Shown here piece after piece: positions 1 through 64,000 of a stretch of DNA of 64,000 nt (position 1 is its first letter; the number at the start of each line of letters is the position of its first letter). The stretch is taken from NCBI RefSeq assembly GCF_001431725.1, contig NZ_CP013106.1, forward strand, positions 4,588,001 through 4,652,000. The letters are read 5' to 3'. Origin of the DNA: Halomonas huangheensis. GTDB taxonomy: Bacteria; Pseudomonadota; Gammaproteobacteria; Pseudomonadales; Halomonadaceae. The position numbers were made by a program, and so were the translations under genes. The notes below the pieces were generated by a model. That model was not told where the DNA came from. It saw only the letters and a program-made list of their open reading frames with translations, and searched no databases.

Positions 1-250
1 TGAACACCACTTTTCAGAACAGGTCAGTGCCACCCCGCTCGCGGAGTTGATCAGTGACGAGCGTCGTGGGGCGCTGGTTGATGCCATCGCCGAACTTCCC
101 GAGCGCGAAAAGCTGCTGATGGCGCTCTATTACCAGGAAGAGCTCAACCTCAAGGAGATCGGTGCAGTGCTGGGCGTCAGTGAATCACGCGTCTGTCAGC
201 TGCACAGTCAGGCGGTCAGCCGCCTACGCGGCTGGCTGGCCGGTCATTGA
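1..250 (+). CDS. fliA: RNA polymerase sigma factor FliA (sigma-28), 3' end only
   Basis: Open from the left edge (frame starting at base 2) to a TGA at 248-250, so about 82 C-terminal residues are visible. They form sigma region 4: the stretch ELPEREKLLMALYYQEELNL is followed by a helix-turn-helix (LKEIGAVLGVSESRVCQLHS), which in FliA contacts the -35 element of late flagellar and chemotaxis promoters. The ELN-LKEIG-VLGVSESRV pattern is typical of FliA rather than RpoD. The gene ends normally after RLRGWLAGH. Its start and the rest of the flagellar locus lie outside the window. Confidence 0.85.
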   Translation, partial: EHHFSEQVSATPLAELISDERRGALVDAIAELPEREKLLMALYYQEELNLKEIGAVLGVSESRVCQLHSQAVSRLRGWLAGH

Positions 251-377
251 AGAGATGACAGAGGTCTCCGACTGCACGACAGGAACAATATGCGAGATCA
301 CAACTACCCTGCTGGTGGTATTTTGATAATAGTTGATAAGCGACGTACTCTGACAACATCAATCGGCGGGAGAACAC

Positions 378-638
378 ATGATGATCAGCGCAGAACTGGG
401 CAAATCATTGGAAGCCTATATCCAGCAGTTGGTAGAAACAGGCCGCTATGGCTCGAAAAGCGAGGTGCTGCGCGAAGGGATCAGGTTGGTTCAGGACAGA
501 GAAGCACGCCTTGCTGCTCTTGATGCGTCCATTGCTCGAGGGCTCACTGATATCGAGGACGGCCGTGTCGCCCCTGCGGATGACGTGTTCAAGCGCCTGG
601 AAGACAAATATCGAACGATGGCCAAAAAGCCTCAATGA
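378..638 (+). CDS. parD: ParD-family type II antitoxin
   Basis: An 86-residue protein. Its N-terminal half looks like a ribbon-helix-helix DNA-binding domain (ISAELGKSLEAYIQQLVETG, then RYGSKSEVLREGIRLVQDRE), as in CC2985/ParD antitoxins. The charged C-terminal tail is expected to wrap the toxin. A GGGAG at 366-370 precedes the ATG by 7 bases. The stop overlaps the start of the downstream ParE-like gene by 4 bases (ATGA), the usual translationally coupled antitoxin-toxin layout. In this family the antitoxin neutralises the toxin and represses the shared promoter; that is not shown here. Confidence 0.87.
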   Translation: MMISAELGKSLEAYIQQLVETGRYGSKSEVLREGIRLVQDREARLAALDASIARGLTDIEDGRVAPADDVFKRLEDKYRTMAKKPQ

Positions 639-931
639 TTGCCTACCTCACTGCCGAGGCAGAAAGCGATCTGGAACAGCTCGGTGACTACATCGCACAA
701 GACAACCCAAGTCGAGCATTGTCGTTCGTGCTCGAGTTACACGACAAGTGCCTGAGCCTGGCGGATGCCCCTCTCGGATTTCCCCTGGTGGCACGCTTTG
801 AGCACCATGGTATCCGCCGCCGACCACACGGCAACTACTTGATTTTCTATCGCATCGACGCTGAACGAGTGAATGTCGTCCATATACTCCATGGCTCTAT
901 GGAGTATACCCACCTGCTCTTCGAGGAATAG
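635..931 (+). CDS. parE: ParE/RelE-superfamily toxin
   Basis: A 98-residue protein of the RelE/ParE fold. The family pattern is visible: an N-terminal helix pair (LTAEAESDLEQLGDYIAQDN), the conserved HGIRRRPHGNYLIFYRID strand segment, and a C-terminal VVHILHGSMEYTHLLFEE strand. ParE members poison DNA gyrase while RelE members cleave mRNA. The GNYLIFYRID and VVHILHG motifs and the ParD partner favour ParE. It begins within the last 4 bases of the antitoxin gene. The pair sits between fliA and ahpC with no sign of a mobile element around it. Confidence 0.87.
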   Translation: MIAYLTAEAESDLEQLGDYIAQDNPSRALSFVLELHDKCLSLADAPLGFPLVARFEHHGIRRRPHGNYLIFYRIDAERVNVVHILHGSMEYTHLLFEE

Positions 932-981
932 CTAGCGCTCCCGCCGCTCAGCGCCACATGACAGCCGTTTCGAGGCGATAA

Positions 982-1018
982 ATAGCGAAACATTATCATG
1001 GCAATGATCTCATTCAAT
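982..1018 (+). promoter_or_regulatory. candidate OxyR-type site upstream of ahpC
   Basis: The sequence reads ATAG-N7-TTAT-N7-ATGA-N7-CAAT. This has the exact spacing of the enterobacterial OxyR footprint (ATAG-N7-CTAT-N7-ATAG-N7-CTAT) and matches 12 of the 16 core bases. It lies about 105 bp before the ahpC start, and ahpC is a classic OxyR target. The flexible T and A positions inside the spacers do not match, so the site is only a candidate. Confidence 0.35.
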
Positions 1019-1122
1019 TTATTCTATAAGACCAAGGTCGTTATGCTGGCTCCCGTCTTCGCAACACACCATTCATTGGCCAGTGTTTTCACTGCACGGC
1101 TACACAACGTATGGAGATGGGA

Positions 1123-1686
1123 ATGTCCCTGATCAACACTGAAGTCAAACCGTTCAACGCTACTGCTTTCCACAACGGCGAATTCGTCGATGTCACTGAA
1201 GAAAGCCTCAAGGGCAAGTGGAACATCTTCTTCTTCTACCCGGCCGACTTCACTTTTGTCTGCCCCACCGAACTGGGTGACCTGGCCGACAACTACGCAG
1301 AATTCCAGAAGCTGGGCGTCGAGATCTATAGCGTCTCCACCGACACCCACTTCACTCACAAGGCATGGCACGACAGCTCCGAGACCATCGGCAAGCTGCA
1401 GTACCCGATGCTGGCAGACCCGACTCTGCAGATCTCACGCAACTTCGAAGTCCTGATCGAAGACGCTGGCCTTGCCGAGCGCGGCACCTTCGTCATCGAC
1501 CCGGAAGGCAAGATCCAGATCGTCGAGATCAACGCTGGCAACATCGGCCGTAACGCCGAAGAGCTGCTGCGCAAGGTCAAGGCTGCCCAGTATGTCGCGG
1601 CCAACCCGAACGAAGTGTGCCCGGCCAAGTGGAAGGAAGGCGAAGAAACGCTGGCGCCGTCTTTGGATCTAGTCGGCAAGATCTAA
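1123..1686 (+). CDS. ahpC: alkyl hydroperoxide reductase subunit C (peroxiredoxin)
   Basis: A typical 2-Cys peroxiredoxin that reduces H2O2, organic peroxides and peroxynitrite in the cytoplasm. It is 187 residues, the same length as E. coli AhpC. The peroxidatic Cys47 lies in [13 protein letters not shown] and the resolving Cys166 in NEVCPAKW, and the C-terminal SLDLVGKI is also conserved. The ATG at 1123 is chosen over in-frame ATGs at 1111 and 1117 because [11 protein letters not shown] matches the family N-terminus and GGAG at 1113-1116 is well placed. Its reductase, ahpF, follows 303 bp downstream. Confidence 0.97.
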
Positions 1687-1989
1687 GTAAGGGACGTCTG
1701 AATAACTGCCTGCGCAGGCGAATCACGGCGTCGCGTGGTGCTCTCAATCCTCACATATTAATCATATGCTGCGGTTGATGCGCTCCAGACTCCTTGTGTT
1801 TCATCCTGCTCGGCGACGTTTTCAGAACGCCCCAGCACTGACTAAATGACTGGTTTTCCCCATCGCGGCGGGCTCCTGCCGCGATGGGGCCACTGAATTT
1901 CCCGCATCCGTGCCTCTCCTGTTTCACGCCACTATTCATGGCGCGGGGGACACGTGCGCCCACTACCCCATTCAAGGATTGACGCCGTC
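1687..1989. other. ahpC-ahpF intergenic region with a perfect 12-bp inverted repeat
   Basis: No credible gene is seen in these 303 bases. At 1858-1889 there is a perfect 12-bp stem, CCCCATCGCGGC with its exact complement, around an 8-base loop. No T run follows it on the plus strand. It may act as an mRNA processing or stability hairpin that sets the ratio of ahpC to ahpF transcript, or as a weak attenuator. A separate ahpF promoter cannot be excluded. Confidence 0.6.
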
Positions 1990-3546
1990 ATGCTCGACGA
2001 CTCACTCAAGACACAGCTGAAAGCCTATCTGGAAAAGGTCACGCAACCGTTTGAGCTGGTCGCCACTCTCGATGACGGCGACAAGTCCAGAGAACTGCAT
2101 GGCCTGTTGAGCGATATCGCAGCGCTTTCGGACAACATCACTCTGTCCACCACAGGCACCGATCAGCGCGCGCCTTCCTTTGCGCTGCATCGGGACGGCG
2201 TTGCGACCGGTATCGTGTTCGCCGGTATTCCGCTCGGCCATGAGTTCACCTCTCTGGTGCTCGCACTGCTGCAGGTTGGCGGTCATCCGCCCAAGGCCAG
2301 TGCCGAGGTTATCGAGCAGATCAAGGCGCTCGATGCCGACATGCACTTCGAGACCTATTACTCGCTGTCCTGCCAGAACTGCCCGGACGTGGTCCAGGCG
2401 CTTAACCTGATGGCGCTTCTCAACCCGCGCATCTCTCACGATGCCATCGACGGCGCGCTGTTCCAGGACGAAGTCGAAGCCCGCGAAGTGATGTCGGTGC
2501 CCAGTGTCTATCTCAATGGCCAGCCATTTGATCAGGGCCGCATGAGCCTTGAACAGATTCTCGCCAAGGTGGATACCGGTGCCGAGCAGCGTGAGGCCGA
2601 GAAGATTTCGGCGAAGGACGCCTTCGATGTATTGACCATCGGCGGTGGCCCAGCAGGTGCAGCGACATCCATCTATGCCGCACGCAAGGGTATCCGTACC
2701 GGTGTCGCAGCCGAGCGCTTCGGCGGCCAGGTACTCGATACCATGGCAATCGAGAACTTCATCTCGGTGCAGGAAACCGAAGGCCCGAAACTGGCCACTG
2801 CGCTGGAAGAGCATGTCAAACAGTACGATGTTGACATCATGAACCTGCAGCGCGCCGTCGAGCTGGTGCCGGCCACCACTCCCGGTGGAGAGCATGAGGT
2901 ACGCTTCGCTTCCGGTGCCAGCCTCAAGTCAAAGACGCTGGTATTGGCCACCGGCGCCCGCTGGCGTGAGATGAACGTGCCCGGCGAGGCCGAGTATCGC
3001 AACAAGGGCGTGGCCTACTGCCCGCACTGTGATGGCCCGCTGTTCAAGGGTAAGCATGTGGCAGTGATCGGCGGTGGTAACTCCGGCGTCGAGGCCGCCA
3101 TCGACCTGGCCGGCATCGTCGCTCACGTCACCCTGTTCGAATTCATGGACGAACTACGTGCCGACGCAGTACTGCAGAAGAAACTCGCCAGCCTGCCCAA
3201 TGTCGACATCATCAAGGGCGCCCGTACCACCGAGATCAACGGTGACGGCAACCGAGTCAATGGCCTGAGCTATGAAGAGCGCGCCAGCGGTGAGATCAAG
3301 CAGCTGGCACTCGAAGGTGTGTTCGTGCAGATCGGCCTGGTGCCCAATACCGAATGGCTCAAGGAGTCACCGGTGGAGCTGTCGCCGCGCGGCGAGATCA
3401 TCACCGACGCTCATGGCATGACATCCGTCCCCGGCATCTTTGCCGCCGGTGATGTCACCACCGTGCCCTACAAGCAGATCGTGATCGCGGTCGGCAGCGG
3501 CGCTACGGCGGCACTGGGTGCTTTCGACTATCTCATTCGCCAGTAG
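1990..3546 (+). CDS. ahpF: alkyl hydroperoxide reductase subunit F
   Basis: An NADH-dependent flavoprotein disulfide reductase that recycles oxidised AhpC. It is 518 residues (E. coli 521). Two N-terminal thioredoxin-like folds carry the CxxC at Cys128/Cys131 (LSCQNCPD). An FAD-binding GGGPAGAA lies at about 218-225, the catalytic CxxC of the thioredoxin-reductase part at Cys344/Cys347 (YCPHCDGP), and an NAD-binding [10 protein letters not shown] follows. The ATG at 1990 gives [17 protein letters not shown], matching E. coli AhpF; in-frame codons back to 1954 add a tail not seen in the family. A strong terminator follows. Confidence 0.97.
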
Positions 3547-3668
3547 CCACTTTGGTTCGACAGTAACGATTCCCTCCAGCGACGTCATGTCGCTCCCTGA
3601 CGGCACCAGCGAGGACCTTCCCATCCCTCGGCCGGTGCCAGCGGCCTCAACAAGGCCGTGACTAGCCT

Positions 3669-3693
3669 GCCGCCCTCCGGGGCGGCTTTTTTT
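3669..3693 (+). terminator. rho-independent terminator after ahpF
   Basis: GCCGCCC (3669-3675), loop TCCG, then GGGCGGC (3680-3686), followed by seven T residues. A perfect 7-bp GC stem with a U tract, 123 bp after the ahpF stop. Confidence 0.9.
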
Positions 3694-3714
3694 CGTCGCG
3701 CCGGAGACAGACGC

Positions 3715-4383
3715 TCATCGCTGAGCTTGGGGAATCAGCTCTTCCGGTGATGGACACGGGATTGGCCTACCGATGGCATCAAGCCCAGAGCCAGGCAGTA
3801 TCGTGGCACTGGGTAGCGGTGTGATGGCAGTATCGCGCCGGTACTCGGCCATCCGCCCAGGCGCGAAATTCCAGCCCAACTTCAGATACCAGCGCTTGTC
3901 GAAGTGGGAGGCCTCGCCATCCGGCACCCATTGCTCAGGTTCAGTCCCCGGTATCTCATCGGGGGCGAAGTCCAGCGCCAGCTTGCCTCGGTCGAGGACC
4001 CAGAGCATGGGGTGCAGTTGGACACGCGGTGAAGCAAACTCGGTACTCAACCCATGCAGGAGCTCGGCCTGCTCCGCGCTGATGTTCTCCGAGGCCAGTG
4101 GTGGCAAATCACGCAAATCCGGCCTGCAGCGGGTGACCGGCGCAACCTCGTCCATGCTGGGAAAAGTGATCGCCTGTCCCTCTCCATTCGACAGGTGCAC
4201 TACCATCTGCACCGAGCCATCAACCGGTGACATATTGTCATCTGCAGCCTGCACTGCCCGTGGCAATAACCCGACAAGCGACAACAGCACCGCCAGGACC
4301 AGCAGCCGTGGCTGGCCGAACAAGAGTCCATTCAGCGCCTTGCCTTGAGCCTTGTGCCGAGCACTGCCCCACCAACCGTCCAT
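3715..4383 (-). CDS. exported or membrane-anchored protein of unknown function
   Basis: A 222-residue protein that I do not recognise. Residues 25-47 (FGQPRLLVLAVLLSLVGLLP then RAVQAAD) form a hydrophobic segment ending in an AxA-like site, so it is probably a signal peptide or N-terminal anchor after a long positively charged leader. The remaining ~175 residues are hydrophilic with no clear motif and contain two Cys. AAGGAGA lies about 6 bases before the ATG. It converges on the ahpF terminator and is followed upstream by a run of CTGT tetranucleotides. Periplasmic location is an inference from the leader. Confidence 0.7.
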   Translation of the reverse strand: MDGWWGSARHKAQGKALNGLLFGQPRLLVLAVLLSLVGLLPRAVQAADDNMSPVDGSVQMVVHLSNGEGQAITFPSMDEVAPVTRCRPDLRDLPPLASENISAEQAELLHGLSTEFASPRVQLHPMLWVLDRGKLALDFAPDEIPGTEPEQWVPDGEASHFDKRWYLKLGWNFAPGRMAEYRRDTAITPLPSATILPGSGLDAIGRPIPCPSPEELIPQAQR

Positions 4384-4428
4384 TCAACGTCTCCTTCCGC
4401 CAACGACCCTCAGGCCTGGCCACGCCAC

Positions 4429-4451
4429 CTGTCTGTCTGTCTGTCTGTCTG
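4429..4451. repeat. (CTGT)5 tetranucleotide microsatellite
   Basis: Five perfect CTGT units plus CTG, just upstream (46 bp) of the minus-strand exported-protein gene and between it and the LysR gene that reads toward it. Tetranucleotide tracts at such positions can vary in unit number by slipped-strand mispairing. Confidence 0.9.
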
Positions 4452-4478
4452 GCCCACGCTAAAGGTGCAACTCCTTGA

Positions 4479-5438
4479 TCATCCACGGACGATCAGGTCA
4501 TCACTGGCGGCAATCTCTCTCAAAATGCCGCATAGATGACGTACCGGTTCGCTCAGGGATTCATTCCGGCGCGACAATATCCCGTAGGAGGAGAGTGTCG
4601 TACCCAGCGTAAGCGGTAGCGCCACGACACGCTCCATCTCCAGATAGTCGCGCAATACCGTCTCGGCCATGACCAGCAGCCCGTTGCTGCGCATGACCAA
4701 CTGCAAGGCCGCAAAGATCGAGCCACATTCGATGATGTCCCGCGGTGACATCAGCCCTGCCAGTTCGAATTCCTTTTCCAGTGCCTGTCGCGCCGGGCTT
4801 TCCACTGGCTGGAGTATCCATGGCCAATCTTCGAGCAGCCGTTCCAGCGACATCACGCTCTGACCATCAAGCGGATGCCCCTTGCGCACCACCACCATCA
4901 TTTGTTCGTTACCCAACGGTTCGAAATCGAACAGGTTATGCTGCAAGGCGGTGACATAGCGTGCGATAGCAATATCGATGCGGCTCTGCGCCAGCAGCTC
5001 GACCAGTTGATCGCTGGTTTCCCCCACCAGCCGTACCTGCAACAGCGGGCGTTGGCGTTTCATTTCGACCACGGCTTCCGCCACCAGGTCCGGTGCGGCG
5101 CCCATGATTGCGCCCAGCACCAGCTGGCCCTGGTCACCCAACTGATGGCGATGCAATGACTCTGCGCAACGTCCCAATCGACTCAGGGCGCTGTGCGCAA
5201 ACTCAACCAGAATCTCACCCAGTTGGGTCGGCCTCACTCCTCGTGGCAAGCGCTCAAACAACTGACACTCGAAGGTGGTCTCTATCTCGCGCAGCATCCG
5301 CGTGGCCGCCGGTTGCGACATGTTCAGTGCCTGCGCCACCTGGTGAAGATTACGATGTTCGTCCAGCAACGAGATCAACAGCAGATGCTTGTAACGCAAG
5401 CGATTGAGCAGAGTTGCCTGCCATATGGCTTCTGACAT
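4479..5438 (-). CDS. LysR-family regulator, probably of the rhamnose operon
   Basis: A 319-residue LysR-type regulator. The N-terminal winged helix carries HQVAQALNMSQPAATRMLRE, followed by the linker and a two-lobed effector domain. It starts at ATG 5438, with AGGAAGG 5 bases upstream, rather than GTG 5444. It is divergently transcribed from the L-rhamnonate dehydratase gene across a 255-bp intergenic region, the normal arrangement for a LysR activator and its target. L-rhamnose, L-rhamnonate or 2-keto-3-deoxy-L-rhamnonate would be logical effectors, but that is inference. The subgroup resembles GbpR-type sugar regulators. Confidence 0.85.
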   Translation of the reverse strand: MSEAIWQATLLNRLRYKHLLLISLLDEHRNLHQVAQALNMSQPAATRMLREIETTFECQLFERLPRGVRPTQLGEILVEFAHSALSRLGRCAESLHRHQLGDQGQLVLGAIMGAAPDLVAEAVVEMKRQRPLLQVRLVGETSDQLVELLAQSRIDIAIARYVTALQHNLFDFEPLGNEQMMVVVRKGHPLDGQSVMSLERLLEDWPWILQPVESPARQALEKEFELAGLMSPRDIIECGSIFAALQLVMRSNGLLVMAETVLRDYLEMERVVALPLTLGTTLSSYGILSRRNESLSEPVRHLCGILREIAASDDLIVRG

Positions 5439-5586
5439 GGTCACCTTCCTCTCTATCGAGCCGCTAGGCTAACGATAACTGCAGCCTATAGCGGCGCCGA
5501 CACATACGACATTGGTCTAAAACACACAAAGGCGCATGGAAATGCGCTCAGTCGCGAGCTTGATCATATCTAGGCTAGCGGCGATT

Positions 5587-5603
5587 GATAACCAAAAGGT
5601 ATC
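5587..5603. promoter_or_regulatory. candidate LysR-type binding site (GAT-N11-ATC)
   Basis: GATAACCAAAAGGTATC is an interrupted dyad fitting the LysR T-N11-A rule (T5589, A5601) with GAT/ATC flanks. It lies in the divergent intergenic region, about 90-107 bp upstream of rhmD and about 150 bp upstream of the regulator gene, which is typical for a recognition-binding site. Confidence 0.45.
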
Positions 5604-5693
5604 GGAAAGGCTGATCTGCGCATTAGTCATACTTTTCGTTCGAGGGTATTCATAGTCCTATCTCATTTGTTCTCAATGTAGAAAGGAATGTCC

Positions 5694-6878
5694 ATGTCGA
5701 TGCCGACGATCAAGCAGGTGCGCGCCTATACCGTTCGTGGTGGCGGCGCCGATTACCACGATCAGGGCGACGGCCATTGGATCGATAGCCAGATCTCGAC
5801 GCCAATGAGCAAGTACCCGGAATACCGGATGACCCGCAAGAGTTTCGGCCTGAACGTGCTGGGTACTCTGGTGGTGGAAGTCGAAGCCAGCGATGGCACT
5901 GTCGGCTTTGCCGTTACCACGGCGGGCGAGATTGGTGCCTATATCGTCGAGAAGCATCTGGCACGCTTTCTCGAAGGCCAGCGGGTCACCGATATCGAGA
6001 AGATGTGGGATCAGATGTTCAATGCCACGCTCTTCTATGGTCGCAAAGGTGTAGTTCTCAACACCATTTCCGGTGTCGATCTAGCGCTGTGGGATCTGCT
6101 CGGCAAGATTCGTCAGGAGCCGGTTCACGCCATGCTGGGTGGGCCGGTGCGCGATGAGTTGACCTTCTATGCCACCGGAGCACGTCCTGATCTAGCCAAA
6201 CAGATGGGCTTCATCGGTGGCAAGATGCCGCTCAAGCACGGCCCTGCCGAGGGCGACGAAGGGCTACGCAAGAACCTCGCTCAACTCGCCGACATGCGTG
6301 AAAAGGTCGGAGATGATTTCTGGCTGATGTTCGATTGCTGGATGAGCCTGGACGTCAACTACGCGACCAAACTGGCGCATGGCGCTCAGGAATTCGGTCT
6401 CAAGTGGATCGAAGAGGCGCTTCCGCCCGATGACTACTGGGGCTATGCCGAGCTCAAGCGCAATGTTCCCAAGGGCATGCTGGTCAATACCGGTGAGCAT
6501 GAAGCAACCCGCTGGGGCTTCCGCATGCTGTTGGAAATGGATTGCTGCGATGTGATTCAGCCTGACGTGGGTTGGTGCGGTGGTGTCACCGAGCTGATCA
6601 GGATCTCGGCGCTGGCCGATGCCCACAACAAGCTGGTGGTGCCTCACGGCTCATCGGTGTACAGCTACCACTTCGTCATTACGCGCCAGAACAGTCCGTT
6701 CGCTGAATTCCTGATGATGGCTCCCAACGCCGACGAAGTCGTACCAATGTTCAACCCGTTGCTGCTCGATGAACCGGTCCCGGAAAATGGTCGCATGCGC
6801 GCGTCCTGTCTCGACGCTCCGGGCTTCGGTGTACGCCTGAACCCGGAATGTCAGTTGGCGCGCCCCTACGACCACTGA
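5694..6878 (+). CDS. rhmD: L-rhamnonate dehydratase
   Basis: An enolase-superfamily dehydratase of the mandelate racemase subgroup that converts L-rhamnonate to 2-keto-3-deoxy-L-rhamnonate. It has 394 residues and closely resembles E. coli RhmD/YfaW, sharing GGDYHDQG-like, HWID, ATPMSKY-like and [12 protein letters not shown] segments. The expected Mg ligands are visible as Asp214 (FDCWM), Glu240 (WIEEALP) and Glu268 (NTGEHE). The catalytic dyad is Asp291 (QPDVGW) and His318 ([11 protein letters not shown]). ATG 5694 is chosen because GAAAGGA lies 6 bases before it and [12 protein letters not shown] matches the family. It is first in the rhamnose operon. Confidence 0.95.
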
Positions 6879-6894
6879 TCCAGGAGAACGCAAG

Positions 6895-7248
6895 ATGCCG
6901 ATTCGCGCCTTTCGCATGACACTTCACCCCGGCCAACAGCAGGAGTACCGCAGGCGTCATGACGCCATCTGGCCCGAGCTGGATGCTGCCCTGCGCGAGG
7001 CAGGAATCGAGGACTACCGCATCTTCCTCGACCCGCAATCGCATCACCTGTTTGCCATCATGACACTGACCGACAACCACAGTGTCGATCAGCTACCCGC
7101 GCTGCCGATCATGCAGCGCTGGTGGGATTACATGGCCGATATCATGGACACCCAGACCGACAACTCCCCCACGGAAATCGGACTGGAGGAAGTGTTCTCT
7201 CTCACACATGAAGACACCTCAGCCGGGGAGAACACGCCATGCAAGTGA
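6895..7248 (+). CDS. rhaM: L-rhamnose mutarotase
   Basis: A 117-residue dimeric alpha-beta barrel protein of the YiiL/RhaM family that interconverts alpha and beta anomers of L-rhamnose. The diagnostic N-terminal segment RRRHDAIWPELDAALREAGI holds the catalytic His region, and LFAIMTL and a WWDYMADIM stretch follow. The length is near the usual 104, with a short extra C-terminal tail. AGGAG lies upstream. The last 10 bases overlap the downstream lactonase gene, indicating translational coupling. Supplying the right anomer to the 1-dehydrogenase encoded downstream explains its place in the operon. Confidence 0.93.
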   Translation: MPIRAFRMTLHPGQQQEYRRRHDAIWPELDAALREAGIEDYRIFLDPQSHHLFAIMTLTDNHSVDQLPALPIMQRWWDYMADIMDTQTDNSPTEIGLEEVFSLTHEDTSAGENTPCK

Positions 7249-8153
7249 TCGACTCCCACGTGCACTTCTGGGATCTAGGCCTGGGCAACCAGCCATGGCT
7301 GCTGAACCCACAGCCCAACCTGCTCGGCGACTATTCACCAATGGCCTGCGATTACGGCCCCGACGCGCTGCGCTCGGAAAGCCGAATGTCTGTTGCTGGA
7401 CAGGCCATTGAGCTGGTTGGCGCCGTGCATATCGAGGCTGATGCTGTCGATCCGATCAAGGAAACTCGCTGGCTGGCTGGTCTCGACGACCCGTTGCCAT
7501 CGGCACTGGTGGTTGGTGTTGATCTCTCTCAAGCCGATGCTGTCGAGCAGTTGGAGACGCAACTGACCTTGAGTGACCGAGTACGCGGCATCCGTCAGAT
7601 CCTCAATGTCCATGCGAACCCGCTATTCGACTATGTGGGTCGCCACTACATGAGCGAGTCGACCTGGCGTGACAACTTCCGTCATCTAGCGCGCCTCGGT
7701 CTGTCCTTTGACCTGCAGATCTATCCCTCTCAAATGGCGCAAGCGGCGGAACTGGCTGATGCCAACCCCGAAGTACAGTTCCTGCTCAACCATGCTGGCA
7801 TGTATGTCGATCGCCAGGGAGTCGCTGGATGGCGTGCCTGGCGCGATGGCATGCGCGAGCTGGCCGCCCGCGACAACGTCGCCACCAAACTGAGTGGCTT
7901 CGGCATGCTCGACCACCAATGGACCGCCGGTAGCATTCGGCCACTGATTCTGGAAGCGATCGATGCCTTCGGTGTGGAGCGCTGCCTGTTTGCCTCCAAT
8001 TTTCCGGTCGACAGCCTTTATGCCAGCTACGACGACACCTGGCGTGCCTATGCCGAGATTGTTGCCGAGGCCTCGGCAACCGAGAAGCAGGCGCTGTTTG
8101 TCGATAATGCGCAACGTCTTTACCGCCTCTCACTGGCGACACCCACTTCATGA
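7239..8153 (+). CDS. amidohydrolase-2 family L-rhamnono-lactonase (probable)
   Basis: A 304-residue TIM-barrel metal hydrolase of the COG3618 group, which includes sugar lactonases. It has the N-terminal metal site IDSHVHFWD, a HAG motif (FLLNHAGMYVD), the KLSGFGMLD strand and a C-terminal CLFASNFPVDS with the catalytic Asp. Position between rhaM and the 1-dehydrogenase implies hydrolysis of L-rhamnono-1,4-lactone to L-rhamnonate. Related enzymes act on L-fucono-lactone, but rhamnonate dehydratase and the aldolase next door make the rhamnose assignment stronger. It starts inside the mutarotase gene (ATG 7239). Confidence 0.87.
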   Translation: MQVIDSHVHFWDLGLGNQPWLLNPQPNLLGDYSPMACDYGPDALRSESRMSVAGQAIELVGAVHIEADAVDPIKETRWLAGLDDPLPSALVVGVDLSQADAVEQLETQLTLSDRVRGIRQILNVHANPLFDYVGRHYMSESTWRDNFRHLARLGLSFDLQIYPSQMAQAAELADANPEVQFLLNHAGMYVDRQGVAGWRAWRDGMRELAARDNVATKLSGFGMLDHQWTAGSIRPLILEAIDAFGVERCLFASNFPVDSLYASYDDTWRAYAEIVAEASATEKQALFVDNAQRLYRLSLATPTS

Positions 8154-8164
8154 AGGAGGAGCTT

Positions 8165-8935
8165 ATGCTGCTCAACGACAAGACCGTCATCATCACCGGC
8201 GCGTCACGTGGCATTGGTCGCGCGGCCGCCGTCGAATGCGCTCGCCAGGGCGCCAACGTGGTCATCGGCTACAGCGGTAGTGACAGTAGCCGTCCACTGG
8301 TCGACAAGCTGATTCAGGAAATTCGTGAGCTGGGCCGCGATGCCAGTGCTGTAGGCGCACCCGCCGGAGACCCGGAAACCGGTGACAAGCTGGTCGAGTC
8401 CGCGGTGTCAAATTTCGGCAGTGTCGACGTATTCGTCAACAACGCGGGCATCTGTCCGTTCCACAGCTTTCTCGATATGCCGCGCGAGACCTATCTGGAA
8501 ACCGTCAACACCAACCTCAACGGTGCCTACTTCGCCGTTCAGGCAGCAGCCAACCGCATGAAGGATCAGGGCAACGGCGGCGCCATCATTGCGGTGAGTT
8601 CGATCAGCGCGCTGGTGGGGGGGGCGATGCAGACCCACTACACCCCGACCAAAGCGGGCGTGCTGTCCCTGATGCAATCCTGCGCCGTTGCGCTGGGCCC
8701 TTACGGCATCCGCTGCAATGCCTTGCTGCCCGGCACTATCGAAACCGATATCAACAAGGACGACCTCGCTGACCAGCAGAAGCGCGACTACATGATCGGT
8801 CGCACGCCGCTGGGACGGCTGGGACGCCCGGAAGATATGGCCGGTCCTATCGTCTTCCTCGCCTCCGATATGGCGGCCTATGTGACCGGCGCATCACTGC
8901 TGGTCGATGGCGGCATGTTCGTCAGCCTGCAATAG
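8165..8935 (+). CDS. L-rhamnose 1-dehydrogenase (SDR family)
   Basis: A 256-residue classical short-chain dehydrogenase. It has the nucleotide-binding TGASRGIG, the NNAGI motif, catalytic Ser in VSSIS and the Tyr-x3-Lys pair in HYTPTKAG. The C-terminus ends TGASLLVDGGMFVSLQ. It would oxidise L-rhamnose to L-rhamnono-lactone with NAD(P)+, the first step of the non-phosphorylating route. ATG 8165 is chosen because AAGGAGG lies about 6 bases upstream and MLLNDKTVIITG is the family start; an earlier in-frame ATG (8150) overlaps the lactonase stop. The substrate is assigned from the operon. Confidence 0.88.
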   Translation: MLLNDKTVIITGASRGIGRAAAVECARQGANVVIGYSGSDSSRPLVDKLIQEIRELGRDASAVGAPAGDPETGDKLVESAVSNFGSVDVFVNNAGICPFHSFLDMPRETYLETVNTNLNGAYFAVQAAANRMKDQGNGGAIIAVSSISALVGGAMQTHYTPTKAGVLSLMQSCAVALGPYGIRCNALLPGTIETDINKDDLADQQKRDYMIGRTPLGRLGRPEDMAGPIVFLASDMAAYVTGASLLVDGGMFVSLQ

Positions 8936-8945
8936 GAGTGTGGTC

Positions 8946-9743
8946 ATGGAACTTCCAGTAAATCCGTTCAAGGCATCACTCAATGGCACTACGCGTTACG
9001 GCTGCTGGGCAGGATTCGGCACCGCCTATGCCGCTGAGATTCTCGCCACTACCGGCTTCGACTGGCTACTGATCGATGGCGAGCATGCGCCCAACCCCGT
9101 GCCCTCGATTCTTGCTCAGTTGCAGGCTGTCGCCGCCTACTCCAGCGCGCCGGTGGTACGAGCCGTCAATCACGACCCAGCGCTGATCAAGCAATTGCTG
9201 GATATCGGCACCCAGACCTTGATGATCCCGATGGTCGATACCGCCGAACAGGCAGAAGCGCTGGTGCGGGCTACACGCTTCCCACCCCATGGCTTTCGTG
9301 GTGTCGGTGGCGGCCTGACACGGGCGACGCGCTGGGATGCGGTTCCTGACTATATCCAGACCGCCCATCAAGAGCTGACGCTGATCGCTCAAGTCGAGTC
9401 ACGGCAAGCCATCGACAATGTCGAAGCGATCGCCGCCACAGACGGCATCGATGCGGTGTTCGTCGGCCCCGCCGATCTGTCCACCGGCGTCGGCCATGTC
9501 GGCAACCCAGGTCACGAAGATGTGCAGGCCATGATCCGCCATGCCCTCAAGGCCACCAAGGACGCAGGCAAGGCCGCCGGAATCCTTGCTCCCGCCGAGG
9601 AAGACGCCAAACGCTACGCGGAGTGGGGGTTCGACTTCATCGCCGTGGGCATCGATATCAGCCTGCTGCGCCAGGCCGCGATGCAGACCATCGCCCGCTA
9701 CAAGGCTGACGCACCGCAAGCCAACAGTTCACGAACCTACTGA
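8946..9743 (+). CDS. rhmA: 2-keto-3-deoxy-L-rhamnonate aldolase
   Basis: A class II HpcH/HpaI-family aldolase of 265 residues that cleaves 2-keto-3-deoxy-L-rhamnonate into pyruvate and L-lactaldehyde. Family marks are the catalytic His in IDGEHAPN, the glycine-rich FRGVGGGLTRATRW loop, the metal-binding Glu in AQVESRQAID and the Asp in FVGPADLS. The order and length resemble E. coli RhmA/YfaU. ATG 8946, with AGGAG 10 bases upstream, is preferred to 8907, which would overlap the dehydrogenase. The lactaldehyde product feeds the aldehyde dehydrogenase encoded next. Confidence 0.93.
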   Translation: MELPVNPFKASLNGTTRYGCWAGFGTAYAAEILATTGFDWLLIDGEHAPNPVPSILAQLQAVAAYSSAPVVRAVNHDPALIKQLLDIGTQTLMIPMVDTAEQAEALVRATRFPPHGFRGVGGGLTRATRWDAVPDYIQTAHQELTLIAQVESRQAIDNVEAIAATDGIDAVFVGPADLSTGVGHVGNPGHEDVQAMIRHALKATKDAGKAAGILAPAEEDAKRYAEWGFDFIAVGIDISLLRQAAMQTIARYKADAPQANSSRTY

Positions 9744-9803
9744 AGCCAGGCTCAAAGATCATTGCTCGACAGCACGCCACTGCCAAAACAACGGAAACTC
9801 AAA

Positions 9804-11243
9804 ATGGCCAACGAAGTCACTACCTATCAGAACTACATCAACGGCTCCTTCGTCTCGGCACAGGAGCATATCGACGTTCGCAACCCAGCCAACGGAGAGT
9901 TGCTGTCGCGAATTCCCGAGTCCAGTCCCGACGATGTAGAACGTGCACTGCATGCTGCTCGTGAGGCACAGAAGCCCTGGGCGCGGCTGCCCGCGGTAGA
10001 GCGTGCCGCCTTCCTGAACACGCTGGCAGACAGGATCCGCAGTCAAGCCAGCGCTCTGGCTCGTGTCATCAGCGCGGAACAGGGCAAGATTTCCGGGCTG
10101 GCCGAGGTCGAGGTCAACTTCACCGCCGACTATCTCGACTACATGGCCGGATGGGCACGGCGCATCGAGGGCGAGATCATCGAGAGTGATCGCCCCCGCG
10201 AGAACATCTTCCTGTTCCGCAAGCCGTTGGGGGTAGTGGCGGGCATCCTGCCGTGGAACTTTCCGTTCTTCCTGATCGCCCGCAAGATGGCCCCCGCGCT
10301 GGTGACCGGCAACACCATTGTCATCAAGCCGAGTGAGGAAACCCCCAACAACTGCTTCGAATTCACCCGTTTGCTCGACCAGATCGGTCTCCCTGCAGGG
10401 GTGTTCAATGTCGTCAGTGGCAGTGGCGCCAGTACCGGTAATGCACTGACCGCCAGCCCGATCGTCGATATGGTCAGCTTTACCGGTAGCGTCGAGACCG
10501 GTTCCGCGATCATGCGCAATGCCGCTGATCACATCACCAAGGTCAATCTGGAGCTGGGCGGCAAGGCACCGGCTATCGTCCTTGACGATGCCGACCTCGA
10601 CCTCGCCGTACAGGCCATTCGTGGCTCACGCATCATCAACACCGGCCAGGTCTGCAACTGCGCCGAGCGTGTCTACGTACAGCGCGGTGTTGCCGAACAG
10701 TTTGCCGACCGAATCGGCCAGGCCATGGCGTCGACCACGTACGGTGACCCTCTGGCACAACCGGATATCGAAATGGGGCCGTTGATCAACCAGGCAGGCC
10801 TCGACAAGGTTGCTGCGATGGTGGAACGCGCCAATCAAGCTGGCGCGCAGTTGGTCACAGGTGGTGGGGTCGCAGACCTGGGCCAGGGCTTCCACTACAA
10901 GCCCACGGTGCTGACCGGCTGCCAAAGCGACATGGAAATCATGCGTAAGGAAATCTTTGGGCCGGTACTGCCGATCCAGATCGTCGATGACCTCGATGAG
11001 GCCCTCGCTATGGCCAACGATTCGGACTACGGCCTGACCTCCTCCGTTTATACCCGCGATCTTTCCAGTGCCATGCACGCGTGCCGCGAGCTCGACTTCG
11101 GCGAAACCTACGTCAACCGCGAGAACTTCGAGGCGATGCAAGGCTTCCATGCCGGAACCCGCAAGTCAGGCATCGGCGGCGCCGATGGCAAGCATGGTCT
11201 GTACGAGTACACCCGTACACACGTGGTTTACCTCGAGATCTAG
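9804..11243 (+). CDS. aldA: lactaldehyde dehydrogenase (AldA-type)
   Basis: A 479-residue NAD-dependent aldehyde dehydrogenase oxidising L-lactaldehyde to L-lactate. It resembles E. coli AldA along its length: AEVEVNFTADYLDYMAGWAR, GILPWNFPFFLIARKMAPAL, the catalytic Glu in LELGGKAPAIV, the catalytic Cys in GQVCNCAERVY, and YVNRENFEAMQGFHAG followed by RKSGIGGADGKHGLYEY. ATG 9804 gives the family start; the in-frame TTG at 9762 would add 14 residues with no support. It completes conversion of rhamnose to pyruvate plus lactate. Confidence 0.95.
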   Translation: MANEVTTYQNYINGSFVSAQEHIDVRNPANGELLSRIPESSPDDVERALHAAREAQKPWARLPAVERAAFLNTLADRIRSQASALARVISAEQGKISGLAEVEVNFTADYLDYMAGWARRIEGEIIESDRPRENIFLFRKPLGVVAGILPWNFPFFLIARKMAPALVTGNTIVIKPSEETPNNCFEFTRLLDQIGLPAGVFNVVSGSGASTGNALTASPIVDMVSFTGSVETGSAIMRNAADHITKVNLELGGKAPAIVLDDADLDLAVQAIRGSRIINTGQVCNCAERVYVQRGVAEQFADRIGQAMASTTYGDPLAQPDIEMGPLINQAGLDKVAAMVERANQAGAQLVTGGGVADLGQGFHYKPTVLTGCQSDMEIMRKEIFGPVLPIQIVDDLDEALAMANDSDYGLTSSVYTRDLSSAMHACRELDFGETYVNRENFEAMQGFHAGTRKSGIGGADGKHGLYEYTRTHVVYLEI

Positions 11244-11341
11244 TGCTGAAGGCCACTCCTGACAACAAGGGAGGCTCCGGAAAGGTCGACGAAGACAATC
11301 TCCAGCAACACAGATTCCAATAAAACAGGAAGTCACACGCC

Positions 11342-12871
11342 ATGGGTGCCACTCCTCAGCAACAAGCCCAAGCACAAGCGAACACCGGCGCTGCAGGCGG
11401 TGAATACGAGCGCCAGCCTGTGCCTGGCCACGCCCGTTTAGGGTTCAAGAGCTTTCTCGGCATGTATGCCGGTGAGCATACTGCCGGTACCGAATTGATG
11501 ATCGGGCCGCTGTTCGTGTTGGCAGGGGTCTCGGCATTCGACGTCGTCGTCGGCCTGCTGATCGGCAACGCTCTGGCAGTATTGAGCTGGCTGACGCTCA
11601 CTGCTCCGATTGGCACCCGCGCGCGACTGACGCTCTATTACCAGCTGGAAAAGATCGCCGGTCGCTATACGGTGATCCTCTATAACCTCGCCAATGGTCT
11701 GGCCTTCTGCTTTCTGGCGGGAGCGATGATCACCGTGTCGGCAACCGCAGTGGGAGTCTGGTTCGGGTTTCCGCTGCCGACACTCTCCGACCTGATGCCC
11801 AACAGCCTCGGCTGGGTGCTCAGTGTCATTGGCGTAGGACTGGTGATTACCTTCGTGGCGGCTTATGGTTACCGCTTCGTCGCCTGGTTCGCCAATATCG
11901 CTGCGCCGTGGATGGTATTGATTTTCCTCGGCTTCGGTATTGTCTCGCTCAAGTGGTTCATCGACGCCACCGGATCAGATATCGGCTCCCCCGGCGACCT
12001 CTGGGCACTGGCGGAATCGGCCATCTGGACCGGTGTCAGTGTACCTGGGCAACCGCAGTTCAGTATCTGGCATGTCATCTTCTTCGCCTGGTTCGCCAAT
12101 ATGGCCATGCATATCGGCATGTCGGACCTGTCAGTGCTGCGCTTCGCACGCAGGAGCTGGTACAGCATTGCTGCCGCTGCGGGTATGTACGTCGGACACT
12201 TCATGGCATGGCTGGCGGCATCCATGCTGTTTGCCTTCCAGATGTATGACAGTGGATTGACCAGCAACGCCGCGGTGATGGCTGCTGCCGAGGCCGGAAC
12301 CATTCCAGATCCCCTGCCAGGCCCGCTGGCAAATCAAGCACTGGGGGTTGCCGGGTTGATCTGTGTGATCATTGCCGGTTGGACCACTGCCAACCCGACC
12401 ATCTACCGAGCGGGTCTCGCCTTTCAAGCTGTCATTCCGCATGTCTCTCGTTTCAAGGTCACCATCGGCACCGGCCTGCTGACCACTTTTGTCGCCATGT
12501 TTCCTGGTGTAGCGATGCAATTACTGGGCTTCGTGGCGCTGTATGGGCTGCTGTTGATGCCTATCGGCGCGGTCATTGTCCTCGACTTCTGGGTACTACC
12601 GAAGCTGGGGCTACACAGCTTCCATGCTGAATACGCAGGAAAAAGGCTCACCCTGCCTGTGCTGGGCACCTGGCTGATCACTTTGGCAATCTGCCTTGCA
12701 TTGGTGAAGTTCGCCAACATCGAGATCTTTTTTGTCGCCCTGCCAGGTTGGTTCATTGCCGGAGTTCTTTTTATCGCATTGAGTTTCATCGCACAGCGGC
12801 AACAGCAGGGTGATTACTCGGTCACCACGCCTGTCGACATGGTCATGAAACCTACAGAAAATCGAGAGTAA
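11342..12871 (+). CDS. NCS1-family permease, candidate L-rhamnose transporter
   Basis: A 509-residue membrane protein with about 12 hydrophobic segments, resembling purine-cytosine permease (CodB/NCS1) proteins. The early conserved stretch is GFKSFLGMYAGEHTAGTELM, and WTTANPTIYRAGLAFQ is typical of NCS1 helix 8. Known NCS1 substrates are nucleobases, allantoin, hydantoins and thiamine-like compounds, not sugars. It sits directly after the rhamnose catabolic genes, with no other rhamnose transporter (RhaT, ABC) in the operon, so rhamnose or rhamnonate uptake is the simplest inference. AGGAAG precedes the ATG. Proton or sodium coupling cannot be judged from sequence. Confidence 0.82.
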   Translation: MGATPQQQAQAQANTGAAGGEYERQPVPGHARLGFKSFLGMYAGEHTAGTELMIGPLFVLAGVSAFDVVVGLLIGNALAVLSWLTLTAPIGTRARLTLYYQLEKIAGRYTVILYNLANGLAFCFLAGAMITVSATAVGVWFGFPLPTLSDLMPNSLGWVLSVIGVGLVITFVAAYGYRFVAWFANIAAPWMVLIFLGFGIVSLKWFIDATGSDIGSPGDLWALAESAIWTGVSVPGQPQFSIWHVIFFAWFANMAMHIGMSDLSVLRFARRSWYSIAAAAGMYVGHFMAWLAASMLFAFQMYDSGLTSNAAVMAAAEAGTIPDPLPGPLANQALGVAGLICVIIAGWTTANPTIYRAGLAFQAVIPHVSRFKVTIGTGLLTTFVAMFPGVAMQLLGFVALYGLLLMPIGAVIVLDFWVLPKLGLHSFHAEYAGKRLTLPVLGTWLITLAICLALVKFANIEIFFVALPGWFIAGVLFIALSFIAQRQQQGDYSVTTPVDMVMKPTENRE

Positions 12872-12876
12872 CCACT

Positions 12877-13062
12877 ATGCGAATCATGCTTCAATTGATC
12901 TCGATATCAATGCTTATACTAACGGTAGTGCTGCCCACTCTCTATCTATTTGATGGCATAAATGAGGCATCAATGAAATGGGGAATGCTGGTAGTTACTA
13001 TCGTCTGGTTCATTGCGACCCCATTATGGATGGGCCGAAGTCCCAGCACCCATCCGAAGTGA
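12877..13062 (+). CDS. small two-helix membrane protein
   Basis: A 61-residue protein with two hydrophobic segments (MLQLISISMLILTVVLPTLY and MLVVTIVWFIATPLWMG) and a short polar tail, predicted to be a hairpin in the inner membrane. It starts 5 bases after the permease stop and is surely cotranscribed. I do not recognise a family. Small partners of this shape often sit beside large secondary transporters, so an accessory or stabilising role for the NCS1 permease is a reasonable guess. Its base composition is visibly more AT-rich than the upstream genes. Confidence 0.65.
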   Translation: MRIMLQLISISMLILTVVLPTLYLFDGINEASMKWGMLVVTIVWFIATPLWMGRSPSTHPK

Positions 13063-13214
13063 AATAAGGCAACACTTTAGACGAGTAAAATCGAGTGAAT
13101 TTCTACATTAAAAACTGTAATTCACTCTAACAAACCCTTTCTTGATACGACTAAAGAATAATGCCAAATATTACGGTATTTATCTTGATAGATACCTTAG
13201 CAACTGATATTTTT

Positions 13215-13229
13215 TGAACCATTGTTTCA
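13215..13229. promoter_or_regulatory. KdgR-type operator upstream of kduI
   Basis: TGAACCATTGTTTCA, followed by T-rich sequence, fits the KdgR/IclR pattern of GAAA-N5-TTTC half-sites with one mismatch. It lies 32 bp before the kduI start. The same motif (one base different) recurs at 15890-15904, between kdgR and the porin gene. Confidence 0.65.
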
Positions 13230-13260
13230 TTTTTTACGGCACTAGGGTTCGGGAGAATAT

Positions 13261-14097
13261 ATGGAAGTTCGTCAAGCCATTCATAGCGAGCACGCAAAGA
13301 CCCTGGATACCCAAGGGCTACGTGACCAATTCCTGATTCAGGACCTTTTCATCAAGAACGAGATGAACCTGGTTTACAGTCATATCGACCGCAATATCAT
13401 CGGTGGTGTGCTACCCGTGGATCAGGTAGTCATCGTTCCGGACTCAATGAACCAACACACAGGCACCGAGTACTTCCTTGAGCGCCGAGAGCTGGGCACG
13501 ATCAATGTCGGTGGGCCCGGTAGCGTGACAGTGGATGACACTAGATATGACATCGGTACTCATGAAGCGCTGTATATCGGTAAGGAAAGTCGCAGTATCC
13601 AGTTCGAGAGTAGTGATCCGACCAACCCTGCCGCGTTCTACTTCAGCTGTGTTCCCGCTCACCAGGTGTATCCAACCCGCAAGGTCACACTGGACGAGGC
13701 TTCACCGCAGACCCTCGGAGATACAAGCACCAGCAACCGACGCACTATCTACAAGTATCTGGTGCCGGATGTGCTGCCAACCTGCCAGCTACTGATGGGA
13801 ATGACTCGCCTCGAAGAAGGCAGTCTATGGAACACCATGCCCTGCCATCTCCATGATCGACGGATGGAGGCATATTTCTACTTTGATATGGCGGACGACA
13901 GTCTGGTTTTCCACATGATGGGCGAGCCACAGGAAACTCGACATCTGGTGGTAAGGAACCGTGAGGCAGTCCTTTCTCCCAGTTGGTCATTGCATTCTGG
14001 TGTTGGCACAGGAAGCTACACATTCATCTGGGCAATGGCGGGCGAGAATCAGACATTCTCGGATATGGATCACATTGATATGGCAGATCTACGCTGA
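13261..14097 (+). CDS. kduI: 5-keto-4-deoxyuronate isomerase
   Basis: A 278-residue zinc-dependent cupin isomerase converting 5-keto-4-deoxyuronate, the spontaneous product of unsaturated galacturonate, to 2,5-diketo-3-deoxygluconate. Expected features are present: the metal site [17 protein letters not shown] (His, His, Glu) and the later His in [16 protein letters not shown]. The N-terminal [17 protein letters not shown] and C-terminal [10 protein letters not shown] match the family. GGGAGA precedes the ATG. It is followed 15 bases later by kduD, and a KdgR-like operator lies just upstream. Confidence 0.96.
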
Positions 14098-14112
14098 ATA
14101 CCGGAGGTTATC

Positions 14113-14874
14113 GTGTATCCGCAACTTTTTGACCTAACGGGAAAAACCGCCATCGTTACTGGTTGTAATACAGGACTTGGCCAGGCTATGGCCATAGGGA
14201 TGGCCAGCGCAGGATGCGATATCGTCGCCGTCAATCGCCGCTCCGCGGAAGAGACCCAGCAACAGATTGAGGCGCTGGGCAGAAAGTTCCTGGCGATAGA
14301 GGCGGACCTGACGTCCACCGATCCCGTTGACAATATCCTGGCGCGGACCGAAGCCCAATGTGGCGGCGCCGATATTCTGGTCAACAATGCGGGGATAATC
14401 CGCCGCGAGGATTCACTGTCGTTTACCGAGCAGGATTGGGACGATGTCATGGGCGTCAACCTCAAGAGTCTGTTCTTTCTCTCCCAGGGTTTCGCACGCT
14501 CCTGCATCGATAACCAGCGCCCGGGAAAGATCATCAATATCGCCTCGATGCTTTCATTCCAGGGGGGCATTCGGGTGCCTTCCTACACCGCGTCAAAGAG
14601 TGGTGTGCTGGGCCTGACTCGGCTGATGGCGAATGAATGGGCGTCGCAGAACATCAACGTGAATGCCATTGCACCAGGCTACATGGCAACCAATAACACC
14701 GAAGCGCTACGTAACGATCCACAACGTAGTCAGGAAATATTGGGCCGTATTCCTACCGGACGCTGGGGAAATCCCCAGGACCTGAGTGGCGCCGCCATTT
14801 TCCTGGCTTCTTCGGCATCGGACTATGTCAATGGACATACTCTCGCCGTTGATGGTGGCTGGCTAGCCAGGTAA
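14113..14874 (+). CDS. kduD: 2-dehydro-3-deoxy-D-gluconate 5-dehydrogenase
   Basis: A 253-residue SDR enzyme reducing 2,5-diketo-3-deoxygluconate to 2-keto-3-deoxygluconate (KDG) with NADH. It has TGCNTGLG as the cofactor loop, NNAGIIRRED (the RRE is typical of KduD), IASMLSFQGG with the catalytic Ser, SYTASKSG with Tyr and Lys, and the C-terminal VNGHTLAVDGGWLAR. It begins with GTG, with GGAGG at 14103-14107 spaced 5 bases. Cotranscribed with kduI. The KDG kinase and KDPG aldolase needed next are not in the window. Confidence 0.95.
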   Translation: MYPQLFDLTGKTAIVTGCNTGLGQAMAIGMASAGCDIVAVNRRSAEETQQQIEALGRKFLAIEADLTSTDPVDNILARTEAQCGGADILVNNAGIIRREDSLSFTEQDWDDVMGVNLKSLFFLSQGFARSCIDNQRPGKIINIASMLSFQGGIRVPSYTASKSGVLGLTRLMANEWASQNINVNAIAPGYMATNNTEALRNDPQRSQEILGRIPTGRWGNPQDLSGAAIFLASSASDYVNGHTLAVDGGWLAR

Positions 14875-14917
14875 GTGTGATGAAGCAGACTCGGTAGAAA
14901 AGTGCGGTGAAGAAATC

Positions 14918-14949
14918 CTTGCAGGAGCGCTCGTCACCGCTCCTGCAAG
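14918..14949 (-). terminator. probable terminator between kduD and kdgR
   Basis: A perfect 12-bp inverted repeat (CTTGCAGGAGCG and its complement) with an 8-base loop, between the convergent kduD and kdgR genes. On the minus strand it is followed by the T-rich ATTTCTTC, so it best serves kdgR, but the stem can form in both transcripts. Confidence 0.65.
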
Positions 14950-14964
14950 TTCCGCGAAAAAGGA

Positions 14965-15774
14965 TCAGAGAGTTTCAGAAGCACTGGAGAAGCCATAGCC
15001 ATGAAATCCGAGTCCATGCGATATGCGTTTTCCAGCGTCATGCAGCAACCGCTCGTACTCGGCACGCTTTTCTTCATTATAGCGAACCACCGGAAACGAG
15101 AGACTGAGTGCTGCGATGGCTTGACCGAAACGATCAAAAACCGGAGCTGACAAGCAACGCACACCAAGTTCAGCTTCCTCACGATCCTCGGAAATGCCTC
15201 GCTCGCGTATGGAAGGAAGCTCCTCCATAACGGCATTCACGCTGATCAAGGTGTGCTCCGTATGGGCAACGAAATCGACCGACGACAGGATATTCCGGGC
15301 ATCTTCCGGCTCCATCCACGCAAGCAAGGTCTTGCCGATGGCCGTCGAATAGACAGGATTACGGCGCCCGATCCTCGATTGCATGCACAAGTTGAAGTGG
15401 GAATCGAACTTATGAATATAAATTATGTTTCTCTGATCCTCATCCAGAGACCCCAGGTGAATAGCCTCATGGGTGAGATCGGACAGCTTTCTCATTTCGA
15501 CATTAGCCACATCAATCAAGTCAACACTTCCCAGTGCAGAGGACCCAATCTCGAAAAGCTTCAGCGTCAAAGTATACTTTTCTGTATCAGAATCCTGACG
15601 TACATAGCCCAACTCTTTCATCGTTTGGAGAAATCGATATGCAGTGCTTTTCGACATGAATGTTCGTTGCGACAGCTCAGACAGGCCGACCTCACCCTGC
15701 TCAGCCAAGCCTTCGAGGACAGAAAACACTTTCATAACGGCAGCCACATTATCGGGCTTCTGCGCCACTGACAT
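14965..15774 (-). CDS. kdgR: IclR-family repressor KdgR
   Basis: A 269-residue IclR-type regulator. The N-terminal winged helix reads LSELSQRTFMSKSTAYRFLQ, followed by the effector domain with IHLGSLDEDQ, SRIGRRNPVYSTAIGKTLLAW and LGVRCLSAPVFDRFGQAIAA. These match enterobacterial KdgR closely, including the KPDNVAAVMKVFSVLE start. KDG is the known inducer. It starts at ATG 15774, with GGAGGG about 6 bases upstream; an upstream TTG is unlikely. It sits between kduID and the porin/TRAP genes, and matching operators precede both groups, so it probably represses them and itself. Confidence 0.93.
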   Translation of the reverse strand: MSVAQKPDNVAAVMKVFSVLEGLAEQGEVGLSELSQRTFMSKSTAYRFLQTMKELGYVRQDSDTEKYTLTLKLFEIGSSALGSVDLIDVANVEMRKLSDLTHEAIHLGSLDEDQRNIIYIHKFDSHFNLCMQSRIGRRNPVYSTAIGKTLLAWMEPEDARNILSSVDFVAHTEHTLISVNAVMEELPSIRERGISEDREEAELGVRCLSAPVFDRFGQAIAALSLSFPVVRYNEEKRAEYERLLHDAGKRISHGLGFHGYGFSSASETL

Positions 15775-15889
15775 ATACAACCCTCCGTTTCATTAAAATT
15801 GGAATGCTGGTCTAAATCTATCTCAAACAAAGGTGATTTTCCATATACAACTCATAATCGAGTAGAAAAGGTGATGGCCAAAACACAGA

Positions 15890-15919
15890 TGAACCAATGT
15901 TTCATTTTTAACGAAACAT
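15890..15919. promoter_or_regulatory. KdgR-type operator between kdgR and the porin gene
   Basis: TGAACCAATGTTTCA at 15890-15904 repeats the kduI operator with one change. It overlaps a second dyad, ATGTTTC (15897-15903) and GAAACAT (15913-15919). It lies about 115 bp from both start codons, so could control kdgR and the porin-TRAP operon together. Confidence 0.65.
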
Positions 15920-16008
15920 GGCCACATTTATAGCGAAAGTTCAACATCAATCTAACCAGGCAAAACCGAGAAAGCATTAAAAACACAACACAAAAAATGG
16001 AGAACATG

Positions 16009-16752
16009 ATGAAAACTACAAGAAACATTGGAAGCGTTCTACTCGCTAGTTCGGCAATTCTCGCTATCTCCGCTTCTGGATCAGCGCTCGCAGCGGAAAA
16101 CCAACTTACGTTCAAGCTGGAAACGACCACCAATGATCACGCCTTGACACTACCCAAGATTGCCTATACGAGAAGATTTGAAGACAGCTCATCATTGATG
16201 CTGGAAAAATCATGGTATTGGCAGGACGAGTATCACGACAGCGGGTGGCCAAAGCATGATGAAGCCTTTGTCAACTACTCACTCCCGACCTTCAAATTCG
16301 GCAATGCAGAGGCCTGGTCTCTTACGCCACAGCTTGGAGCAAAGTTTCGTTCAAACAATACTCGTGCTCTTGCTGCCTTGAGGCTTGGTTATCATGGAGA
16401 AGGTTGGAGCCTGGCCGGACGTTATCGGTATGAACAGGAGACCAACAACAGCACAACAGATGAAAAAAGTAGTGTTGGTCGAGTTGATATCTACGCCCAC
16501 TACTCCATCAATGATCAATGGAGCCTGTTGTACAACCCTCACTATCACTTCAAACAAGAAAGTGACTCCCCCGATTTTGGTACCGGTGATCGTGACTATA
16601 TAGAGAATGAATTCATCGCATTCTACAAATTAAGTGATGAACACACATTATTTGGTGGATATATACAACGAGACAGAAACAGCGACGATGCCGGCGTTGA
16701 CCCTGGACAGCGAAATAGCTCCTGGCTCCTCGGTTACACGATGAAATTCTGA
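16009..16752 (+). CDS. kdgM: KdgM-like oligogalacturonate porin
   Basis: A 247-residue outer-membrane protein with a signal peptide (hydrophobic LLASSAILAISASG, cleavage after SALA) and amphipathic beta strands throughout, ending in a C-terminal Phe (LLGYTMKF) as expected for barrels inserted by BAM. Length and strand pattern resemble the small monomeric KdgM porins that admit oligogalacturonides. ATG 16009 is preferred to 16006 because GGAG at 15999-16002 is then 6 bases away. It is first in a block with TRAP genes, GH105 and a KdgR operator. Base composition is AT-richer than the flanking catabolic genes. Confidence 0.87.
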   Translation: MKTTRNIGSVLLASSAILAISASGSALAAENQLTFKLETTTNDHALTLPKIAYTRRFEDSSSLMLEKSWYWQDEYHDSGWPKHDEAFVNYSLPTFKFGNAEAWSLTPQLGAKFRSNNTRALAALRLGYHGEGWSLAGRYRYEQETNNSTTDEKSSVGRVDIYAHYSINDQWSLLYNPHYHFKQESDSPDFGTGDRDYIENEFIAFYKLSDEHTLFGGYIQRDRNSDDAGVDPGQRNSSWLLGYTMKF

Positions 16753-16804
16753 TAGAAAAAGCCAGTTTGGCTATATGCTTAGCACTTGCCACCCGGGAGT
16801 CCCC

Positions 16805-17296
16805 ATGAACATGATACGCGCTCTGCTTGATCGCAGCCTCCAGGTATTCTGTTGCATATTATTTGTATGCATGGTGGGGGTGGCAAGTTGGCAGGTAATT
16901 ACCAGATATATCTTGAACAGCCCCAGCACCATGTCGGAAGCCCTACTGAGGTTCCTTCTTATATGGCTATCAATGATGGCTATTGCCTACGTCTCGGGGA
17001 AAAGAGGGCACGTTAGCCTGACACTTCTTGGTGACCATTTGACAGGAAGTATCAAAAAGCTCCTGGATATATCCATAGAAGCAATATTTATTGTGTTTGC
17101 TTTATCCGTATTCATCTATGGCGGCATACAGGCAACCGCAAACACCATGAGCCAGACGTACCCAATGCTACAGATACCCAAAGCATTTATTTACGTATCT
17201 CTGCCTGTCGCCGGCACAATAATCACCATTTACTGCATTCTCAACTGCATCTCCTTGTACAGAAATATCGCCATTAAAGGAGTTGACGAGCAATGA
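16805..17296 (+). CDS. TRAP transporter small permease (DctQ-type), pectin block
   Basis: A 163-residue inner-membrane protein with four hydrophobic segments, the shape of DctQ subunits. Family signs are VITRYILNSP and EALLRFLLIWLSMMAIAYV near the first helices. ATG 16805 has GGGAG 5 bases upstream. The stop overlaps the large permease start by 4 bases. With the large subunit and the binding protein at 19846 it forms a sodium-dependent TRAP system. Its place between the KdgM porin and GH105 points to an unsaturated galacturonide or rhamnogalacturonide as substrate. Confidence 0.9.
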   Translation: MNMIRALLDRSLQVFCCILFVCMVGVASWQVITRYILNSPSTMSEALLRFLLIWLSMMAIAYVSGKRGHVSLTLLGDHLTGSIKKLLDISIEAIFIVFALSVFIYGGIQATANTMSQTYPMLQIPKAFIYVSLPVAGTIITIYCILNCISLYRNIAIKGVDEQ

Positions 17297-18588
17297 TGGA
17301 TGCCGGATACATACTTATAATATCTTTTTTCCTGCTGCTGGTAGTCGGAGTTCCGATAGGCATTTGTATTGCCGCATCATCAGCACTCACTATTCTTTTG
17401 GCGCTACCCGCTGACATTGCCATCTTCACTACTGCGCAGAAGATGGTAGCTAGTCTGGATAGCTTCACCTTGCTGGCCGTGCCCTTCTTCATACTTTCCG
17501 GAGTTCTGATGAACAATGGCGGTATAGCGCTAAGGCTCGTTAATTTTGCCAAACTATTCAGTGGCAAGGTTCCCGGCTCCATCGCCCATACCAATATTGT
17601 CGGCAATATGATGTTCGGCGCGGTTTCCGGTTCTGCGATAGCCGCATCGACGTCGATCGGTGGCGTCATGGTGCCCATGGGCGTCAAGGAAGGCTACAGC
17701 CGTCCATTTTCAGCGGCGGCCAACATTGCCTCAGCGCCAACCGGCATGCTTATTCCCCCGACCACGGCCTTCATTCTCTATGCTCTAGCAAGTGGCGGAA
17801 CCTCGATATCGGCGCTCTTCGCGGGAGGCTTGATAGCGGGATGTCTATGGGGGTTCGGTTGCATCCTCGTGGTCTACATCGTCGCTAGATCAAGAGGTTA
17901 CACCTCAAAAGTAGACCTGAAGCCTGGTTCGACACGCCGGGTGACGCTTGAGGCACTGCCGAGTCTGCTACTGATCATCATCATTGTCGGCGGCATTGTT
18001 GCCGGTATTTTCACTGCCGTCGAAGCCTCTGCGATATCCGTTATCTACACCATGTTCTTGACCATGGTCTTGTACAAGACCATTGGCTTGATGTCGTTTC
18101 TGGCATCGCTGCGCAGGGCCACGGAGACAACCGGTGTGATCATGTTCCTGCTTGCGGCCTCCTCGGCGATGTCTTTTGCGATGTCGATAACCGGGCTGCC
18201 TGCAGAAATCAGCTCACTGATTCTTGGCGTCTCCGAAAACCCGATCGCCATATTACTGATCATCACGCTGGTACTGCTGGTTGTTGGCTGCTTCATGGAT
18301 ATCGGACCGGCGATATTGATCTTTACGCCAATTTTCCTGCCCATCACCAATGCCATCGGCGTCGACCCTATTCACTTCGGGATCATCATGGTCTTCAACC
18401 TGTGCATCGGTACCATCACTCCTCCGGTCGGCACTGGGCTATTCATTGGTGCCGGAATTGCCAGGGAAAAGGTCGAAAGGCTGATTCTTCCTCTGCTGCC
18501 TTTCTATGCCGTCATCATATTCATTCTGTTACTGATCACCTATGTGCCCAGCATCACCTTGTTCCTGCCCAAGGCGCTGGGTTTGTAA
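17293..18588 (+). CDS. TRAP transporter large permease (DctM-type), pectin block
   Basis: A 431-residue DctM-family protein with about 12 membrane segments. It has the usual LDSFTLLAVPFFILSGVLMN segment, the GAVSGSAIAASTSIGG signature, IPPTTAFILYA, and the later CFMDIGPAILIFTPIFLPI and GTITPPVGTGLF. It catalyses Na+-coupled import of the ligand carried by the periplasmic binding protein. It overlaps the small subunit by 4 bases and precedes GH105 by 53 bases, so uptake and cleavage are probably coexpressed. Confidence 0.95.
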   Translation: MMDAGYILIISFFLLLVVGVPIGICIAASSALTILLALPADIAIFTTAQKMVASLDSFTLLAVPFFILSGVLMNNGGIALRLVNFAKLFSGKVPGSIAHTNIVGNMMFGAVSGSAIAASTSIGGVMVPMGVKEGYSRPFSAAANIASAPTGMLIPPTTAFILYALASGGTSISALFAGGLIAGCLWGFGCILVVYIVARSRGYTSKVDLKPGSTRRVTLEALPSLLLIIIIVGGIVAGIFTAVEASAISVIYTMFLTMVLYKTIGLMSFLASLRRATETTGVIMFLLAASSAMSFAMSITGLPAEISSLILGVSENPIAILLIITLVLLVVGCFMDIGPAILIFTPIFLPITNAIGVDPIHFGIIMVFNLCIGTITPPVGTGLFIGAGIAREKVERLILPLLPFYAVIIFILLLITYVPSITLFLPKALGL

Positions 18589-18641
18589 ATCCATAGGTTG
18601 TTATGGATTCCCATAAAATCATCAAATAAATGGAGCACCAG

Positions 18642-19781
18642 ATGAAAGTATTCAGCGTCAAACACAGCCCGCTACTCCGTCAGGATGAAAGAGCCATTTC
18701 CAGAGATGGAGTCATGGAGTTGATCGATAAATGCATCGACAACCTGATCAATATCGAGGACAAGACAGGGGAGTTTCTTCTGCACCTTGATGACGGACGT
18801 ACGATTGATACCAAAGGCTGGGCTGGCTGGGAGTGGACCCATGGCATCGGCCTGTACGGCATCTATAAGTATCACCAGCAGACTGGCGAACCTGACGCGG
18901 TCGAGATCATCGATAACTGGTTCAAGGATCGCTTCTCAGCTCCGCTGGCGACCAAGAACGTCAATACCGTCTGTCCCTTCCTGACTCTGGCCTATCGCTA
19001 TGAAGAGACGGGCCGCAAGGACTGGCTGCCCTACCTGGAAGCCTGGGCTGAATGGGTCATGCACGACATGCCGCGTACCACTGGAGGTGGCTTGCAGCAT
19101 ATCGTCTACAACAGCGAGAACCATCAGCAGCTGTGGGATGACACGCTGATGATGAGTGTACTGCCGTTGGCAAAGATCGGCTTGCTGCTCGGCAGGCCCG
19201 AGTACGTTGAAGAGGCAAAGTATCAGTTCCTGCTGCATATCCAGTACCTGATGGATACCGAGACAGGGCTCTGGTTCCATGGCTGGACGTTCGATGGCAA
19301 TCACAACTTCGCCAAGGCTCGCTGGGCACGTGGCAACAGCTGGCTGACGATTGTCATTCCCGAGTTCCTCGAATTGCTCGACCTTCCCGAAAATGACGCA
19401 TTCCGTCGCCATCTTATCCATGTGCTTGAGGCTCAGGTTGAAGCCCTGGCGCGCTGGCAGGACGAATCTGGCCTTTGGCATACGCTACTCGATGACTCTG
19501 ACTCCTACCTGGAGGCATCAGCAACGGCAGGCTTCGCTTACGGCATCCTCAAAGGCACCAGAATGCGTTACCTGAGCAATGACTACCAGCAAGTCGCGGA
19601 GAAGGCGGTGATGGGGGTGATTGCCAATATCAATCCTGAGGGAGAGTTGGAAAAGGTATCTTTTGGTACTGCAATGGGCGACGACTTGAATTACTACAGA
19701 AACATCCCCCTTACTTCAATGCCTTATGGGCAATCCATGGCCATTCTTTGTCTCTCCGAATATCTAAGAACGTATCTATAG
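18642..19781 (+). CDS. GH105 unsaturated rhamnogalacturonyl hydrolase
   Basis: A 379-residue alpha6/alpha6-barrel hydrolase of the YteR/RhiN type. Family 105 enzymes hydrate the 4,5-double bond of unsaturated galacturonate at the non-reducing end, releasing 5-keto-4-deoxyuronate and, in the YteR/RhiN branch, rhamnose. Visible motifs are GWEWTHGIGLYGIYKY, QLWDDTLMMSVLPLAKIG with the likely catalytic Asp, WARGNSWLTIVIPEFLEL, and YLEASATAGFAYGILKG. There is no signal peptide, so it acts in the cytoplasm after transport. ATG 18642 is chosen from GGAG 6 bases upstream. It is the enzymatic link between the kdu and rhamnose pathways in this window. Confidence 0.9.
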   Translation: MKVFSVKHSPLLRQDERAISRDGVMELIDKCIDNLINIEDKTGEFLLHLDDGRTIDTKGWAGWEWTHGIGLYGIYKYHQQTGEPDAVEIIDNWFKDRFSAPLATKNVNTVCPFLTLAYRYEETGRKDWLPYLEAWAEWVMHDMPRTTGGGLQHIVYNSENHQQLWDDTLMMSVLPLAKIGLLLGRPEYVEEAKYQFLLHIQYLMDTETGLWFHGWTFDGNHNFAKARWARGNSWLTIVIPEFLELLDLPENDAFRRHLIHVLEAQVEALARWQDESGLWHTLLDDSDSYLEASATAGFAYGILKGTRMRYLSNDYQQVAEKAVMGVIANINPEGELEKVSFGTAMGDDLNYYRNIPLTSMPYGQSMAILCLSEYLRTYL

Positions 19782-19845
19782 ATAGAACGCAAGAAGAGCA
19801 CGCCATCCTTGGCAATAAAGACATGACAATAAGGAAGACAACAAC

Positions 19846-20850
19846 ATGAAAAACTCTGTGAAGATTTCAGCTATCACCACCGCAGTCATCGTGTCATCCA
19901 TGCTGGTATCGCCCTTGGCAATGGCGGCCGATGTCAACTTGAGACTTGCCTACGCCCAGAACTCCCAGCCAGTAAAAGATGCATTGGCAAGGTTTGGAGA
20001 GTTGGTTGAAGAAAAGACCGACGGGTCCGTTACCGTTACCTACTTCCCCGATAGCCAGCTTGGCGGCGAGAGCGAGCTCGTTGAGCTTCTACAGACCGGT
20101 GCCATCGACATGACCAAGGTTTCAGGCGGGTTGATGGGAAGCTTTTCGCCGCTCTACAACGTTTTTTCCATGCCATTTCTTTTCGATGATGAAGAGCATT
20201 TTCATCATGTCATGAACAACGACTCGATCATGTCCGATATCTATCAATCCACGAAAGATCAAGGTTTCGTCGGCATCGGTTGGTATGACTCCGGACAGCG
20301 AAATTTCTACTCCAACAAAGGTCCGATAGATACCGTAGATGATCTTGCAGGACAGAAGATCAGGGTTATGCAAAACCAGGCTGCGGTGGACATGATGAAG
20401 CTTCTGGGCGCGTCTCCCGTGGTGATGTCACAGGAGGAAGTCTACACAGCATTGCAACAGGGCATTCTCGACGGTGCGGAGAATAACGAATTTGCTCTTA
20501 CCAGTGCACGACATGGTGAAGTTGTCGAGTACTACTCCCTCGATGGCCATACACGCGTCCCGGATATCATCTTGATCAACAACAATACTCTGGCACGCCT
20601 ATCCGACGAGCAGAAGGTTGCCGTTCATGAAGCCATCAGCGAATCCACCAGGTTCCAGGTAGAAGAATGGAACGATGCTATCCAGCAGGCGCAGAAGAGC
20701 ATCAGCGATGATTTCGGCGTCGCCATCAATGAGGTGGATAAATCCTCCTTCCGGGATGCGGTTGCACCGATGTACGAAGAGCTGAAGCAGCATCCTGCAC
20801 AGTACGCCATTTATGAATCCATCGTAGCGGAAGGAAGCGCTGAGCAGTAA
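19846..20850 (+). CDS. TRAP substrate-binding protein (DctP family), pectin block
   Basis: A 334-residue periplasmic binding protein. The signal peptide is hydrophobic (ITTAVIVSSMLVSPLAMAAD, cut after AMA). The DctP core shows VNLRLAYAQN, FPDSQLGGESELVELLQTGA, GQKIRVMQNQAAVDMMKLLG with the Arg that usually binds the ligand carboxylate, and GILDGAENNEFAL. That Arg suggests an acidic sugar ligand, which fits a galacturonide. AAGGAAG precedes the ATG. A terminator-like hairpin follows the stop. It is separated from its permease genes by GH105. Confidence 0.95.
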   Translation: MKNSVKISAITTAVIVSSMLVSPLAMAADVNLRLAYAQNSQPVKDALARFGELVEEKTDGSVTVTYFPDSQLGGESELVELLQTGAIDMTKVSGGLMGSFSPLYNVFSMPFLFDDEEHFHHVMNNDSIMSDIYQSTKDQGFVGIGWYDSGQRNFYSNKGPIDTVDDLAGQKIRVMQNQAAVDMMKLLGASPVVMSQEEVYTALQQGILDGAENNEFALTSARHGEVVEYYSLDGHTRVPDIILINNNTLARLSDEQKVAVHEAISESTRFQVEEWNDAIQQAQKSISDDFGVAINEVDKSSFRDAVAPMYEELKQHPAQYAIYESIVAEGSAEQ

Positions 20851-20868
20851 GCACACCACTATCAACAT

Positions 20869-20899
20869 GCCGGTAGCACGAGCTATCGGCTGTCTTTTT
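20869..20899 (+). terminator. rho-independent terminator or attenuator after the TRAP binding protein
   Basis: GCCGGTAGC, loop ACGA, GCTATCGGC (9-bp stem with one G-U pair), then TGTCTTTTT. It lies between the binding protein and the TIM-barrel gene, so readthrough would set expression of the downstream genes. Confidence 0.8.
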
Positions 20900-20940
20900 C
20901 CCCATCAATGTTTGTTTATTTTCCAACAGGGAGAGAACCA

Positions 20941-21789
20941 ATGGCACTTGGCATTAGAGGTCACGACTTATCTGCAACATCTCCCCACCAACTGGCATCC
21001 GAGATCGCCCAACGCGGTCTTGGCTGCCTGCAACTGGCACTCCCGAGGTCCTTCAACATTGGCACCTCGGTCGGTGAACTGACGCCGGGGCTCGCTCACA
21101 AGGTGGGCAAGGCCTTTCAGGCCAATGATGTTCAAATCGCCGTGCTGGGTTGCTACATCAATATCATCCACCCGGATATCGATATCAGAAGCGCCGAGCT
21201 GGAGCGGTTCAAGGAATATATCCGATTCTGTCGAGACTTCGGCTGCGGTGTTGTTGGCACGGAGACAGGTAACGTCAACGAAGAGATCGCCTATACCACC
21301 GACAATTTCAACGAGCAGGCCTTTCAGGCTGTTGTCGAGAGCGTCAAGTTGCTGGTTGCCGAGGCAGAAAAATATGGTGTGATCGTAGGTATCGAGCCTG
21401 GCGTCAACCATCCGATTTACTCACCTCAAACCATGCACCGACTACTTGAGGAAGTTGGCTCGAGCAACCTTCAGGTGATCTTTGACCCCACCAACCTGAT
21501 CACCATAGATAACCATGAGGATCAACAGCAGATCTTCCAGCAGGCACTCGACCTCTGGGGGGAAAACATCATTGTGCTGCACGCAAAGGACTACGCGATC
21601 AATGATGGCAAGGTAGCGCAGGTCCCGCTTGGCACAGGGCTGATGGAATACACCACCATCATGCGCTACCTGAATGACCACAAGCCTGGCATCAATATCA
21701 TCATGGATGAGATTGATCACAAGGATATCCCTGAGGCCAAGGCGTTCATGCAACAGTTCATGACGGCGAATTTTCTCGACGCTGATTAA
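20941..21789 (+). CDS. xylose-isomerase-like TIM-barrel protein
   Basis: A 282-residue protein of the sugar phosphate isomerase/epimerase superfamily (AP endonuclease 2 fold). Putative metal ligands are at the standard strand ends: Glu in GIEPGVNHP, Asp in VIFDPTNL, His in VLHAKDY and Glu in IIMDEIDH. ATG 20941 has GGGAGAG upstream. It follows the TRAP/GH105 genes and precedes GntP. The reaction is unknown: isomerisation or epimerisation of a sugar or keto-uronate from pectin breakdown would fit. No family-specific motif identifies it further. Confidence 0.8.
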   Translation: MALGIRGHDLSATSPHQLASEIAQRGLGCLQLALPRSFNIGTSVGELTPGLAHKVGKAFQANDVQIAVLGCYINIIHPDIDIRSAELERFKEYIRFCRDFGCGVVGTETGNVNEEIAYTTDNFNEQAFQAVVESVKLLVAEAEKYGVIVGIEPGVNHPIYSPQTMHRLLEEVGSSNLQVIFDPTNLITIDNHEDQQQIFQQALDLWGENIIVLHAKDYAINDGKVAQVPLGTGLMEYTTIMRYLNDHKPGINIIMDEIDHKDIPEAKAFMQQFMTANFLDAD

Positions 21790-21842
21790 CTCGACTGCAG
21801 GTAGCGGTTGGCTTACTGCAACACCCTCATGGAGCATCTGCT

Positions 21843-23210
21843 GTGGAAGTTCTGCATCTTGCGATAGCTATCTTTCTGATTCTGGTCTTGATCCTCCGCT
21901 TCAAGCTGAATCCGGCCATCAGCCTGGTCATCGGTAGTCTCTACCTTGGCCTGGCCATGCAACTGGGCATGACCGGTACAGTGGATGCCATCAGCCGTGG
22001 TTTCGGCAACATCATGGCCGGTATCGGCCTGCCGATTGGTTTCGGTGTCATCATTGGTCAGTTGATGAGCGACTCCGGCGCTGCCCACAAGATCGCACAT
22101 ACGCTGGTCAAGAGCGCGCCTCGCAGCGCCGGGCTCTATGCATTGGGGCTGACCGGTTTTCTGCTGTCGATCCCGGTGTTCTTCGACGTCACCTTCGTGA
22201 TTCTGGTGCCGCTGGGCGTTGCACTGGCAAAAACACTCGACAAGCCGCTGCCCTATGCCATCGGCGCGCTGGTCATCGGTGCCGCCACCTCACATACCAT
22301 CGTACCGCCAACACCCAACCCGCTGGCTGCCGCAACGATCCTCAACTTCGATATCGGAGTGATGACATTCGCAGGACTTGCGGTCGGTCTTGTCACGGCG
22401 CTGGTAGTGATGAAGGTCTATTTCACGATCCTCGACCGTGGGCTGTGGAATGCCAGCAAGGACGAGCTGAAAGTATCGGGTGTCGGTGGTGATGGTGATG
22501 GTGATGGTGAGGTCCCGGAAGGATTCGATGCGATTCCTCTGTGGCAGGCACTGGCCCCTATCGCCTTGCCGATTCTGTTGATCCTGACGGGCACGCTCTA
22601 TGACTTCTGCCAGCAGACGGGGCTGCTGAGTGGCAGCGAATTGCCCGCTGCCGTGGCCTTCATCAGCGACCGCATCGTCGCTCTGCTGGCTGGCGCCCTC
22701 GCCGCCTATGCCGTGGCATCACCTAGCATGGACCGTAACCAGCGCGATACCTCCGCCGCCAGCGGATTGCAGACAGCTGGTATGGTCTTGCTGGTCACCG
22801 GCGCAGGTGGCTCGCTGGGCAGTGTCATTGAAGCCACCGAGATCGGCACCATGCTGGTCGACAGCGTCTTCCGTGAAACACAGTCTGCACTCGGCATGAT
22901 CCTGCTTACCTATGGGCTGGCCGCGATCTTTCGTATCGCTCAAGGCTCGGGAACCGTGGCTGGTATTACCGCCATGACCATCATGGCTGGAGCCGCTGCA
23001 ACAGGAACGGTTGACCCACTATGGATCGCACTCGCCGCCCTTTCTGGAGGAATCAGTATCGGCCACGTCAATGACAGTGGTTTCTGGATTACCACCCAAT
23101 TGGCGGGCTTCAGCGTGCGTGGCGGATTCAAGACCTACACACTCGGCGAAGCGCTGGTGTCACTGACAATCCTTGGACTGACACTGATCGGCGCAACCAT
23201 CTGGCCGTAA
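21843..23210 (+). CDS. GntP-family gluconate-type H+ symporter
   Basis: A 455-residue permease with about 12-14 hydrophobic segments, belonging to the gluconate:H+ symporter family. Typical pieces are IGLPIGFGVIIGQLMSDSGA, VFFDVTFVILVPL, SHTIVPPTPNPLAAA and GSGTVAGITAMTIMAG near the C-terminus, and GHVNDSGFWI. GTG start with GGAG 8 bases upstream. A cytoplasmic loop carries a Gly-Asp repeat encoded by GGTGAT units (22488-22511). Gluconate, KDG or another aldonate are possible substrates. Its 3' end overlaps the convergent DCC gene by 51 bases. Confidence 0.93.
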   Translation: MEVLHLAIAIFLILVLILRFKLNPAISLVIGSLYLGLAMQLGMTGTVDAISRGFGNIMAGIGLPIGFGVIIGQLMSDSGAAHKIAHTLVKSAPRSAGLYALGLTGFLLSIPVFFDVTFVILVPLGVALAKTLDKPLPYAIGALVIGAATSHTIVPPTPNPLAAATILNFDIGVMTFAGLAVGLVTALVVMKVYFTILDRGLWNASKDELKVSGVGGDGDGDGEVPEGFDAIPLWQALAPIALPILLILTGTLYDFCQQTGLLSGSELPAAVAFISDRIVALLAGALAAYAVASPSMDRNQRDTSAASGLQTAGMVLLVTGAGGSLGSVIEATEIGTMLVDSVFRETQSALGMILLTYGLAAIFRIAQGSGTVAGITAMTIMAGAAATGTVDPLWIALAALSGGISIGHVNDSGFWITTQLAGFSVRGGFKTYTLGEALVSLTILGLTLIGATIWP

Positions 23211-23717
23211 TGCGTCATCAAGACCGGTCGAGCGCGGTTCTCGGGGAATATCATCAATGAAGCGCGCTCTGGCCTCCGGCGATGGCACCATGCAGCGATC
23301 ACGACGACCAAACAGGCGATACCGGTTACGGGCGAGCCAGCGATATCCGGCATCCCGCCAGGAGCGCGGTATCACCCGAATCACCCGTAACCATCGCCAG
23401 CGGCCAGGCAGGCGACCAAGCACAGCAATCACCGCATCACTCTCCTGCAGCGGACGACCATTGGCGAAGAACAGAAAAGTTGAAGGGTCTGAGGAATCAA
23501 TCCCGAAACGTTCGGCAAGATACTGACCATAAGGCGACTGGATCGCGGAGAAGCGGATAGCGCCGTGGCGGTCGATGCGCAACAACCACTGGACCTGTGC
23601 AGAACAGAAGTTGCACAGCCCATCGAACACCATCAGCCCATCCGGTTCCTGAGCTGAAGCTGCTGGGGTTGTCGAGGCGTTGTCTACCCGGCTGACGGGA
23701 TCGACCGGCATATTCAT
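23160..23717 (-). CDS. DUF393 / DCC-family thiol-disulfide oxidoreductase-like protein
   Basis: A 185-residue protein of the DCC family. The signature FDGLCNFCSAQVQWLL (CxxC preceded by Asp) starts at about residue 32, followed by the RFSAIQSPYGQ segment and a basic RWLARNRYRLFGRRDRCM region. DCC proteins are predicted thioredoxin-like oxidoreductases with poorly known roles. ATG 23717 is taken, though ATG 23711 has better spacing from GGAG. Its last 51 bases overlap the end of the GntP gene on the other strand. Nothing in the neighbourhood explains its function. Confidence 0.87.
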   Translation of the reverse strand: MNMPVDPVSRVDNASTTPAASAQEPDGLMVFDGLCNFCSAQVQWLLRIDRHGAIRFSAIQSPYGQYLAERFGIDSSDPSTFLFFANGRPLQESDAVIAVLGRLPGRWRWLRVIRVIPRSWRDAGYRWLARNRYRLFGRRDRCMVPSPEARARFIDDIPREPRSTGLDDALRPDGCADQCQSKDCQ

Positions 23718-23769
23718 GGCTCCTGTCGCTGACGTCAGGGTAACACGCCTGCCTCCATGGCCGCTGGCC

Positions 23770-24447
23770 TCACGACTCCGTAGATGTAATCAGTCCGGCT
23801 TCGACCAGCGCGGTGGCACCGCTGATATCTGGTAGACACTCCCCCGCAGCGAGCCGTTCCAGAATCTGCAGTTCCTGACGCTGTAGCTCCAGGGTGTGAT
23901 CCGCTACGGCATCCACTTCGTCTGGCGTCAGCACCACCACCCCATTCTCGTCGGCCAGCACGATATCACCGGCGTTGACGGATACACCGCCGACGCTGAC
24001 CGGGTGATTCAGGCTGCCGCCCTGGTTGAGCAGTCGCGTGGTCAAGGGTGAGACTCCACGACTCCACACCGGAAAGCGCCGCTGACGAATGGTTGCAAGG
24101 TCGGTAGCCATGCCATCGATCACCACACCAGCAATACCAGCACGGCTGGCGACCTCCGTCAGCACCCCACCCCAACAGGCATGACGACGATCGCCCTGAC
24201 GCTCGATCACCAACACATCGCCAGGACGCAGCAGGCGCATGGCGTGACTGAGCAAGGTGCCATCCGCCGCTGGCAGCGACAAGGTGACGGCAACCCCCGC
24301 GATACGCACTTCATCCAACTGACAACGAATCTGCGGTTCGACGAAGCCACGATGATGGAAATGGCCGATGGTCGCCGTCTCACATTCCAGCAGGCGCTGC
24401 CGACGTTCCTCGGACAGTGGCTCGGGCATGGGCGCAATCGTATACAT
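23770..24447 (-). CDS. RraA-like aldolase/decarboxylase-family protein with altered active site
   Basis: A 225-residue protein of the RraA / 4-hydroxy-4-methyl-2-oxoglutarate aldolase family. The core reads GGVLTEVASRAGIAGVVIDG and FPVWSRGVSPLT, then NAGDIVLADENGVVVLTP. In aldolases of this family the strand after VIDG carries an Arg-Asp pair binding pyruvate and metal; here it is DGMATD, with Thr115 in place of Arg and Asp116 kept. That suggests a changed substrate or a non-aldolase role. It follows the TRAP genes on the same strand, so it probably processes an imported organic acid. The start has no clear ribosome site. Confidence 0.82.
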   Translation of the reverse strand: MYTIAPMPEPLSEERRQRLLECETATIGHFHHRGFVEPQIRCQLDEVRIAGVAVTLSLPAADGTLLSHAMRLLRPGDVLVIERQGDRRHACWGGVLTEVASRAGIAGVVIDGMATDLATIRQRRFPVWSRGVSPLTTRLLNQGGSLNHPVSVGGVSVNAGDIVLADENGVVVLTPDEVDAVADHTLELQRQELQILERLAAGECLPDISGATALVEAGLITSTES

Positions 24448-24491
24448 GGGTCATCAATCTCCAGGTGTGGGCAGCCTCGGGACAAGCTCGA

Positions 24492-24513
24492 TAACGGCCT
24501 GCGCAGGCCGTTA
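24492..24513. repeat. 22-bp perfect palindrome between TRAP large subunit and rraA-like gene
   Basis: TAACGGCCTGC followed directly by its exact reverse complement. It lies in the 96-bp gap inside the presumed operon. With no loop it would suit a dimeric DNA-binding protein better than a hairpin, although a cruciform or short transcript hairpin is possible. Confidence 0.75.
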
Positions 24514-24543
24514 CTCGGACCATGCTCGAAAGGTGGCCTGTTC

Positions 24544-25851
24544 TCAAACAAGGCTCGGCAGGAAAGTCACCAACCCCGGCAGCAGATAGAACAGCAGCAT
24601 ACCGAGCAGGAAACACAGCACGATCGGCCAGGCTGCCGCGAAGATGGTCGGCATCGAGACACTCGGTGCACCACCCTTGATGGCGAACAGGTTATAGCCA
24701 AACGGCGGCGTCAAACTGCCGATGGCGAGGTTGATCAAAAACAGCGTCCAGAACCAGATTGGATCGAACTCATAGGCTTTTACCAGCGGTGCATAGATCG
24801 GGATGACCACCATCATGAAGGCGATCTGATCGATGAACATGCAGGCCAGCAGCGGGATCACCATCAGCACCAGGAACATCAACGCAGGGTCGAGATTCAG
24901 GCTGGATGCTGTCGCCACCAGACCGGCCGTGGCACCGGTAAAGGACAACAACTGACTGAACAGCTTGGAACAGGCCAGAATGGTGATGATCATGGCGCTG
25001 ATCGACAATGACGACAGCAGTGACTCTCCGGCCATCTTCAGGCTGAAGCGACGGTAATAACAGGCGACCAGAATCGCGCCCAATACGCCGGTAGCTGCTG
25101 ATTCGGAAGGCGTCGCCACACCCAGCATCATCAACCCCAGCACCGCGAAGATGATGATGCTGAATGGCGCCATATTGGCCAACGCCTTCACTCGCTCTTT
25201 CCAGGTCCGATCACCGACATCATCGGCAGCCGGTGCACAGGATGGGTCCTTGATCAGGCAGAAGACGACATAGGCCACAAACAGCAGTGCCAGCACGATA
25301 CCGGGAATGACACCGGCAATCAGCAACCTGGCAATCGAGACATCGACCATCGAACCGATGATGATCACCATCAGACTTGGCGGAATGATCGCCGCAAGGC
25401 CGGCGCCCCCAAGTATCAAGCCGATCGACAGGCGATCCTCGTAGCCACGCTCCTGCATGGTCGGTAATGCAGAGCGGCTGAGCATTGCGGTGACAGCCAG
25501 CCCTGAGCCTGACAGCGCGCCGAATAGTGTCGATAACGCCACTACGAAGAAGTAAAGGCGTCCCTTGATACGCCCCATGAGCGTATCGAGTGAGTCGAAG
25601 ATCACGTCGATGGAACCGGATCGAAACAGCAACTCGCCCATCAGCACGAACAGTGCAATGGTTGTCAGTGTCTCAGAGGTCACGGTGTCATAGACGCTAT
25701 TGGAGAATAGCCCGAAGCCCGCCGTACCCATCAACCACAGGGTGCCGATGACGTTGATCGCCAGGAAGGCCACGAAGATCGGCACCCCCATGGCAAACAG
25801 GATCATCAGCAGGGTGATGGCGAGGCCGAGCGTGACATACCATTCCATCAA
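24544..25851 (-). CDS. TRAP transporter large permease (second system)
   Basis: A 435-residue DctM-family protein with about 12 membrane segments. It shows LTTIALFVLMGELLFRSGSI, GALSGSGLAVTAMLSRSALP, GAGLAAIIPPSLMVIIIG, ACMFIDQIAFMMVVIPIYAP and IGSLTPPFGYNLF. The start ATG 25851 is immediately adjacent to the stop of the small subunit. It is expressed from the minus strand after dctP and dctQ homologues, with the RraA-like gene behind it. The ligand is unknown; the RraA-like neighbour hints at a keto or hydroxy acid. Confidence 0.95.
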   Translation of the reverse strand: MMEWYVTLGLAITLLMILFAMGVPIFVAFLAINVIGTLWLMGTAGFGLFSNSVYDTVTSETLTTIALFVLMGELLFRSGSIDVIFDSLDTLMGRIKGRLYFFVVALSTLFGALSGSGLAVTAMLSRSALPTMQERGYEDRLSIGLILGGAGLAAIIPPSLMVIIIGSMVDVSIARLLIAGVIPGIVLALLFVAYVVFCLIKDPSCAPAADDVGDRTWKERVKALANMAPFSIIIFAVLGLMMLGVATPSESAATGVLGAILVACYYRRFSLKMAGESLLSSLSISAMIITILACSKLFSQLLSFTGATAGLVATASSLNLDPALMFLVLMVIPLLACMFIDQIAFMMVVIPIYAPLVKAYEFDPIWFWTLFLINLAIGSLTPPFGYNLFAIKGGAPSVSMPTIFAAAWPIVLCFLLGMLLFYLLPGLVTFLPSLV

Positions 25852-26373
25852 TCAGCGCTCCTGCTCAATGTCGTCATGCGGCCACTCAACGCTGTCCGGC
25901 AACAGACAGCGGCGCAGGAAGTACAGCGCAGTGCCGACGAAGCCATAGCCGATAAAGGCCGATATCCAGAACTTGGGAATACTCAGACCCATGGCGGTTG
26001 TGGTGCCGCTACTGAACTGCCTCAGTGTCTCACTGACCAGCATCCAGGCCGCAATCAGACAGATGGCCCCGGCCACCAGCGCGATAACGCGCTCATAGTG
26101 GCGACGAACACGCCCCACCATCTGCTCCTGGAGAACTGTAATCGCGATATGTCCCTGACGCCTCGCCAGCTCGGGCATCGCCAGACTCGCAGCAATACAC
26201 AGACAATAGGCAATCACCGAGCTCGACCACAGGGTCGGTGCATTGAAGAAATAGCGCGCCACTACCTCGATCCAGTAGGCGACGACGATGCCGCACAATG
26301 CGGCACCGCCAAGCAGGAAACCAAAGTGTGTCAGCCGGTCCTGAACACGCAGCAATGCGTTCAGCATATTCAT
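25852..26373 (-). CDS. TRAP transporter small permease (second system)
   Basis: A 173-residue DctQ-type protein with four hydrophobic segments. It includes VVARYFFNAPTLWSSSVIAY (the conserved R-F-N-P stretch at the end of helix 1) and a C-terminal FVGTALYFLRRCL helix. It lies 10 bases after the binding-protein gene and abuts the large subunit gene, so all three are one transcription unit on the minus strand. Confidence 0.88.
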   Translation of the reverse strand: MNMLNALLRVQDRLTHFGFLLGGAALCGIVVAYWIEVVARYFFNAPTLWSSSVIAYCLCIAASLAMPELARRQGHIAITVLQEQMVGRVRRHYERVIALVAGAICLIAAWMLVSETLRQFSSGTTTAMGLSIPKFWISAFIGYGFVGTALYFLRRCLLPDSVEWPHDDIEQER

Positions 26374-26383
26374 TGCCTCACGC

Positions 26384-27361
26384 TCACGGTGTCATGCCGT
26401 TCTGCTCGGCAATCTCACGCATGCGGGTCACGGCTTCCGGCGATTTCTCCATACCCAACTGCCAGATGCCTTCAGTCATCAGCTCATCCAGACGCTCGGC
26501 ATCCTCGGCAGCAAAGTGGGTTTCCTGCATCCCCAACTCCTCGAGTGCCGCCCATTCCTCGCTCGCCAACTGATCAAGAACCGGCACGATCTCGGTTTCC
26601 AGTGCCTTACCCTGCTCCAGCAATGCGGTCTGTTCAGCTTCAGGCAGTTGCTGGAAGCGGTTCAGGTTCATCAGCAGGTAGGTATAGGTCTGGCCAAAGG
26701 TCGGCTTGGTGAAATAACCAGCCACCTCATCCCAGCCCAGGTCCTTGACGCCATTGAGCCCCCAGGCAGCGCCATCGATGACGTTACGATCGAGTGCCGA
26801 ATAGACATCACCGCTGGCCATCAGTACCGGTGTACCGCCCAGTCCCTGGGTGACGCTGGAGTAGGACGGACTACCACGCAGGCGCCGCCCTTCAAGGCTG
26901 GGAGCACCATCGATGGGCTCCTTGAGCACATACTGGAAGCCACTGGAGCCAAGCGGAACGATAGCCAGCAGCTTGATGCCGAGTTCGTTGTACTGGCCGT
27001 CGATGAAGTCCCACAAGCCAGACTCACGTGTTCTAGCGGGATCCACCGGAACCGAATCCATGGCCGCGCCAACCCCGGTGGTATTGGTGTGGTAGGCACC
27101 ATGGGTATAGAGCACATCAAATACCCCGGCGGAGACCGGCTCCAACTGCTCGAAAGGAGGTACAACGTCAGGGCCGCTGAGGTTGAACGATAACTCGCCC
27201 TGCGAAGCGCTCTCTACCATGTCGATATAGCGCTCCGCCACTTCCCGGGTATAGGCCGATGTCGCGGTATAACTGGTCAACATGCGCAGATCAGTGGCCG
27301 ATGCCTGGCTACATGCCAGCACCAGAGCCGCCAGGCTCAGGGTCTTGAGTACAGGTTTCAT
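26384..27361 (-). CDS. TRAP substrate-binding protein (second system)
   Basis: A 325-residue DctP-family protein with a signal peptide (LKTLSLAALVLACSQASA then TDLRML). Core features include LSGPDVVPPFEQLEPVSAGV, EGRRLRGSPSYSSVTQGLGG with the ligand-binding Arg pattern, and DVYSALDRNVIDGAAWGLNG. The binding-site strand differs from the first system (RLRGSPS rather than KIRVMQN), so the two probably bind different acids. It is the first gene of the TRAP operon. A 258-bp or larger non-coding stretch separates it from the LysR gene upstream. Confidence 0.93.
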   Translation of the reverse strand: MKPVLKTLSLAALVLACSQASATDLRMLTSYTATSAYTREVAERYIDMVESASQGELSFNLSGPDVVPPFEQLEPVSAGVFDVLYTHGAYHTNTTGVGAAMDSVPVDPARTRESGLWDFIDGQYNELGIKLLAIVPLGSSGFQYVLKEPIDGAPSLEGRRLRGSPSYSSVTQGLGGTPVLMASGDVYSALDRNVIDGAAWGLNGVKDLGWDEVAGYFTKPTFGQTYTYLLMNLNRFQQLPEAEQTALLEQGKALETEIVPVLDQLASEEWAALEELGMQETHFAAEDAERLDELMTEGIWQLGMEKSPEAVTRMREIAEQNGMTP

Positions 27362-27628
27362 GGGATTCTCTCATTGTTTTGTGGATCCTCTGAATCAAGT
27401 GCCGTCACAGGTGAGCACGGTGTCGCGTGGTGACTCACTCTGCTCGGTGACTTTTCAGAGCAACCTTTGTGTCTTGTTCTGGAATCGGTAAGGAAATCTC
27501 TGTCGCAGCCGTACTGCTTCAGGCTAGCCAGTCGTGACCATTGCAGTCAACGAGAAACAAGCGGTTGGTTCTTGGTATTTTTAATACTGTGAATTTATAA
27601 AATTTATACTAGAAAACATTTCAATTAA

Positions 27629-28570
27629 TCAGCACGAAAAATCACTGCATTTCGCCCTTTCATCTTCATTAAACCTATCCATATATCGAATAAATTCATC
27701 AACAAAGGCTTGCCCTGCCAGCGTCAATGCATCCTTCTTCCACAGCAGGTACAGCTCGATATCGCAGATGCCGCCATCTGGCGGAAGCTTCTTCAATCTC
27801 GCCCTTGCCACTTCAACATCTGCACTGTGTTGGGGCAGGCAGCCAATACCGTAGCCAGCCACCAGCAGCCGCACAATTTCGTCATAGTCAGGAGAGGTAG
27901 CGATCACCTTGCCGGTAAACCCATGCTGATCGCGAAAGATCGTCAACGGCGAGAGGCTACCGCCAATCATATCGCTGGAGAAAGACACGAACTCCTCATT
28001 GGCCAGCGCCTCGAGGCCAACTGAATCACTATCAAACAGAGGATGGTGAACACCGCAGTACATGGAGTAACGCTGTCGCAGGAAGAAGTGCCGCTCAAGC
28101 CCCTTGACCGGCCGCGGCGCAAGGCCAATACCAATGGTAGCGGTCGCCGTCTTGACCGTATCGATAATGTCGTCGCTGCGCATCACTTCCAGATGGACAT
28201 TGATCGCTGGAAAGCGGGACCGAAAGTGGCTCCAGAAGCCGTCATAGGCATCCGAGAGTATGCGGCTTGCGGCCAGCACCTTGATCTCACCAACGACATC
28301 ATTGTCTACCGACGACAGCAGCAGTGGCAGCCTGGCAATATCACCATTCACTGCCTCGGCGATATCGTAGACATGCTGGCCGGAACTGGTGAGATAGAAA
28401 TGTCCGCCACTGCGTTCGATCAGCTTCCTGTCGAGCTGGGTTTCGAGCCTGCGCAGCGCCTGGCTGACGGCAGACTGGGTGAGGTGCAGCCGAGCCGAGG
28501 CGGCGCTGATGCTTTGCATCTGCACAATAACCTGAAAGGTGCGCAGGAGATTCCAGTCCAGCCTGTCCAT
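27629..28570 (-). CDS. LysR-family regulator (paralogue 1)
   Basis: A 313-residue LysR-type regulator beginning MDRLDWNLLRTFQVIVQMQS. The winged helix carries ISAASARLHLTQSAVSQALR. ATG 28570 has GGGGAG 5 bases upstream and is preferred to GTG 28576. It is divergent from the M20 peptidase gene and upstream of the second TRAP operon in the same direction. The protein is clearly related to the regulator at 30278, which shares DWNLLRTF and the same domain layout. It could control the TRAP operon, the peptidase gene, or both. Confidence 0.9.
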   Translation of the reverse strand: MDRLDWNLLRTFQVIVQMQSISAASARLHLTQSAVSQALRRLETQLDRKLIERSGGHFYLTSSGQHVYDIAEAVNGDIARLPLLLSSVDNDVVGEIKVLAASRILSDAYDGFWSHFRSRFPAINVHLEVMRSDDIIDTVKTATATIGIGLAPRPVKGLERHFFLRQRYSMYCGVHHPLFDSDSVGLEALANEEFVSFSSDMIGGSLSPLTIFRDQHGFTGKVIATSPDYDEIVRLLVAGYGIGCLPQHSADVEVARARLKKLPPDGGICDIELYLLWKKDALTLAGQAFVDEFIRYMDRFNEDERAKCSDFSC

Positions 28571-28780
28571 CAGCACTCCCCTTTATTGTTCACCCAAGTT
28601 CACCCACATCGCTCACTTGCGTTGTCCTCTTGCCGGCATCAATCCCGCATGCAGCCATCTCGGCATTGAAGCATATCAGTATAGGTAATATCGACTATCA
28701 GAATTGATCCATTGACCGCTCTTTCGACGCCATGCAAATCTCAGTGATCATCATGATTCTGTCGAAACAGGAATCCCGCA

Positions 28781-30103
28781 ATGCTATCCGAAAACCAGAT
28801 ACAACGTATAACAAACTCGGTTGACATACTTTTTGATGAGCAACTGAAATTCACCCAGAAACTCGTCAAGTTTCCTTCGCTACGTGGCCAGGAACATACC
28901 GCACAGGATCTGATGTTCAAGGCGATGTCCGAGCGTGGGTTTTCCATGGATCGCTGGAAAATAGATGTTGCTGATATTGAGCACCACGAGGGATTTGGTC
29001 CGGTCACGGTCTCCTACGAGAATGCCTTCAATGTCGTCGGTACCTATCGCCCCGACTCCCAGCTTTCACAAGCCGATGCCCCCGAGGGTCGTTCGCTGAT
29101 CCTCAACGGCCATATTGACGTTGTACCTACCGGCCCGCTGGAGATGTGGAGCCGCTCACCGTGGCAGCCAGATATCATCGATGGCTGGATGTATGGCCGC
29201 GGCGCGGCGGACATGAAAGCCGGGTTGGTCGCCAATCTGTTCGCCTACGACGCGGTACGCACTGCAGGCCTGCGCCCCCAGGCACCGATCTACTTCCAGT
29301 CGGTGGTTGAGGAGGAGTGCACCGGCAATGGCGCTCTCGCCGCTCTGCTACGCGGTTATGAAGCCGACGCGGTCATCATTCCCGAGCCGGAAGAGAACAT
29401 GCTGGTACGCGCCAATGTCGGCGTACTGTGGTTCAAGGTTCGCATGCTCGGCCAGCCGTCTCACACCCGTGAAATGACTTCCGGCTTCAACGCCATCGAT
29501 GCTGCCTATGCCGCTATCCAGGCACTGCGCGGGCTCGAGAAGGAATGGAACGACGAGAAGGACCAGCACCGCTACTTCGAGGACCTCGAACACCCGATCA
29601 ATTTCAACATCGGTCAGATCAATGGTGGTGATTGGCCATCCACGGTGCCCCCCTGGTGCGAGTTCGATGTGCGTGCCGCCATCTATCCGGGCATGAGCGC
29701 CAACGATGCACGCGAGCGCATCGAGCAGACGCTGGCCGAAGCGGTCAAGACTGATACACGGCTGGGTGGTGAGATGCCGGAGATCACCTATACCGGCTTC
29801 TATGCTGAGGGCTATGTGCTGGAAGAAGGCTCGGACGCAGAAAAGACCCTGCGCCAGTGCCACGAGACCGCATTCAAGAGCGAACTACAGAGCTTCACCA
29901 CTCCCGGCTACCTCGATGCACGAGTCTTCACCATCTATGGTGATATGCCGACTCTCGTCTACGGCCCGGTATCAAAGGATATCCATGGCTTCGACGAGCG
30001 TGTACACCTCGAATCACTGAAGCTGATCACCAAGACGATTGCACTATTCATCGCTCAATGGTGTGGGGTACAGGAGTCCAACAACACCGCTGGCAACGAC
30101 TGA
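28781..30103 (+). CDS. M20-family amidohydrolase (ArgE/DapE-like deacylase)
   Basis: A 440-residue metallo-amidohydrolase of peptidase family M20. Zinc ligands and catalytic residues are visible: His and Asp in LNGHIDVVPTG, Asp in GRGAADMKAG, the Glu-Glu pair in VVEEECTGNGA, the acidic ligand in IPEPEEN and the C-terminal His in KDIHGFDERVHLES. Such enzymes remove N-acyl groups or cleave short amides in the cytoplasm. The dimerisation domain lies in the middle (about 210-330). It is flanked by two LysR regulators, one divergent and one downstream. The likely substrate is an N-acyl amino acid or dipeptide, but cannot be named. Confidence 0.92.
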   Translation: MLSENQIQRITNSVDILFDEQLKFTQKLVKFPSLRGQEHTAQDLMFKAMSERGFSMDRWKIDVADIEHHEGFGPVTVSYENAFNVVGTYRPDSQLSQADAPEGRSLILNGHIDVVPTGPLEMWSRSPWQPDIIDGWMYGRGAADMKAGLVANLFAYDAVRTAGLRPQAPIYFQSVVEEECTGNGALAALLRGYEADAVIIPEPEENMLVRANVGVLWFKVRMLGQPSHTREMTSGFNAIDAAYAAIQALRGLEKEWNDEKDQHRYFEDLEHPINFNIGQINGGDWPSTVPPWCEFDVRAAIYPGMSANDARERIEQTLAEAVKTDTRLGGEMPEITYTGFYAEGYVLEEGSDAEKTLRQCHETAFKSELQSFTTPGYLDARVFTIYGDMPTLVYGPVSKDIHGFDERVHLESLKLITKTIALFIAQWCGVQESNNTAGND

Positions 30104-30157
30104 CCACCAGCCGGTGTGACGTGACGTTGCCTGGAACGACATTGTTGATGATGCCAC

Positions 30158-30182
30158 TCGTGCCCGACCTCGTCGGGCACGA
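30158..30182 (+). terminator. hairpin between M20 gene and LysR paralogue 2
   Basis: An 11-bp perfect stem (TCGTGCCCGAC with its complement) around a 3-base loop, 54 bases after the M20 stop. There is no T run, so intrinsic termination is uncertain. It may instead protect the M20 transcript end. Confidence 0.5.
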
Positions 30183-30277
30183 CGCCGTCGGGTAGCCGCT
30201 GTGATATAACAACACAGATCCCGCGCGGTGCCGCAATGCCCGCCGCCCGCTCCACTCATTGGTCAGGGAGTCATGCC

Positions 30278-31264
30278 ATGCGCCCCATCCACGACACCCT
30301 CGACTGGAATCTGCTGCGTACCTTCATCGTCATCGTTCAGGAACAAAGCGTTAGTCGGGCGGCCACTCGCCTGTACCTTTCCCAGCCTGCCGTCAGCCTA
30401 TCGCTGAAACGCCTTGAGGAACGCCTCGGGCAGAAATTGATCGAGCGCGATAGCCATCGCTTCCGAGTCACTGAAGCCGGCCATCTCGTCTATCGCGAAG
30501 CGGTGGAGATCTACGCCAATGTCGCCAGACTCGCAGCGTCAGTCGGCGAATCGGACCCGGAGATTGCCGGACATATCTCACTGGCCTTCGTTACCGGTAT
30601 CGAGTGCTGCTTCCTCGACAGCGTGCTGGAGCAATTCCATCAGCGACACCCGCATGTCACCTTCGAGATCGAGGACATGTCGAGTATGGAGGTTCAGCAG
30701 GCGCTTCTGCAGCGCCAGAGCCTGCTGGGAATCTGCCTGATGCAACGCACGCCGGATCACCTGACTGGCCATACCCTCGCCCGCCAGCAATACCGCCTGT
30801 ACTGCGGCCCTCATCATCACCTGTTCGGGCGCCACAACCTATCCATGGATGAGCTCAAGTTGGAACCGTATATCTCCTTCAGTAGTGAACAGCTGGATGG
30901 TGTTCTCTCGCCGCTGGCCGTGTTCCGCGCCAATCAGGGGCTGAAGGGGCCAGTGGTCGGCCAGTCCAGTCGTCTACAGGAAATCCAGCGCATGATCGAG
31001 GCCAGCATGGGCATCGGCTGCTTACCTGAATACACGGTGATGCGTGATGTGAAGGAAGGTCGACTATGGCCTTTGCCGCCCTACGATGGTGTCGCGCCCA
31101 TCGACCTGAACGTGCTGTGGCACAGCGATGAGCGCTTCAATGTCGTCGAACGGACCTTCATCGAATTCTTCCAGAATGCGCTGGCCAAAGTGCCGCTGGA
31201 AGACCGACTGAGTCGGGGCATCGATACTGCTCCACCGGACCTCAAACAGAGCGCCGCATCCTGA
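30278..31264 (+). CDS. LysR-family regulator (paralogue 2)
   Basis: A 328-residue LysR-type regulator. The N-terminus DTLDWNLLRTFIVIVQEQSV and helix-turn-helix SRAATRLYLSQPAVSLSLKR resemble paralogue 1 at 27629. ATG 30278, 7 bases after GGGAG, is chosen over an earlier in-frame start. It lies downstream of the M20 gene and convergent with the ThDP-enzyme operon. The two paralogues probably arose by duplication and may answer related acyl-amino or carboxylate effectors. Confidence 0.9.
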   Translation: MRPIHDTLDWNLLRTFIVIVQEQSVSRAATRLYLSQPAVSLSLKRLEERLGQKLIERDSHRFRVTEAGHLVYREAVEIYANVARLAASVGESDPEIAGHISLAFVTGIECCFLDSVLEQFHQRHPHVTFEIEDMSSMEVQQALLQRQSLLGICLMQRTPDHLTGHTLARQQYRLYCGPHHHLFGRHNLSMDELKLEPYISFSSEQLDGVLSPLAVFRANQGLKGPVVGQSSRLQEIQRMIEASMGIGCLPEYTVMRDVKEGRLWPLPPYDGVAPIDLNVLWHSDERFNVVERTFIEFFQNALAKVPLEDRLSRGIDTAPPDLKQSAAS

Positions 31265-31280
31265 GTGCGGCCCTGCTACG

Positions 31281-31319
31281 ATGACCCGCCGTGATGACCC
31301 GCCGTGATGGTCCACTGTG
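31281..31319. repeat. 13-bp tandem repeat in convergent intergenic region
   Basis: ATGACCCGCCGTG is present twice in tandem (31281-31293, 31294-31306), followed by a third degenerate copy, ATGGTCCACTGTG, at 31307-31319. Confidence 0.75.
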
Positions 31320-31345
31320 ATAGCCCCTCCCGGGAGCTATCACAG
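31315..31345. terminator. possible bidirectional terminator hairpin
   Basis: CTGTGATAGC pairs with GCTATCACAG (31336-31345) around an 11-base loop. It lies between the convergent LysR and ThDP-enzyme genes. No T run follows on either strand. Confidence 0.5.
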
Positions 31346-31380
31346 CGGGCCGTCAGCCTGAAGGCACTGAAACTACCGCG

Positions 31381-33111
31381 TCAGTCAGCGGCAGTCTGCT
31401 CGGCGATGCGTGCCAGCGCGGCATCGCGAATCTCGCTGAGTCGCTGACCCGGGGCGATATAATCGGACTCGTAGCGCAACTCGATCAGTACCGGAAGCCG
31501 CTCGCGCTCGGCAAATTCCAGCGCCCAGCGCAACGCCGGCTCAACGTCCTCGTCACGCTCGACAACCCGCCCCTGGCCACCGTAGGCCTCGACCAGAGTG
31601 GTAAACGCCGGGTTGGTGAAGGTCAGGGCGATCTCGCGACCTGGGAAGTCACGCTCCTGGTGGGCGCGAATCGTGCCCCACATACCGTTGTTGAACACCA
31701 GCACCACAATGCCGAGACGATACTGCAAGGCCACACCCAGCTCCTGCAGGTTCATCTGGAAACAGCCATCCCCCGCGAAACACACCGCCGGCCGCTCGGG
31801 AAACTCGAGCTTCGATGAGATCGCCGCAGGTAGCCCGTAGCCCATCGAACCGACCGTCGGTGCCAGCGAACTGCCCAACCCCGAGAAGCGTACGAAGCGG
31901 TGTGGATAGAGTGCGTAGTTGCCCGCCCCTACGGTGACACAACCCTTGCCATCCAGCAGACGATCCACGCACAACCCGACGCGGTCGAGGTTCAGCTCTC
32001 CCGGTGCAGGTTGAGGCTCCCGCGTCGCCAGGTATTGCTGGTTGGCCTGATGTGTTGCCTGCTGCCAGCGAGGCTCACTGTCCGGCTGCAACTCACCCAA
32101 TGACTGGGCAAAGCCAACGACATCGGCATTGATCGCCAGGTCAGCTCGATAGACACGCCCCAGCTCTTCCGGGTCGGGATAGACGTGCACCAGTGACTGC
32201 CGCGGCTCAGGCGAAGTAATCCACGAATAACCCTCGCTGGTCGCTTCACCGAGACGTGTCCCTACCGCAATCAACAGATCACAATCGATCAGCCGCTGGC
32301 GCAGGTCGCCATCCATGCCCATCCCAACATGACCAGCAAACAATGGGTTACGCTGATCGAAGCATTCCAGGCGACGCCAGGCGACCCCCACCGGCAGTGC
32401 AAAGCGCTTGGCAAACTCGGCGATCTGCTGCTGAGCCTCAGCTGTCCAGCCGCTACCGCCGAGCAGCAGGAAGGGGCGTTCGGCCTTGGCTAAACGCGCC
32501 TTGAGCTCATCAAGCTGCGGCTGACCGGGGTAGACATGCAACCGCGGCATCGGCTCGGCATCGGCGACCTCCGCCTCACCCCACAAGGTGTCTTCCGGCA
32601 ACGCCAGCACCACCGGCCCAGGGCGACCGCTGGTCGCCACACGCCAGGCGCGGGCGATGTACTCAGGGATACGATCCGTGGCGTCGATCTGCGCCACCCA
32701 CTTGGCCATGGGACCAAACATGCGGCGGTAATCGATCTCCTGGAACGCCTCACGCTCGACAAAGTTATTACCCACCTGACCGACGAACAGAATCATCGGC
32801 GTGGAATCCTGGAAAGCCGTATGCACGCCTATCGAGGCGTTCGTCGCCCCCGGACCACGGGTCACGAAGCAGATACCCGGGTCACCGGTCAGCTTGCCAT
32901 AGGCCTCGGCCATATAGGCGGCGCCACTTTCCTGACGACAGACAATAGGCTCGATGGCATCACGATGCTCGTTGAGCGCATCGATACAGGGCAGGTAACT
33001 CTCACCGGGCACAAGAAAGACGCGGCGTGCGCCATGCTGACGCAGCTGATCGACCAGAATCTGGCCGCCATTGCGCCGCGCCAATGCGCCGGATGATGGT
33101 TGCTTGGTCAT
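31381..33111 (-). CDS. thiamine diphosphate-dependent enzyme (acetolactate-synthase-like)
   Basis: A 576-residue three-domain ThDP enzyme. The Pyr domain has the catalytic Glu in IVCRQESGAAYMAEAYGKLTG, the middle domain LLLGGSGWTAEA, and the PP domain the GDGCFQMNLQELGVALQYRL cofactor motif ending in VFNN. It looks like IlvB-type or decarboxylase-type paralogues without a regulatory subunit gene nearby, so it is probably catabolic rather than a branched-chain synthase. It is last in an operon with a CitE-like lyase and a TRAP system, overlapping the lyase gene by 4 bases. Decarboxylation of a 2-keto acid or ligation of an aldehyde is plausible. Confidence 0.88.
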   Translation of the reverse strand: MTKQPSSGALARRNGGQILVDQLRQHGARRVFLVPGESYLPCIDALNEHRDAIEPIVCRQESGAAYMAEAYGKLTGDPGICFVTRGPGATNASIGVHTAFQDSTPMILFVGQVGNNFVEREAFQEIDYRRMFGPMAKWVAQIDATDRIPEYIARAWRVATSGRPGPVVLALPEDTLWGEAEVADAEPMPRLHVYPGQPQLDELKARLAKAERPFLLLGGSGWTAEAQQQIAEFAKRFALPVGVAWRRLECFDQRNPLFAGHVGMGMDGDLRQRLIDCDLLIAVGTRLGEATSEGYSWITSPEPRQSLVHVYPDPEELGRVYRADLAINADVVGFAQSLGELQPDSEPRWQQATHQANQQYLATREPQPAPGELNLDRVGLCVDRLLDGKGCVTVGAGNYALYPHRFVRFSGLGSSLAPTVGSMGYGLPAAISSKLEFPERPAVCFAGDGCFQMNLQELGVALQYRLGIVVLVFNNGMWGTIRAHQERDFPGREIALTFTNPAFTTLVEAYGGQGRVVERDEDVEPALRWALEFAERERLPVLIELRYESDYIAPGQRLSEIRDAALARIAEQTAAD

Positions 33112-33884
33112 GGAGTGTTCTCTTTATTGGTGGTGTCTTGAGAGTTATGTCCGAGGGCATGATGCAGTGGCGCAATCTGGCGGGGATCGACAACACAGCG
33201 CGCATGGAAGCCCTGGCGTCGAGCCCAATCCTGATCCTCGACAAAGCCCTCGGCTTCAGGCCAGGGACCATCGATCGCCACACAGTTGGCACGCTGGCAG
33301 GTATTCAGAAACCGGCTTCGCCAGGCAACCAGCCCCGATGCGCGATTGGCTCGCTCGAGCCCCAGGTCGGCCGCCAGGTCACCGCTGCCCAGCAACGCCG
33401 CCTGCAGACGCCCGGAAGCCAGAAGGATTTCCGCTGCGTGATTCAGTCCAGTGCGGCTTTCAAGGGTAGGAATCAGTAATGTGCTGCCGACAGGTAACCC
33501 CAGGCGCAGTTCGTGTTCGGTCAGCAGCCTATCGAGCCTCTCGATGTGCTCCACCGATTCCACCTGAGGCAGGAACACCACTGCCGGACCAGCCGGCATC
33601 AGCCATGCCAACTCCTGCTCGCCGCCGTTATCCAACTGATTGATGCGCACGGCTGCCAGGCAATGCTGGCGCTCGCAACACGCCTTGATTTCGGCAAACT
33701 CAGCACACGTCTGCTGGCGATGGCTGGCGGGCGTGAACTCCTCCAGATCCACCACCAGCACGTCGGGGCCAGCAGCCAGCGCCGCCTCGATCCGGGCGTG
33801 ATCATGCCCTGCAGTGAACAACCAACTGCGTGAGGCACTGATCGGTGACATGCGAGTGGCTGAAGCATTTGTGGGCGATGCCAT
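33108..33884 (-). CDS. CitE-like / HpcH-HpaI family lyase
   Basis: A 258-residue TIM-barrel protein of the CitE/HpcH aldolase group. It has RSWLFTAGHDHARIEAALAA, the metal-binding VVDLEEFTP with two acidic residues, AAVRINQLDNGG with Arg for the CoA or acid group, LPQVESVEHIERL with the conserved Glu and LIPTLESRTGL. CitE-like enzymes cleave citramalyl-CoA or malyl-CoA, or act as free-acid aldolases. GGAGG lies about 7 bases before the ATG. Together with the ThDP enzyme it would cleave then decarboxylate or ligate a branched hydroxy acid brought in by the TRAP system. Confidence 0.82.
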   Translation of the reverse strand: MASPTNASATRMSPISASRSWLFTAGHDHARIEAALAAGPDVLVVDLEEFTPASHRQQTCAEFAEIKACCERQHCLAAVRINQLDNGGEQELAWLMPAGPAVVFLPQVESVEHIERLDRLLTEHELRLGLPVGSTLLIPTLESRTGLNHAAEILLASGRLQAALLGSGDLAADLGLERANRASGLVAWRSRFLNTCQRANCVAIDGPWPEAEGFVEDQDWARRQGFHARCVVDPRQIAPLHHALGHNSQDTTNKENTP

Positions 33885-33886
33885 GT

Positions 33887-35173
33887 TCAGCCCTCCATCA
33901 GATTCGGCAGGAACAACACGATTTCAGGCACGAAGGCCACCAGCAGCAGCACCGCGATCATCGCCGCCAGCATCAACATCAGGTGGCGCAGCGAGTACAT
34001 CACGCTGATTCCGGCGATGCGGCAGGCCGCCATCAGATCCACGCCCAGTGGTGGTGTGTTGGCGCCGATCGCCAGATTGATGGTCAGTAACACACCGAAA
34101 TGCACCGGATCGATGCCGTATTGCGACAACAGCGGCAGCACAATGGGCGTCACAATGATGATGATGGCGATGCTTTCCATGAACGAGCCGAGCACCAGCA
34201 GGATCGCCATCAGCAGCAACAGCACGCCGAAACGGCTATCGGTGAAGTCGCCGATCAGCGTGGCTATCGCCTGGGGCACCTGTTCATAGGTCAGCCCCCA
34301 GGCAAACATGCCCGCAGCACCGATGATCACCAGAATCGCTCCCGAGGTCTCTGCGGTGGCGATCACACTGTCGATGATCGACTTCCAGGTGAGGCTACGG
34401 TAGACCACCAGCCCCACCACCAGCGCATAGACGATCGCCGAAGCAGCCGCTTCCGTCGGTGTGAACACCCCGAAGCGAATACCGCCGATGATCAGTACCG
34501 GCACCAACAGCGCCGGCAACGCGCCGATAAAGGCCTTGCGGCGCTCGCCAGGCTCGGCACGCTGGCCACCCGCCCAGCCATGACGCCGCGATACCAGGAT
34601 CGCCACTCCGGCCAGCGCCAGGGTCAGCAGAATGCCGGGGATCACCCCACCCATGAACAGCTTGCCGACTGAGGTGTTGGAAGTGGTGCCGTAGACGATC
34701 ATCACGATGCTGGGTGGGATCACCGTACCGACCGAACTCGCAGTGCCGACCAGCGCACTGCTGAAGCCCTTGTGATAACCACTGCGCTCCATCGCCGGCA
34801 ACAGCATGCTGCCAATCGCAATCACGTCTGCAACCCCGGAGCCGGACAGTGCGCCGAACATCATGCAGGCCAGCACCGCGACCACCGCGAGCCCACCGCG
34901 AATATCGCCGACCATCGCCATGCACAGGCGCACCAGGCGCTGGGTAAGGCCAGCGTGGTTCATCAGTTGTGCGGCCAACACGAACAGCGGGATAGCCAGC
35001 AGCGTGAAGCTTTCCATACCGGTGGCGAACTGCTGAGCGGCAACCATCATCGGTGCCGCGCCAAACGCCAGTAGATAGGCCAGTACCGCCAGTATCAGGC
35101 CGAAGGCGATGGGAATATCCACCAGAATCGCCAGCGCGAAGACACCGACCAGTGTCAGGGCACCTATAGTCAT
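33887..35173 (-). CDS. TRAP transporter large permease (third system)
   Basis: A 428-residue DctM-family protein with about 12 membrane segments. It contains MESFTLLAIPLFVLAAQLMN, GALSGSGVADVIAIGSMLLP, GTVIPPSIVMIVYG, FMESIAIIIIVTPIVLPLLS and IGANTPPLGVDLMAACRIAG. It overlaps the small subunit by 4 bases upstream and leaves 2 bases before the lyase gene. The substrate is probably an organic acid metabolised by the two downstream enzymes. Confidence 0.95.
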   Translation of the reverse strand: MTIGALTLVGVFALAILVDIPIAFGLILAVLAYLLAFGAAPMMVAAQQFATGMESFTLLAIPLFVLAAQLMNHAGLTQRLVRLCMAMVGDIRGGLAVVAVLACMMFGALSGSGVADVIAIGSMLLPAMERSGYHKGFSSALVGTASSVGTVIPPSIVMIVYGTTSNTSVGKLFMGGVIPGILLTLALAGVAILVSRRHGWAGGQRAEPGERRKAFIGALPALLVPVLIIGGIRFGVFTPTEAAASAIVYALVVGLVVYRSLTWKSIIDSVIATAETSGAILVIIGAAGMFAWGLTYEQVPQAIATLIGDFTDSRFGVLLLLMAILLVLGSFMESIAIIIIVTPIVLPLLSQYGIDPVHFGVLLTINLAIGANTPPLGVDLMAACRIAGISVMYSLRHLMLMLAAMIAVLLLVAFVPEIVLFLPNLMEG

Positions 35174-35649
35174 GAACGCTTCTCCTGCGCCAACAGCAGT
35201 TCAACCTGCATCAGTGCCATGCCGATACATCCGACCGGTACCGCCATATAGGTCACTCCTGCCGGTATCTGCAGGGCGGTGGTGGTCTGCGACATGGTCA
35301 ACCAGGCCAGATCCCAACCTGCCTTGGCCAGCAGCAGGAACATCGCCAGCAACAGCACATCCATGACCCGAGTGATCAGCCGCTGTGCCGACACCGAGCT
35401 GACAATCATCGGCATCAACCCGGCACTGAGGTGGCTGCGCCGGTAGGTACAAGCCACCGCTGCCAGCAGCGACATCCACACCAGCACCAGTTGGGGAAGC
35501 TCCTCGGCCCAGTGGGGCGGCGCACCGACCACCCAGCGCATGAACACCGTATAGCTGACCAATATCGCCAGTAGTGCCGCACCGAACCCAGCCACAGCGA
35601 GACACAGCTGAGCAACGGCGTGACACAAACGTCTCAGGGAAGTGATCAT
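35170..35649 (-). CDS. TRAP transporter small permease (third system)
   Basis: A 159-residue DctQ-type protein with four hydrophobic segments, including YTVFMRWVVGAPPHWAEELP, which carries the usual R-W and E-E-L-P pattern. It overlaps the binding-protein stop by one base and the large-subunit start by four. Confidence 0.88.
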   Translation of the reverse strand: MITSLRRLCHAVAQLCLAVAGFGAALLAILVSYTVFMRWVVGAPPHWAEELPQLVLVWMSLLAAVACTYRRSHLSAGLMPMIVSSVSAQRLITRVMDVLLLAMFLLLAKAGWDLAWLTMSQTTTALQIPAGVTYMAVPVGCIGMALMQVELLLAQEKRS

Positions 35650-36626
35650 TACGGTGCCTGCTGATACTGCCTGACCAGATCCATCAGCTCGGTGCCGAAC
35701 ACTTCTTCATAGTCCGCCCACACGCCCTGAACCGCGTCCCGGAAGGCCGGGAGATCAACCTCATTGATCTGCATGCCGTGTGACTCAAGCTCTGCAGCCA
35801 AGCGCTCATCATCCTGCTGCGCCATGGCGCGTTGCTCGTTCGCCCAATGCTCTGCCGCCTGTTGAACTGCCTGTTGATCTTCCTCGGAAATCCGCTGCCA
35901 GACATGTTGAGACATGGTGAGGCAGGCCGGAACCCAGACGTGCCCAGTCAGCGAGACATAGTCCTGAACCTCGTAGAACGACGAGGAATCGATGATCGAC
36001 AGCGGATTCTCCTGGGCATCGAAGACTCCCTGCTGCAATGCCGAATACAACTCGCCAAAGGCCAGCGGCGCGGGACTGGCACCCAGGGCGGTAAAGGTAT
36101 CCAGACGCATACGGTTCGGCGTGACACGAATCTTCAGGCCCGCCAGGTCCTCAGGCGTGGTGATCGGTCCCTTGTTGTTGGTGACGTGACGAAAGCCCAA
36201 CTCCCACCAACCGAGAATCTTCATGTTGTATTGCTCGGCAAGGTCTTCCAGCGCTGCACCCAACTCACCATCGTAGGCGGCATAGGCCTGCTCGCGGGAA
36301 TCCCAGGAATACGGTAGCTCGACAATACCGAAACGGGCATCGAGCGGATCAAAGGAACTACAACCAATCAGCCCCGCCGGAACGCTACCGATCTGCATAC
36401 CCTCGACCATGGTCTTTTCATTGCCCAACTGCCCGCTGGGAAACAGTTGGAAATTGACGCGTCCTTGCGTGGCATCACTGACTTCTTCAGCGAAGCCTTC
36501 TGCAGCGATATGCCAACTGTGAGTCGGTGCCAGCACATGGCCGAGTTTGATATCCATTGCCTGTACAGAAGCCGATGCACAACCAAGCACGCCAAACATG
36601 GCCAACGAGAGAGCTCTGATCTTCAT
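35649..36626 (-). CDS. TRAP substrate-binding protein (third system)
   Basis: A 325-residue DctP-family protein with a signal peptide (IRALSLAMFGVLGCASASV, cut near VQA). It shows FPSGQLGNEKTMVEGMQIGS, GLKIRVTPNRMRLDTFTALG with the ligand Arg, and GVFDAQENPLSIIDSSSFYE, all standard for DctP. It heads the operon 36626 to 31381. Between its start and the broken lyase gene upstream lie 261 bases with no gene, which should hold the promoter. No regulator gene is adjacent except the downstream LysR paralogue 2. Confidence 0.94.
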   Translation of the reverse strand: MKIRALSLAMFGVLGCASASVQAMDIKLGHVLAPTHSWHIAAEGFAEEVSDATQGRVNFQLFPSGQLGNEKTMVEGMQIGSVPAGLIGCSSFDPLDARFGIVELPYSWDSREQAYAAYDGELGAALEDLAEQYNMKILGWWELGFRHVTNNKGPITTPEDLAGLKIRVTPNRMRLDTFTALGASPAPLAFGELYSALQQGVFDAQENPLSIIDSSSFYEVQDYVSLTGHVWVPACLTMSQHVWQRISEEDQQAVQQAAEHWANEQRAMAQQDDERLAAELESHGMQINEVDLPAFRDAVQGVWADYEEVFGTELMDLVRQYQQAP

Positions 36627-36887
36627 GTCGATACCTGCTGTCAGTAGTTATTGTGATGATTCAGCACCATCGAGCGTCAGCCAGGCGGTCAGATAAAACA
36701 ATTTGCGATTTTTAATTCATGGCATTTGTCTGGCTTATACGAAGCACAACCGCCTGGCCCGCAGGTAGGCCAGTAGGCTCCGAGAAAATCACTGAGCAGG
36801 GTCAACCACATCGAGGCAGTCAAAACTGACCGACAGCAGATTGCCGGTCGTCAGGGGGAGAACAAGCAGAGCGTGAGAGAGGCTGTC

Positions 36888-37780
36888 TCAGCTCAGTTGC
36901 AACTCATCAATCAGCGCTGCAAGCCGCTGTCTATCGCTATCCTCCAGCGTCTTGAGAGGCAAAGGTAGGCAAGGGCTATCCACCAGCCCTTTCAATTCCG
37001 CAGCGGTAGCCACTGCACGCAGGCTGCCACCCGTCTGACGAAACAGGTCCCACAGTGGTTGAAGCCGTTCTGACAGATGCATGGCCTGCTGTGCATCACC
37101 CGCCTGAGCGGCGCGGGTGATGGCCAACGCCGTGTCGGGGAACACGCCAGCAATTACCGAATACCAGGCCTCGCACCCGGCATTCAAGCCCATGGCCGCC
37201 ATGCCATCACCACTGACGCCGATGCTCACATGAGCCGGAATCATGCTGCGCAGGCGATCGACACGCGCTCTGGCCTCATCAGTACCTGCCGGAACACCGG
37301 GAATCTTGATCGAACGCACACTCGGTAGCTGAGCAATCCGACCATGCAATTCATCACTGAATTCAAAACGTGTCGTGCCTGGGTTGTCATAGACACATAG
37401 CGGTACCGACAGCTCACGGGTCACGACGTCATAGAGGCCGAAAACTTCCTCGTCCGACAGCTTCTGATACGACACCGGGGCCAACAATACTCCGCTCGCC
37501 CCGGCTTGCTGCGCATCTTCGGCCAGCGCCAGCACATCGCGGGTACGCAAGGCTCCAATGCCGATGATACCGGCACATTCCCGGCATGATTCACCGCGAG
37601 CTGGGCAATACGCGCACGCTCGGACCGCGTTAGATAGGCGTAGTTTCCCGTCGATCCCAATGCACCAATCGAGTCGACTCCAGCCGTGGACAGTCGCTCG
37701 ACCAGGCGGACAAACGCCGACTCATCGAGACCGCTCTCGTTAGTGGGGGATAACGGAAACGCACTGAGCCCCGAAAACAT
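36888..37780 (-). pseudogene. DapA/NanA-family lyase disrupted by a single frameshift
   Basis: Two overlapping reading frames together give a full-length (about 297 residues) dihydrodipicolinate-synthase-family protein. The N-terminal part (37780 downward) has MFSGLSAFPLSPTNESGLDE and IGALGSTGNYAYLTRSERAR. The C-terminal part has LCVYDNPGTTRFEF, the Schiff-base Lys in VRSIKIPG and IGVSGDGMAAMGL. Around 37568-37570 the first frame reads VPVSSALEPC, while moving one base gives VPVIIGIGALRTRDV, the expected strand. So one base is missing. A recent loss or a sequencing error are both possible. The family includes KDG-type and N-acetylneuraminate lyases. Confidence 0.85.
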
Positions 37781-37935
37781 GTCGACTCCCTCCTGGGTCT
37801 AACACCCGTGGCGATGGAAAACGCTGAAAAGCGGAATCCACGATCTCACTTCTCGCAGCATCAGGCTACCGCAGCTTGAAGCGACGCCGCCATACGGAGT
37901 CCAAAGCATATGCTCTGCGCGCACCGATAATGGTT

Positions 37936-37954
37936 GCGAATGATATTCCATATT
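37936..37954. promoter_or_regulatory. weak Fur-box-like sequence upstream of the TonB receptor
   Basis: GCGAATGATATTCCATATT matches the 19-bp Fur consensus (GATAATGATAATCATTATC) at 13 positions, including an unbroken AATGATA. It is about 100 bp before the receptor start. Iron repression would suit a siderophore receptor. Confidence 0.35.
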
Positions 37955-38051
37955 ATTAGCATTAACAAAATTAGCTAGATTACATCTGGCTTCCCGCCAA
38001 AAAATCCATACCAATCAGGCACGCTCATGTGCCATCAAGGGAGCGATCATC

Positions 38052-40307
38052 GTGGAACCGTCGTCACCGTGCCGTACTTTGTGCTGGAGCAGTAAACACA
38101 CAGCTATCGATTCGGCGACGCATCCACCCTCTCTACCGAAAACAATATCGCTGACCACCCTGGCATCTCTGGTCCTGCTGGGGTCCGGTGCAGCCCTGGC
38201 CCAGCCAACCACCTCAGACAGCCCTGGCAACACAGGATCCGCTAGCGGTACGGACTCCACCACCAGCAATAGTCAGCTCGACACCATGACGGTGACGGCC
38301 ACCAATCTCTACGAGAATGTCGGTTATACCCGACGCAGCACCAGCGCCGGTACGCGCCTCGAGCTCAGCCCGCGCGAGGTTCCGCAGTCGATCAGCACCA
38401 TTACCCAGCAGCGCATTCAGGATCAGAACCTCGAGACCATCGAGGATGTGCTGGCCAACACCACCGGCATTTCCACGCGCTCGATCGACAGCAACCGCAT
38501 CGACTTCTATGCCCGCGGCTTCCGCATCAACAGCTACCAGTACGATGGCATCCCCACGCTGAACACCGACAATCGCTGGTATTTCGGTGAAGGAGCCCTC
38601 AATACGGCCATCTATGACCGGGTCGAAGTCGTACGCGGTGCCAATGGCCTGATGACCGGAGCCGGCAACCCCGGCGCCTCGGTCAATTTCATCCGCAAAC
38701 ACGCCGACAGCCAGCAGCTCACCGGCTCACTGTCCGGCTCCGTTGGCAGTTGGGATCAGCAGCGTGCCGTTGCCGATGTCAGCACTCCACTGACCGAATC
38801 CGGCAATGTCCGCGCTCGCTTCATCGGCGGCTACGATGAAAGCGATGGCGAGCTCGATCGCTACAATGAACGCACGGCATTCGGCTATCTGGTGATCGAT
38901 GCCGACATCACCGACGACACCACGCTATCGGTCGGGTATGACGTCCAGAACACCCACGCCAACTCGCCCACCTGGGGCGGTCTGCCGCTGTGGTACAGCG
39001 ATGGCAGCGAGACAGACTATCCGCGCTCGTTCAGCAGCGCTCCGGACTGGTCCTACCAGGATTTTGAATCCGAGAAGGTCTTTGTCGACCTCAGCCACCG
39101 CTTCGCCAACGGTTGGGAACTGCGTGGCGCGGCGACTCACGCCAAAACGGATCTCGACGCCAGATTGATGTACGCCAGTGGCTTCCCCGACCGTAATACC
39201 GGACTGGGCGTGACCAACTTCACCGGCTGGAATCGCGGCAAGCGCCAGTTGGACTCGCTGGACCTCTACACTCGTGGACCGTTCGAGCTGGCCGGACGCG
39301 AACACGAGCTGGTGGCCGGTATCAGCTACAGCAACCAATCCAACGACTACGACAACTCCTTCGCACCAGCCTTTGCTGCAGGCGACTTCAACCACTGGGA
39401 TGGCTCGACGCCCGACCCCGATTGGAGTGAATGGACGCCGCTGGAAGGCACCAAGGTCCTCCAGCGCGCAATGTACGGCGCCACTCGTTTGTCACTGGCC
39501 GACCCGCTGACCCTGATCCTCGGCGCACGCTACACCGAATGGGATGGCGACAGCTGGTCCAGCAGCGGCGGCTCACGCTCCCAGAGCCAGGAGTCGATCA
39601 CGCCCTACGCCGGGCTGATCTACGACATCAATGACCAGTGGTCGGCCTTCCTCAGCTATACCGAGATCTTCCAGCCTCAGGATAATCGCGATGCCGATGG
39701 CGACTTCCTCGATCCGGTGGTCGGCAGAAACTACGAAACCGGGCTGAAGGCGGACTGGTTCGATGGACTGTTGACCGCTTCCGTGTCGGTGTTCCGCATC
39801 GAGCAGGACAATGTTGCCCAGGCCGATCCCTTGAGCGAGGGCTCGATAGAGACGACCTACCACGCGGCAGAAGGTGTGGTCAGCGAAGGGATCGATTTCG
39901 AGCTCAATGGCGCCGTCACCGACAACCTCGACCTGACGCTGGGAGCCTCGCACTACACAGCCATCGATAGCGACGGCCCATACAACACCGATCAACCACG
40001 CACCAAGGTCGACCTGTTCGGACGTTATCGCGTCCCGCATTGGCAGCAACTGGTCGTGGGTGGCGGCCTGAGTTGGCAGAGCCATACCTATACGAATGAT
40101 GCCGCCGGCCCCCAGGGCACGACCACCTTCAGCCAGGGCAGCTATACACTGGCCGACCTCTTCGGTCGCTACCAGTTCACGCCACAGGTAGCGCTGCAGG
40201 TGAACATCAAGAACCTGTTCGATGAGAAGTACTACAGCTATCTCGACGGCTATGGCGTCTACGGCGACCCCCGTAGTGCTACCGCGACACTGAGCTATGC
40301 GTTCTGA
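38052..40307 (+). CDS. TonB-dependent siderophore receptor
   Basis: A 751-residue outer-membrane receptor. It has a signal peptide (hydrophobic SLTTLASLVLLGSGAALA), a TonB-box-like DTMTVTA, a plug domain (SPREVPQSISTITQQRIQDQ, ARGFRINSYQYDGIP, YDRVEVVRGANGLMTGAGNP) and a 22-strand barrel ending in a C-terminal Phe (TATLSYAF). PQSIS and RGF-I---Y-GIP mark the hydroxamate or catecholate siderophore subgroup (FhuE/FpvA type). GTG start with AAGGGAG 8 bases upstream. No biosynthesis genes lie nearby, so it probably takes up a foreign siderophore. Confidence 0.93.
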   Translation: MEPSSPCRTLCWSSKHTAIDSATHPPSLPKTISLTTLASLVLLGSGAALAQPTTSDSPGNTGSASGTDSTTSNSQLDTMTVTATNLYENVGYTRRSTSAGTRLELSPREVPQSISTITQQRIQDQNLETIEDVLANTTGISTRSIDSNRIDFYARGFRINSYQYDGIPTLNTDNRWYFGEGALNTAIYDRVEVVRGANGLMTGAGNPGASVNFIRKHADSQQLTGSLSGSVGSWDQQRAVADVSTPLTESGNVRARFIGGYDESDGELDRYNERTAFGYLVIDADITDDTTLSVGYDVQNTHANSPTWGGLPLWYSDGSETDYPRSFSSAPDWSYQDFESEKVFVDLSHRFANGWELRGAATHAKTDLDARLMYASGFPDRNTGLGVTNFTGWNRGKRQLDSLDLYTRGPFELAGREHELVAGISYSNQSNDYDNSFAPAFAAGDFNHWDGSTPDPDWSEWTPLEGTKVLQRAMYGATRLSLADPLTLILGARYTEWDGDSWSSSGGSRSQSQESITPYAGLIYDINDQWSAFLSYTEIFQPQDNRDADGDFLDPVVGRNYETGLKADWFDGLLTASVSVFRIEQDNVAQADPLSEGSIETTYHAAEGVVSEGIDFELNGAVTDNLDLTLGASHYTAIDSDGPYNTDQPRTKVDLFGRYRVPHWQQLVVGGGLSWQSHTYTNDAAGPQGTTTFSQGSYTLADLFGRYQFTPQVALQVNIKNLFDEKYYSYLDGYGVYGDPRSATATLSYAF

Positions 40308-40323
40308 GGCCCCAGCAGGGGCC
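40308..40323 (+). terminator. weak terminator hairpin after the TonB receptor
   Basis: GGCCCC, loop AGCA, GGGGCC directly after the stop codon, followed by GCTTTCC. A compact GC stem with only three T residues. Confidence 0.5.
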
Positions 40324-40480
40324 GCTTTCCACACAGCCCTGCCTACTCAGCGCTATGTGGTTTGCCAGCCATTCCACGTGTGTTGCTGTTGCTTTCGATA
40401 TACCTCATAGGCGCGATGCCATGAGATATATTCAGTAGAGGTAGGCGACGGGCGGGAGTAACAACTGTGGCAGGATTTCG

Positions 40481-41701
40481 ATGGACACTCTGATAGCGGC
40501 TGCGGCGCAGTCGCTCGAGGCTGGCGACCCCATCAGTGCCTTGAACCGAGTCGCCCTGCGAGACGATGCCCATGGCCTGGCGTTGAGGGGCATCGCCATG
40601 GCGCAGCTCGGTGATCTCGCCCGCGCCCGGGAATTGCTGCACAGCGCGGCACGCGCATTCGGCCCCGATGAGGTCGTCGCCTGTGCCCGATGTGTCGTCG
40701 CCGAGGCCGAGATTGCACTGGTCTCGCGTGACCTCGATTGGTCGGCTAGGGCACTGGATGACGCGAGGCAGACGCTCGAAACACACGAAGACTGGAACAA
40801 CGCCACTCATGCGCGCTACCTCGAAGCCCGACTGCTGCTGCTGACCGGACGTCTCGATGACGCCGACTCCATGCTTCCCAGGCGAGATCCCGCCCACCTG
40901 CCCCCCACCTCGCGAGCGACCCATGAGCTGGTGGTGGCGGGCATCGCCATGCGACGCCGACAAGCCGCATCGGCACGTCGCGCTTTCGCCCGAGCCATGG
41001 AGGCCGCACGCCAGGCGGGAATTCCCGCTCTGCTGGGGGAAATCGAAAACGCTGCGCGTGTACTGAATGCTCCCGTGGCACGCATGATCACCGAAGGTAG
41101 TGAACGGCCCCTGCTGCTTGACGAAGTCGAAGCTCTGGAAGCCTCCGACACTCTCATCGTGGATGCCTGCCGCCATGTGGTACGTGACACTCACTGCGAG
41201 GTCTCGCTGGCGACTCGTCCGGTATTGTTCGCACTCGCGCGTGCATTGAGCGATGCCTGGCCAGGCGATGTGCGGCGGGACATGCTCATCACTCGCGCCT
41301 TCAGAACACAGTATGCCGATGATTCGCATCGTGTTCGCTTGAGAGTCGAAATCGGGCGGCTACGCACGGAGCTTCGTGGCCTGGCCGAGCTACAATCCAC
41401 ACGACAGGGCTTCAAGCTGATACCGCAACAGGCTGCCAGCGTCGCCACCCTCCTCCCCCCCGTCGAAGAACGCCATACCGGCTTGCTTGCGTTGCTTGCC
41501 GATGGCGAGCTGTGGTCCAGCTCGGCGCTGGCAATGGCCCAGGGAGTCAGTCAGCGCACTGTGCAGAGAGCGCTCGATACCCTTCAGGCTGCCGATAAGG
41601 TACAGGCATATGGGCAGGGCAGAGCACGCCGCTGGGCGATCATCCCTGTGCCAGGATTCCCGACAACCTTGTTACTCCCTGCTCCGTACTCCGGTGGCTA
41701 G
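40481..41701 (+). CDS. HTH regulator with TPR-like N-terminal region
   Basis: A 406-residue protein. The N-terminal ~200 residues are Ala-rich helices with a TPR-like periodicity (GIAMAQLGDLARARELLHSA). A middle part (about 240-320) holds RVRLRVEIGRLRTELRGLAE, like an output-domain winged helix, and the C-terminal ALAMAQGVSQRTVQRALDTL is a helix-turn-helix. This looks like a regulator with two nucleic-acid-binding modules. It precedes the beta-propeller gene by 35 bases and is probably cotranscribed with it. I do not know its target. Confidence 0.7.
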   Translation: MDTLIAAAAQSLEAGDPISALNRVALRDDAHGLALRGIAMAQLGDLARARELLHSAARAFGPDEVVACARCVVAEAEIALVSRDLDWSARALDDARQTLETHEDWNNATHARYLEARLLLLTGRLDDADSMLPRRDPAHLPPTSRATHELVVAGIAMRRRQAASARRAFARAMEAARQAGIPALLGEIENAARVLNAPVARMITEGSERPLLLDEVEALEASDTLIVDACRHVVRDTHCEVSLATRPVLFALARALSDAWPGDVRRDMLITRAFRTQYADDSHRVRLRVEIGRLRTELRGLAELQSTRQGFKLIPQQAASVATLLPPVEERHTGLLALLADGELWSSSALAMAQGVSQRTVQRALDTLQAADKVQAYGQGRARRWAIIPVPGFPTTLLLPAPYSGG

Positions 41702-41736
41702 GCTGGAAGCTCCAATCCAGTAACGAGGACAATGTC

Positions 41737-42366
41737 ATGACCCCATCGACTGCCAACGTTATCCACGAGTATTCCCTGGCAGATGTCGACAGCGTGAACG
41801 GCGTCACCCATGACGGCCAATGCGTCTGGGTGGCAACCGGAGAGCGACTGATCGCCATCGACCCCAACACCGGCAAACCACTGCGCTCGCTTGATGTGAC
41901 CTGTGACGCCGGAACCGCCTTCGATGGCCACCACCTGTTCCAGCTTTCAGGCGACAAGATCCACAAGGTGGACCCTCAGAACGCCCGCATAATTGCCACC
42001 ATCCCCGCTCCCAACGACGGCTTGAACTCAGGGATGGCATGGGGCGAGGGCTCACTGTGGGTGGGGCAGTACAAGGAACGGAGAATCCATCAACTCGACC
42101 CCGAGACGGGCGAGATCCTGCGTACGATCAGGAGTGATCGATTTGTCACCGGCGTCACCTGGTGCAATGGCGAGCTATGGCATGGCACCTGGGAAAATGA
42201 CCAGAGTGACATAAGGCGAATCGACCCACAGACCGGCCAGGTACTTGAGTGCCTCGAGATGCCGACCGGCAAGGAGGTCTCAGGACTTGAAAGTGACGGC
42301 AACGGTCAGTTCTTCTGCGGTGGTGGAGACGTCGGCATGCTGAGAGTCGTGCGCCGTCCCCAATGA
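41737..42366 (+). CDS. beta-propeller protein related to glutamine cyclotransferase
   Basis: A 209-residue protein built of about four or five repeats of the form DPxTGxxLRxL / VTWCNGELWHGTW, spaced about 40-45 residues apart, as in propeller folds. Examples are AIDPNTGKPLRSLDV, KVDPQNARIIATI, QLDPETGEILRTI and RIDPQTGQVLECL. The length is short for a complete glutaminyl-peptide cyclotransferase (which needs extra secreted parts), and there is no signal peptide, so it is cytosolic. It sits just after the HTH gene. Ligand sensing for that regulator is a possibility. Confidence 0.75.
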   Translation: MTPSTANVIHEYSLADVDSVNGVTHDGQCVWVATGERLIAIDPNTGKPLRSLDVTCDAGTAFDGHHLFQLSGDKIHKVDPQNARIIATIPAPNDGLNSGMAWGEGSLWVGQYKERRIHQLDPETGEILRTIRSDRFVTGVTWCNGELWHGTWENDQSDIRRIDPQTGQVLECLEMPTGKEVSGLESDGNGQFFCGGGDVGMLRVVRRPQ

Positions 42367-42535
42367 AGCTGAAGATGTAGCGCATCATCGGGCTTGGGAG
42401 AGGCTCGGAAGGAGATAACACACCAGGGCCGACTCGATGGCGAAGAAAATTCTCCGCTATCAACCGAGGCGAGCTATTAACGGAAGCGGGCTATCAACTA
42501 CAGTAAAAGTAGCCCTTTCGTTATTGGAGGTCGCC

Positions 42536-44044
42536 ATGTCGGCACCTGGGCTTCGATCCTTGAGCTGGGTGTTATCGCTGCTGAGCCTGCTATTGGCCCT
42601 GGCACTTACCATGCTGGCATCGGCGCAGGAGGAGCCCGCCGGAGATAACCCACGCCAGGCACTGATGTTGTCGATCGACGGCAGCATTGGCCCCGCCACC
42701 AGCGATTATTTTCAGCGCGGGATCGAAATCGCCGAAGAGCGCGCTGAGCTGCTGATTCTGCAACTCGATACCCCCGGAGGGTTGGATGCCTCCATGCGCG
42801 ACATGATCCAGGCGATGCTCTCGGCTGAAGTACCGGTGGTGATCTATGTCGCCCCCGCCGGAGCGAGGGCCGCCAGTGCCGGCACTTATCTACTGTATGC
42901 CAGTCATGTGGCAGCGATGGCGCCAGCCACGCATCTCGGTTCAGCAACACCGGTGCAACTCGGTGGGTTGCCGGGGATCGGTGGCGAAGAGCCGCAACAA
43001 GGTGAACAGGACGATGATCGCTCGACGAGCGATGGCACCGGCACCAATGAACAGGACAGCACCACTGAGGACAGCGCCACCGAGAACGGCGGTGAGAATG
43101 CTGGCAACAACGAAAACGGCGAGCAGCGCGGAGCGCAAAAACGTCGTGGTGAGACGGCCATGGAGCGCAAGACGCTTGAAGACGCCGTCGCGACGATTCG
43201 TAGCCTCGCCCAACGCCATGATCGCAACGCCGACTGGGCCGAACGCGCGGTACGTGAAGCCGTCAATCTAACTGCTGATGAGGCACTGGAACGCAACGTC
43301 ATCGAAGTGCTGGCAACGGATATCGACGACCTGCTGACACAGCTCGATGGCCGAACAGTGATCATGGCCGATGGCCAGCGCCAACTGGACACCAGCGGAC
43401 TGATCGTCGAACGCCTCGATCCGGACTGGCGCACCGAGCTGTTGTCCGTCATCACCAATCCCAATGTGGCCTACCTGCTGATGATCATCGGCATCTACGG
43501 TCTGATCTTCGAACTGATCAATCCCGGCGCGATGGTGCCCGGTGTGATCGGTGCCATCTGCCTACTACTGGCGCTGTATGCCTTTCAGGGCCTACCGGTC
43601 AGTTATGCCGGTCTGGCCCTGGTTCTGCTCGGTCTGGCGCTGATCATCGGCGAAGCGCTGATGCCAAGCTTCGGCATTCTCGGCTTCGGCGGTATTGCCG
43701 CCTTCGTCTTCGGTTCGGTAATTCTGATGGATGATCGCCAAATGTCCGTATCACTCCCACTGATCGGTGGCATAGCGCTGGTGGCCTCTGGCGTCATGCT
43801 GTGGATAGTCCTGCGCTTCATGACACTGCGTCGGCGACGCGTGCGCACCGGCCAGGAAGAAATGATCGGCGCTGAAGCCATAGCGCTGGATGATTTCACC
43901 GGCAATGGCCATGTGCGTTTGCATGGCGAACGCTGGAATGCACACGCATCGATACCCGTGCACCAGGGGCAGCGGCTCACGGTAGTTGCCGTCGACGGGC
44001 TTACTGTCGAGGTGAAACCCGCCGACTCCCCAGCAACGAGCTGA
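42536..44044 (+). CDS. NfeD-family membrane-bound serine protease (ClpP class)
   Basis: A 502-residue protein with a signal-like N-terminus, a ClpP-fold protease domain and a C-terminal membrane part with about 4-5 helices plus an OB-like NfeD domain. The catalytic pair is Ser114 (RAASAGTY) and Lys212 ([10 protein letters not shown]), with the LDTPGG turn at about 78-82. Between them an acidic, Ser/Thr/Asn-rich low-complexity insert (residues about 145-205) is longer than I would expect. ATG 42536 has GGAGG 5 bases upstream. It pairs with the slipin gene 43 bases on, as is common: NfeD proteins cleave stomatin-family partners. Confidence 0.92.
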
Positions 44045-44087
44045 TGTCAGTCGACACCGAGCGCGTTGCGACTCAAGGAGGCTCATC

Positions 44088-44903
44088 ATGTTGATTTCCT
44101 ATCTCGTTCCGGTGGTGCTGATACTGCTGTTGATTGCGGCATCGATCCGTATCCTGCCGGAGTACAAGCGTGGCGTAGTGTTCTTTCTCGGCCGTTTCCA
44201 GGCCGTCAAGGGACCCGGGCTGATCATCATCATTCCGCTGGTTCAGAAAATGCAGGTGGTGGATCTGCGCGTCATCACCATGGACGTCCCCGAGCAGGAC
44301 GTGATTTCCAGGGATAACGTCACGGTGCGCGTCAACGCGGTGCTGTATTTTCGGGTAGTCGATGCAGAGAAGGCGATTATTCAGGTTGAGCATTTTGTCA
44401 CCGCGACCAGCCAGTTGGCGCAGACGACACTACGTTCAGTGCTGGGTAAGCATGACCTCGACGAAATGCTCTCCGAGCGCGACAAGCTCAACGACGATAT
44501 TCAGGAGATCATTGATAGTTCAGCAGAGTCCTGGGGGATCAAGGTCGCCAACGTCGAGATCAAGCATGTTGATCTCGATGAGAGCATGATTCGCGCCATC
44601 GCCCGCCAGGCCGAAGCCGAACGTGAACGGCGCGCCAAGGTGATTCATGCCGAGGGTGAGTTGCAGGCCTCGAAGAAGCTGGTCGAAGCAGCCAATGTAA
44701 TGTCCGAGAACTCAGCGGCACTGCAGTTGCGCTATCTGCAGACCATGAGTGATATGAGCAACAAGAACGCCTCAACCATCGTTTTCCCGCTGCCCATGGA
44801 CATCATGGAGGCGTTCAAGACCATGAGCCGAGGCGTGCCCGGAAAGCCCACTCCGCCACCAGCGCGTAGCACGCAGGATGACAGCGACACCGAGCAGAAC
44901 TAG
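44088..44903 (+). CDS. slipin / stomatin-family SPFH protein
   Basis: A 271-residue membrane protein. An N-terminal hydrophobic anchor ([18 protein letters not shown]) is followed by the SPFH domain with [20 protein letters not shown] and [21 protein letters not shown] helical, charged C-terminal half ([20 protein letters not shown]) should oligomerise as rings at the inner membrane. AAGGAGG precedes the ATG by 8 bases. It forms the classic operon with NfeD, and the pair is linked to membrane microdomains and proteolysis. Confidence 0.94.
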
Positions 44904-44909
44904 TGTTGT

Positions 44910-44941
44910 CGGTCATTACCTCGCACACAGTGTAATGACCG
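44910..44941. terminator. hairpin between slipin and emrA-like genes
   Basis: CGGTCATTAC and GTAATGACCG form a perfect 10-bp stem with a 12-base loop, in the gap between the convergent genes. There is no T run. It probably marks transcript ends from both sides. Confidence 0.5.
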
Positions 44942-44965
44942 TCGACGATTCCACCTGACCTCCCG

Positions 44966-46123
44966 TCAGCCGTGGCGAGGACCATCCGCGGTGGCATCGA
45001 TGTCGACCTCGACCATCATGCCGGGGCCGATCAGATCGATCGGACCATCGTCCAGCTCGATGCGTACCGGGATACGCTGGGTGATCTTGGTAAAGTTGCC
45101 GGAGGGGTTGGGGTCAGGCAACAGCGCGAACTGGCTGGTCGCGGCACGTCCGATGACGGCGACATGGCCATGGAAATCACCATCAGGAAAGGCATCCACG
45201 GTGATGTCCACTGTCTGCCCAAGGCGTAATTCGCCAACATCGGTTTCCTTGATGTTGGCCTCGACCCACAATCCATCGGGATCATGCATCATCAGAATCG
45301 GCTGGCCAGCGCTGATGTATTCCCCCTCATCGATCAGCGTCTTGTCGACCACCCCGCTGATCGGGCTCGGCACCTGCAGATCGTCAAGACGAAGCTGCTG
45401 CTGGGCTAACCGCGAGCGGGCCTGGGCCAATTCCTGGCTTGCCACTGCCAGTTCGGCGCGGATCACATCGGGATTGGGCAGAGGCATCTGCGAGCCGCCG
45501 ATGAATCCGACCTGGGCATTGTCGGCCTGGGCCTGGCTGACCGCTACTTCCTGGGTCGCTTGATGAAACTCTGCCTCGGCAGATTGCAGCACGTAATAGT
45601 CCTCGTCACGCTGCTGCTGTGAGACCGAATGGTTGGCCAGCAACGAGTTGGAACGCTCGTAGTCCTTGCGGGCCTGCTCCAGCCGCGCATTGGCAGCATC
45701 CATCGCCGCTCGGCTGGCTTCCAGTTGCTGATGGGTAATATTCACACCGCCGTCTAGCTGTGCCTGAGCCAGCTCCAGCCGTGAATTCTGGTAATCCACC
45801 TGCGCCTGCATGGCAGCCACACCCGCCTGTAGCGTCTCGAGCTCACGCTCGTCCGGCTGGCTGTAGAGTTGTGCCACGACGTCATCCTTGGCCAGGTTCT
45901 CGCCCTCGATGATCGAGAAGTCGGTTACCCAACCCGAGAGGCGGCTGCTGACCGTCACCTGATCGGCCATCACCCGGGCATCCTGAGCGCTGACATGGGT
46001 CAGGCGATGATGGATCGCCAGTCCGGCCCAGACCAGGCAGGCCAGAACCAACAGTGTCATCAGCACCAACCGGAGAGTACTGGGCAGGCGACGGGAAGCG
46101 GCTTGCGAAGATGGCGATGTCAT
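44966..46123 (-). CDS. EmrA/HlyD-type membrane fusion protein
   Basis: A 385-residue adaptor of a tripartite efflux pump. It has one N-terminal membrane segment (LVLMTLLVLACLVWAGLAIH), a biotinyl-lipoyl half-domain pair, a long alpha-hairpin coiled coil (about 95-215, rich in Gln, Ala and Glu) and the C-terminal beta-barrel QTVDITVDAFPDGDFHGHVA. It lies 29 bases downstream of the MFS gene on the same strand, giving an order reversed from E. coli emrAB. It would link the MFS pump to a TolC-like protein in the outer membrane. Confidence 0.93.
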   Translation of the reverse strand: MTSPSSQAASRRLPSTLRLVLMTLLVLACLVWAGLAIHHRLTHVSAQDARVMADQVTVSSRLSGWVTDFSIIEGENLAKDDVVAQLYSQPDERELETLQAGVAAMQAQVDYQNSRLELAQAQLDGGVNITHQQLEASRAAMDAANARLEQARKDYERSNSLLANHSVSQQQRDEDYYVLQSAEAEFHQATQEVAVSQAQADNAQVGFIGGSQMPLPNPDVIRAELAVASQELAQARSRLAQQQLRLDDLQVPSPISGVVDKTLIDEGEYISAGQPILMMHDPDGLWVEANIKETDVGELRLGQTVDITVDAFPDGDFHGHVAVIGRAATSQFALLPDPNPSGNFTKITQRIPVRIELDDGPIDLIGPGMMVEVDIDATADGPRHG

Positions 46124-46152
46124 GTTGAATGTCCTCGAACGAGCGAAAGGGA

Positions 46153-47697
46153 TTAGGCATAACGCCAGCGACTGAGCAATACAGAGGGGATAGAGATGAT
46201 CAACAGGCTACCCACCAGCAACCAGAAGCCATCCTGGTAGGCGAGCATGGAGGCCCAGATCGACTCCACACGCCCTACCAGGTAGCCAGCCATGGCCTGC
46301 TGCTGGGTATCCGGGACGCCGAGACGAGCAACCAGCTCGGCGAAGCTACCGAGACTCTCGTTGGCCATGGCGTTACCGGCATTGACGCCAGCATTGAGCT
46401 GATTGCCATGCAGCGCAGTTTGTCGATCGAGCAGGATCACCAGCCCTGCGGTGCCCAGCGCCCCACCCAACTGCATGGCGAAGTTGATCGCACCGGAGCC
46501 GTGCCCGGTCAACTTGAGGGGTAGCGCGGCGATGGCATTGGACAACGTCGGCGGTGGATAGGCCGCCATACCAACCGCCATGATCGCCATGTTGCCGGCC
46601 AGAAAGGCAAAGGATGTATTCCAGTCCATATGCGCCATATGCCATACCGAGAACACTGTGCAGGCCAGTCCCGGCAGGGTGATCCAATGTGGTGGATGAC
46701 GATCGCTTAGCCAGCCAACCACTGGCACCAACACACCGAGCACCGCAGTCGATGGCACGAAGATCATCCCGGCGGTCACCGGGCTGTAATGCAGCACCGA
46801 CTGCACGAACTGTGGCAGCAGGTACATCACGCCATAGAAGGAGCCGCCGAACAGCAGCATCGCCAGCGTGCCGACCACGAAGATGCGATAGCGAAAGATC
46901 GATAGATCCAACAACGGATGCTCACTGCGCTGCTGCCAGATCACGAAAACCACGGCACAGAAGAGCGAGAACAGCACCAGTACCGGCACTCGAGGGTCAT
47001 CCCAGCCCCAGCGCTGCCCGTTGGAGAGCGCGGTCAGGATCGAGAAGACCGCAGCGAACAGCACCACAACGCCCACCCAGTCGAAGGGCGGGCGCGGGCC
47101 CTTCTGCTCACGGGGCGGCAGGAAGATAGAGCCCATCACTACTGCAGCCAGGCAGATCGGCAAGGTGATGAAGAACACGTAGCGCCAGGTGAAGTTCTCC
47201 ACCAGCCAGCCGCCGATCACCGTCGCTAGCGTCAGAGGCAACCCCAGACACATGCCGTACATGGCCAGAGCCATACCGCGCCCTTCTGGCGGATAGGCAG
47301 CAAACAACGCCTGCATGGCTACCGGTCGAATCAGCCCGGTCATCGCACCTTGAATGATGCGAGCAGCAATCAGTGCTGCCATGCCCTGCCCCATACCGCC
47401 AAGGATCGAGGCAGCGATGAACACCAGTAGCAGGCCCATGAAGGTGGCACGCTGTCCAACAGCGGCGACAAACCAGGGCGCCACCAGCAGCGACACCGTG
47501 GTGGACGCCAGGAAGCCGGTAGAGAGCCACTGCACCTGAGAGTCACTCATGCCAAAGGCGCCCTTGATGTAGGGAATCGCCACGTTGACGATGGTGATCG
47601 ACATACCGAGTGCCACCAGGCCCAGCATCACGGTAAGGGTTACCCACAGCCGATAGCGAGGGCCATAGCGTTCGAAGAGACGCTCCACCTGGGTCAT
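46153..47697 (-). CDS. EmrB-type MFS drug efflux permease (DHA2, 14 helices)
   Basis: A 514-residue major facilitator with about 14 hydrophobic segments. DHA2 family marks are VNVAIPYIKGAFGMSDSQVQ near helix 1, the motif AARIIQGAMTGLIRPVAMQA, and LGLPLTLATVIGGWLVENFT with the helix-5 antiporter motif C. It extrudes hydrophobic drugs or organic anions with H+, working with the HlyD-type partner next to it. The first gene of the operon. The divergent region to the YciI gene carries a partial inverted repeat that could be an operator. Confidence 0.93.
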   Translation of the reverse strand: MTQVERLFERYGPRYRLWVTLTVMLGLVALGMSITIVNVAIPYIKGAFGMSDSQVQWLSTGFLASTTVSLLVAPWFVAAVGQRATFMGLLLVFIAASILGGMGQGMAALIAARIIQGAMTGLIRPVAMQALFAAYPPEGRGMALAMYGMCLGLPLTLATVIGGWLVENFTWRYVFFITLPICLAAVVMGSIFLPPREQKGPRPPFDWVGVVVLFAAVFSILTALSNGQRWGWDDPRVPVLVLFSLFCAVVFVIWQQRSEHPLLDLSIFRYRIFVVGTLAMLLFGGSFYGVMYLLPQFVQSVLHYSPVTAGMIFVPSTAVLGVLVPVVGWLSDRHPPHWITLPGLACTVFSVWHMAHMDWNTSFAFLAGNMAIMAVGMAAYPPPTLSNAIAALPLKLTGHGSGAINFAMQLGGALGTAGLVILLDRQTALHGNQLNAGVNAGNAMANESLGSFAELVARLGVPDTQQQAMAGYLVGRVESIWASMLAYQDGFWLLVGSLLIISIPSVLLSRWRYA

Positions 47698-48065
47698 GGA
47701 GTGCGCCTCGCGCGGAGTCGAGACAGGAGCGGAAGAGTGTCATTCAGCACCGGGGCTCTCCTTGATGCAGTCAGAGTATGACCCAGGAGGCATCGACGGA
47801 CACTCTGGCCAGAGCATGATTCGAGATGACACACGAGAATCAGGCCGGCATCCGGGAGACGCCAGCCCAGGGGGAAACAGCAAGTCATGGGATCGTTGCA
47901 AGCTAGCTTATGATTTGTTTGCTAACAATCCTACCGCACCCCGACGAAGAAACACAGGGGGAGGCTCGGAGACAAAGCATCATACATACATGCTAGAGTC
48001 CCTTCGGGCTTGCCTACGCCCTGGCGTTGCGCATCGTCATTATCACAACCAACCGGGAATAACTT
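47698..48065. other. divergent intergenic region, efflux operon / yciI-like gene
   Basis: 368 bases with no credible gene. At 47912-47930 an imperfect dyad, GATTTGTTTGCTAACAATC, with TTGTT and AACAA arms, lies about 215 bp upstream of the efflux permease. It may be the site for a MarR- or TetR-type repressor encoded elsewhere. Nothing else stands out. Confidence 0.4.
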
Positions 48066-48362
48066 ATGCAGCAATACGCTCTGGTGGCATACGACTATAC
48101 GGATGATGGTGCACTGGATCGCCGTCTGGCCTGTCGCGAAGCCCATCTGGAAGGCATCCGAGAACTCGTCAGGCTGGGAAACTTCATCAGTGGCGGCGCG
48201 ATTGTGGATGACGAAGGCAAGATGATCGGCTCAAACGTACACTGCCAGTTCGACAACCGCAGCGAGCTGGATGCCTGGCTGGAGCGAGACCCCTACGTTA
48301 CGCAAAAGGTCTGGGAGCATATCGAGATTCGCACGGTCAAGTTGGTTGACCTGGGTGCCTGA
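48066..48362 (+). CDS. YciI-family protein
   Basis: A 98-residue YCII-related domain protein. Family features are MQQYALVAYDYTDDGALDRR with the conserved Asp and LACREAHLEGIRELVRLGNF, which includes the REAHL His, then SGGAIVDDEGKMIGS. YciI-like proteins are small dimeric enzymes or ligand-binding folds of mostly unknown activity. The weak ribosome site GGGAATAACTT precedes the ATG. It is monocistronic between the efflux operon and a convergent SDR gene. Confidence 0.88.
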   Translation: MQQYALVAYDYTDDGALDRRLACREAHLEGIRELVRLGNFISGGAIVDDEGKMIGSNVHCQFDNRSELDAWLERDPYVTQKVWEHIEIRTVKLVDLGA

Positions 48363-48589
48363 ATAACGCGACACCTTCACAACAAAACGGCCACAGGTTA
48401 AATGCCAATGGCCGCTTCTCTCGACATTTACAAGACGCACAAGGGCGCTCATCAACTGCGCCGCACGACACCGCAATTTGCCGGCGAAGTCATTTATTCA
48501 CGCTGTTCAATGCTCGCTATCACGCTGTCTTGTATACATTTCAAGTTCAATCAATTACTCAACGCTTGAGGTTCAAGTCGGCAAACCAC

Positions 48590-49354
48590 CTACTCCGCTG
48601 TCCAACCACCATCGATCTTCAGTGACGTGCCCGTTATCAGCGAAGCGGCATCAGACGCCAGGTATACGGCAGCGCCCATGATGTCTTCGACCGTGCCCAC
48701 TCGGCCCAGCTTGATCTTTTCCAGTAGCCACGAGACCTTTTCCGGATCGTCGAATGTCTGCTCGGTCAACGGTGTTCTGATGAAGGTGGGGCAAATGGTG
48801 TTGATGCGAATACCGTGCTGTCCCCATTCGATGGCCATCGCTTTGGTAAAGCCCTCGACAGCATGCTTGGTGGCACAGTAGACCGCTCGATCCGGCCCAC
48901 CGACATGCGCCATCTGGCTGGAGATATTGATCAGTGAGCCACCGCGCCCTGCTGCGACAAGGCCTCGGGCAACTGCCTGGCTCAGGAAGTAGGCACCCTT
49001 GAGATTGACGTCGACGACGGCATCGAAGTCATCGCTGGCGGTTGCCAGGGCCGGACCATGTCGCGCCAGGCCTGCCGAATTGATCAAGATGTCGTAAGGC
49101 CCACTACGCTCGATTTCGGCTTGCATATGCGCAATATCCGCGACATCGAGCACCAGTGATTCTACCTGCTGGCCACGCGCACGCAGCTCACTGACACAGG
49201 CATCGAGCTTCTGCGGCGAGCGTGCCGCCAATACTGTATGAGCGCCGGCATCCGCCAGCGCTACAGCACACCCCAGGCCAATGCCGGAAGAGGCGCCAGT
49301 CACCAGCGCCCGCTTACCCGCAAGAGAAAAGGAAGGTGGGTTAGGCAGTGACAT
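48590..49354 (-). CDS. short-chain dehydrogenase of the HisD-paralogue block
   Basis: A 254-residue classical SDR with TGASSGIG, the NSAGLARHG motif (NNAG variant with Ser), [11 protein letters not shown] with the catalytic Ser and [17 protein letters not shown] with Tyr and Lys. The C-terminus is [15 protein letters not shown]. It overlaps the first HisD-like gene by 14 bases, with GGAGGAG before its ATG, so it is translationally coupled. It would oxidise a secondary alcohol or reduce a ketone in the same pathway as the two HisD-like enzymes. The substrate is unknown. Confidence 0.9.
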
Positions 49355-50678
49355 CGGGCTCCTCCGCCATTACCGCAGGCTCACCGTACCCGACCTCCTG
49401 CTTGCCATAGCGGCGAACACGAAGGTTGGCCTGCTCCGCATGACCCACGAAGCCTTCCAGCAGACAGAGTCGAGAGCAATATGCGCCGATGCTGGCCGCC
49501 GCCTCATCAGTGGTGACACGCTGATAGCTATGCGTTTTCAGATACTTGCCTACCCACAAGCCACCGGTATAACGACCGGCCTTGCGCGTCGGCAAGGTAT
49601 GGTTGGTACCGATAACCTTGTCACCATTGGCGACATTGGTGCGCGGGCCAAGGAACAACGCGCCATAAGCGGTCATGTTATCGAGGAACCAGTCATCGCG
49701 ATCGGTCATGACCTGAACATGCTCAGATGCCAGTTCATTGGCGGTTTCGAGCATCTCGTCATAGCTGTCGCAGAGGATGATTTCACCATAATCGCGCCAG
49801 CTCACCGATGCCGTGTCGGCGGTGGGCAGAATCTTCAGGATGCGCTCGATTTCGCTGAGAGTGCCTTCTGCCAGTGTGCGCGAGTTCGTTATCAGCACGG
49901 CAGGCGAATCGTACCCATGCTCCGCCTGACCCAGCAGGTCGGTAGCACACATTTCCGCATCGACCGTCTCGTCGGCAATCACCAGGGTCTCGGTCGGCCC
50001 GGCGAACAGATCGATACCGACACGCCCAAAGAGCTGCCGCTTGGCTTCGGCGACGAAGGCATTACCCGGCCCCACCAGCATATGCACGGGATCGATGGTT
50101 TCGGTCCCCAGCGCCATGGCACCAACGGCTTGAATACCGCCCATCACGTAGATTTCGTGCGCCCCGCCAAGATGCATGGCGGCAATCACCGCAGGATTCG
50201 GCTCGCCATGGAACGGCGGTGTTGCTGCGATGATACGCGGCACGCCAGCGACCGATGCCGTTGCTACCGACATATGCGCCGAGGCCACCATCGGAAACTT
50301 GCCACCCGGCACGTAACAGCCGACAGACTGCACGGGGATGTTCTTGTGGCCGAGGATGACACCGGGCAGCGTTTCGACTTCAACGTCACGCATGGAGTCA
50401 CGCTGAATCTGCGCGAACGCCTTCACCTGCTGCTGGGCAAAGCGAATATCGTCCATCTGCTGCTTCGGAACCCTGGCAATCAGTTGCTCGATTTCCGAGT
50501 CCGACAGGCGAAAGCTGGCCGGCGAGTATTTATCGAACTTCTCCGACATTTCACGCACGGCGGTATCGCCACGCGCTTCAATATCGGCCAGTGCGGACTC
50601 GACCGCCTGCCGTGTGTTGTGATGATTCGTCGAGCGCTCGGCTTCGCTTTTGCCGCGTTTCAGATAGGTTACTGCCAT
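49341..50678 (-). CDS. histidinol-dehydrogenase-family alcohol dehydrogenase 1 (non-histidine)
   Basis: A 445-residue HisD-family enzyme. The zinc ligands align with E. coli HisD: Gln and His in GQAEHGYDS, Asp 7 residues before GTNH, and His in [11 protein letters not shown]. The catalytic Glu-His pair is in ASEHVQV. The Glu that binds the histidinol imidazole (Glu356 in E. coli) is replaced by Val, and no his genes are near. The nearest characterised analogues oxidise a primary alcohol to a carboxylate, e.g. HpsN acting on sulfopropanediol. GGAG lies 8 bases before ATG. The enzyme probably acts after the SDR or in parallel with the second HisD-like protein. Confidence 0.9.
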
Positions 50679-50703
50679 GCTGTCAACTCCCGTTGGCTGC
50701 TTG

Positions 50704-51510
50704 TTATTTGATGGATGCTGGTAGGCTGGATGAGCCTTGAGTCGCGGCCTGATCGATAGCGGCCTGGAAGCGCTCAGCCAATGCGTCGACTCCCTGAGCC
50801 ATAAGGGTGTGGTCTGAACCGACGACCATGAAGCTGGCCCCCGCCGCCATCAACGGCTGCAGGTCCTCACCTGGCGCACAGTAAAGTCCGGTTGCCGCTT
50901 GCTCTGTACCGAGAATCTGTTCCACCTGACCGACAATTTCCTCGGCGAAGAAGCTGGCAAAGCCGCTGGACACCGCAAGATCCGCGCGGCCGATGAACAG
51001 TGCATCAACGCCATCAACGGCGGCAATCTGCTGGTACTCCTGCGCACCTTCAACGTCTTCAATCTGACAGATCAGGCATGTTTCCTGAGCGGTATCACGC
51101 AGGTGCTCGGCAAACGGGCGACGTCCGTAGGATGCAGCGCGCGTGGTGCCCGCAAAGCCACGACCACCCGGCCCGTAGTACATCACCTTGGCCAGCTCTT
51201 CGGCCTGAGGCGCCGACAGCACATGCGGCACGATGACACCGGCAGCCCCACTATCGAGTACAGCGAGCAGATTTTCCGGGGAGCCAACCGGCACACGCAC
51301 CAGCAACGGGCATTGCACGGCACGACCGGCGATCATCGCCGCATCCAGCGTTCCGCGATCAAAAGGCGCGTGCTCCATGTCGAGTATCAAGAAGTCGAGC
51401 CCGGACGCCCCCATCACTTCAATGATGATCGGGTGCGGTGTCTTGATGAAAGCACCGAGTAAAGGCTCACGACGCTGGAGCCGCGACTTGAAATCGCTGA
51501 GAACATTCAT
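50704..51510 (-). CDS. HpcH/HpaI-family aldolase of the HisD-paralogue block
   Basis: A 268-residue class II pyruvate aldolase. It has the catalytic His in LDMEHAPFD, the [13 protein letters not shown] loop, the metal-site Glu in [10 protein letters not shown] and the Asp in [10 protein letters not shown]. It differs from RhmA in the window by IDGEHAPN against LDMEHAPF and in the metal region, so a different substrate is likely. It is cotranscribed with the HisD-like genes on either side. A 2-keto-3-deoxy or 4-hydroxy-2-keto acid made by the dehydrogenases would be the expected substrate. Confidence 0.9.
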
Positions 51511-51556
51511 GAAACACCTCTAAATGAAGGCAAGTCTGGGGACTGGAAGCCGTGCT

Positions 51557-51622
51557 GAAGATCAGTTGTGAAGATCAGTTGTGAAGAACCGTGCTGAGAG
51601 CACTGCCTCCCACCAGGAGGCA
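51557..51622. repeat. 13-bp tandem repeat and hairpin before the aldolase gene
   Basis: GAAGATCAGTTGT occurs at 51557-51569 and 51570-51582, with a further GAAGA. Next to it TGCCTCC (51604-51610) pairs with GGAGGCA (51616-51622). Both sit in the 160-base gap between the second HisD-like gene and the aldolase gene, and might be a processing or attenuation element. Confidence 0.6.
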
Positions 51623-51670
51623 ATGACACAACGGACCACAGGACCAGGCATCTAGATCAAGGCGCCCGCA

Positions 51671-53026
51671 TCAGGCCCCGAGTCGATCCAGTCGAATCTG
51701 TGCCGCCCTGCGATGCCCTTCCAGGCCCTCACTGGCACTCTGGCGTGCAGCCGGAGGAGCCACCTGCTGGATGCCTTCATCCGTCAGCCACTGGTGGGTC
51801 GCGGTCTTGATGTAGGTCCCCACCCACAGGCCCCCGGTGTAGCGACCTGCCGCCATGGTTGGCAGCGTATGGTTGGTGCCGGAACACTTGTCGGAATAGA
51901 CAACACTGGCCGCCTCACCGATAAACAGCGAGCCGTAGCACGATAGCTTCGCGGCAAGAGCTTTATCGTTCTCGGTATGAATCTGTAAATGCTCGGCGGC
52001 AACATGGTCGGAATAGGCAATCATCGCCGCTTCGTCGGCGACCAGCGCAATTTCGCCATAATCCTGCCACGCCGGGCCAGCAGTGTGTGCGGTGGACAGG
52101 CTTTCAAGCTGACGATCCACCTCGACCAACACCGCCTTCGCCAGTGCTTCGTCGGTGGTGATCAGGCCAACGCGAGTCCTGACATCATGCTCGGCCTGAG
52201 CCAGCAGGTCGGTGGCGATCAGTTCCGCATCACCGGTGTGGTCGGCGAGCACGAAAATCTCGGAAGGCCCAGCCAACTGGTCGATACCGACTGGGCCGAA
52301 GACCTGGCGTTTAGCCTCGTTCACGAATGCATTACCGGGGCCAACGATCTTGTCGACTCGCGGCACGCTCTGAGTACCGAATGCCATGGCAGCAATTGCC
52401 TGGGCGCCACCAATACGGAAGATGCGATCAGCACCGGAAAGGTGGCAACCCGCAATCATCGCTTCGTGAGCATTGGGCGGCAGGCAGGCGATAATCTCGC
52501 CCACGCCAGCGACCTTGGCCGGCACGATAGTCATGATCGGTGCAGAGAGCAGCGGATAGCGGCCACCTGGCACATAGCAACCCACACGCTCGAGCGGAAT
52601 GTTGCGGTGCCCCATGTGTACGCCCGGCAGGATCTCGACATCGATCTCCGACAACGACCCGAGCTGCGCCTTGGCGAAGGTGCGCACGTTGTTGATTGCG
52701 AACTCGGTGTCCTTGCGAGTCTGAGGATCGAGATTGGCGACGGCCTGCTCACGCTCGCTATCCGTGACTTCGAATACTTCGAGATTGGCGTTATCAAACT
52801 TCTGCGAGAACTCTCTGACCGCAGCATCACCCTGTTCACGCACGCGTGAAAGGATATCTGCCACCAGGCTCTCTACCTGACCGCTGTCAGCCCCGGCATC
52901 ACTCTTGGGTGCCTTGATGAAGGTAGGCGCTTGTACAGAGTTCGGCGCCAGCGTCCTGTCACCTTGAGCTGCCTTTGGTTCTTGAACATCTGGTTCTTGA
53001 ACATCCGTGACCTGGTCAATGCTCAT
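51671..53026 (-). CDS. histidinol-dehydrogenase-family alcohol dehydrogenase 2 (non-histidine)
   Basis: A 451-residue HisD-family protein with a 50-residue polar N-terminal tail. Zinc ligands are kept (AQAEHDVRT, the Asp 7 residues before [18 protein letters not shown]), as is the Glu-His pair in AAEHLQI. As in the first copy the histidinol Glu is Val. It differs in many other places, so the pair may act on successive alcohol groups or on two stereoisomers. ATG 53026 is preferred; an in-frame ATG at 53071 has no ribosome site. A perfect 9-bp dyad lies about 125 bases upstream. Confidence 0.88.
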   Translation of the reverse strand: MSIDQVTDVQEPDVQEPKAAQGDRTLAPNSVQAPTFIKAPKSDAGADSGQVESLVADILSRVREQGDAAVREFSQKFDNANLEVFEVTDSEREQAVANLDPQTRKDTEFAINNVRTFAKAQLGSLSEIDVEILPGVHMGHRNIPLERVGCYVPGGRYPLLSAPIMTIVPAKVAGVGEIIACLPPNAHEAMIAGCHLSGADRIFRIGGAQAIAAMAFGTQSVPRVDKIVGPGNAFVNEAKRQVFGPVGIDQLAGPSEIFVLADHTGDAELIATDLLAQAEHDVRTRVGLITTDEALAKAVLVEVDRQLESLSTAHTAGPAWQDYGEIALVADEAAMIAYSDHVAAEHLQIHTENDKALAAKLSCYGSLFIGEAASVVYSDKCSGTNHTLPTMAAGRYTGGLWVGTYIKTATHQWLTDEGIQQVAPPAARQSASEGLEGHRRAAQIRLDRLGA

Positions 53027-53404
53027 GATCTTGTCTCTTGCAGGAGGATTTCCCCTATAAGTACCAAGCATTGAATACGTTTTCAATTTTGTTCGGCAAT
53101 CACCAAGTACGACCTTAGGCTAACAAAGTAGCGGATAAATATTAAACAATTGATAAAAAAGAATTTTATCAAGATGGATCACCGACAAAAGACAGCGGAT
53201 CGACCATCATTTATCAATGAATTCGTACCCAAAAAAGACTAATGCGCAATTGCCAAGGGAACCAAAAGACGGCTGCACGCCAGCCCTGCGGCTGATCTGC
53301 GCAGCGAGCGTTCCGAAGAGGAGTATTCTGGAGGATTGGTAGCCATCACGAAGATGGCCGTAGAGCAGCGATTGCGGGACGCGGGCACTTTTCTCAGGCG
53401 AGGT
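53027..53404. other. promoter region of the HisD-paralogue operon
   Basis: 378 bases with no credible gene, between the second HisD-like start and the lacI-type stop. It is AT-rich around 53130-53190 and holds the inverted repeat at 53150-53172. Confidence 0.6.
53150..53172. promoter_or_regulatory. candidate operator, 9-bp perfect dyad
   Basis: TTGATAAAA (53150-53158), 5-base spacer, TTTTATCAA (53164-53172). It lies upstream of the HisD-paralogue operon and could be the operator of the LacI-type protein encoded at 53405-54412, or another regulator. The TTGATA arm could also serve as a -35 element. Confidence 0.4.
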
Positions 53405-54412
53405 CTAATCGCGAGTGGTGCCGCGCCGCACCAGCGTCGGCGGAATTCTCAGCTTGATAGGTAATGGGGTCTCGGGCTCCTCGATGGCTGTGATCAGCTC
53501 AGTGACCGCCTTGGACACCATCAGGTTGACGTGCTGACGCACCGTGGTCAGGTTGAAGCTGGGCCACGCCGCCTGCGGAACATCATCGAAGCCAACCACC
53601 GACACATCTTCGGGTATCCGCAGACGGAACTCGCTACGAATAACGTCCATGGCCGCAAAGGCCATATGGTCATCGGTGACGAACAAGGCATCAGGCGGAT
53701 CGGGACGGTCGAATAGCTCATGCGTGGCCTCGACCGCTTCGGCGTAGTGGAAGTTACCGACAGCGCGAGAGTGCAACTCCTGGCCTTCGGCCTTGAGCGC
53801 TTCCAGAAAGCCACGCTCACGTTCTATCTGGGTCGAGGCTCCCTCATAACCCGCCAGATGCGCGATGCGTTCTGGCCGTGAGGCCAGCAACGCCTGTGCC
53901 GCCAGCGAGCCACCGCGCAGGTTGTCGGTCGTCACCGCCATCAGGTCGAGGTCGGGCTGATCGCGATTGAACAGCATCACCGGAATCGACAGGTCAGCAC
54001 AGCGCTGCGCCAGTACCGATGACATCGACACCGACACCATGATGATCCCGTCGACTCGGTAATCGAGTATCTGCTGCATCACCGGCTTGACGTCACCGAC
54101 GGTGCGCGAGGACATGAACAGGAGAACGTGATATCCGCTCTCCTGAAGAGCAGCCGACAGCTTCTCGATGACTTCCGGGTAGAACTGGTTCTCCAGATAA
54201 TAGACTACCAGGCCAATGATCCGACTCTTGCCGGTAATCAGCGAACGGGCCAATACATTGGGCCGGTAGTCGAGCTCTTCCGCCGCCTTGCGAATCTTTT
54301 CCGCCATTTTGGCCGAGAGTGAAGCCCCCGGGGTAAAGTAACGTGATACCGCCGATTGGCTGACACCCGCGTGGCGAGCTACATCCACCGAAGTTACGCT
54401 TTTACCCGCCAT
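53405..54412 (-). CDS. LacI-family transcriptional regulator
   Basis: A 335-residue LacI-type regulator. The N-terminal helix-turn-helix reads VTSVDVARHAGVSQSAVSRY, followed by the hinge helix (ELDYRPNVLARSL) and a periplasmic-binding-like effector domain (GIMVSVS-like strands, VTDDHMAFAAMD, VVGFDDVPQAAWPS). ATG 54412 has GGAG 6 bases upstream and is preferred to the TTG at 54415. It lies 40 bases after the ABC ATPase gene on the same strand, so it is probably expressed with the transporter and controls the block in response to a sugar or polyol. Confidence 0.94.
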   Translation of the reverse strand: MAGKSVTSVDVARHAGVSQSAVSRYFTPGASLSAKMAEKIRKAAEELDYRPNVLARSLITGKSRIIGLVVYYLENQFYPEVIEKLSAALQESGYHVLLFMSSRTVGDVKPVMQQILDYRVDGIIMVSVSMSSVLAQRCADLSIPVMLFNRDQPDLDLMAVTTDNLRGGSLAAQALLASRPERIAHLAGYEGASTQIERERGFLEALKAEGQELHSRAVGNFHYAEAVEATHELFDRPDPPDALFVTDDHMAFAAMDVIRSEFRLRIPEDVSVVGFDDVPQAAWPSFNLTTVRQHVNLMVSKAVTELITAIEEPETPLPIKLRIPPTLVRRGTTRD

Positions 54413-54452
54413 CAAGATCTCCGTTCATCAGTGCTCTGGTCTATCAATGCCA

Positions 54453-55550
54453 TCAAGTTGCCATTGCCATGGGCGCGCCTACGGCAGCGCAATCGGCCGA
54501 GGTATAAATGGCTGCCCCTGTCTCATGGTCAAATAGCTTACATAGTGAAGGGTCGATACGTGCCGAAACGTCTGTGCCAATGTTGGCCCGGTAATCCTTG
54601 GGCGCCTTGAGATTGACCAGCTCGTTCGCGACCCGAACCGCCACCATCGAAGAGTCTCCCAGCAACTCGAGGGTATAGATCGGTGCGTTGATCTGCCCTT
54701 GCGAGGCAACCAGCTCAACATCCTCGGCCCTGAACCCCAGCGTCACCTTACCGGAGATATCCGTGGGAAGCCCCTCGATGCGCATATTCTCTGCGCTGAA
54801 GACGCCATTCGAGATATCACCACTGACAAGGTTCATGGCCGGGGAGCCGATAAAGCTGGCCACAAAGGCATTGGCAGGGCAATCATAGATCTCTGTTGGA
54901 GTACCCACCTGTTGGACCACGCCTTGGTTCATGACTACCACACGATCTGCCAACGTCATCGCTTCGATCTGGTCATGAGTGACGTAGATGGTGGTCGTTT
55001 TCAGCCGGTGCTGAAGATTCTTGATCTCCGCCCGCGTTGTGACGCGTAGTTTAGCATCCAGGTTGGACAGTGGCTCATCCATCAAGAACACCGTCGGCTC
55101 ACGAACAATCGCCCGCCCCAGCGCAACACGCTGGCGCTGGCCGCCCGATAGCTCCGCCGGGCGACGCTCCAGCAACTCGGTCAAATCGACCATTTCCGCA
55201 GCCTCCATGATCCGCTCGTGATGCTCGCTCCTGGGCACCTTGCGTACTTTAAGCGGAAAGCGGATGTTCTCGTAAACGGTCAGGTTCGGATAAAGCCCGT
55301 AGCTCTGGAAGACCATGGAAATGTCTCGATCCTTGGGTTCCAGATCATTGATGACACGGTCTCCAATCAGGATTTCACCACCAGAGATACTTTCCAGACC
55401 GGCAATCATGCGCATGGTCGTGGATTTTCCACAGCCCGAGGGGCCCAGCAGAACAATGAATTCCTGGTCGGCGATCTCGAGGTTGAAGTTATTGACGCCC
55501 ACGACTGAGCCCCAACGCTTGCAGACATTCTTGAGATGAATACTGGCCAT
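54453..55550 (-). CDS. sugar ABC transporter ATP-binding protein (MalK/UgpC-type)
   Basis: A 365-residue ATPase with Walker [10 protein letters not shown], signature [15 protein letters not shown], Walker [14 protein letters not shown] and the switch His in [10 protein letters not shown]. The C-terminal ~130 residues form the OB-like (TOBE) domain of MalK-type proteins ([11 protein letters not shown]). It is 6 bases after the second permease gene. MalK-type ATPases serve CUT1 transporters for oligosaccharides, polyols and glycerol phosphate. Confidence 0.95.
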
Positions 55551-55556
55551 GATTTC

Positions 55557-56447
55557 TTATCCTTTTACCGCGCCAGCGGTAAGACCGCTGACAATATAAC
55601 GTTGGAAAAACATCACGAGCATGAATAACGGCACCGTGGCCGAAACCACCGCCGCAACCGCATACATGATGGCCCCATCAGACTGCACGGTGCCGAGGAA
55701 TGAGTTGATCTTGGGCACCATGGTCTGGTTGTCCTGACTCAGCAGCATTGAAGTCACAGCGAAGTCGTTATAGGAGAGCAGAAAGCTGAACAACCCCGTG
55801 GTGATGACGCCTGGCCACATGACCGGCATTACCGCCAGCCGAAACGCCTGGAAGCGTGTACAACCATCGACCATGGCGCTCTCATCGAGATCCTTGGGTA
55901 TCGACAGGAAGAAGCTGTGCAACATCCACAAGGTAAACGGCTGATTGATGGCAACCAGTACAATGATCGAGGTCGGAAGTGCACCCCAGATGTTCATCTC
56001 GAAGAATGGCATCAGATAGCCAGATACCAGCGTGATATGCGGCATGGCTCGGAATACCAGCGCTGCGATCAATATCCAGAACACGTATTTCTTCCTGGAG
56101 CGTGATAGCGCATAGCCACCGAGCGTACCGAACACCAGGCTGATCGCAGTAACACTCACCGTGACAATGGCAGTGTTGAGGAAGGCACGCCAGAATTCGC
56201 GATCGACCCAGGCCCCCTCGTAGCCTTCCATGGTGAAGGCAGAACCTGTCGTTTGAAGGGTCTTGACGCCGTAGAGAGCATTTTCCCAGGTTTGCCGACT
56301 GAAGAAGTCTGCCTCGACCTTGAAGGACCCCCACAGCGTCCACAGGAAAGGGAATGCCGCGATGACCAGCCATATCGCCAACAATGCGAAGGCAATGACT
56401 GACGCTTTCTTTTTGTTGGCGTCAGCAGGAGATGCCGCAATAATCAT
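55557..56447 (-). CDS. sugar ABC transporter permease (MalG-type)
   Basis: A 296-residue membrane protein with six hydrophobic segments. The EAA-type coupling loop is DESAMVDGCTRFQAFRLAVM followed by P. ATG 56447 overlaps the MalF-type gene stop by 4 bases. It forms the inner-membrane pore with the next permease. Confidence 0.94.
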   Translation of the reverse strand: MIIAASPADANKKKASVIAFALLAIWLVIAAFPFLWTLWGSFKVEADFFSRQTWENALYGVKTLQTTGSAFTMEGYEGAWVDREFWRAFLNTAIVTVSVTAISLVFGTLGGYALSRSRKKYVFWILIAALVFRAMPHITLVSGYLMPFFEMNIWGALPTSIIVLVAINQPFTLWMLHSFFLSIPKDLDESAMVDGCTRFQAFRLAVMPVMWPGVITTGLFSFLLSYNDFAVTSMLLSQDNQTMVPKINSFLGTVQSDGAIMYAVAAVVSATVPLFMLVMFFQRYIVSGLTAGAVKG

Positions 56448-57490
56448 GATGCGCTCCCGTCAGGGTTCTTTTGTTTGAAGTTGCGCCAGGTCCTCATCAG
56501 AACGGGGATCAAAAGGATAACGACGCAGATAACCGTAAGCACCGAAGTCGATGCCGCCGATCCATAGAGCTTGTCGACCTGACCATTCAGATCGTTGTAG
56601 ATGGACCACGAAAGCGAGGTCGCATTGGCTTCCGCCGAGAAACCAACGATGGGCTCGAAAATACGGAAGTTGTCCATCATCAGAACCAACGCAAGGAAGG
56701 TCGTCAGCGGGAACAGATGCGGAATCACAACGTAGCGTATCCGCTCCCACTTACTGGCCCCATCGATCATTGCGCTTTCCAGTGTATCCTGTGGAATTGT
56801 CTGGAGACCGGCGTAATAGACCACAAAGGGAAAGGGCGCCATGTGCCATATTCCATAAACAATCAATGTCACCCACGTCAACACAGGGGATGCCTTGAGC
56901 GACAGCTCTGGATCATTGAAGATCATCTGTAATGTCGCGCCGATGATGCCATTGGAGTTGATCATCCAGAACAAGGTTAGCGAGCCGATCAACGGTGTGA
57001 CGATATAAGGAAGCAACGACAGGAAAATCACCGGCCCCTTGAGCTTCTTCGGGATATTATTGACGGCCATGGCAACCAGGAACCCAACAATCATTGCCAG
57101 CGGTGTCGCCAAAAATGTGTAGGCGATCGTAAAGGCAAGTGCCTTGTAGAACGGCAGGTTATAGATACGCGAAACAGTCTCGCCAATACTCTCAGTGCTC
57201 TCGAATATTGTACCCAGCTCATCGACGGCCAGGTGACCTCGATCAAGGTAGGTTCCGAGTCCATTGAACTTCCCCAATGGGGCCTCTTCTATCAAATTCT
57301 CCGTCGCCTCTACATCAATATGCGTTGTCTGCTCACAACCAAAAGGCCCGCAATCCTCCGCCAGGCTCAGTACCTTGTCATGCTCGGTATAGAAGGATTG
57401 AACAACGATCGATCCGGTCGGCAAGACGATAAAAAGAAACATGGCCAGCAATGATGGCAACATGAATGAAAAGAAGCTGCGATGCGTCAT
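56444..57490 (-). CDS. sugar ABC transporter permease (MalF-type)
   Basis: A 348-residue membrane protein with about six to eight hydrophobic segments and a periplasmic loop of about 80 residues after the first. The coupling loop is ESAMIDGASKWERIRYVVIP. GAGG lies about 6 bases before the ATG. The periplasmic loop contains two Cys (DCGPFGC) that might form a disulfide. It follows the binding-protein gene by 92 bases. Confidence 0.93.
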   Translation of the reverse strand: MTHRSFFSFMLPSLLAMFLFIVLPTGSIVVQSFYTEHDKVLSLAEDCGPFGCEQTTHIDVEATENLIEEAPLGKFNGLGTYLDRGHLAVDELGTIFESTESIGETVSRIYNLPFYKALAFTIAYTFLATPLAMIVGFLVAMAVNNIPKKLKGPVIFLSLLPYIVTPLIGSLTLFWMINSNGIIGATLQMIFNDPELSLKASPVLTWVTLIVYGIWHMAPFPFVVYYAGLQTIPQDTLESAMIDGASKWERIRYVVIPHLFPLTTFLALVLMMDNFRIFEPIVGFSAEANATSLSWSIYNDLNGQVDKLYGSAASTSVLTVICVVILLIPVLMRTWRNFKQKNPDGSAS

Positions 57491-57582
57491 GGGGCGCCTC
57501 TAGTAGCAAGATGGGGCGAAATCGGTCGATATACGTCGTCAGCATTGTTATCGGTTGCTGGTGCTGATGGTTGACGACCTTT

Positions 57583-58824
57583 CTAGTCAAGAAAGCCAGA
57601 TGAACGAGCACTGGTTCGATAAGCCGCCTCAACGTCGGCCAACGCCTGCTCTGCGCTTTCCTGCCCTTGCATGTAATCGGTCAGCTCCGAACCGAGCGCG
57701 GCATGCATGAGCCCCATAAAGGGATTCATCGGGTAGGGGCGACCGCCGCTGTTGATGGTATCAAGCACACCTCTTGCACTCTCTGGCGCCTCGTAGCCCT
57801 TGATCAGCCATGTCGCGGCATTCGGATGCTCATTGGCGACGCTTGAACGCATGCCATACATCATCGCCCGGAAGCTGGCTTCAGCATCTTCATCCGACAC
57901 ATTCTTCGCGATAGTGAAACCGTCCCACCACAGTGCCGCCGCAGGAATGTCATGCCCTCCCAGGGTAGGAGCAGGCGCAAGTAACGTCGTCCGGCTTATC
58001 TCGGGAGCCGCACCATTGGGATCAAGGTGTGAGTTCACCATTGACCCCCACTGATTGATGATCGCGACCTTGCCATCCAGATACAGCTTCTTGAGGTCAT
58101 CAGCCGTCAGGGTCAGATACTCCGGCGGCATGTATTCCGTCATCTCCTTCATGAGCTCCAGCACTTGAACACCCTCGGAATTATTGATCGTGGGTTCAGC
58201 GCTGCCGGGCTCGAAGAACTGACCACCCAGGCTCAGGTAGTTGTTTACAAATTCATTGCCGAGATACCAGCCAGCTTCATAGGCTGCCGCAAGCGGGTAC
58301 TGCATGATTCCCGCTTCTCTGATGGCACGAGCTGCGTCGAGGACCTCCTGATATGTCCTCGGTGGAGAAATGCCAAGATCGCTCAATATATCGCCGCGCA
58401 TGAACAGATGCTGGCTGTTGGCCATGAAGGCGATAGCGACAGTCTTGCCGTTGATCTTGATCAGTTGATCAGATTCGAGATTCTGGCCGTATTTCTCAAC
58501 ATATTCATCGAGAGGCCTTACCAAACCCGCAGAAAGCAGAGGTGGCAGCGTATTGGTTGAAACCATCGCAACGCTATAGATAGCGGGATCTATCGTCAGC
58601 GCTGAAACCTGAATACTCTTGTGCTCGGTCGTCCTGTTGGTTCTGACATTTACTGTATCGGACGCACAGTGCCTGGCCTCGTTCAAGACGACGCCAAGTG
58701 AATCTATATCATTCGACAGCACACGTACCGAGCCGCTTTCAATTCCACATTCGGCAGCAGCAATATTTGAAACGAATATCAGAGGTAATAGGCAAACCGT
58801 CGCCAAGGCACATAATCTTGTCAT
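57583..58824 (-). CDS. sugar ABC transporter substrate-binding protein
   Basis: A 413-residue periplasmic binding protein (CUT1 family 1). The signal peptide is LCALATVCLLPLIFVSNIAA. The binding lobes show DPAIYSVAMVSTNTLPPLL, LYLDGKVAIINQWGSMVNS and the typical GGHDIPAAALWWDGFTIAKN with aromatic residues near the sugar site. ATG 58824 has GGAG upstream and gives a normal signal. It is first in the transport operon. Four tandem 17-bp repeats lie about 70 bp upstream of its start, the most unusual regulatory sequence in the window. Confidence 0.92.
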   Translation of the reverse strand: MTRLCALATVCLLPLIFVSNIAAAECGIESGSVRVLSNDIDSLGVVLNEARHCASDTVNVRTNRTTEHKSIQVSALTIDPAIYSVAMVSTNTLPPLLSAGLVRPLDEYVEKYGQNLESDQLIKINGKTVAIAFMANSQHLFMRGDILSDLGISPPRTYQEVLDAARAIREAGIMQYPLAAAYEAGWYLGNEFVNNYLSLGGQFFEPGSAEPTINNSEGVQVLELMKEMTEYMPPEYLTLTADDLKKLYLDGKVAIINQWGSMVNSHLDPNGAAPEISRTTLLAPAPTLGGHDIPAAALWWDGFTIAKNVSDEDAEASFRAMMYGMRSSVANEHPNAATWLIKGYEAPESARGVLDTINSGGRPYPMNPFMGLMHAALGSELTDYMQGQESAEQALADVEAAYRTSARSSGFLD

Positions 58825-58893
58825 GATTTTATCTCCTTCCAGATCGTGCCGGATCATTCGGGTACTTATATTTTTATGTCTGCCAGAACCTGG

Positions 58894-58961
58894 TCTGACA
58901 ATTCTTGTAATCTGAAAAATCTATTAGTCTGAAAATTCCTGTGACCTGACAACTTCTGTAT
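58894..58961. repeat. four tandem 17-bp repeats upstream of the ABC binding-protein gene
   Basis: The copies begin TCTGACAATTCTTGTAA (58894), TCTGAAAAATCTATTAG (58911), TCTGAAAATTCCTGTGA (58928) and CCTGACAACTTCTGTAT (58945). They share YCTGAMAA at their start and diverge more at the end. A related 15-base unit, TCTGCCAGAACCTGG, precedes them. They lie between the binding-protein gene start and the SnoaL-like gene stop. Confidence 0.85.
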
Positions 58962-59042
58962 CCAGAAGCGCTTGCCCCGGAGTGTTGTTATCCAGGGACT
59001 TCAGGCCGAGCCGATATATCAGCCCGGCGCTGCGCATTTCGT

Positions 59043-60209
59043 TCAGGGGTCGGCAGGTGCATCTGCCAGTTGAGCGAGCTTGATCTGGACCAGCATCGAC
59101 AGCTCGTCATAAACAGTCCACTCATCGACAATGCGACCATTCTTGTAATGATAATGGGAAATGCCCATCACCTGGACGCGCTTGCCAGTGGGGTCACCAA
59201 AGCTCTCGATGCCACCGTAACCGAGATGATGGCCTTCCATGACCCAGCGAACAGCAACCTTGGTTCCACCCTCGACACAGGGAACGGAGCAGATGTGCTG
59301 AGGCTCGAAACGCGCATCAGGAAGCGAGCCCACCAGGCCGATCACTTGATGGGTAACAGCATGAGTGCCGTAGAGTTCTTTCATTAGCGGGCCATGGTAC
59401 ATAGCCGTCGGCGCATAGACTTCACGAATCTTGCCGAACATCTTGCGATTCCAGACATCATGCAGCCACTGCAGTGTTTCTCGCTCGATATCATTGTTGG
59501 CAATCGAGAGGTCGGCATGGGTTGCCGGTGGGTACTGACCCAGCATCAGTCCGTTCTCACCAATATCAAGCGCCTTGACGCCCTGCGCGAGCTTGGTGCT
59601 GGCAATCTTTTCGGCAAATGCTTGAGGATCGAGACCCAACTGCTGAACGATTGCCATCTGATCCGAGACGACCCACTCACGGTAGATCTTGTTCTCGAAG
59701 ATCATGCAGTCGGCAACAGTCCTCGACGTGAACGGCTTGCCATTGGCTGGTCCAAAATGACCGTTCTGAGTGTATCGGCCGGACCCGGTAACCAGGTGCG
59801 AAGTGTAGAACCCTTCACGGTCATCGCCATTCCAGATCACGTGGGTAGCCATACCACGGCGCTCCGGGAAGCTCACCAACCGCTGGATAGTGTCGCGCAC
59901 GACATCTTCGCGGTTATACATCGTGCCCATGGTGCCGTAGAGCACACAGTTATTGGTGTAGTGAGTGTAAATAAGCCCTACATCACGCTCGTCCCAGATC
60001 TTGTGAGTGCAACGCACGATGTAATCGACGATATCGGTGTAGCAATCATCAAAACCCTTCAGAGACTGCGAGCGCGGACGGCTGTCACTGACCAGGTCCA
60101 CGAAATCCAGACGCTCGCTCTGCAGCACCTGCTCGCTGAATGCCTGCTTGGGGCGAGACGGAGTGGCCTCCTTCGGAGTCGCGACTGTCTCTTCTTGTTT
60201 ACTGGCCAT
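59043..60209 (-). CDS. two-domain SnoaL/NTF2-like protein
   Basis: A 388-residue protein that I read as two NTF2-like folds in tandem (about residues 50-190 and 240-375). The first has DVGLIYTHYTNNCVLYGTMG and the second REVYAPTAMYHGPLMKELYG, each the start of a cone-shaped domain with a buried cavity. SnoaL-like enzymes are cyclases, isomerases or hydratases; single domains are usually about 130 residues. ATG 60209 has GGAAGGA upstream. It precedes the transporter genes and is divergent from the bicupin operon. The substrate is unknown. Confidence 0.85.
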   Translation of the reverse strand: MASKQEETVATPKEATPSRPKQAFSEQVLQSERLDFVDLVSDSRPRSQSLKGFDDCYTDIVDYIVRCTHKIWDERDVGLIYTHYTNNCVLYGTMGTMYNREDVVRDTIQRLVSFPERRGMATHVIWNGDDREGFYTSHLVTGSGRYTQNGHFGPANGKPFTSRTVADCMIFENKIYREWVVSDQMAIVQQLGLDPQAFAEKIASTKLAQGVKALDIGENGLMLGQYPPATHADLSIANNDIERETLQWLHDVWNRKMFGKIREVYAPTAMYHGPLMKELYGTHAVTHQVIGLVGSLPDARFEPQHICSVPCVEGGTKVAVRWVMEGHHLGYGGIESFGDPTGKRVQVMGISHYHYKNGRIVDEWTVYDELSMLVQIKLAQLADAPADP

Positions 60210-60266
60210 GATTCCTTCCAATGTTTGCAAATTTAGACTGGTGTGCCACCGCAAAATGACATGCGA

Positions 60267-60280
60267 TGCATAAGTATGCA
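60267..60280. promoter_or_regulatory. candidate operator in the SnoaL/cupin divergent promoter
   Basis: TGCATAAGTATGCA is a 6-bp perfect dyad with a 2-base centre, about 60 bp from the SnoaL-like start and 230 bp from the bicupin start. The 297-base region holds no gene. The dyad could bind the LacI-type regulator, though it differs from the dyad at 53150. Confidence 0.35.
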
Positions 60281-60506
60281 AATGCTTTTCCAGCTCTTCT
60301 ACCAAGGTATTATTCCACCGAGCATCGCCAACAATGATGCTGTACCGGAGGTTGTCAGCAGGTTAGTAGAAGGTTCGCAGCAGGTTTCACAGTAGCTACC
60401 CAGAGCCTCACCTCAAGAATTTGTTGAAAAATAATGACTACGTATTCATTCTGAGATGATGCAAGATCAATGCTGTTTGCCAGACAACAAACAAGGAGCA
60501 CACGCA

Positions 60507-61478
60507 ATGACGCTGAGCCCAGAAGAGATGGAAGCGCGCATCGTCCGCTATGGCGATCTCAAGCCCTGTCGCAGCGCTTTCATCGACGCACACACGCCAG
60601 GCTCAAATCAGAAGGAAAATTTCACGATCGTCGGTGGCGGCGTGAGCGAGAGTTCCGACCAGCATGTTCACATCAGTGACACGCCAGGCTTCAACATCGG
60701 CGCGGCGGGACAACCACCAAAATGCCTCAACAGCCTTCATACCCATAGCACCGCAGAGGTGTTCTTTGTGCTCAGCGGACGTTGGCGCTTTTTCTGGGGA
60801 CGCTATGGGGATGCTGGCCAGGTCGTGCTGGAGGAAGGCGATATCATCAATATCCCGACCGGCATCTTCCGCGGCTTCGAGAACATCGGCACCGACTACG
60901 GCATGATCATGGCGGTTCTCGGTGGTGACGATGCTGGAGGCGGTGTGGTCTGGGCGCCTCAGGTCATCGAGAACGCAAAAGAGCATGGCCTGGTGCTCGG
61001 CGAGAACGGCAAGCTTTATGACACCAAGGCGGGCCAATCGCTGCCGGAAGGCGTCCAGCCGATGCCGCTGCTGACCGAGTCAGAGCTGGCAAGGTACCCG
61101 GAGCTCCCGGCAAGCGAAGTGGTACCACACTACGTCGCTCGCTACTGGGATCTGATGGCACTGGCTTCCAACAGCCCCGCCAAGGTCATCGGTGAAAATG
61201 CCCTGTTACGTGACAAACCCGGCTTCGAGGTCGAGCTACTGACACGCGGCTCTGTTCCCGCTCAACCCGCCAGTTGCGATCAGCACGAGGTACTGATGGT
61301 GATGCGCGGACACTGGAAGCTGAACTGGGAAGGCGGCTCCAGGGTATTGGCCCCGGGTGACACCTGCGCGATCCCCCCACAGTTGGCCTATGCCATCGAA
61401 CCTGCGATGAGCGGTGAAGCCAGCCTCTACCGGGTACGCTCAACCGATGATCCGGCAGGCCCGACATGGCGAGGCTGA
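60507..61478 (+). CDS. bicupin protein
   Basis: A 323-residue protein with two cupin domains. The first (about residues 70-130) has LNSLHTHSTAEVFFVLSGRW, with His-x-His and a Glu as metal ligands. The second, further C-terminal, has CDQHEVLMVMRGHWKLNWEG, with a shortened His motif. AAGGAG lies about 10 bases before ATG 60507. Bicupins include gentisate-type dioxygenases and quercetinases, as well as isomerases. It is the first gene of the operon with an alpha/beta hydrolase and an amidase (13-base overlap downstream). Confidence 0.82.
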   Translation: MTLSPEEMEARIVRYGDLKPCRSAFIDAHTPGSNQKENFTIVGGGVSESSDQHVHISDTPGFNIGAAGQPPKCLNSLHTHSTAEVFFVLSGRWRFFWGRYGDAGQVVLEEGDIINIPTGIFRGFENIGTDYGMIMAVLGGDDAGGGVVWAPQVIENAKEHGLVLGENGKLYDTKAGQSLPEGVQPMPLLTESELARYPELPASEVVPHYVARYWDLMALASNSPAKVIGENALLRDKPGFEVELLTRGSVPAQPASCDQHEVLMVMRGHWKLNWEGGSRVLAPGDTCAIPPQLAYAIEPAMSGEASLYRVRSTDDPAGPTWRG

Positions 61479-62185
61479 ACCCGCCGCGGCGCCTTCCGCT
61501 GTTGATGCTGCCCGGTATGATGTGCGACGCACGCATGTTCGGCCCTCAGATGGCTGCGCTCTCCGCTGGGCGCAGCTTGATGGTGCCGGATCTGGGCGGC
61601 GAGGAAAGCATCGCGGCACTGGCCAGCAAGGTGCTGGATGAGGCTCCGCCGCGCTTTGCGCTGGCGGGGCTTTCCATGGGCGGGATCGTTGCCATGGAGA
61701 TTCTCGCCCAACAACCAGAGCGAGTGGCAGGAATGGCGCTCATGAACACCAATCCCCGCGCCGAACTACCGGAAGTGCGCGCAGGTCGCGGGCCACAGAT
61801 CGAAGCCGCGCGCCAGGGGCAGATGCTCGGCCTGATGGAAGAGCACATGTTTCCGCTCTATAGCGTCGGTGATAACTCCGCAATATCCGATATTGCGCGA
61901 GACATGGCGAACTCGCTGGGGGCAGAGGTATTCATTCGCCAGTCTCTTGCACTGCGTGATCGCGAAGATCGCTGCGACGTGCTGCAACAGAGCCATATTC
62001 CGACCTTGATCCTCGGCGGGCACAACGACCAGTTATGCCCTCCCGAGCGACATGAGTTCATGGCGTCGCTGATGCCGCATGCAAAATTGGTGATGCTGGC
62101 AGAAACGGCTCATCTGTCGACACTGGAGCGGCCGGTGGAAACGTCTGCCGCATTGAACGAATGGCTGGATACGTTGCATGACTGA
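61466..62185 (+). CDS. alpha/beta-hydrolase fold enzyme
   Basis: A 239-residue hydrolase. The nucleophile Ser is in GLSMGGIVAME, the acid in LGGHNDQLCPP and the His in ETAHLSTLERP, and the oxyanion loop in LPGMMCDARMF. There is no signal peptide. The gene overlaps the bicupin gene by 13 bases and the amidase gene by 8, implying a coupled operon. It could be a lactonase, carboxylesterase or C-C hydrolase acting on a bicupin product. Confidence 0.88.
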   Translation: MARLNPPRRLPLLMLPGMMCDARMFGPQMAALSAGRSLMVPDLGGEESIAALASKVLDEAPPRFALAGLSMGGIVAMEILAQQPERVAGMALMNTNPRAELPEVRAGRGPQIEAARQGQMLGLMEEHMFPLYSVGDNSAISDIARDMANSLGAEVFIRQSLALRDREDRCDVLQQSHIPTLILGGHNDQLCPPERHEFMASLMPHAKLVMLAETAHLSTLERPVETSAALNEWLDTLHD

Positions 62186-63539
62186 ACTCCTCGACCAGAG
62201 CATCCGTGAACAACTGCATGAACTGAACGCAGGGCATACCACGGCACAAGCAATACTGGATGCAACGCTTGATCGGATCCGGGACCGAAATCAGCGACTG
62301 CACGCTTATGTTCACATCGACGAAAGCGGAGCCAGAGCGCAGGCCCAACGAATCGATCAATTGCGGGCCGCCGGGCTGGATACAGGGCCACTGGGCGGCA
62401 TTCCTGTCGCGCTCAAGGACCTGATCGATGCCAAAGGGCAGCCAGGATACTGCGGCTCTCATGCCTTCGACGCAAAAGCGCCAGAGCACGATGCCGAAAT
62501 CGTTGCCCGGTTGCGAGGGGCCGGAGCCATCATTCTCGGTAAGGTGGCCACCTACGAGTTCGCCTTGAATGGTCCCACCTACGACCAGCCCTATCCGATA
62601 GCGCGCAATCCGTGGAACCTTGAGCATATTACCGGAGGCTCATCCTCGGGCAGTGCCTCAGCGGTTGCTGGCGGTACAGTCAGAGCGGCCATCGGAACCG
62701 ACACCGGAGGCTCAGTCAGGAGCCCGGCAAGCTATTGCGGCATCGTCGGGCTGAAACCCAGTACTGGACTGCTGCCGCTCGATGGCGTCTTTCCGCTCTC
62801 GCAATCTCTCGACACCCTTGGCGTGCTGGCAATGTGTGTCGACGATGCCGCCATACTGCTCGATGCCATGTCGGCCCAGCAAGGCCAGAGTGCCGCCGCT
62901 AGTCGCATCGACCAACCCGTTTCAGGGCTTACGATCGGCTACGCACGCGACTGGATAACCGACAACCCGAATACCGACCCCGCAGTCATCGACCTGCTTG
63001 ATGCCGCCGCCTCCAGCCTGTCACTGCTCGGCATGCGCGTAACCCCCATCACCATGCCGGATTACCCCGCCAGCGAAGAGGTCGGGCGCATCATCCTGCT
63101 TCAGGAAGCATTTCTGAACCACCAACACCGGCTGGGAACACACGGTCAGGACTATGGCGAAGTAACCCGCGAAGTGTTGATGGAGGGAGCAAGCATCAAC
63201 CCGACCGAAGTCAGCCAGGCACGTGAGATGGCACAGCGCCTGCGAACCGAGGTTGATGACGTCCTCAACACCAGCGGAATCATCATGACCGCGACCACGC
63301 TTGGCCCCGCTCCGCCGCTGGGCAACGGCAAAGCCGTCTGGACCCCGATGCGAACCATACCGTTCAACATTACCGGACACCCCGCCATCAGCATCCCGTG
63401 CGGCTTTATTGACGGCTTACCCATCGGCTTGCAACTCATCGGCCGCCACGGCGACGAAGCCAGCCTCTGTCAGATCGCCCATGCCTTCGAACAAAGCACG
63501 GCGCACTCCGTTCAGCGCCCACCAACACACACCTATTAA
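62178..63539 (+). CDS. amidase-signature family enzyme
   Basis: A 453-residue amidase-signature protein. The Ser-Ser-Lys triad aligns as Lys80 (VALKDLIDA), Ser155 (ITGGSSSGSASA) and Ser179 (GTDTGGSVRSPAS), with the family's usual 75- and 24-residue spacing. Such enzymes hydrolyse amides or carbamates. AtzF/allophanate and GatA-like proteins share the fold, but nothing suggests tRNA amidation here. It starts 8 bases inside the hydrolase gene. The amide nitrogen source and substrate are unknown; the operon suggests it acts on the same compound. Confidence 0.92.
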   Translation: MTELLDQSIREQLHELNAGHTTAQAILDATLDRIRDRNQRLHAYVHIDESGARAQAQRIDQLRAAGLDTGPLGGIPVALKDLIDAKGQPGYCGSHAFDAKAPEHDAEIVARLRGAGAIILGKVATYEFALNGPTYDQPYPIARNPWNLEHITGGSSSGSASAVAGGTVRAAIGTDTGGSVRSPASYCGIVGLKPSTGLLPLDGVFPLSQSLDTLGVLAMCVDDAAILLDAMSAQQGQSAAASRIDQPVSGLTIGYARDWITDNPNTDPAVIDLLDAAASSLSLLGMRVTPITMPDYPASEEVGRIILLQEAFLNHQHRLGTHGQDYGEVTREVLMEGASINPTEVSQAREMAQRLRTEVDDVLNTSGIIMTATTLGPAPPLGNGKAVWTPMRTIPFNITGHPAISIPCGFIDGLPIGLQLIGRHGDEASLCQIAHAFEQSTAHSVQRPPTHTY

Positions 63540-63687
63540 CTCAATAATAAACAACGTCAGATTTTTCATCATATATCTGCCCCACTAACAGGAGCCGCCC
63601 TACAACAAGATTTCACCATGTACGCCAACACACTCCCACGCTATGACAAATAGCTCTTAGACCTACTCATAAAAATAAGGCCCGTAC

Positions 63688-63711
63688 CCCCGGAAGCACC
63701 AGCCTCCGGGG
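63688..63711. terminator. hairpin upstream of the porin gene
   Basis: CCCCGGA (63688-63694) and TCCGGGG (63705-63711) form a 7-bp stem with a 10-base loop. An outer AGGCC/GGCCT pair may extend it. On the minus strand the stem is followed by TTATTTTTA, so it could end antisense transcripts. On the plus strand it may lie in the porin leader or end the amidase operon. Confidence 0.4.
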
Positions 63712-63741
63712 CCTCTAACAAATAAATTTCAAAGGAAAACA

Positions 63742-64000
63742 ATGAAAAACATAACAAAATTCCTGTTAATAGGAAGCATTTCAGTCGCAAGCATGCCTAC
63801 CGCACTTGCATTTGATCTTTATAAGGATGCTGACACAGAACTATCCTTTAGCGGCCGCCTTCAAGCAAGATATAACACCTATCAAGATGGCAGCAGCATG
63901 TGGGATACCGGATCGACTCGCTGGGGGCTTTACGCCAAACAGGGAATCAACGCGGATCTGGAAGTAGTTGCAGGCTCAGAATGGACTGTGACTGCCAATG
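63742..64000 (+). CDS. outer-membrane porin, 5' part only
   Basis: ATG 63742 with AAAGGAAA upstream opens a frame that runs off the right edge (86 residues). It begins with a signal peptide (LLIGSISVASMPTALA) and continues FDLYKDADTELSFSGRLQAR, the usual start of general Gram-negative porins (YxDxDxxLxFxGRLQAR). The AT-rich composition is like that of the KdgM porin. Its function cannot be judged from the fragment. Confidence 0.82.
   Translation, partial: MKNITKFLLIGSISVASMPTALAFDLYKDADTELSFSGRLQARYNTYQDGSSMWDTGSTRWGLYAKQGINADLEVVAGSEWTVTAN

Follow-up and report, generated by a model that had tools for sequence, protein, structure and literature searches.

The interval 48590–63539 of the Halomonas huangheensis window (the whole 64,000-nucleotide stretch that was analysed, from a salt-loving bacterium) contained 13 genes, with the open reading frames and families described in the first-pass annotation (Table 1). 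That annotation had counted fourteen consecutive genes in two halves. The fourteenth can be supplied by a porin-like gene just past the amidase (L127:1742-2818), which is predicted from its likeness to a Porin_1 protein of the related cluster L095. Strand and spacing divided the block into three transcription units rather than two halves: HisD_A–aldolase–HisD_B–SDR (unit 1, minus strand), SnoaL–SBP–permeases–ATPase–LacI (unit 2, minus strand), and cupin–hydrolase–amidase (unit 3, plus strand). Ribosome-binding sites and the alignment limits of relatives placed the probable true starts of SnoaL (~60212), the cupin (~60507), and HisD_A (~53026) downstream of the longest-ORF starts. The G+C content of the cluster (56.8%) was close to that of the rest of the window (57.6%), so composition gave no sign of recent transfer.

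Table 1. Genes and operator candidates of the block, in window positions
Feature	Position	Strand	Basis
SDR dehydrogenase, KduD / gluconate-5-dehydrogenase-like, core module	48590..49354	-	Pfam; overlaps HisD_B
HisD_B, HisD-family NAD dehydrogenase, core module, motif GKFPM	49341..50678	-	PF00815; motif census; tree
HpcH/HpaI-family class II pyruvate aldolase	50704..51510	-	PF03328
HisD_A, second HisD-family dehydrogenase, peripheral module, motif GRYPL	51671..53086	-	PF00815
LacI-type operator candidate O1 TGAATACGTTTTCA, before HisD_A operon	53072..53085		palindrome scans
LacI-family repressor	53405..54415	-	PF00356 and Peripla_BP
MalK/UgpC-like ABC ATPase (CUT1)	54453..55550	-	NF008653 461.2 bits, cut-off 432
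CUT1 permease 2	55557..56447	-	PF00528
CUT1 permease 1	56444..57490	-	PF00528
Solute-binding protein (SBP)	57583..58857	-	PF01547; profile relatives
Double-domain SnoaL/NTF2-fold protein, peripheral module	59043..60305	-	PF07366, two stretches; AF2 model
LacI-type operator candidate O2 TGCATAAGTATGCA, before SnoaL–transporter operon	60267..60280		palindrome scans
LacI-type operator candidate O3 TGACTACGTATTCA, before cupin operon	60435..60448		palindrome scans
Bicupin, core module	60456..61478	+	conserved residues; AF2 model
Alpha/beta hydrolase, PcaD/BioH-like, core module	61466..62185	+	PF00561/PF12697
Amidase-signature hydrolase, peripheral module	62178..63539	+	PF01425
Porin-like gene start, runs beyond window end (358 aa)	63742..64000	+	likeness to L095 Porin_1

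HisD_A and HisD_B matched PF00815 with 459.1–459.4 and 442.8–442.9 bits, respectively. The top match of the genome was another copy (G000:C1:1635109-1636323, 564 bits), expected to be the histidine-pathway enzyme, and by this ranking neither window copy was the genome's own HisD. The nearest solved structure of HisD_B was HpsN (387 bits), and the nearest solved relative of HisD_A was also an HpsN enzyme (330 bits). The aligned zinc-ligand and Glu/His/Asp catalytic residues of HpsN/HisD, whose roles in HpsN are described in an excerpt of PMC11382572, were kept in both copies; the conserved aligned residues comprised QAEH, SEH/AEH, DK, and a C-terminal histidine. The block could on these grounds be read as a variant of sulfopropanediol (DHPS) catabolism, with HisD_B as HpsN and the SDR as HpsO. 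That system of Cupriavidus and Ruegeria likewise joins a HisD-family Zn/NAD enzyme, which performs the four-electron alcohol-to-acid oxidation, to a gluconate-dehydrogenase-like SDR (excerpts of PMC11382572 and PMC11131964). However, HpsN recognises and binds the sulfonate through the histidine (His126) of a G-R-Y-A/S-H motif (PMC11382572, same excerpt), and wherever the motif could be read (71 HisD_A and 74 HisD_B rows) this histidine was lacking, whereas it was present in both HpsN-like positive controls, L100 and L101. The census rows were open reading frames of related loci, among them both copies from the window itself as well as some fragments; one row of each type was unreadable. HpsN/DHPS identity was rejected on the motif, with the two controls. 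Control L100 adjoined a PALP-family, CuyA-like gene, and no SuyAB, Xsc, or ComDE was found among the families of the 13 window genes, which in turn hold two HisD enzymes, SnoaL, a cupin, a hydrolase, an amidase, an aldolase, and CUT1 import, unlike the HpsN/HpsO system. A DHPS variant is therefore most improbable.

The claim that the two enzymes lie outside histidine synthesis was upheld, and each is a candidate for a new specificity class within the HisD family. The published GSAPL motif was non-diagnostic here, because the presumed histidine-pathway copy of the genome reads GKAAY at that position. In the tree, one Deinococcus HisD row fell outside the A group on a long branch. HisD-family specificity can vary among close relatives.

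The same gene set recurred in other genomes with shuffled gene order, which puts the grouping beyond chance. Close counterparts occurred in marine, soil, and plant bacteria; similar full sets were present in Deinococcus and Enterobacterales, and similar sets also in Alphaproteobacteria. Presence was counted with analyst-chosen score thresholds in 80 SnoaL-anchored loci, the top-ranking 80 among 110 confirmed relatives. Sixty-six of them spanned at least 20 kb, and absences are partly due to short loci. HisD_A was present in 71 of the 80.

The SDR scored below the cut-offs of all NCBIfam models among the matches listed (25 of 233), and its gene adjoined HisD_B in 14/14 other Halomonas-genus loci retrieved for HisD_B. 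The aldolase was placed in the HpcH/HpaI superfamily (PF03328, 89.3 bits against a gathering score of 25), with relatives of the GarL/HpaI type; its best score against the HpaI/GarL/RhmA NCBIfam equivalogs was 135.5 bits, below the cut-off of 368.8. A pyruvate-type aldolase step was supported for the set, but an HpcH enzyme was not the general solution: an RraA-like protein, of the family to which the aldolase GalC belongs, was found in 28 SnoaL loci, HpcH in 23, neither in 29, and both in none. This exclusivity is limited to the SnoaL-anchored set, since the Halomonas-genus locus L091 holds both genes together. A MetE-like gene was rejected as an aldolase replacement, since 10 of the 12 SnoaL loci with this gene also had RraA.

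The amidase (PF01425, 318 bits) kept K80, S155, and S179, which we take to be the Lys-Ser-Ser triad of the amidase-signature family, in at least 95% of 40 rows; these rows were chosen at ≥330 bits, so that the divergent enteric amidases were left out. Residues S70 and H216 of the alpha/beta hydrolase were conserved in at least 95% of 55 rows. The proposal that a C-N hydrolase belongs to the set was supported. The C-N step may be optional, since the amidase reached the chosen threshold in 48/80 SnoaL loci and was absent or divergent in enteric ones. The enteric loci would also fit a purely carbohydrate pathway for a polyol or branched sugar acid, one free of nitrogen chemistry in which the role of the amidase-signature enzyme is that of an esterase or lactonase. 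The CUT1 transporter, LacI regulator, KduD-like SDR, and GarL/HpaI-like aldolase are of this kind, and distant cupin–HpcH–hydrolase trios in Vibrio pelagius and Thioclava adjoin otnK/otnI-type genes for 2-/3-oxo-tetronates, as in the 4-carbon acid-sugar (OtnIKC) loci, although the window cluster has no otn gene. In the Deinococcus cluster, however, the amidase was replaced by an annotated nitrilase-family carbon-nitrogen hydrolase, which fits a requirement for C-N hydrolysis. A pathway of carbohydrate only is unlikely.

The AF2 model of the SnoaL protein contained two NTF2-type domains (pLDDT 83), and at least 18 homologues fused to an alpha/beta hydrolase were found among 120 matches listed of 1554. 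SnoaL folds catalyse many different reactions. LdpA-type NTF2 lyases, to which it may still be related, were not named among its PDB sequence matches. The LdpA/PcfL lyases of lignin-dimer breakdown are likewise NTF2-superfamily catabolic C-C lyases (PMC12997858, in excerpt), whereas the window protein has a double domain and is linked to HisD and CUT1 genes. The bicupin model had a quercetinase/OxdC-like fold (pLDDT 86.7). Residues H95, H97, and E101 of its domain 1 were conserved, with R139 at the usual fourth-ligand position, so that this domain is without the fourth metal ligand of a full 3-His/1-Glu site of the quercetinase type; domain 2 had no HxH motif. The Deinococcus cupin matched only about half of the bicupin.

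The CUT1 ABC importer was complete, with an SBP, two permeases, and a MalK/UgpC-type ATPase. The profile relatives of the SBP were, in order, 5iai, trehalose/maltose, SmoF, MalE3, sorbitol, and then oligosaccharide binders. It was thus nearest to binders of sugars, polyols, glycosides, and oligosaccharides, including those of sorbitol and sulfoquinovosyl-glycerol, in agreement with a CUT1 importer inside one catabolic unit. Among the SnoaL loci, 22 had an MFS importer, 30 an SBP, 28 neither, and none both. Polyketide biosynthesis is the setting in which SnoaL domains are most familiar, and the block might be a biosynthetic or modification cluster with SnoaL as a polyketide cyclase. This is very improbable, given that MFS and ABC transporters replace each other, that no synthase or other assembly-line enzyme was found among the 13 genes, and that an SBP importer, a LacI repressor, pyruvate-type aldolases, and hydrolases are typical of catabolism.

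A LacI gene was present in 71/80 SnoaL loci. The LacI-type palindrome TGMNTAMGTNTKCA had three sites in the 4.76-Mb genome, one before each transcription unit, and its reversed control had no genome match; this degenerate consensus was written after the sites had been seen. The central dinucleotide of O2 was AG instead of CG. When one mismatch was allowed, the window-derived pattern was hardly enriched in its own genome (15 matches versus 9 for the reversed control). In an open count of CG-centred palindromes over the 80 SnoaL loci, the core ATACGTAT ranked first (56/80; the next core, 25). The pattern TGMATACGTATKCA, at no more than one mismatch, gave 180 sites in 75/80 loci and none in dinucleotide shuffles (one per locus); for 178 of the sites, a cluster-type gene began within 300 bases. 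The tally is descriptive, since the pattern was drawn from the palindrome count on the same loci. The palindrome was missing from 5/80 SnoaL loci and from the full Novosphingobium set L105. Six of the 12 roseobacter core loci (L109–L120) were scanned, with a site in one (L111) and none in five. A LacI protein with palindromic sites before candidate regulated operons is the layout of a local LacI regulon, and the protein may bind O1–O3. The survey of LacI regulons in PMC4052901 contains neither 'histidinol' nor 'atacgtat' in its main text.

A neighbourhood search with both HisD copies and the double SnoaL, suggested by the first-pass annotation, was run on 248 Marivivens-family genomes drawn evenly from a larger group. 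HisD_A occurred in 14, the double SnoaL in 13, and both in 12, always on the same contig; HisD_A only was found in 2 and SnoaL only in 1 (hypergeometric 1e-17, genomes taken as independent). HisD_B was present in 12/13 SnoaL genomes and 11/14 HisD_A genomes, and the cupin in 12/13 SnoaL genomes. Over the whole sample, HisD_B occurred in 124/248 genomes at E 1e-150 and the cupin in 104/248 at E 1e-40. HisD_B, SDR, cupin, hydrolase, and aldolase are a widespread core module, and HisD_A, SnoaL, and amidase are a rarer add-on (peripheral) module. On whether the halves occur independently, the refuting condition named in the first-pass annotation, the answer was graded: HisD_B–SDR, with or without the cupin, often occurred without HisD_A and SnoaL, whereas these two were nearly always together and mostly with the core. 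The steps are kept while the enzymes are swapped (HpcH or RraA, ABC or MFS, amidase or nitrilase-family hydrolase). If two or three unrelated pathways were adjacent by accident, HisD_B–SDR without SnoaL would be expected, as in 14/90 Halomonas-genus genomes, as would cupin genomes without HisD_A (92/104 in the Marivivens family). No further genome match was seen for the shared palindromes, HisD_A and SnoaL were closely paired, and similar sets occurred in Deinococcus, Enterobacterales, and Alphaproteobacteria; the palindromes and co-occurrence make accidental adjacency very unlikely.

The block is probably one horizontally acquired catabolic regulon. Our main reading, with a probability of roughly 0.6, is that three operons under LacI repression allow a small polyol-like molecule to be taken up and broken down. 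The reactions, their order, and the substrate class are predicted from gene families and conserved residues. The substrate would have one or more -CH(OH or NH)-CH2OH ends together with a C-N bond open to hydrolysis, such as an amide; it was not deducible from the neighbour genes of related loci that were examined. The LacI protein would repress all three operons, and the porin and CUT1 transporter would import the compound. HisD_A and HisD_B would each take a hydroxymethyl group through two NAD+-dependent oxidations to the carboxylate, and the SDR would oxidise a neighbouring secondary alcohol. The double SnoaL, cupin, and alpha/beta hydrolase might isomerise the carbon skeleton and open it, the amidase would release nitrogen, and the aldolase would yield pyruvate and a second carbonyl compound, with the peripheral module feeding the core. 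Of the earlier scheme of import, hydrolysis, oxidation, and aldol cleavage, the direction stood, as one catabolic unit, and the gene count and the generality of the aldolase did not. The operator and module map makes the proposal directly testable.

In keeping with the earlier statement that no described pathway with this set is known, no description was found in the literature on the gene set itself, HisD-like enzymes, SnoaL catabolism, LacI regulons, mycosporine breakdown, or oxo-tetronate neighbourhoods, among the titles and abstract beginnings of the matches listed. The HMG/CHA aldolase pathways of gallate and syringate are alike in that syringate breakdown in Pseudomonas NGC7 uses a hydrolase and a SnoaL-type predicted isomerase (PMC12314914, in excerpt); in contrast, the 13 window genes include no aromatic ring-cleavage dioxygenase family and do include CUT1/LacI and the HisD pair. 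Current annotation calls the enzymes of the route histidinol dehydrogenase, ester cyclase, and cupin, and the present assignment would correct the hisD misannotation.

Mycosporine/gadusol-type cyclohexenones are common natural sunscreens. Their chemistry suggests, as a long shot, that the core module degrades them. Oxidation of the tertiary carbinol's hydroxymethyl group would fall to a HisD enzyme and opening of the 1,3-dicarbonyl ring to the cupin and hydrolase, and a MetE-like protein (in the roseobacter and Devosia versions) would take off the methoxy methyl. An HMG/CHA-type aldolase would then cleave the resulting tertiary hydroxy-oxo acid, giving pyruvate plus a 2-oxo acid, while the HisD_A–SnoaL–amidase module would strip the amino-acid or amino-alcohol part. 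If true, bacteria of the sea and phyllosphere would have a route for degrading sunscreen pigments. For the route as such, between about two fifths and one half of the genomes sampled from a single large marine family carried core genes; this frequency, with the full sets in Deinococcus and Enterobacterales, indicates that a common environmental compound is probably consumed in this way.

The first-pass annotation had proposed a catabolic gene block, which was borne out as 13 genes, and Pfam and NCBIfam searches confirmed their families. The host genome was a single contig of 4.76 Mb, of which the window covered positions 4588001–4652000. The G+C content of the cluster did not stand out (56.8% versus 57.6% in the rest of the window). 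The efflux MFS at one border scored 306 bits against an NCBIfam cut-off of 230.2, and the HlyD-like protein beside it was read from the sequence, as were the seemingly unrelated genes beyond the porin-like gene (cytochrome c-like, Rep-type helicase, and PyrE-like).

Features of the gene block and its borders, in window coordinates
Feature	Position	Strand	Remark
EmrB-family DHA2 efflux MFS and adjoining HlyD-like periplasmic protein	44966–47697		borders the cluster
Catabolic gene block	48590–63539		
HisD_B, HisD-family dehydrogenase	49341–50678		
HisD_A, HisD-family dehydrogenase	51671–53086		
SnoaL, double-domain protein	59043–60305		
Transcription unit 1: HisD_A-aldolase-HisD_B-SDR		minus	strand and spacing
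Transcription unit 2: SnoaL-SBP-permeases-ATPase-LacI		minus	strand and spacing
Transcription unit 3: cupin-hydrolase-amidase		plus	strand and spacing
Porin-like gene	63742 onward		directly after the amidase gene

The sequence TGAnTACGTnTTCA was common to two near-palindromes, one upstream of HisD_A and one upstream of the cupin gene, which were its only two exact matches genome-wide. When one mismatch was allowed, the rows rose to a total of 15, compared with 9 for the reversed control; the loose pattern was therefore hardly enriched in its own genome. The wider pattern TGMNTAMGTNTKCA, drawn up once a third palindrome had been seen upstream of SnoaL, matched the genome three times, once upstream of each transcription unit, with 0 matches for the reversed control. 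Because this pattern was shaped on the window sites, other genomes carry more weight as evidence. In the loci of the best 80 of 110 confirmed SnoaL relatives, the same core, ATACGTAT, ranked first in an open count of CG-centred palindromes (56 of 80 loci; runner-up core, 25). The pattern TGMATACGTATKCA, derived from this count and scanned with at most one mismatch, gave 180 sites in 75 of the 80 loci, whereas dinucleotide-shuffled controls, one for each locus, gave 0. Sites were assigned to the nearest gene start up to 300 bases away: SnoaL (43), MFS (29), HisD_B (26), HisD_A (25), cupin (24), LacI (15), SBP (8), amidase (5), alpha/beta hydrolase (2), SDR (1), and none (2). Outside these loci, the palindrome was perfect in a Pantoea plasmid cluster and occurred in two perfect copies in a Deinococcus plasmid cluster. 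It was not found in either HpsN-like control locus (L100, L101) or in the Novosphingobium cluster L105, and was missing from five of the six roseobacter core loci scanned. The cluster is probably one regulon with putative LacI-type operators.

Of the named relatives, the locus search placed a Halomonas MAG nearest, with a SnoaL 95% identical. Among the best 80 of 110 loci, SnoaL was accompanied by HisD_A in 71, LacI in 71, HisD_B in 59, cupin in 52, SDR and alpha/beta hydrolase in 51 each, and amidase in 48; the hydrolase was fused to SnoaL in some. Since only 66 of the 80 loci reach 20 kb, some absences reflect truncation. In the Marivivens-family sample (248 genomes), HisD_A occurred in 14 genomes, SnoaL in 13, and both in 12, always on the same contig and at most 18.5 kb apart. 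The three exceptions (contigs C202, C370, and C464) are probably fragmented assemblies. HisD_B was present in 124 genomes of this sample, cupin in 104, and both in 101. HisD_B and cupin were each found in 12 of the 13 SnoaL genomes; genome G409 had neither at the thresholds used. In the genus of the window, SnoaL occurred in 2 of 90 genomes, and 14 further genomes encoded a HisD_B relative sharing 65% identity or more, adjoined by SDR in all 14 loci. Therefore, the set divides into a core module, HisD_B-SDR, which is often joined by cupin, hydrolase, and aldolase, and a nested add-on, HisD_A-SnoaL-amidase.

The genus loci (L086–L099), in which the HisD_B-SDR pair recurred without the SnoaL add-on, often carried a LacI regulator, and some the same palindrome. 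Several lay near TRAP, SSS, or CUT1 genes or apparent TTT components, and five of the 14 (L091, L092, L095, L096, and L098) also had cupin and distant double-SnoaL genes. The genus loci without the add-on probably represent related pathways for other substrates. In roseobacter core clusters, a MetE-like gene (cobalamin-independent methionine synthase family) was present in nine of the 12 loci L109–L120 and in L125, and several, including that of Octadecabacter, encoded extra double-SnoaL proteins.

The aldolase in the 80 SnoaL loci was RraA-like in 28, HpcH in 23, and neither in 29; the transporter was MFS in 22, SBP in 30, and neither in 28. Both types never occurred together in either case. 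As deposited, the annotation of the Deinococcus plasmid cluster lists two hisD, SDR, LacI, an aldolase/citrate-lyase gene, a hydrolase, four 'ester cyclases', a cupin that is shorter, and two permeases with a sugar SBP; a carbon-nitrogen hydrolase takes the place of the amidase of the others. That each step was retained while its enzyme was swapped is the strongest reason to count import, aldol cleavage, and C-N hydrolysis as parts of the pathway. Unlike the SnoaL-anchored set, L091 carried HpcH-type and RraA-type genes together, along with 2-hydroxyacid and malate/lactate-type dehydrogenases and an FAD oxidoreductase.

The nearest PDB relatives of HisD_A and HisD_B were HpsN, and the aligned metal and catalytic residues were retained in both. 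A further HisD in the host genome outscored both copies (564 bits). PMC11382572 gives G-R-Y-A/S-H as the sulfonate motif of HpsN. Among ORFs of loci L001–L101, including the two window copies and some fragments, 71 of 72 HisD_A-scoring rows had GRYPL, GRYPI, or GRFPL (one unreadable), and 74 of 77 HisD_B-scoring rows had G-x-[YF]-P-[LM] (one unreadable). The remaining two, both GRYAH, were the HpsN-like controls L100 and L101, whereas the HpsN motif appeared in no readable HisD_A row and no other readable HisD_B row. L100, from the genus of the window, had a PALP-family CuyA-like gene before HisD and a TRAP-like permease, read from sequence, after it; L101, of the same genus, had the same gene clusters. 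Both loci likely serve sulfopropanediol catabolism.

In the tree, proteobacterial HisD_A and HisD_B copies formed separate groups, and one Deinococcus copy was a long branch of unsure placement. Both window copies adjoined Marivivens/Roseibium sequences, and the window HisD_B stood apart from the other copies of its genus, so that an alphaproteobacterium was the probable donor of the block.

A catabolic pathway for an imported polyol- or glycoside-like compound, as first proposed, was the right kind of explanation; the cluster is probably a single regulon whose history is modular. The closest matches to the SBP profile were a sugar ABC transporter chain (5iai) and the trehalose/maltose, sulfoquinovosyl-glycerol, MalE3, and sorbitol binders, followed by oligosaccharide binders, which fits a polyol or glycoside-like ligand. 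The family scan detected no glycosidase family among the 13 genes, and none of the results listed by searches of open-access literature described the gene set. Our own idea, drawn from chemical considerations, that the core module degrades mycosporine/gadusol-type compounds is very improbable. A distant, minimal trio of cupin, HpcH aldolase, and alpha/beta hydrolase (L121, L126, and L124) neighboured tetronate genes of the otnK/otnI type in both Vibrio pelagius and Thioclava, and SDR in Rhizorhabdus wittichii.
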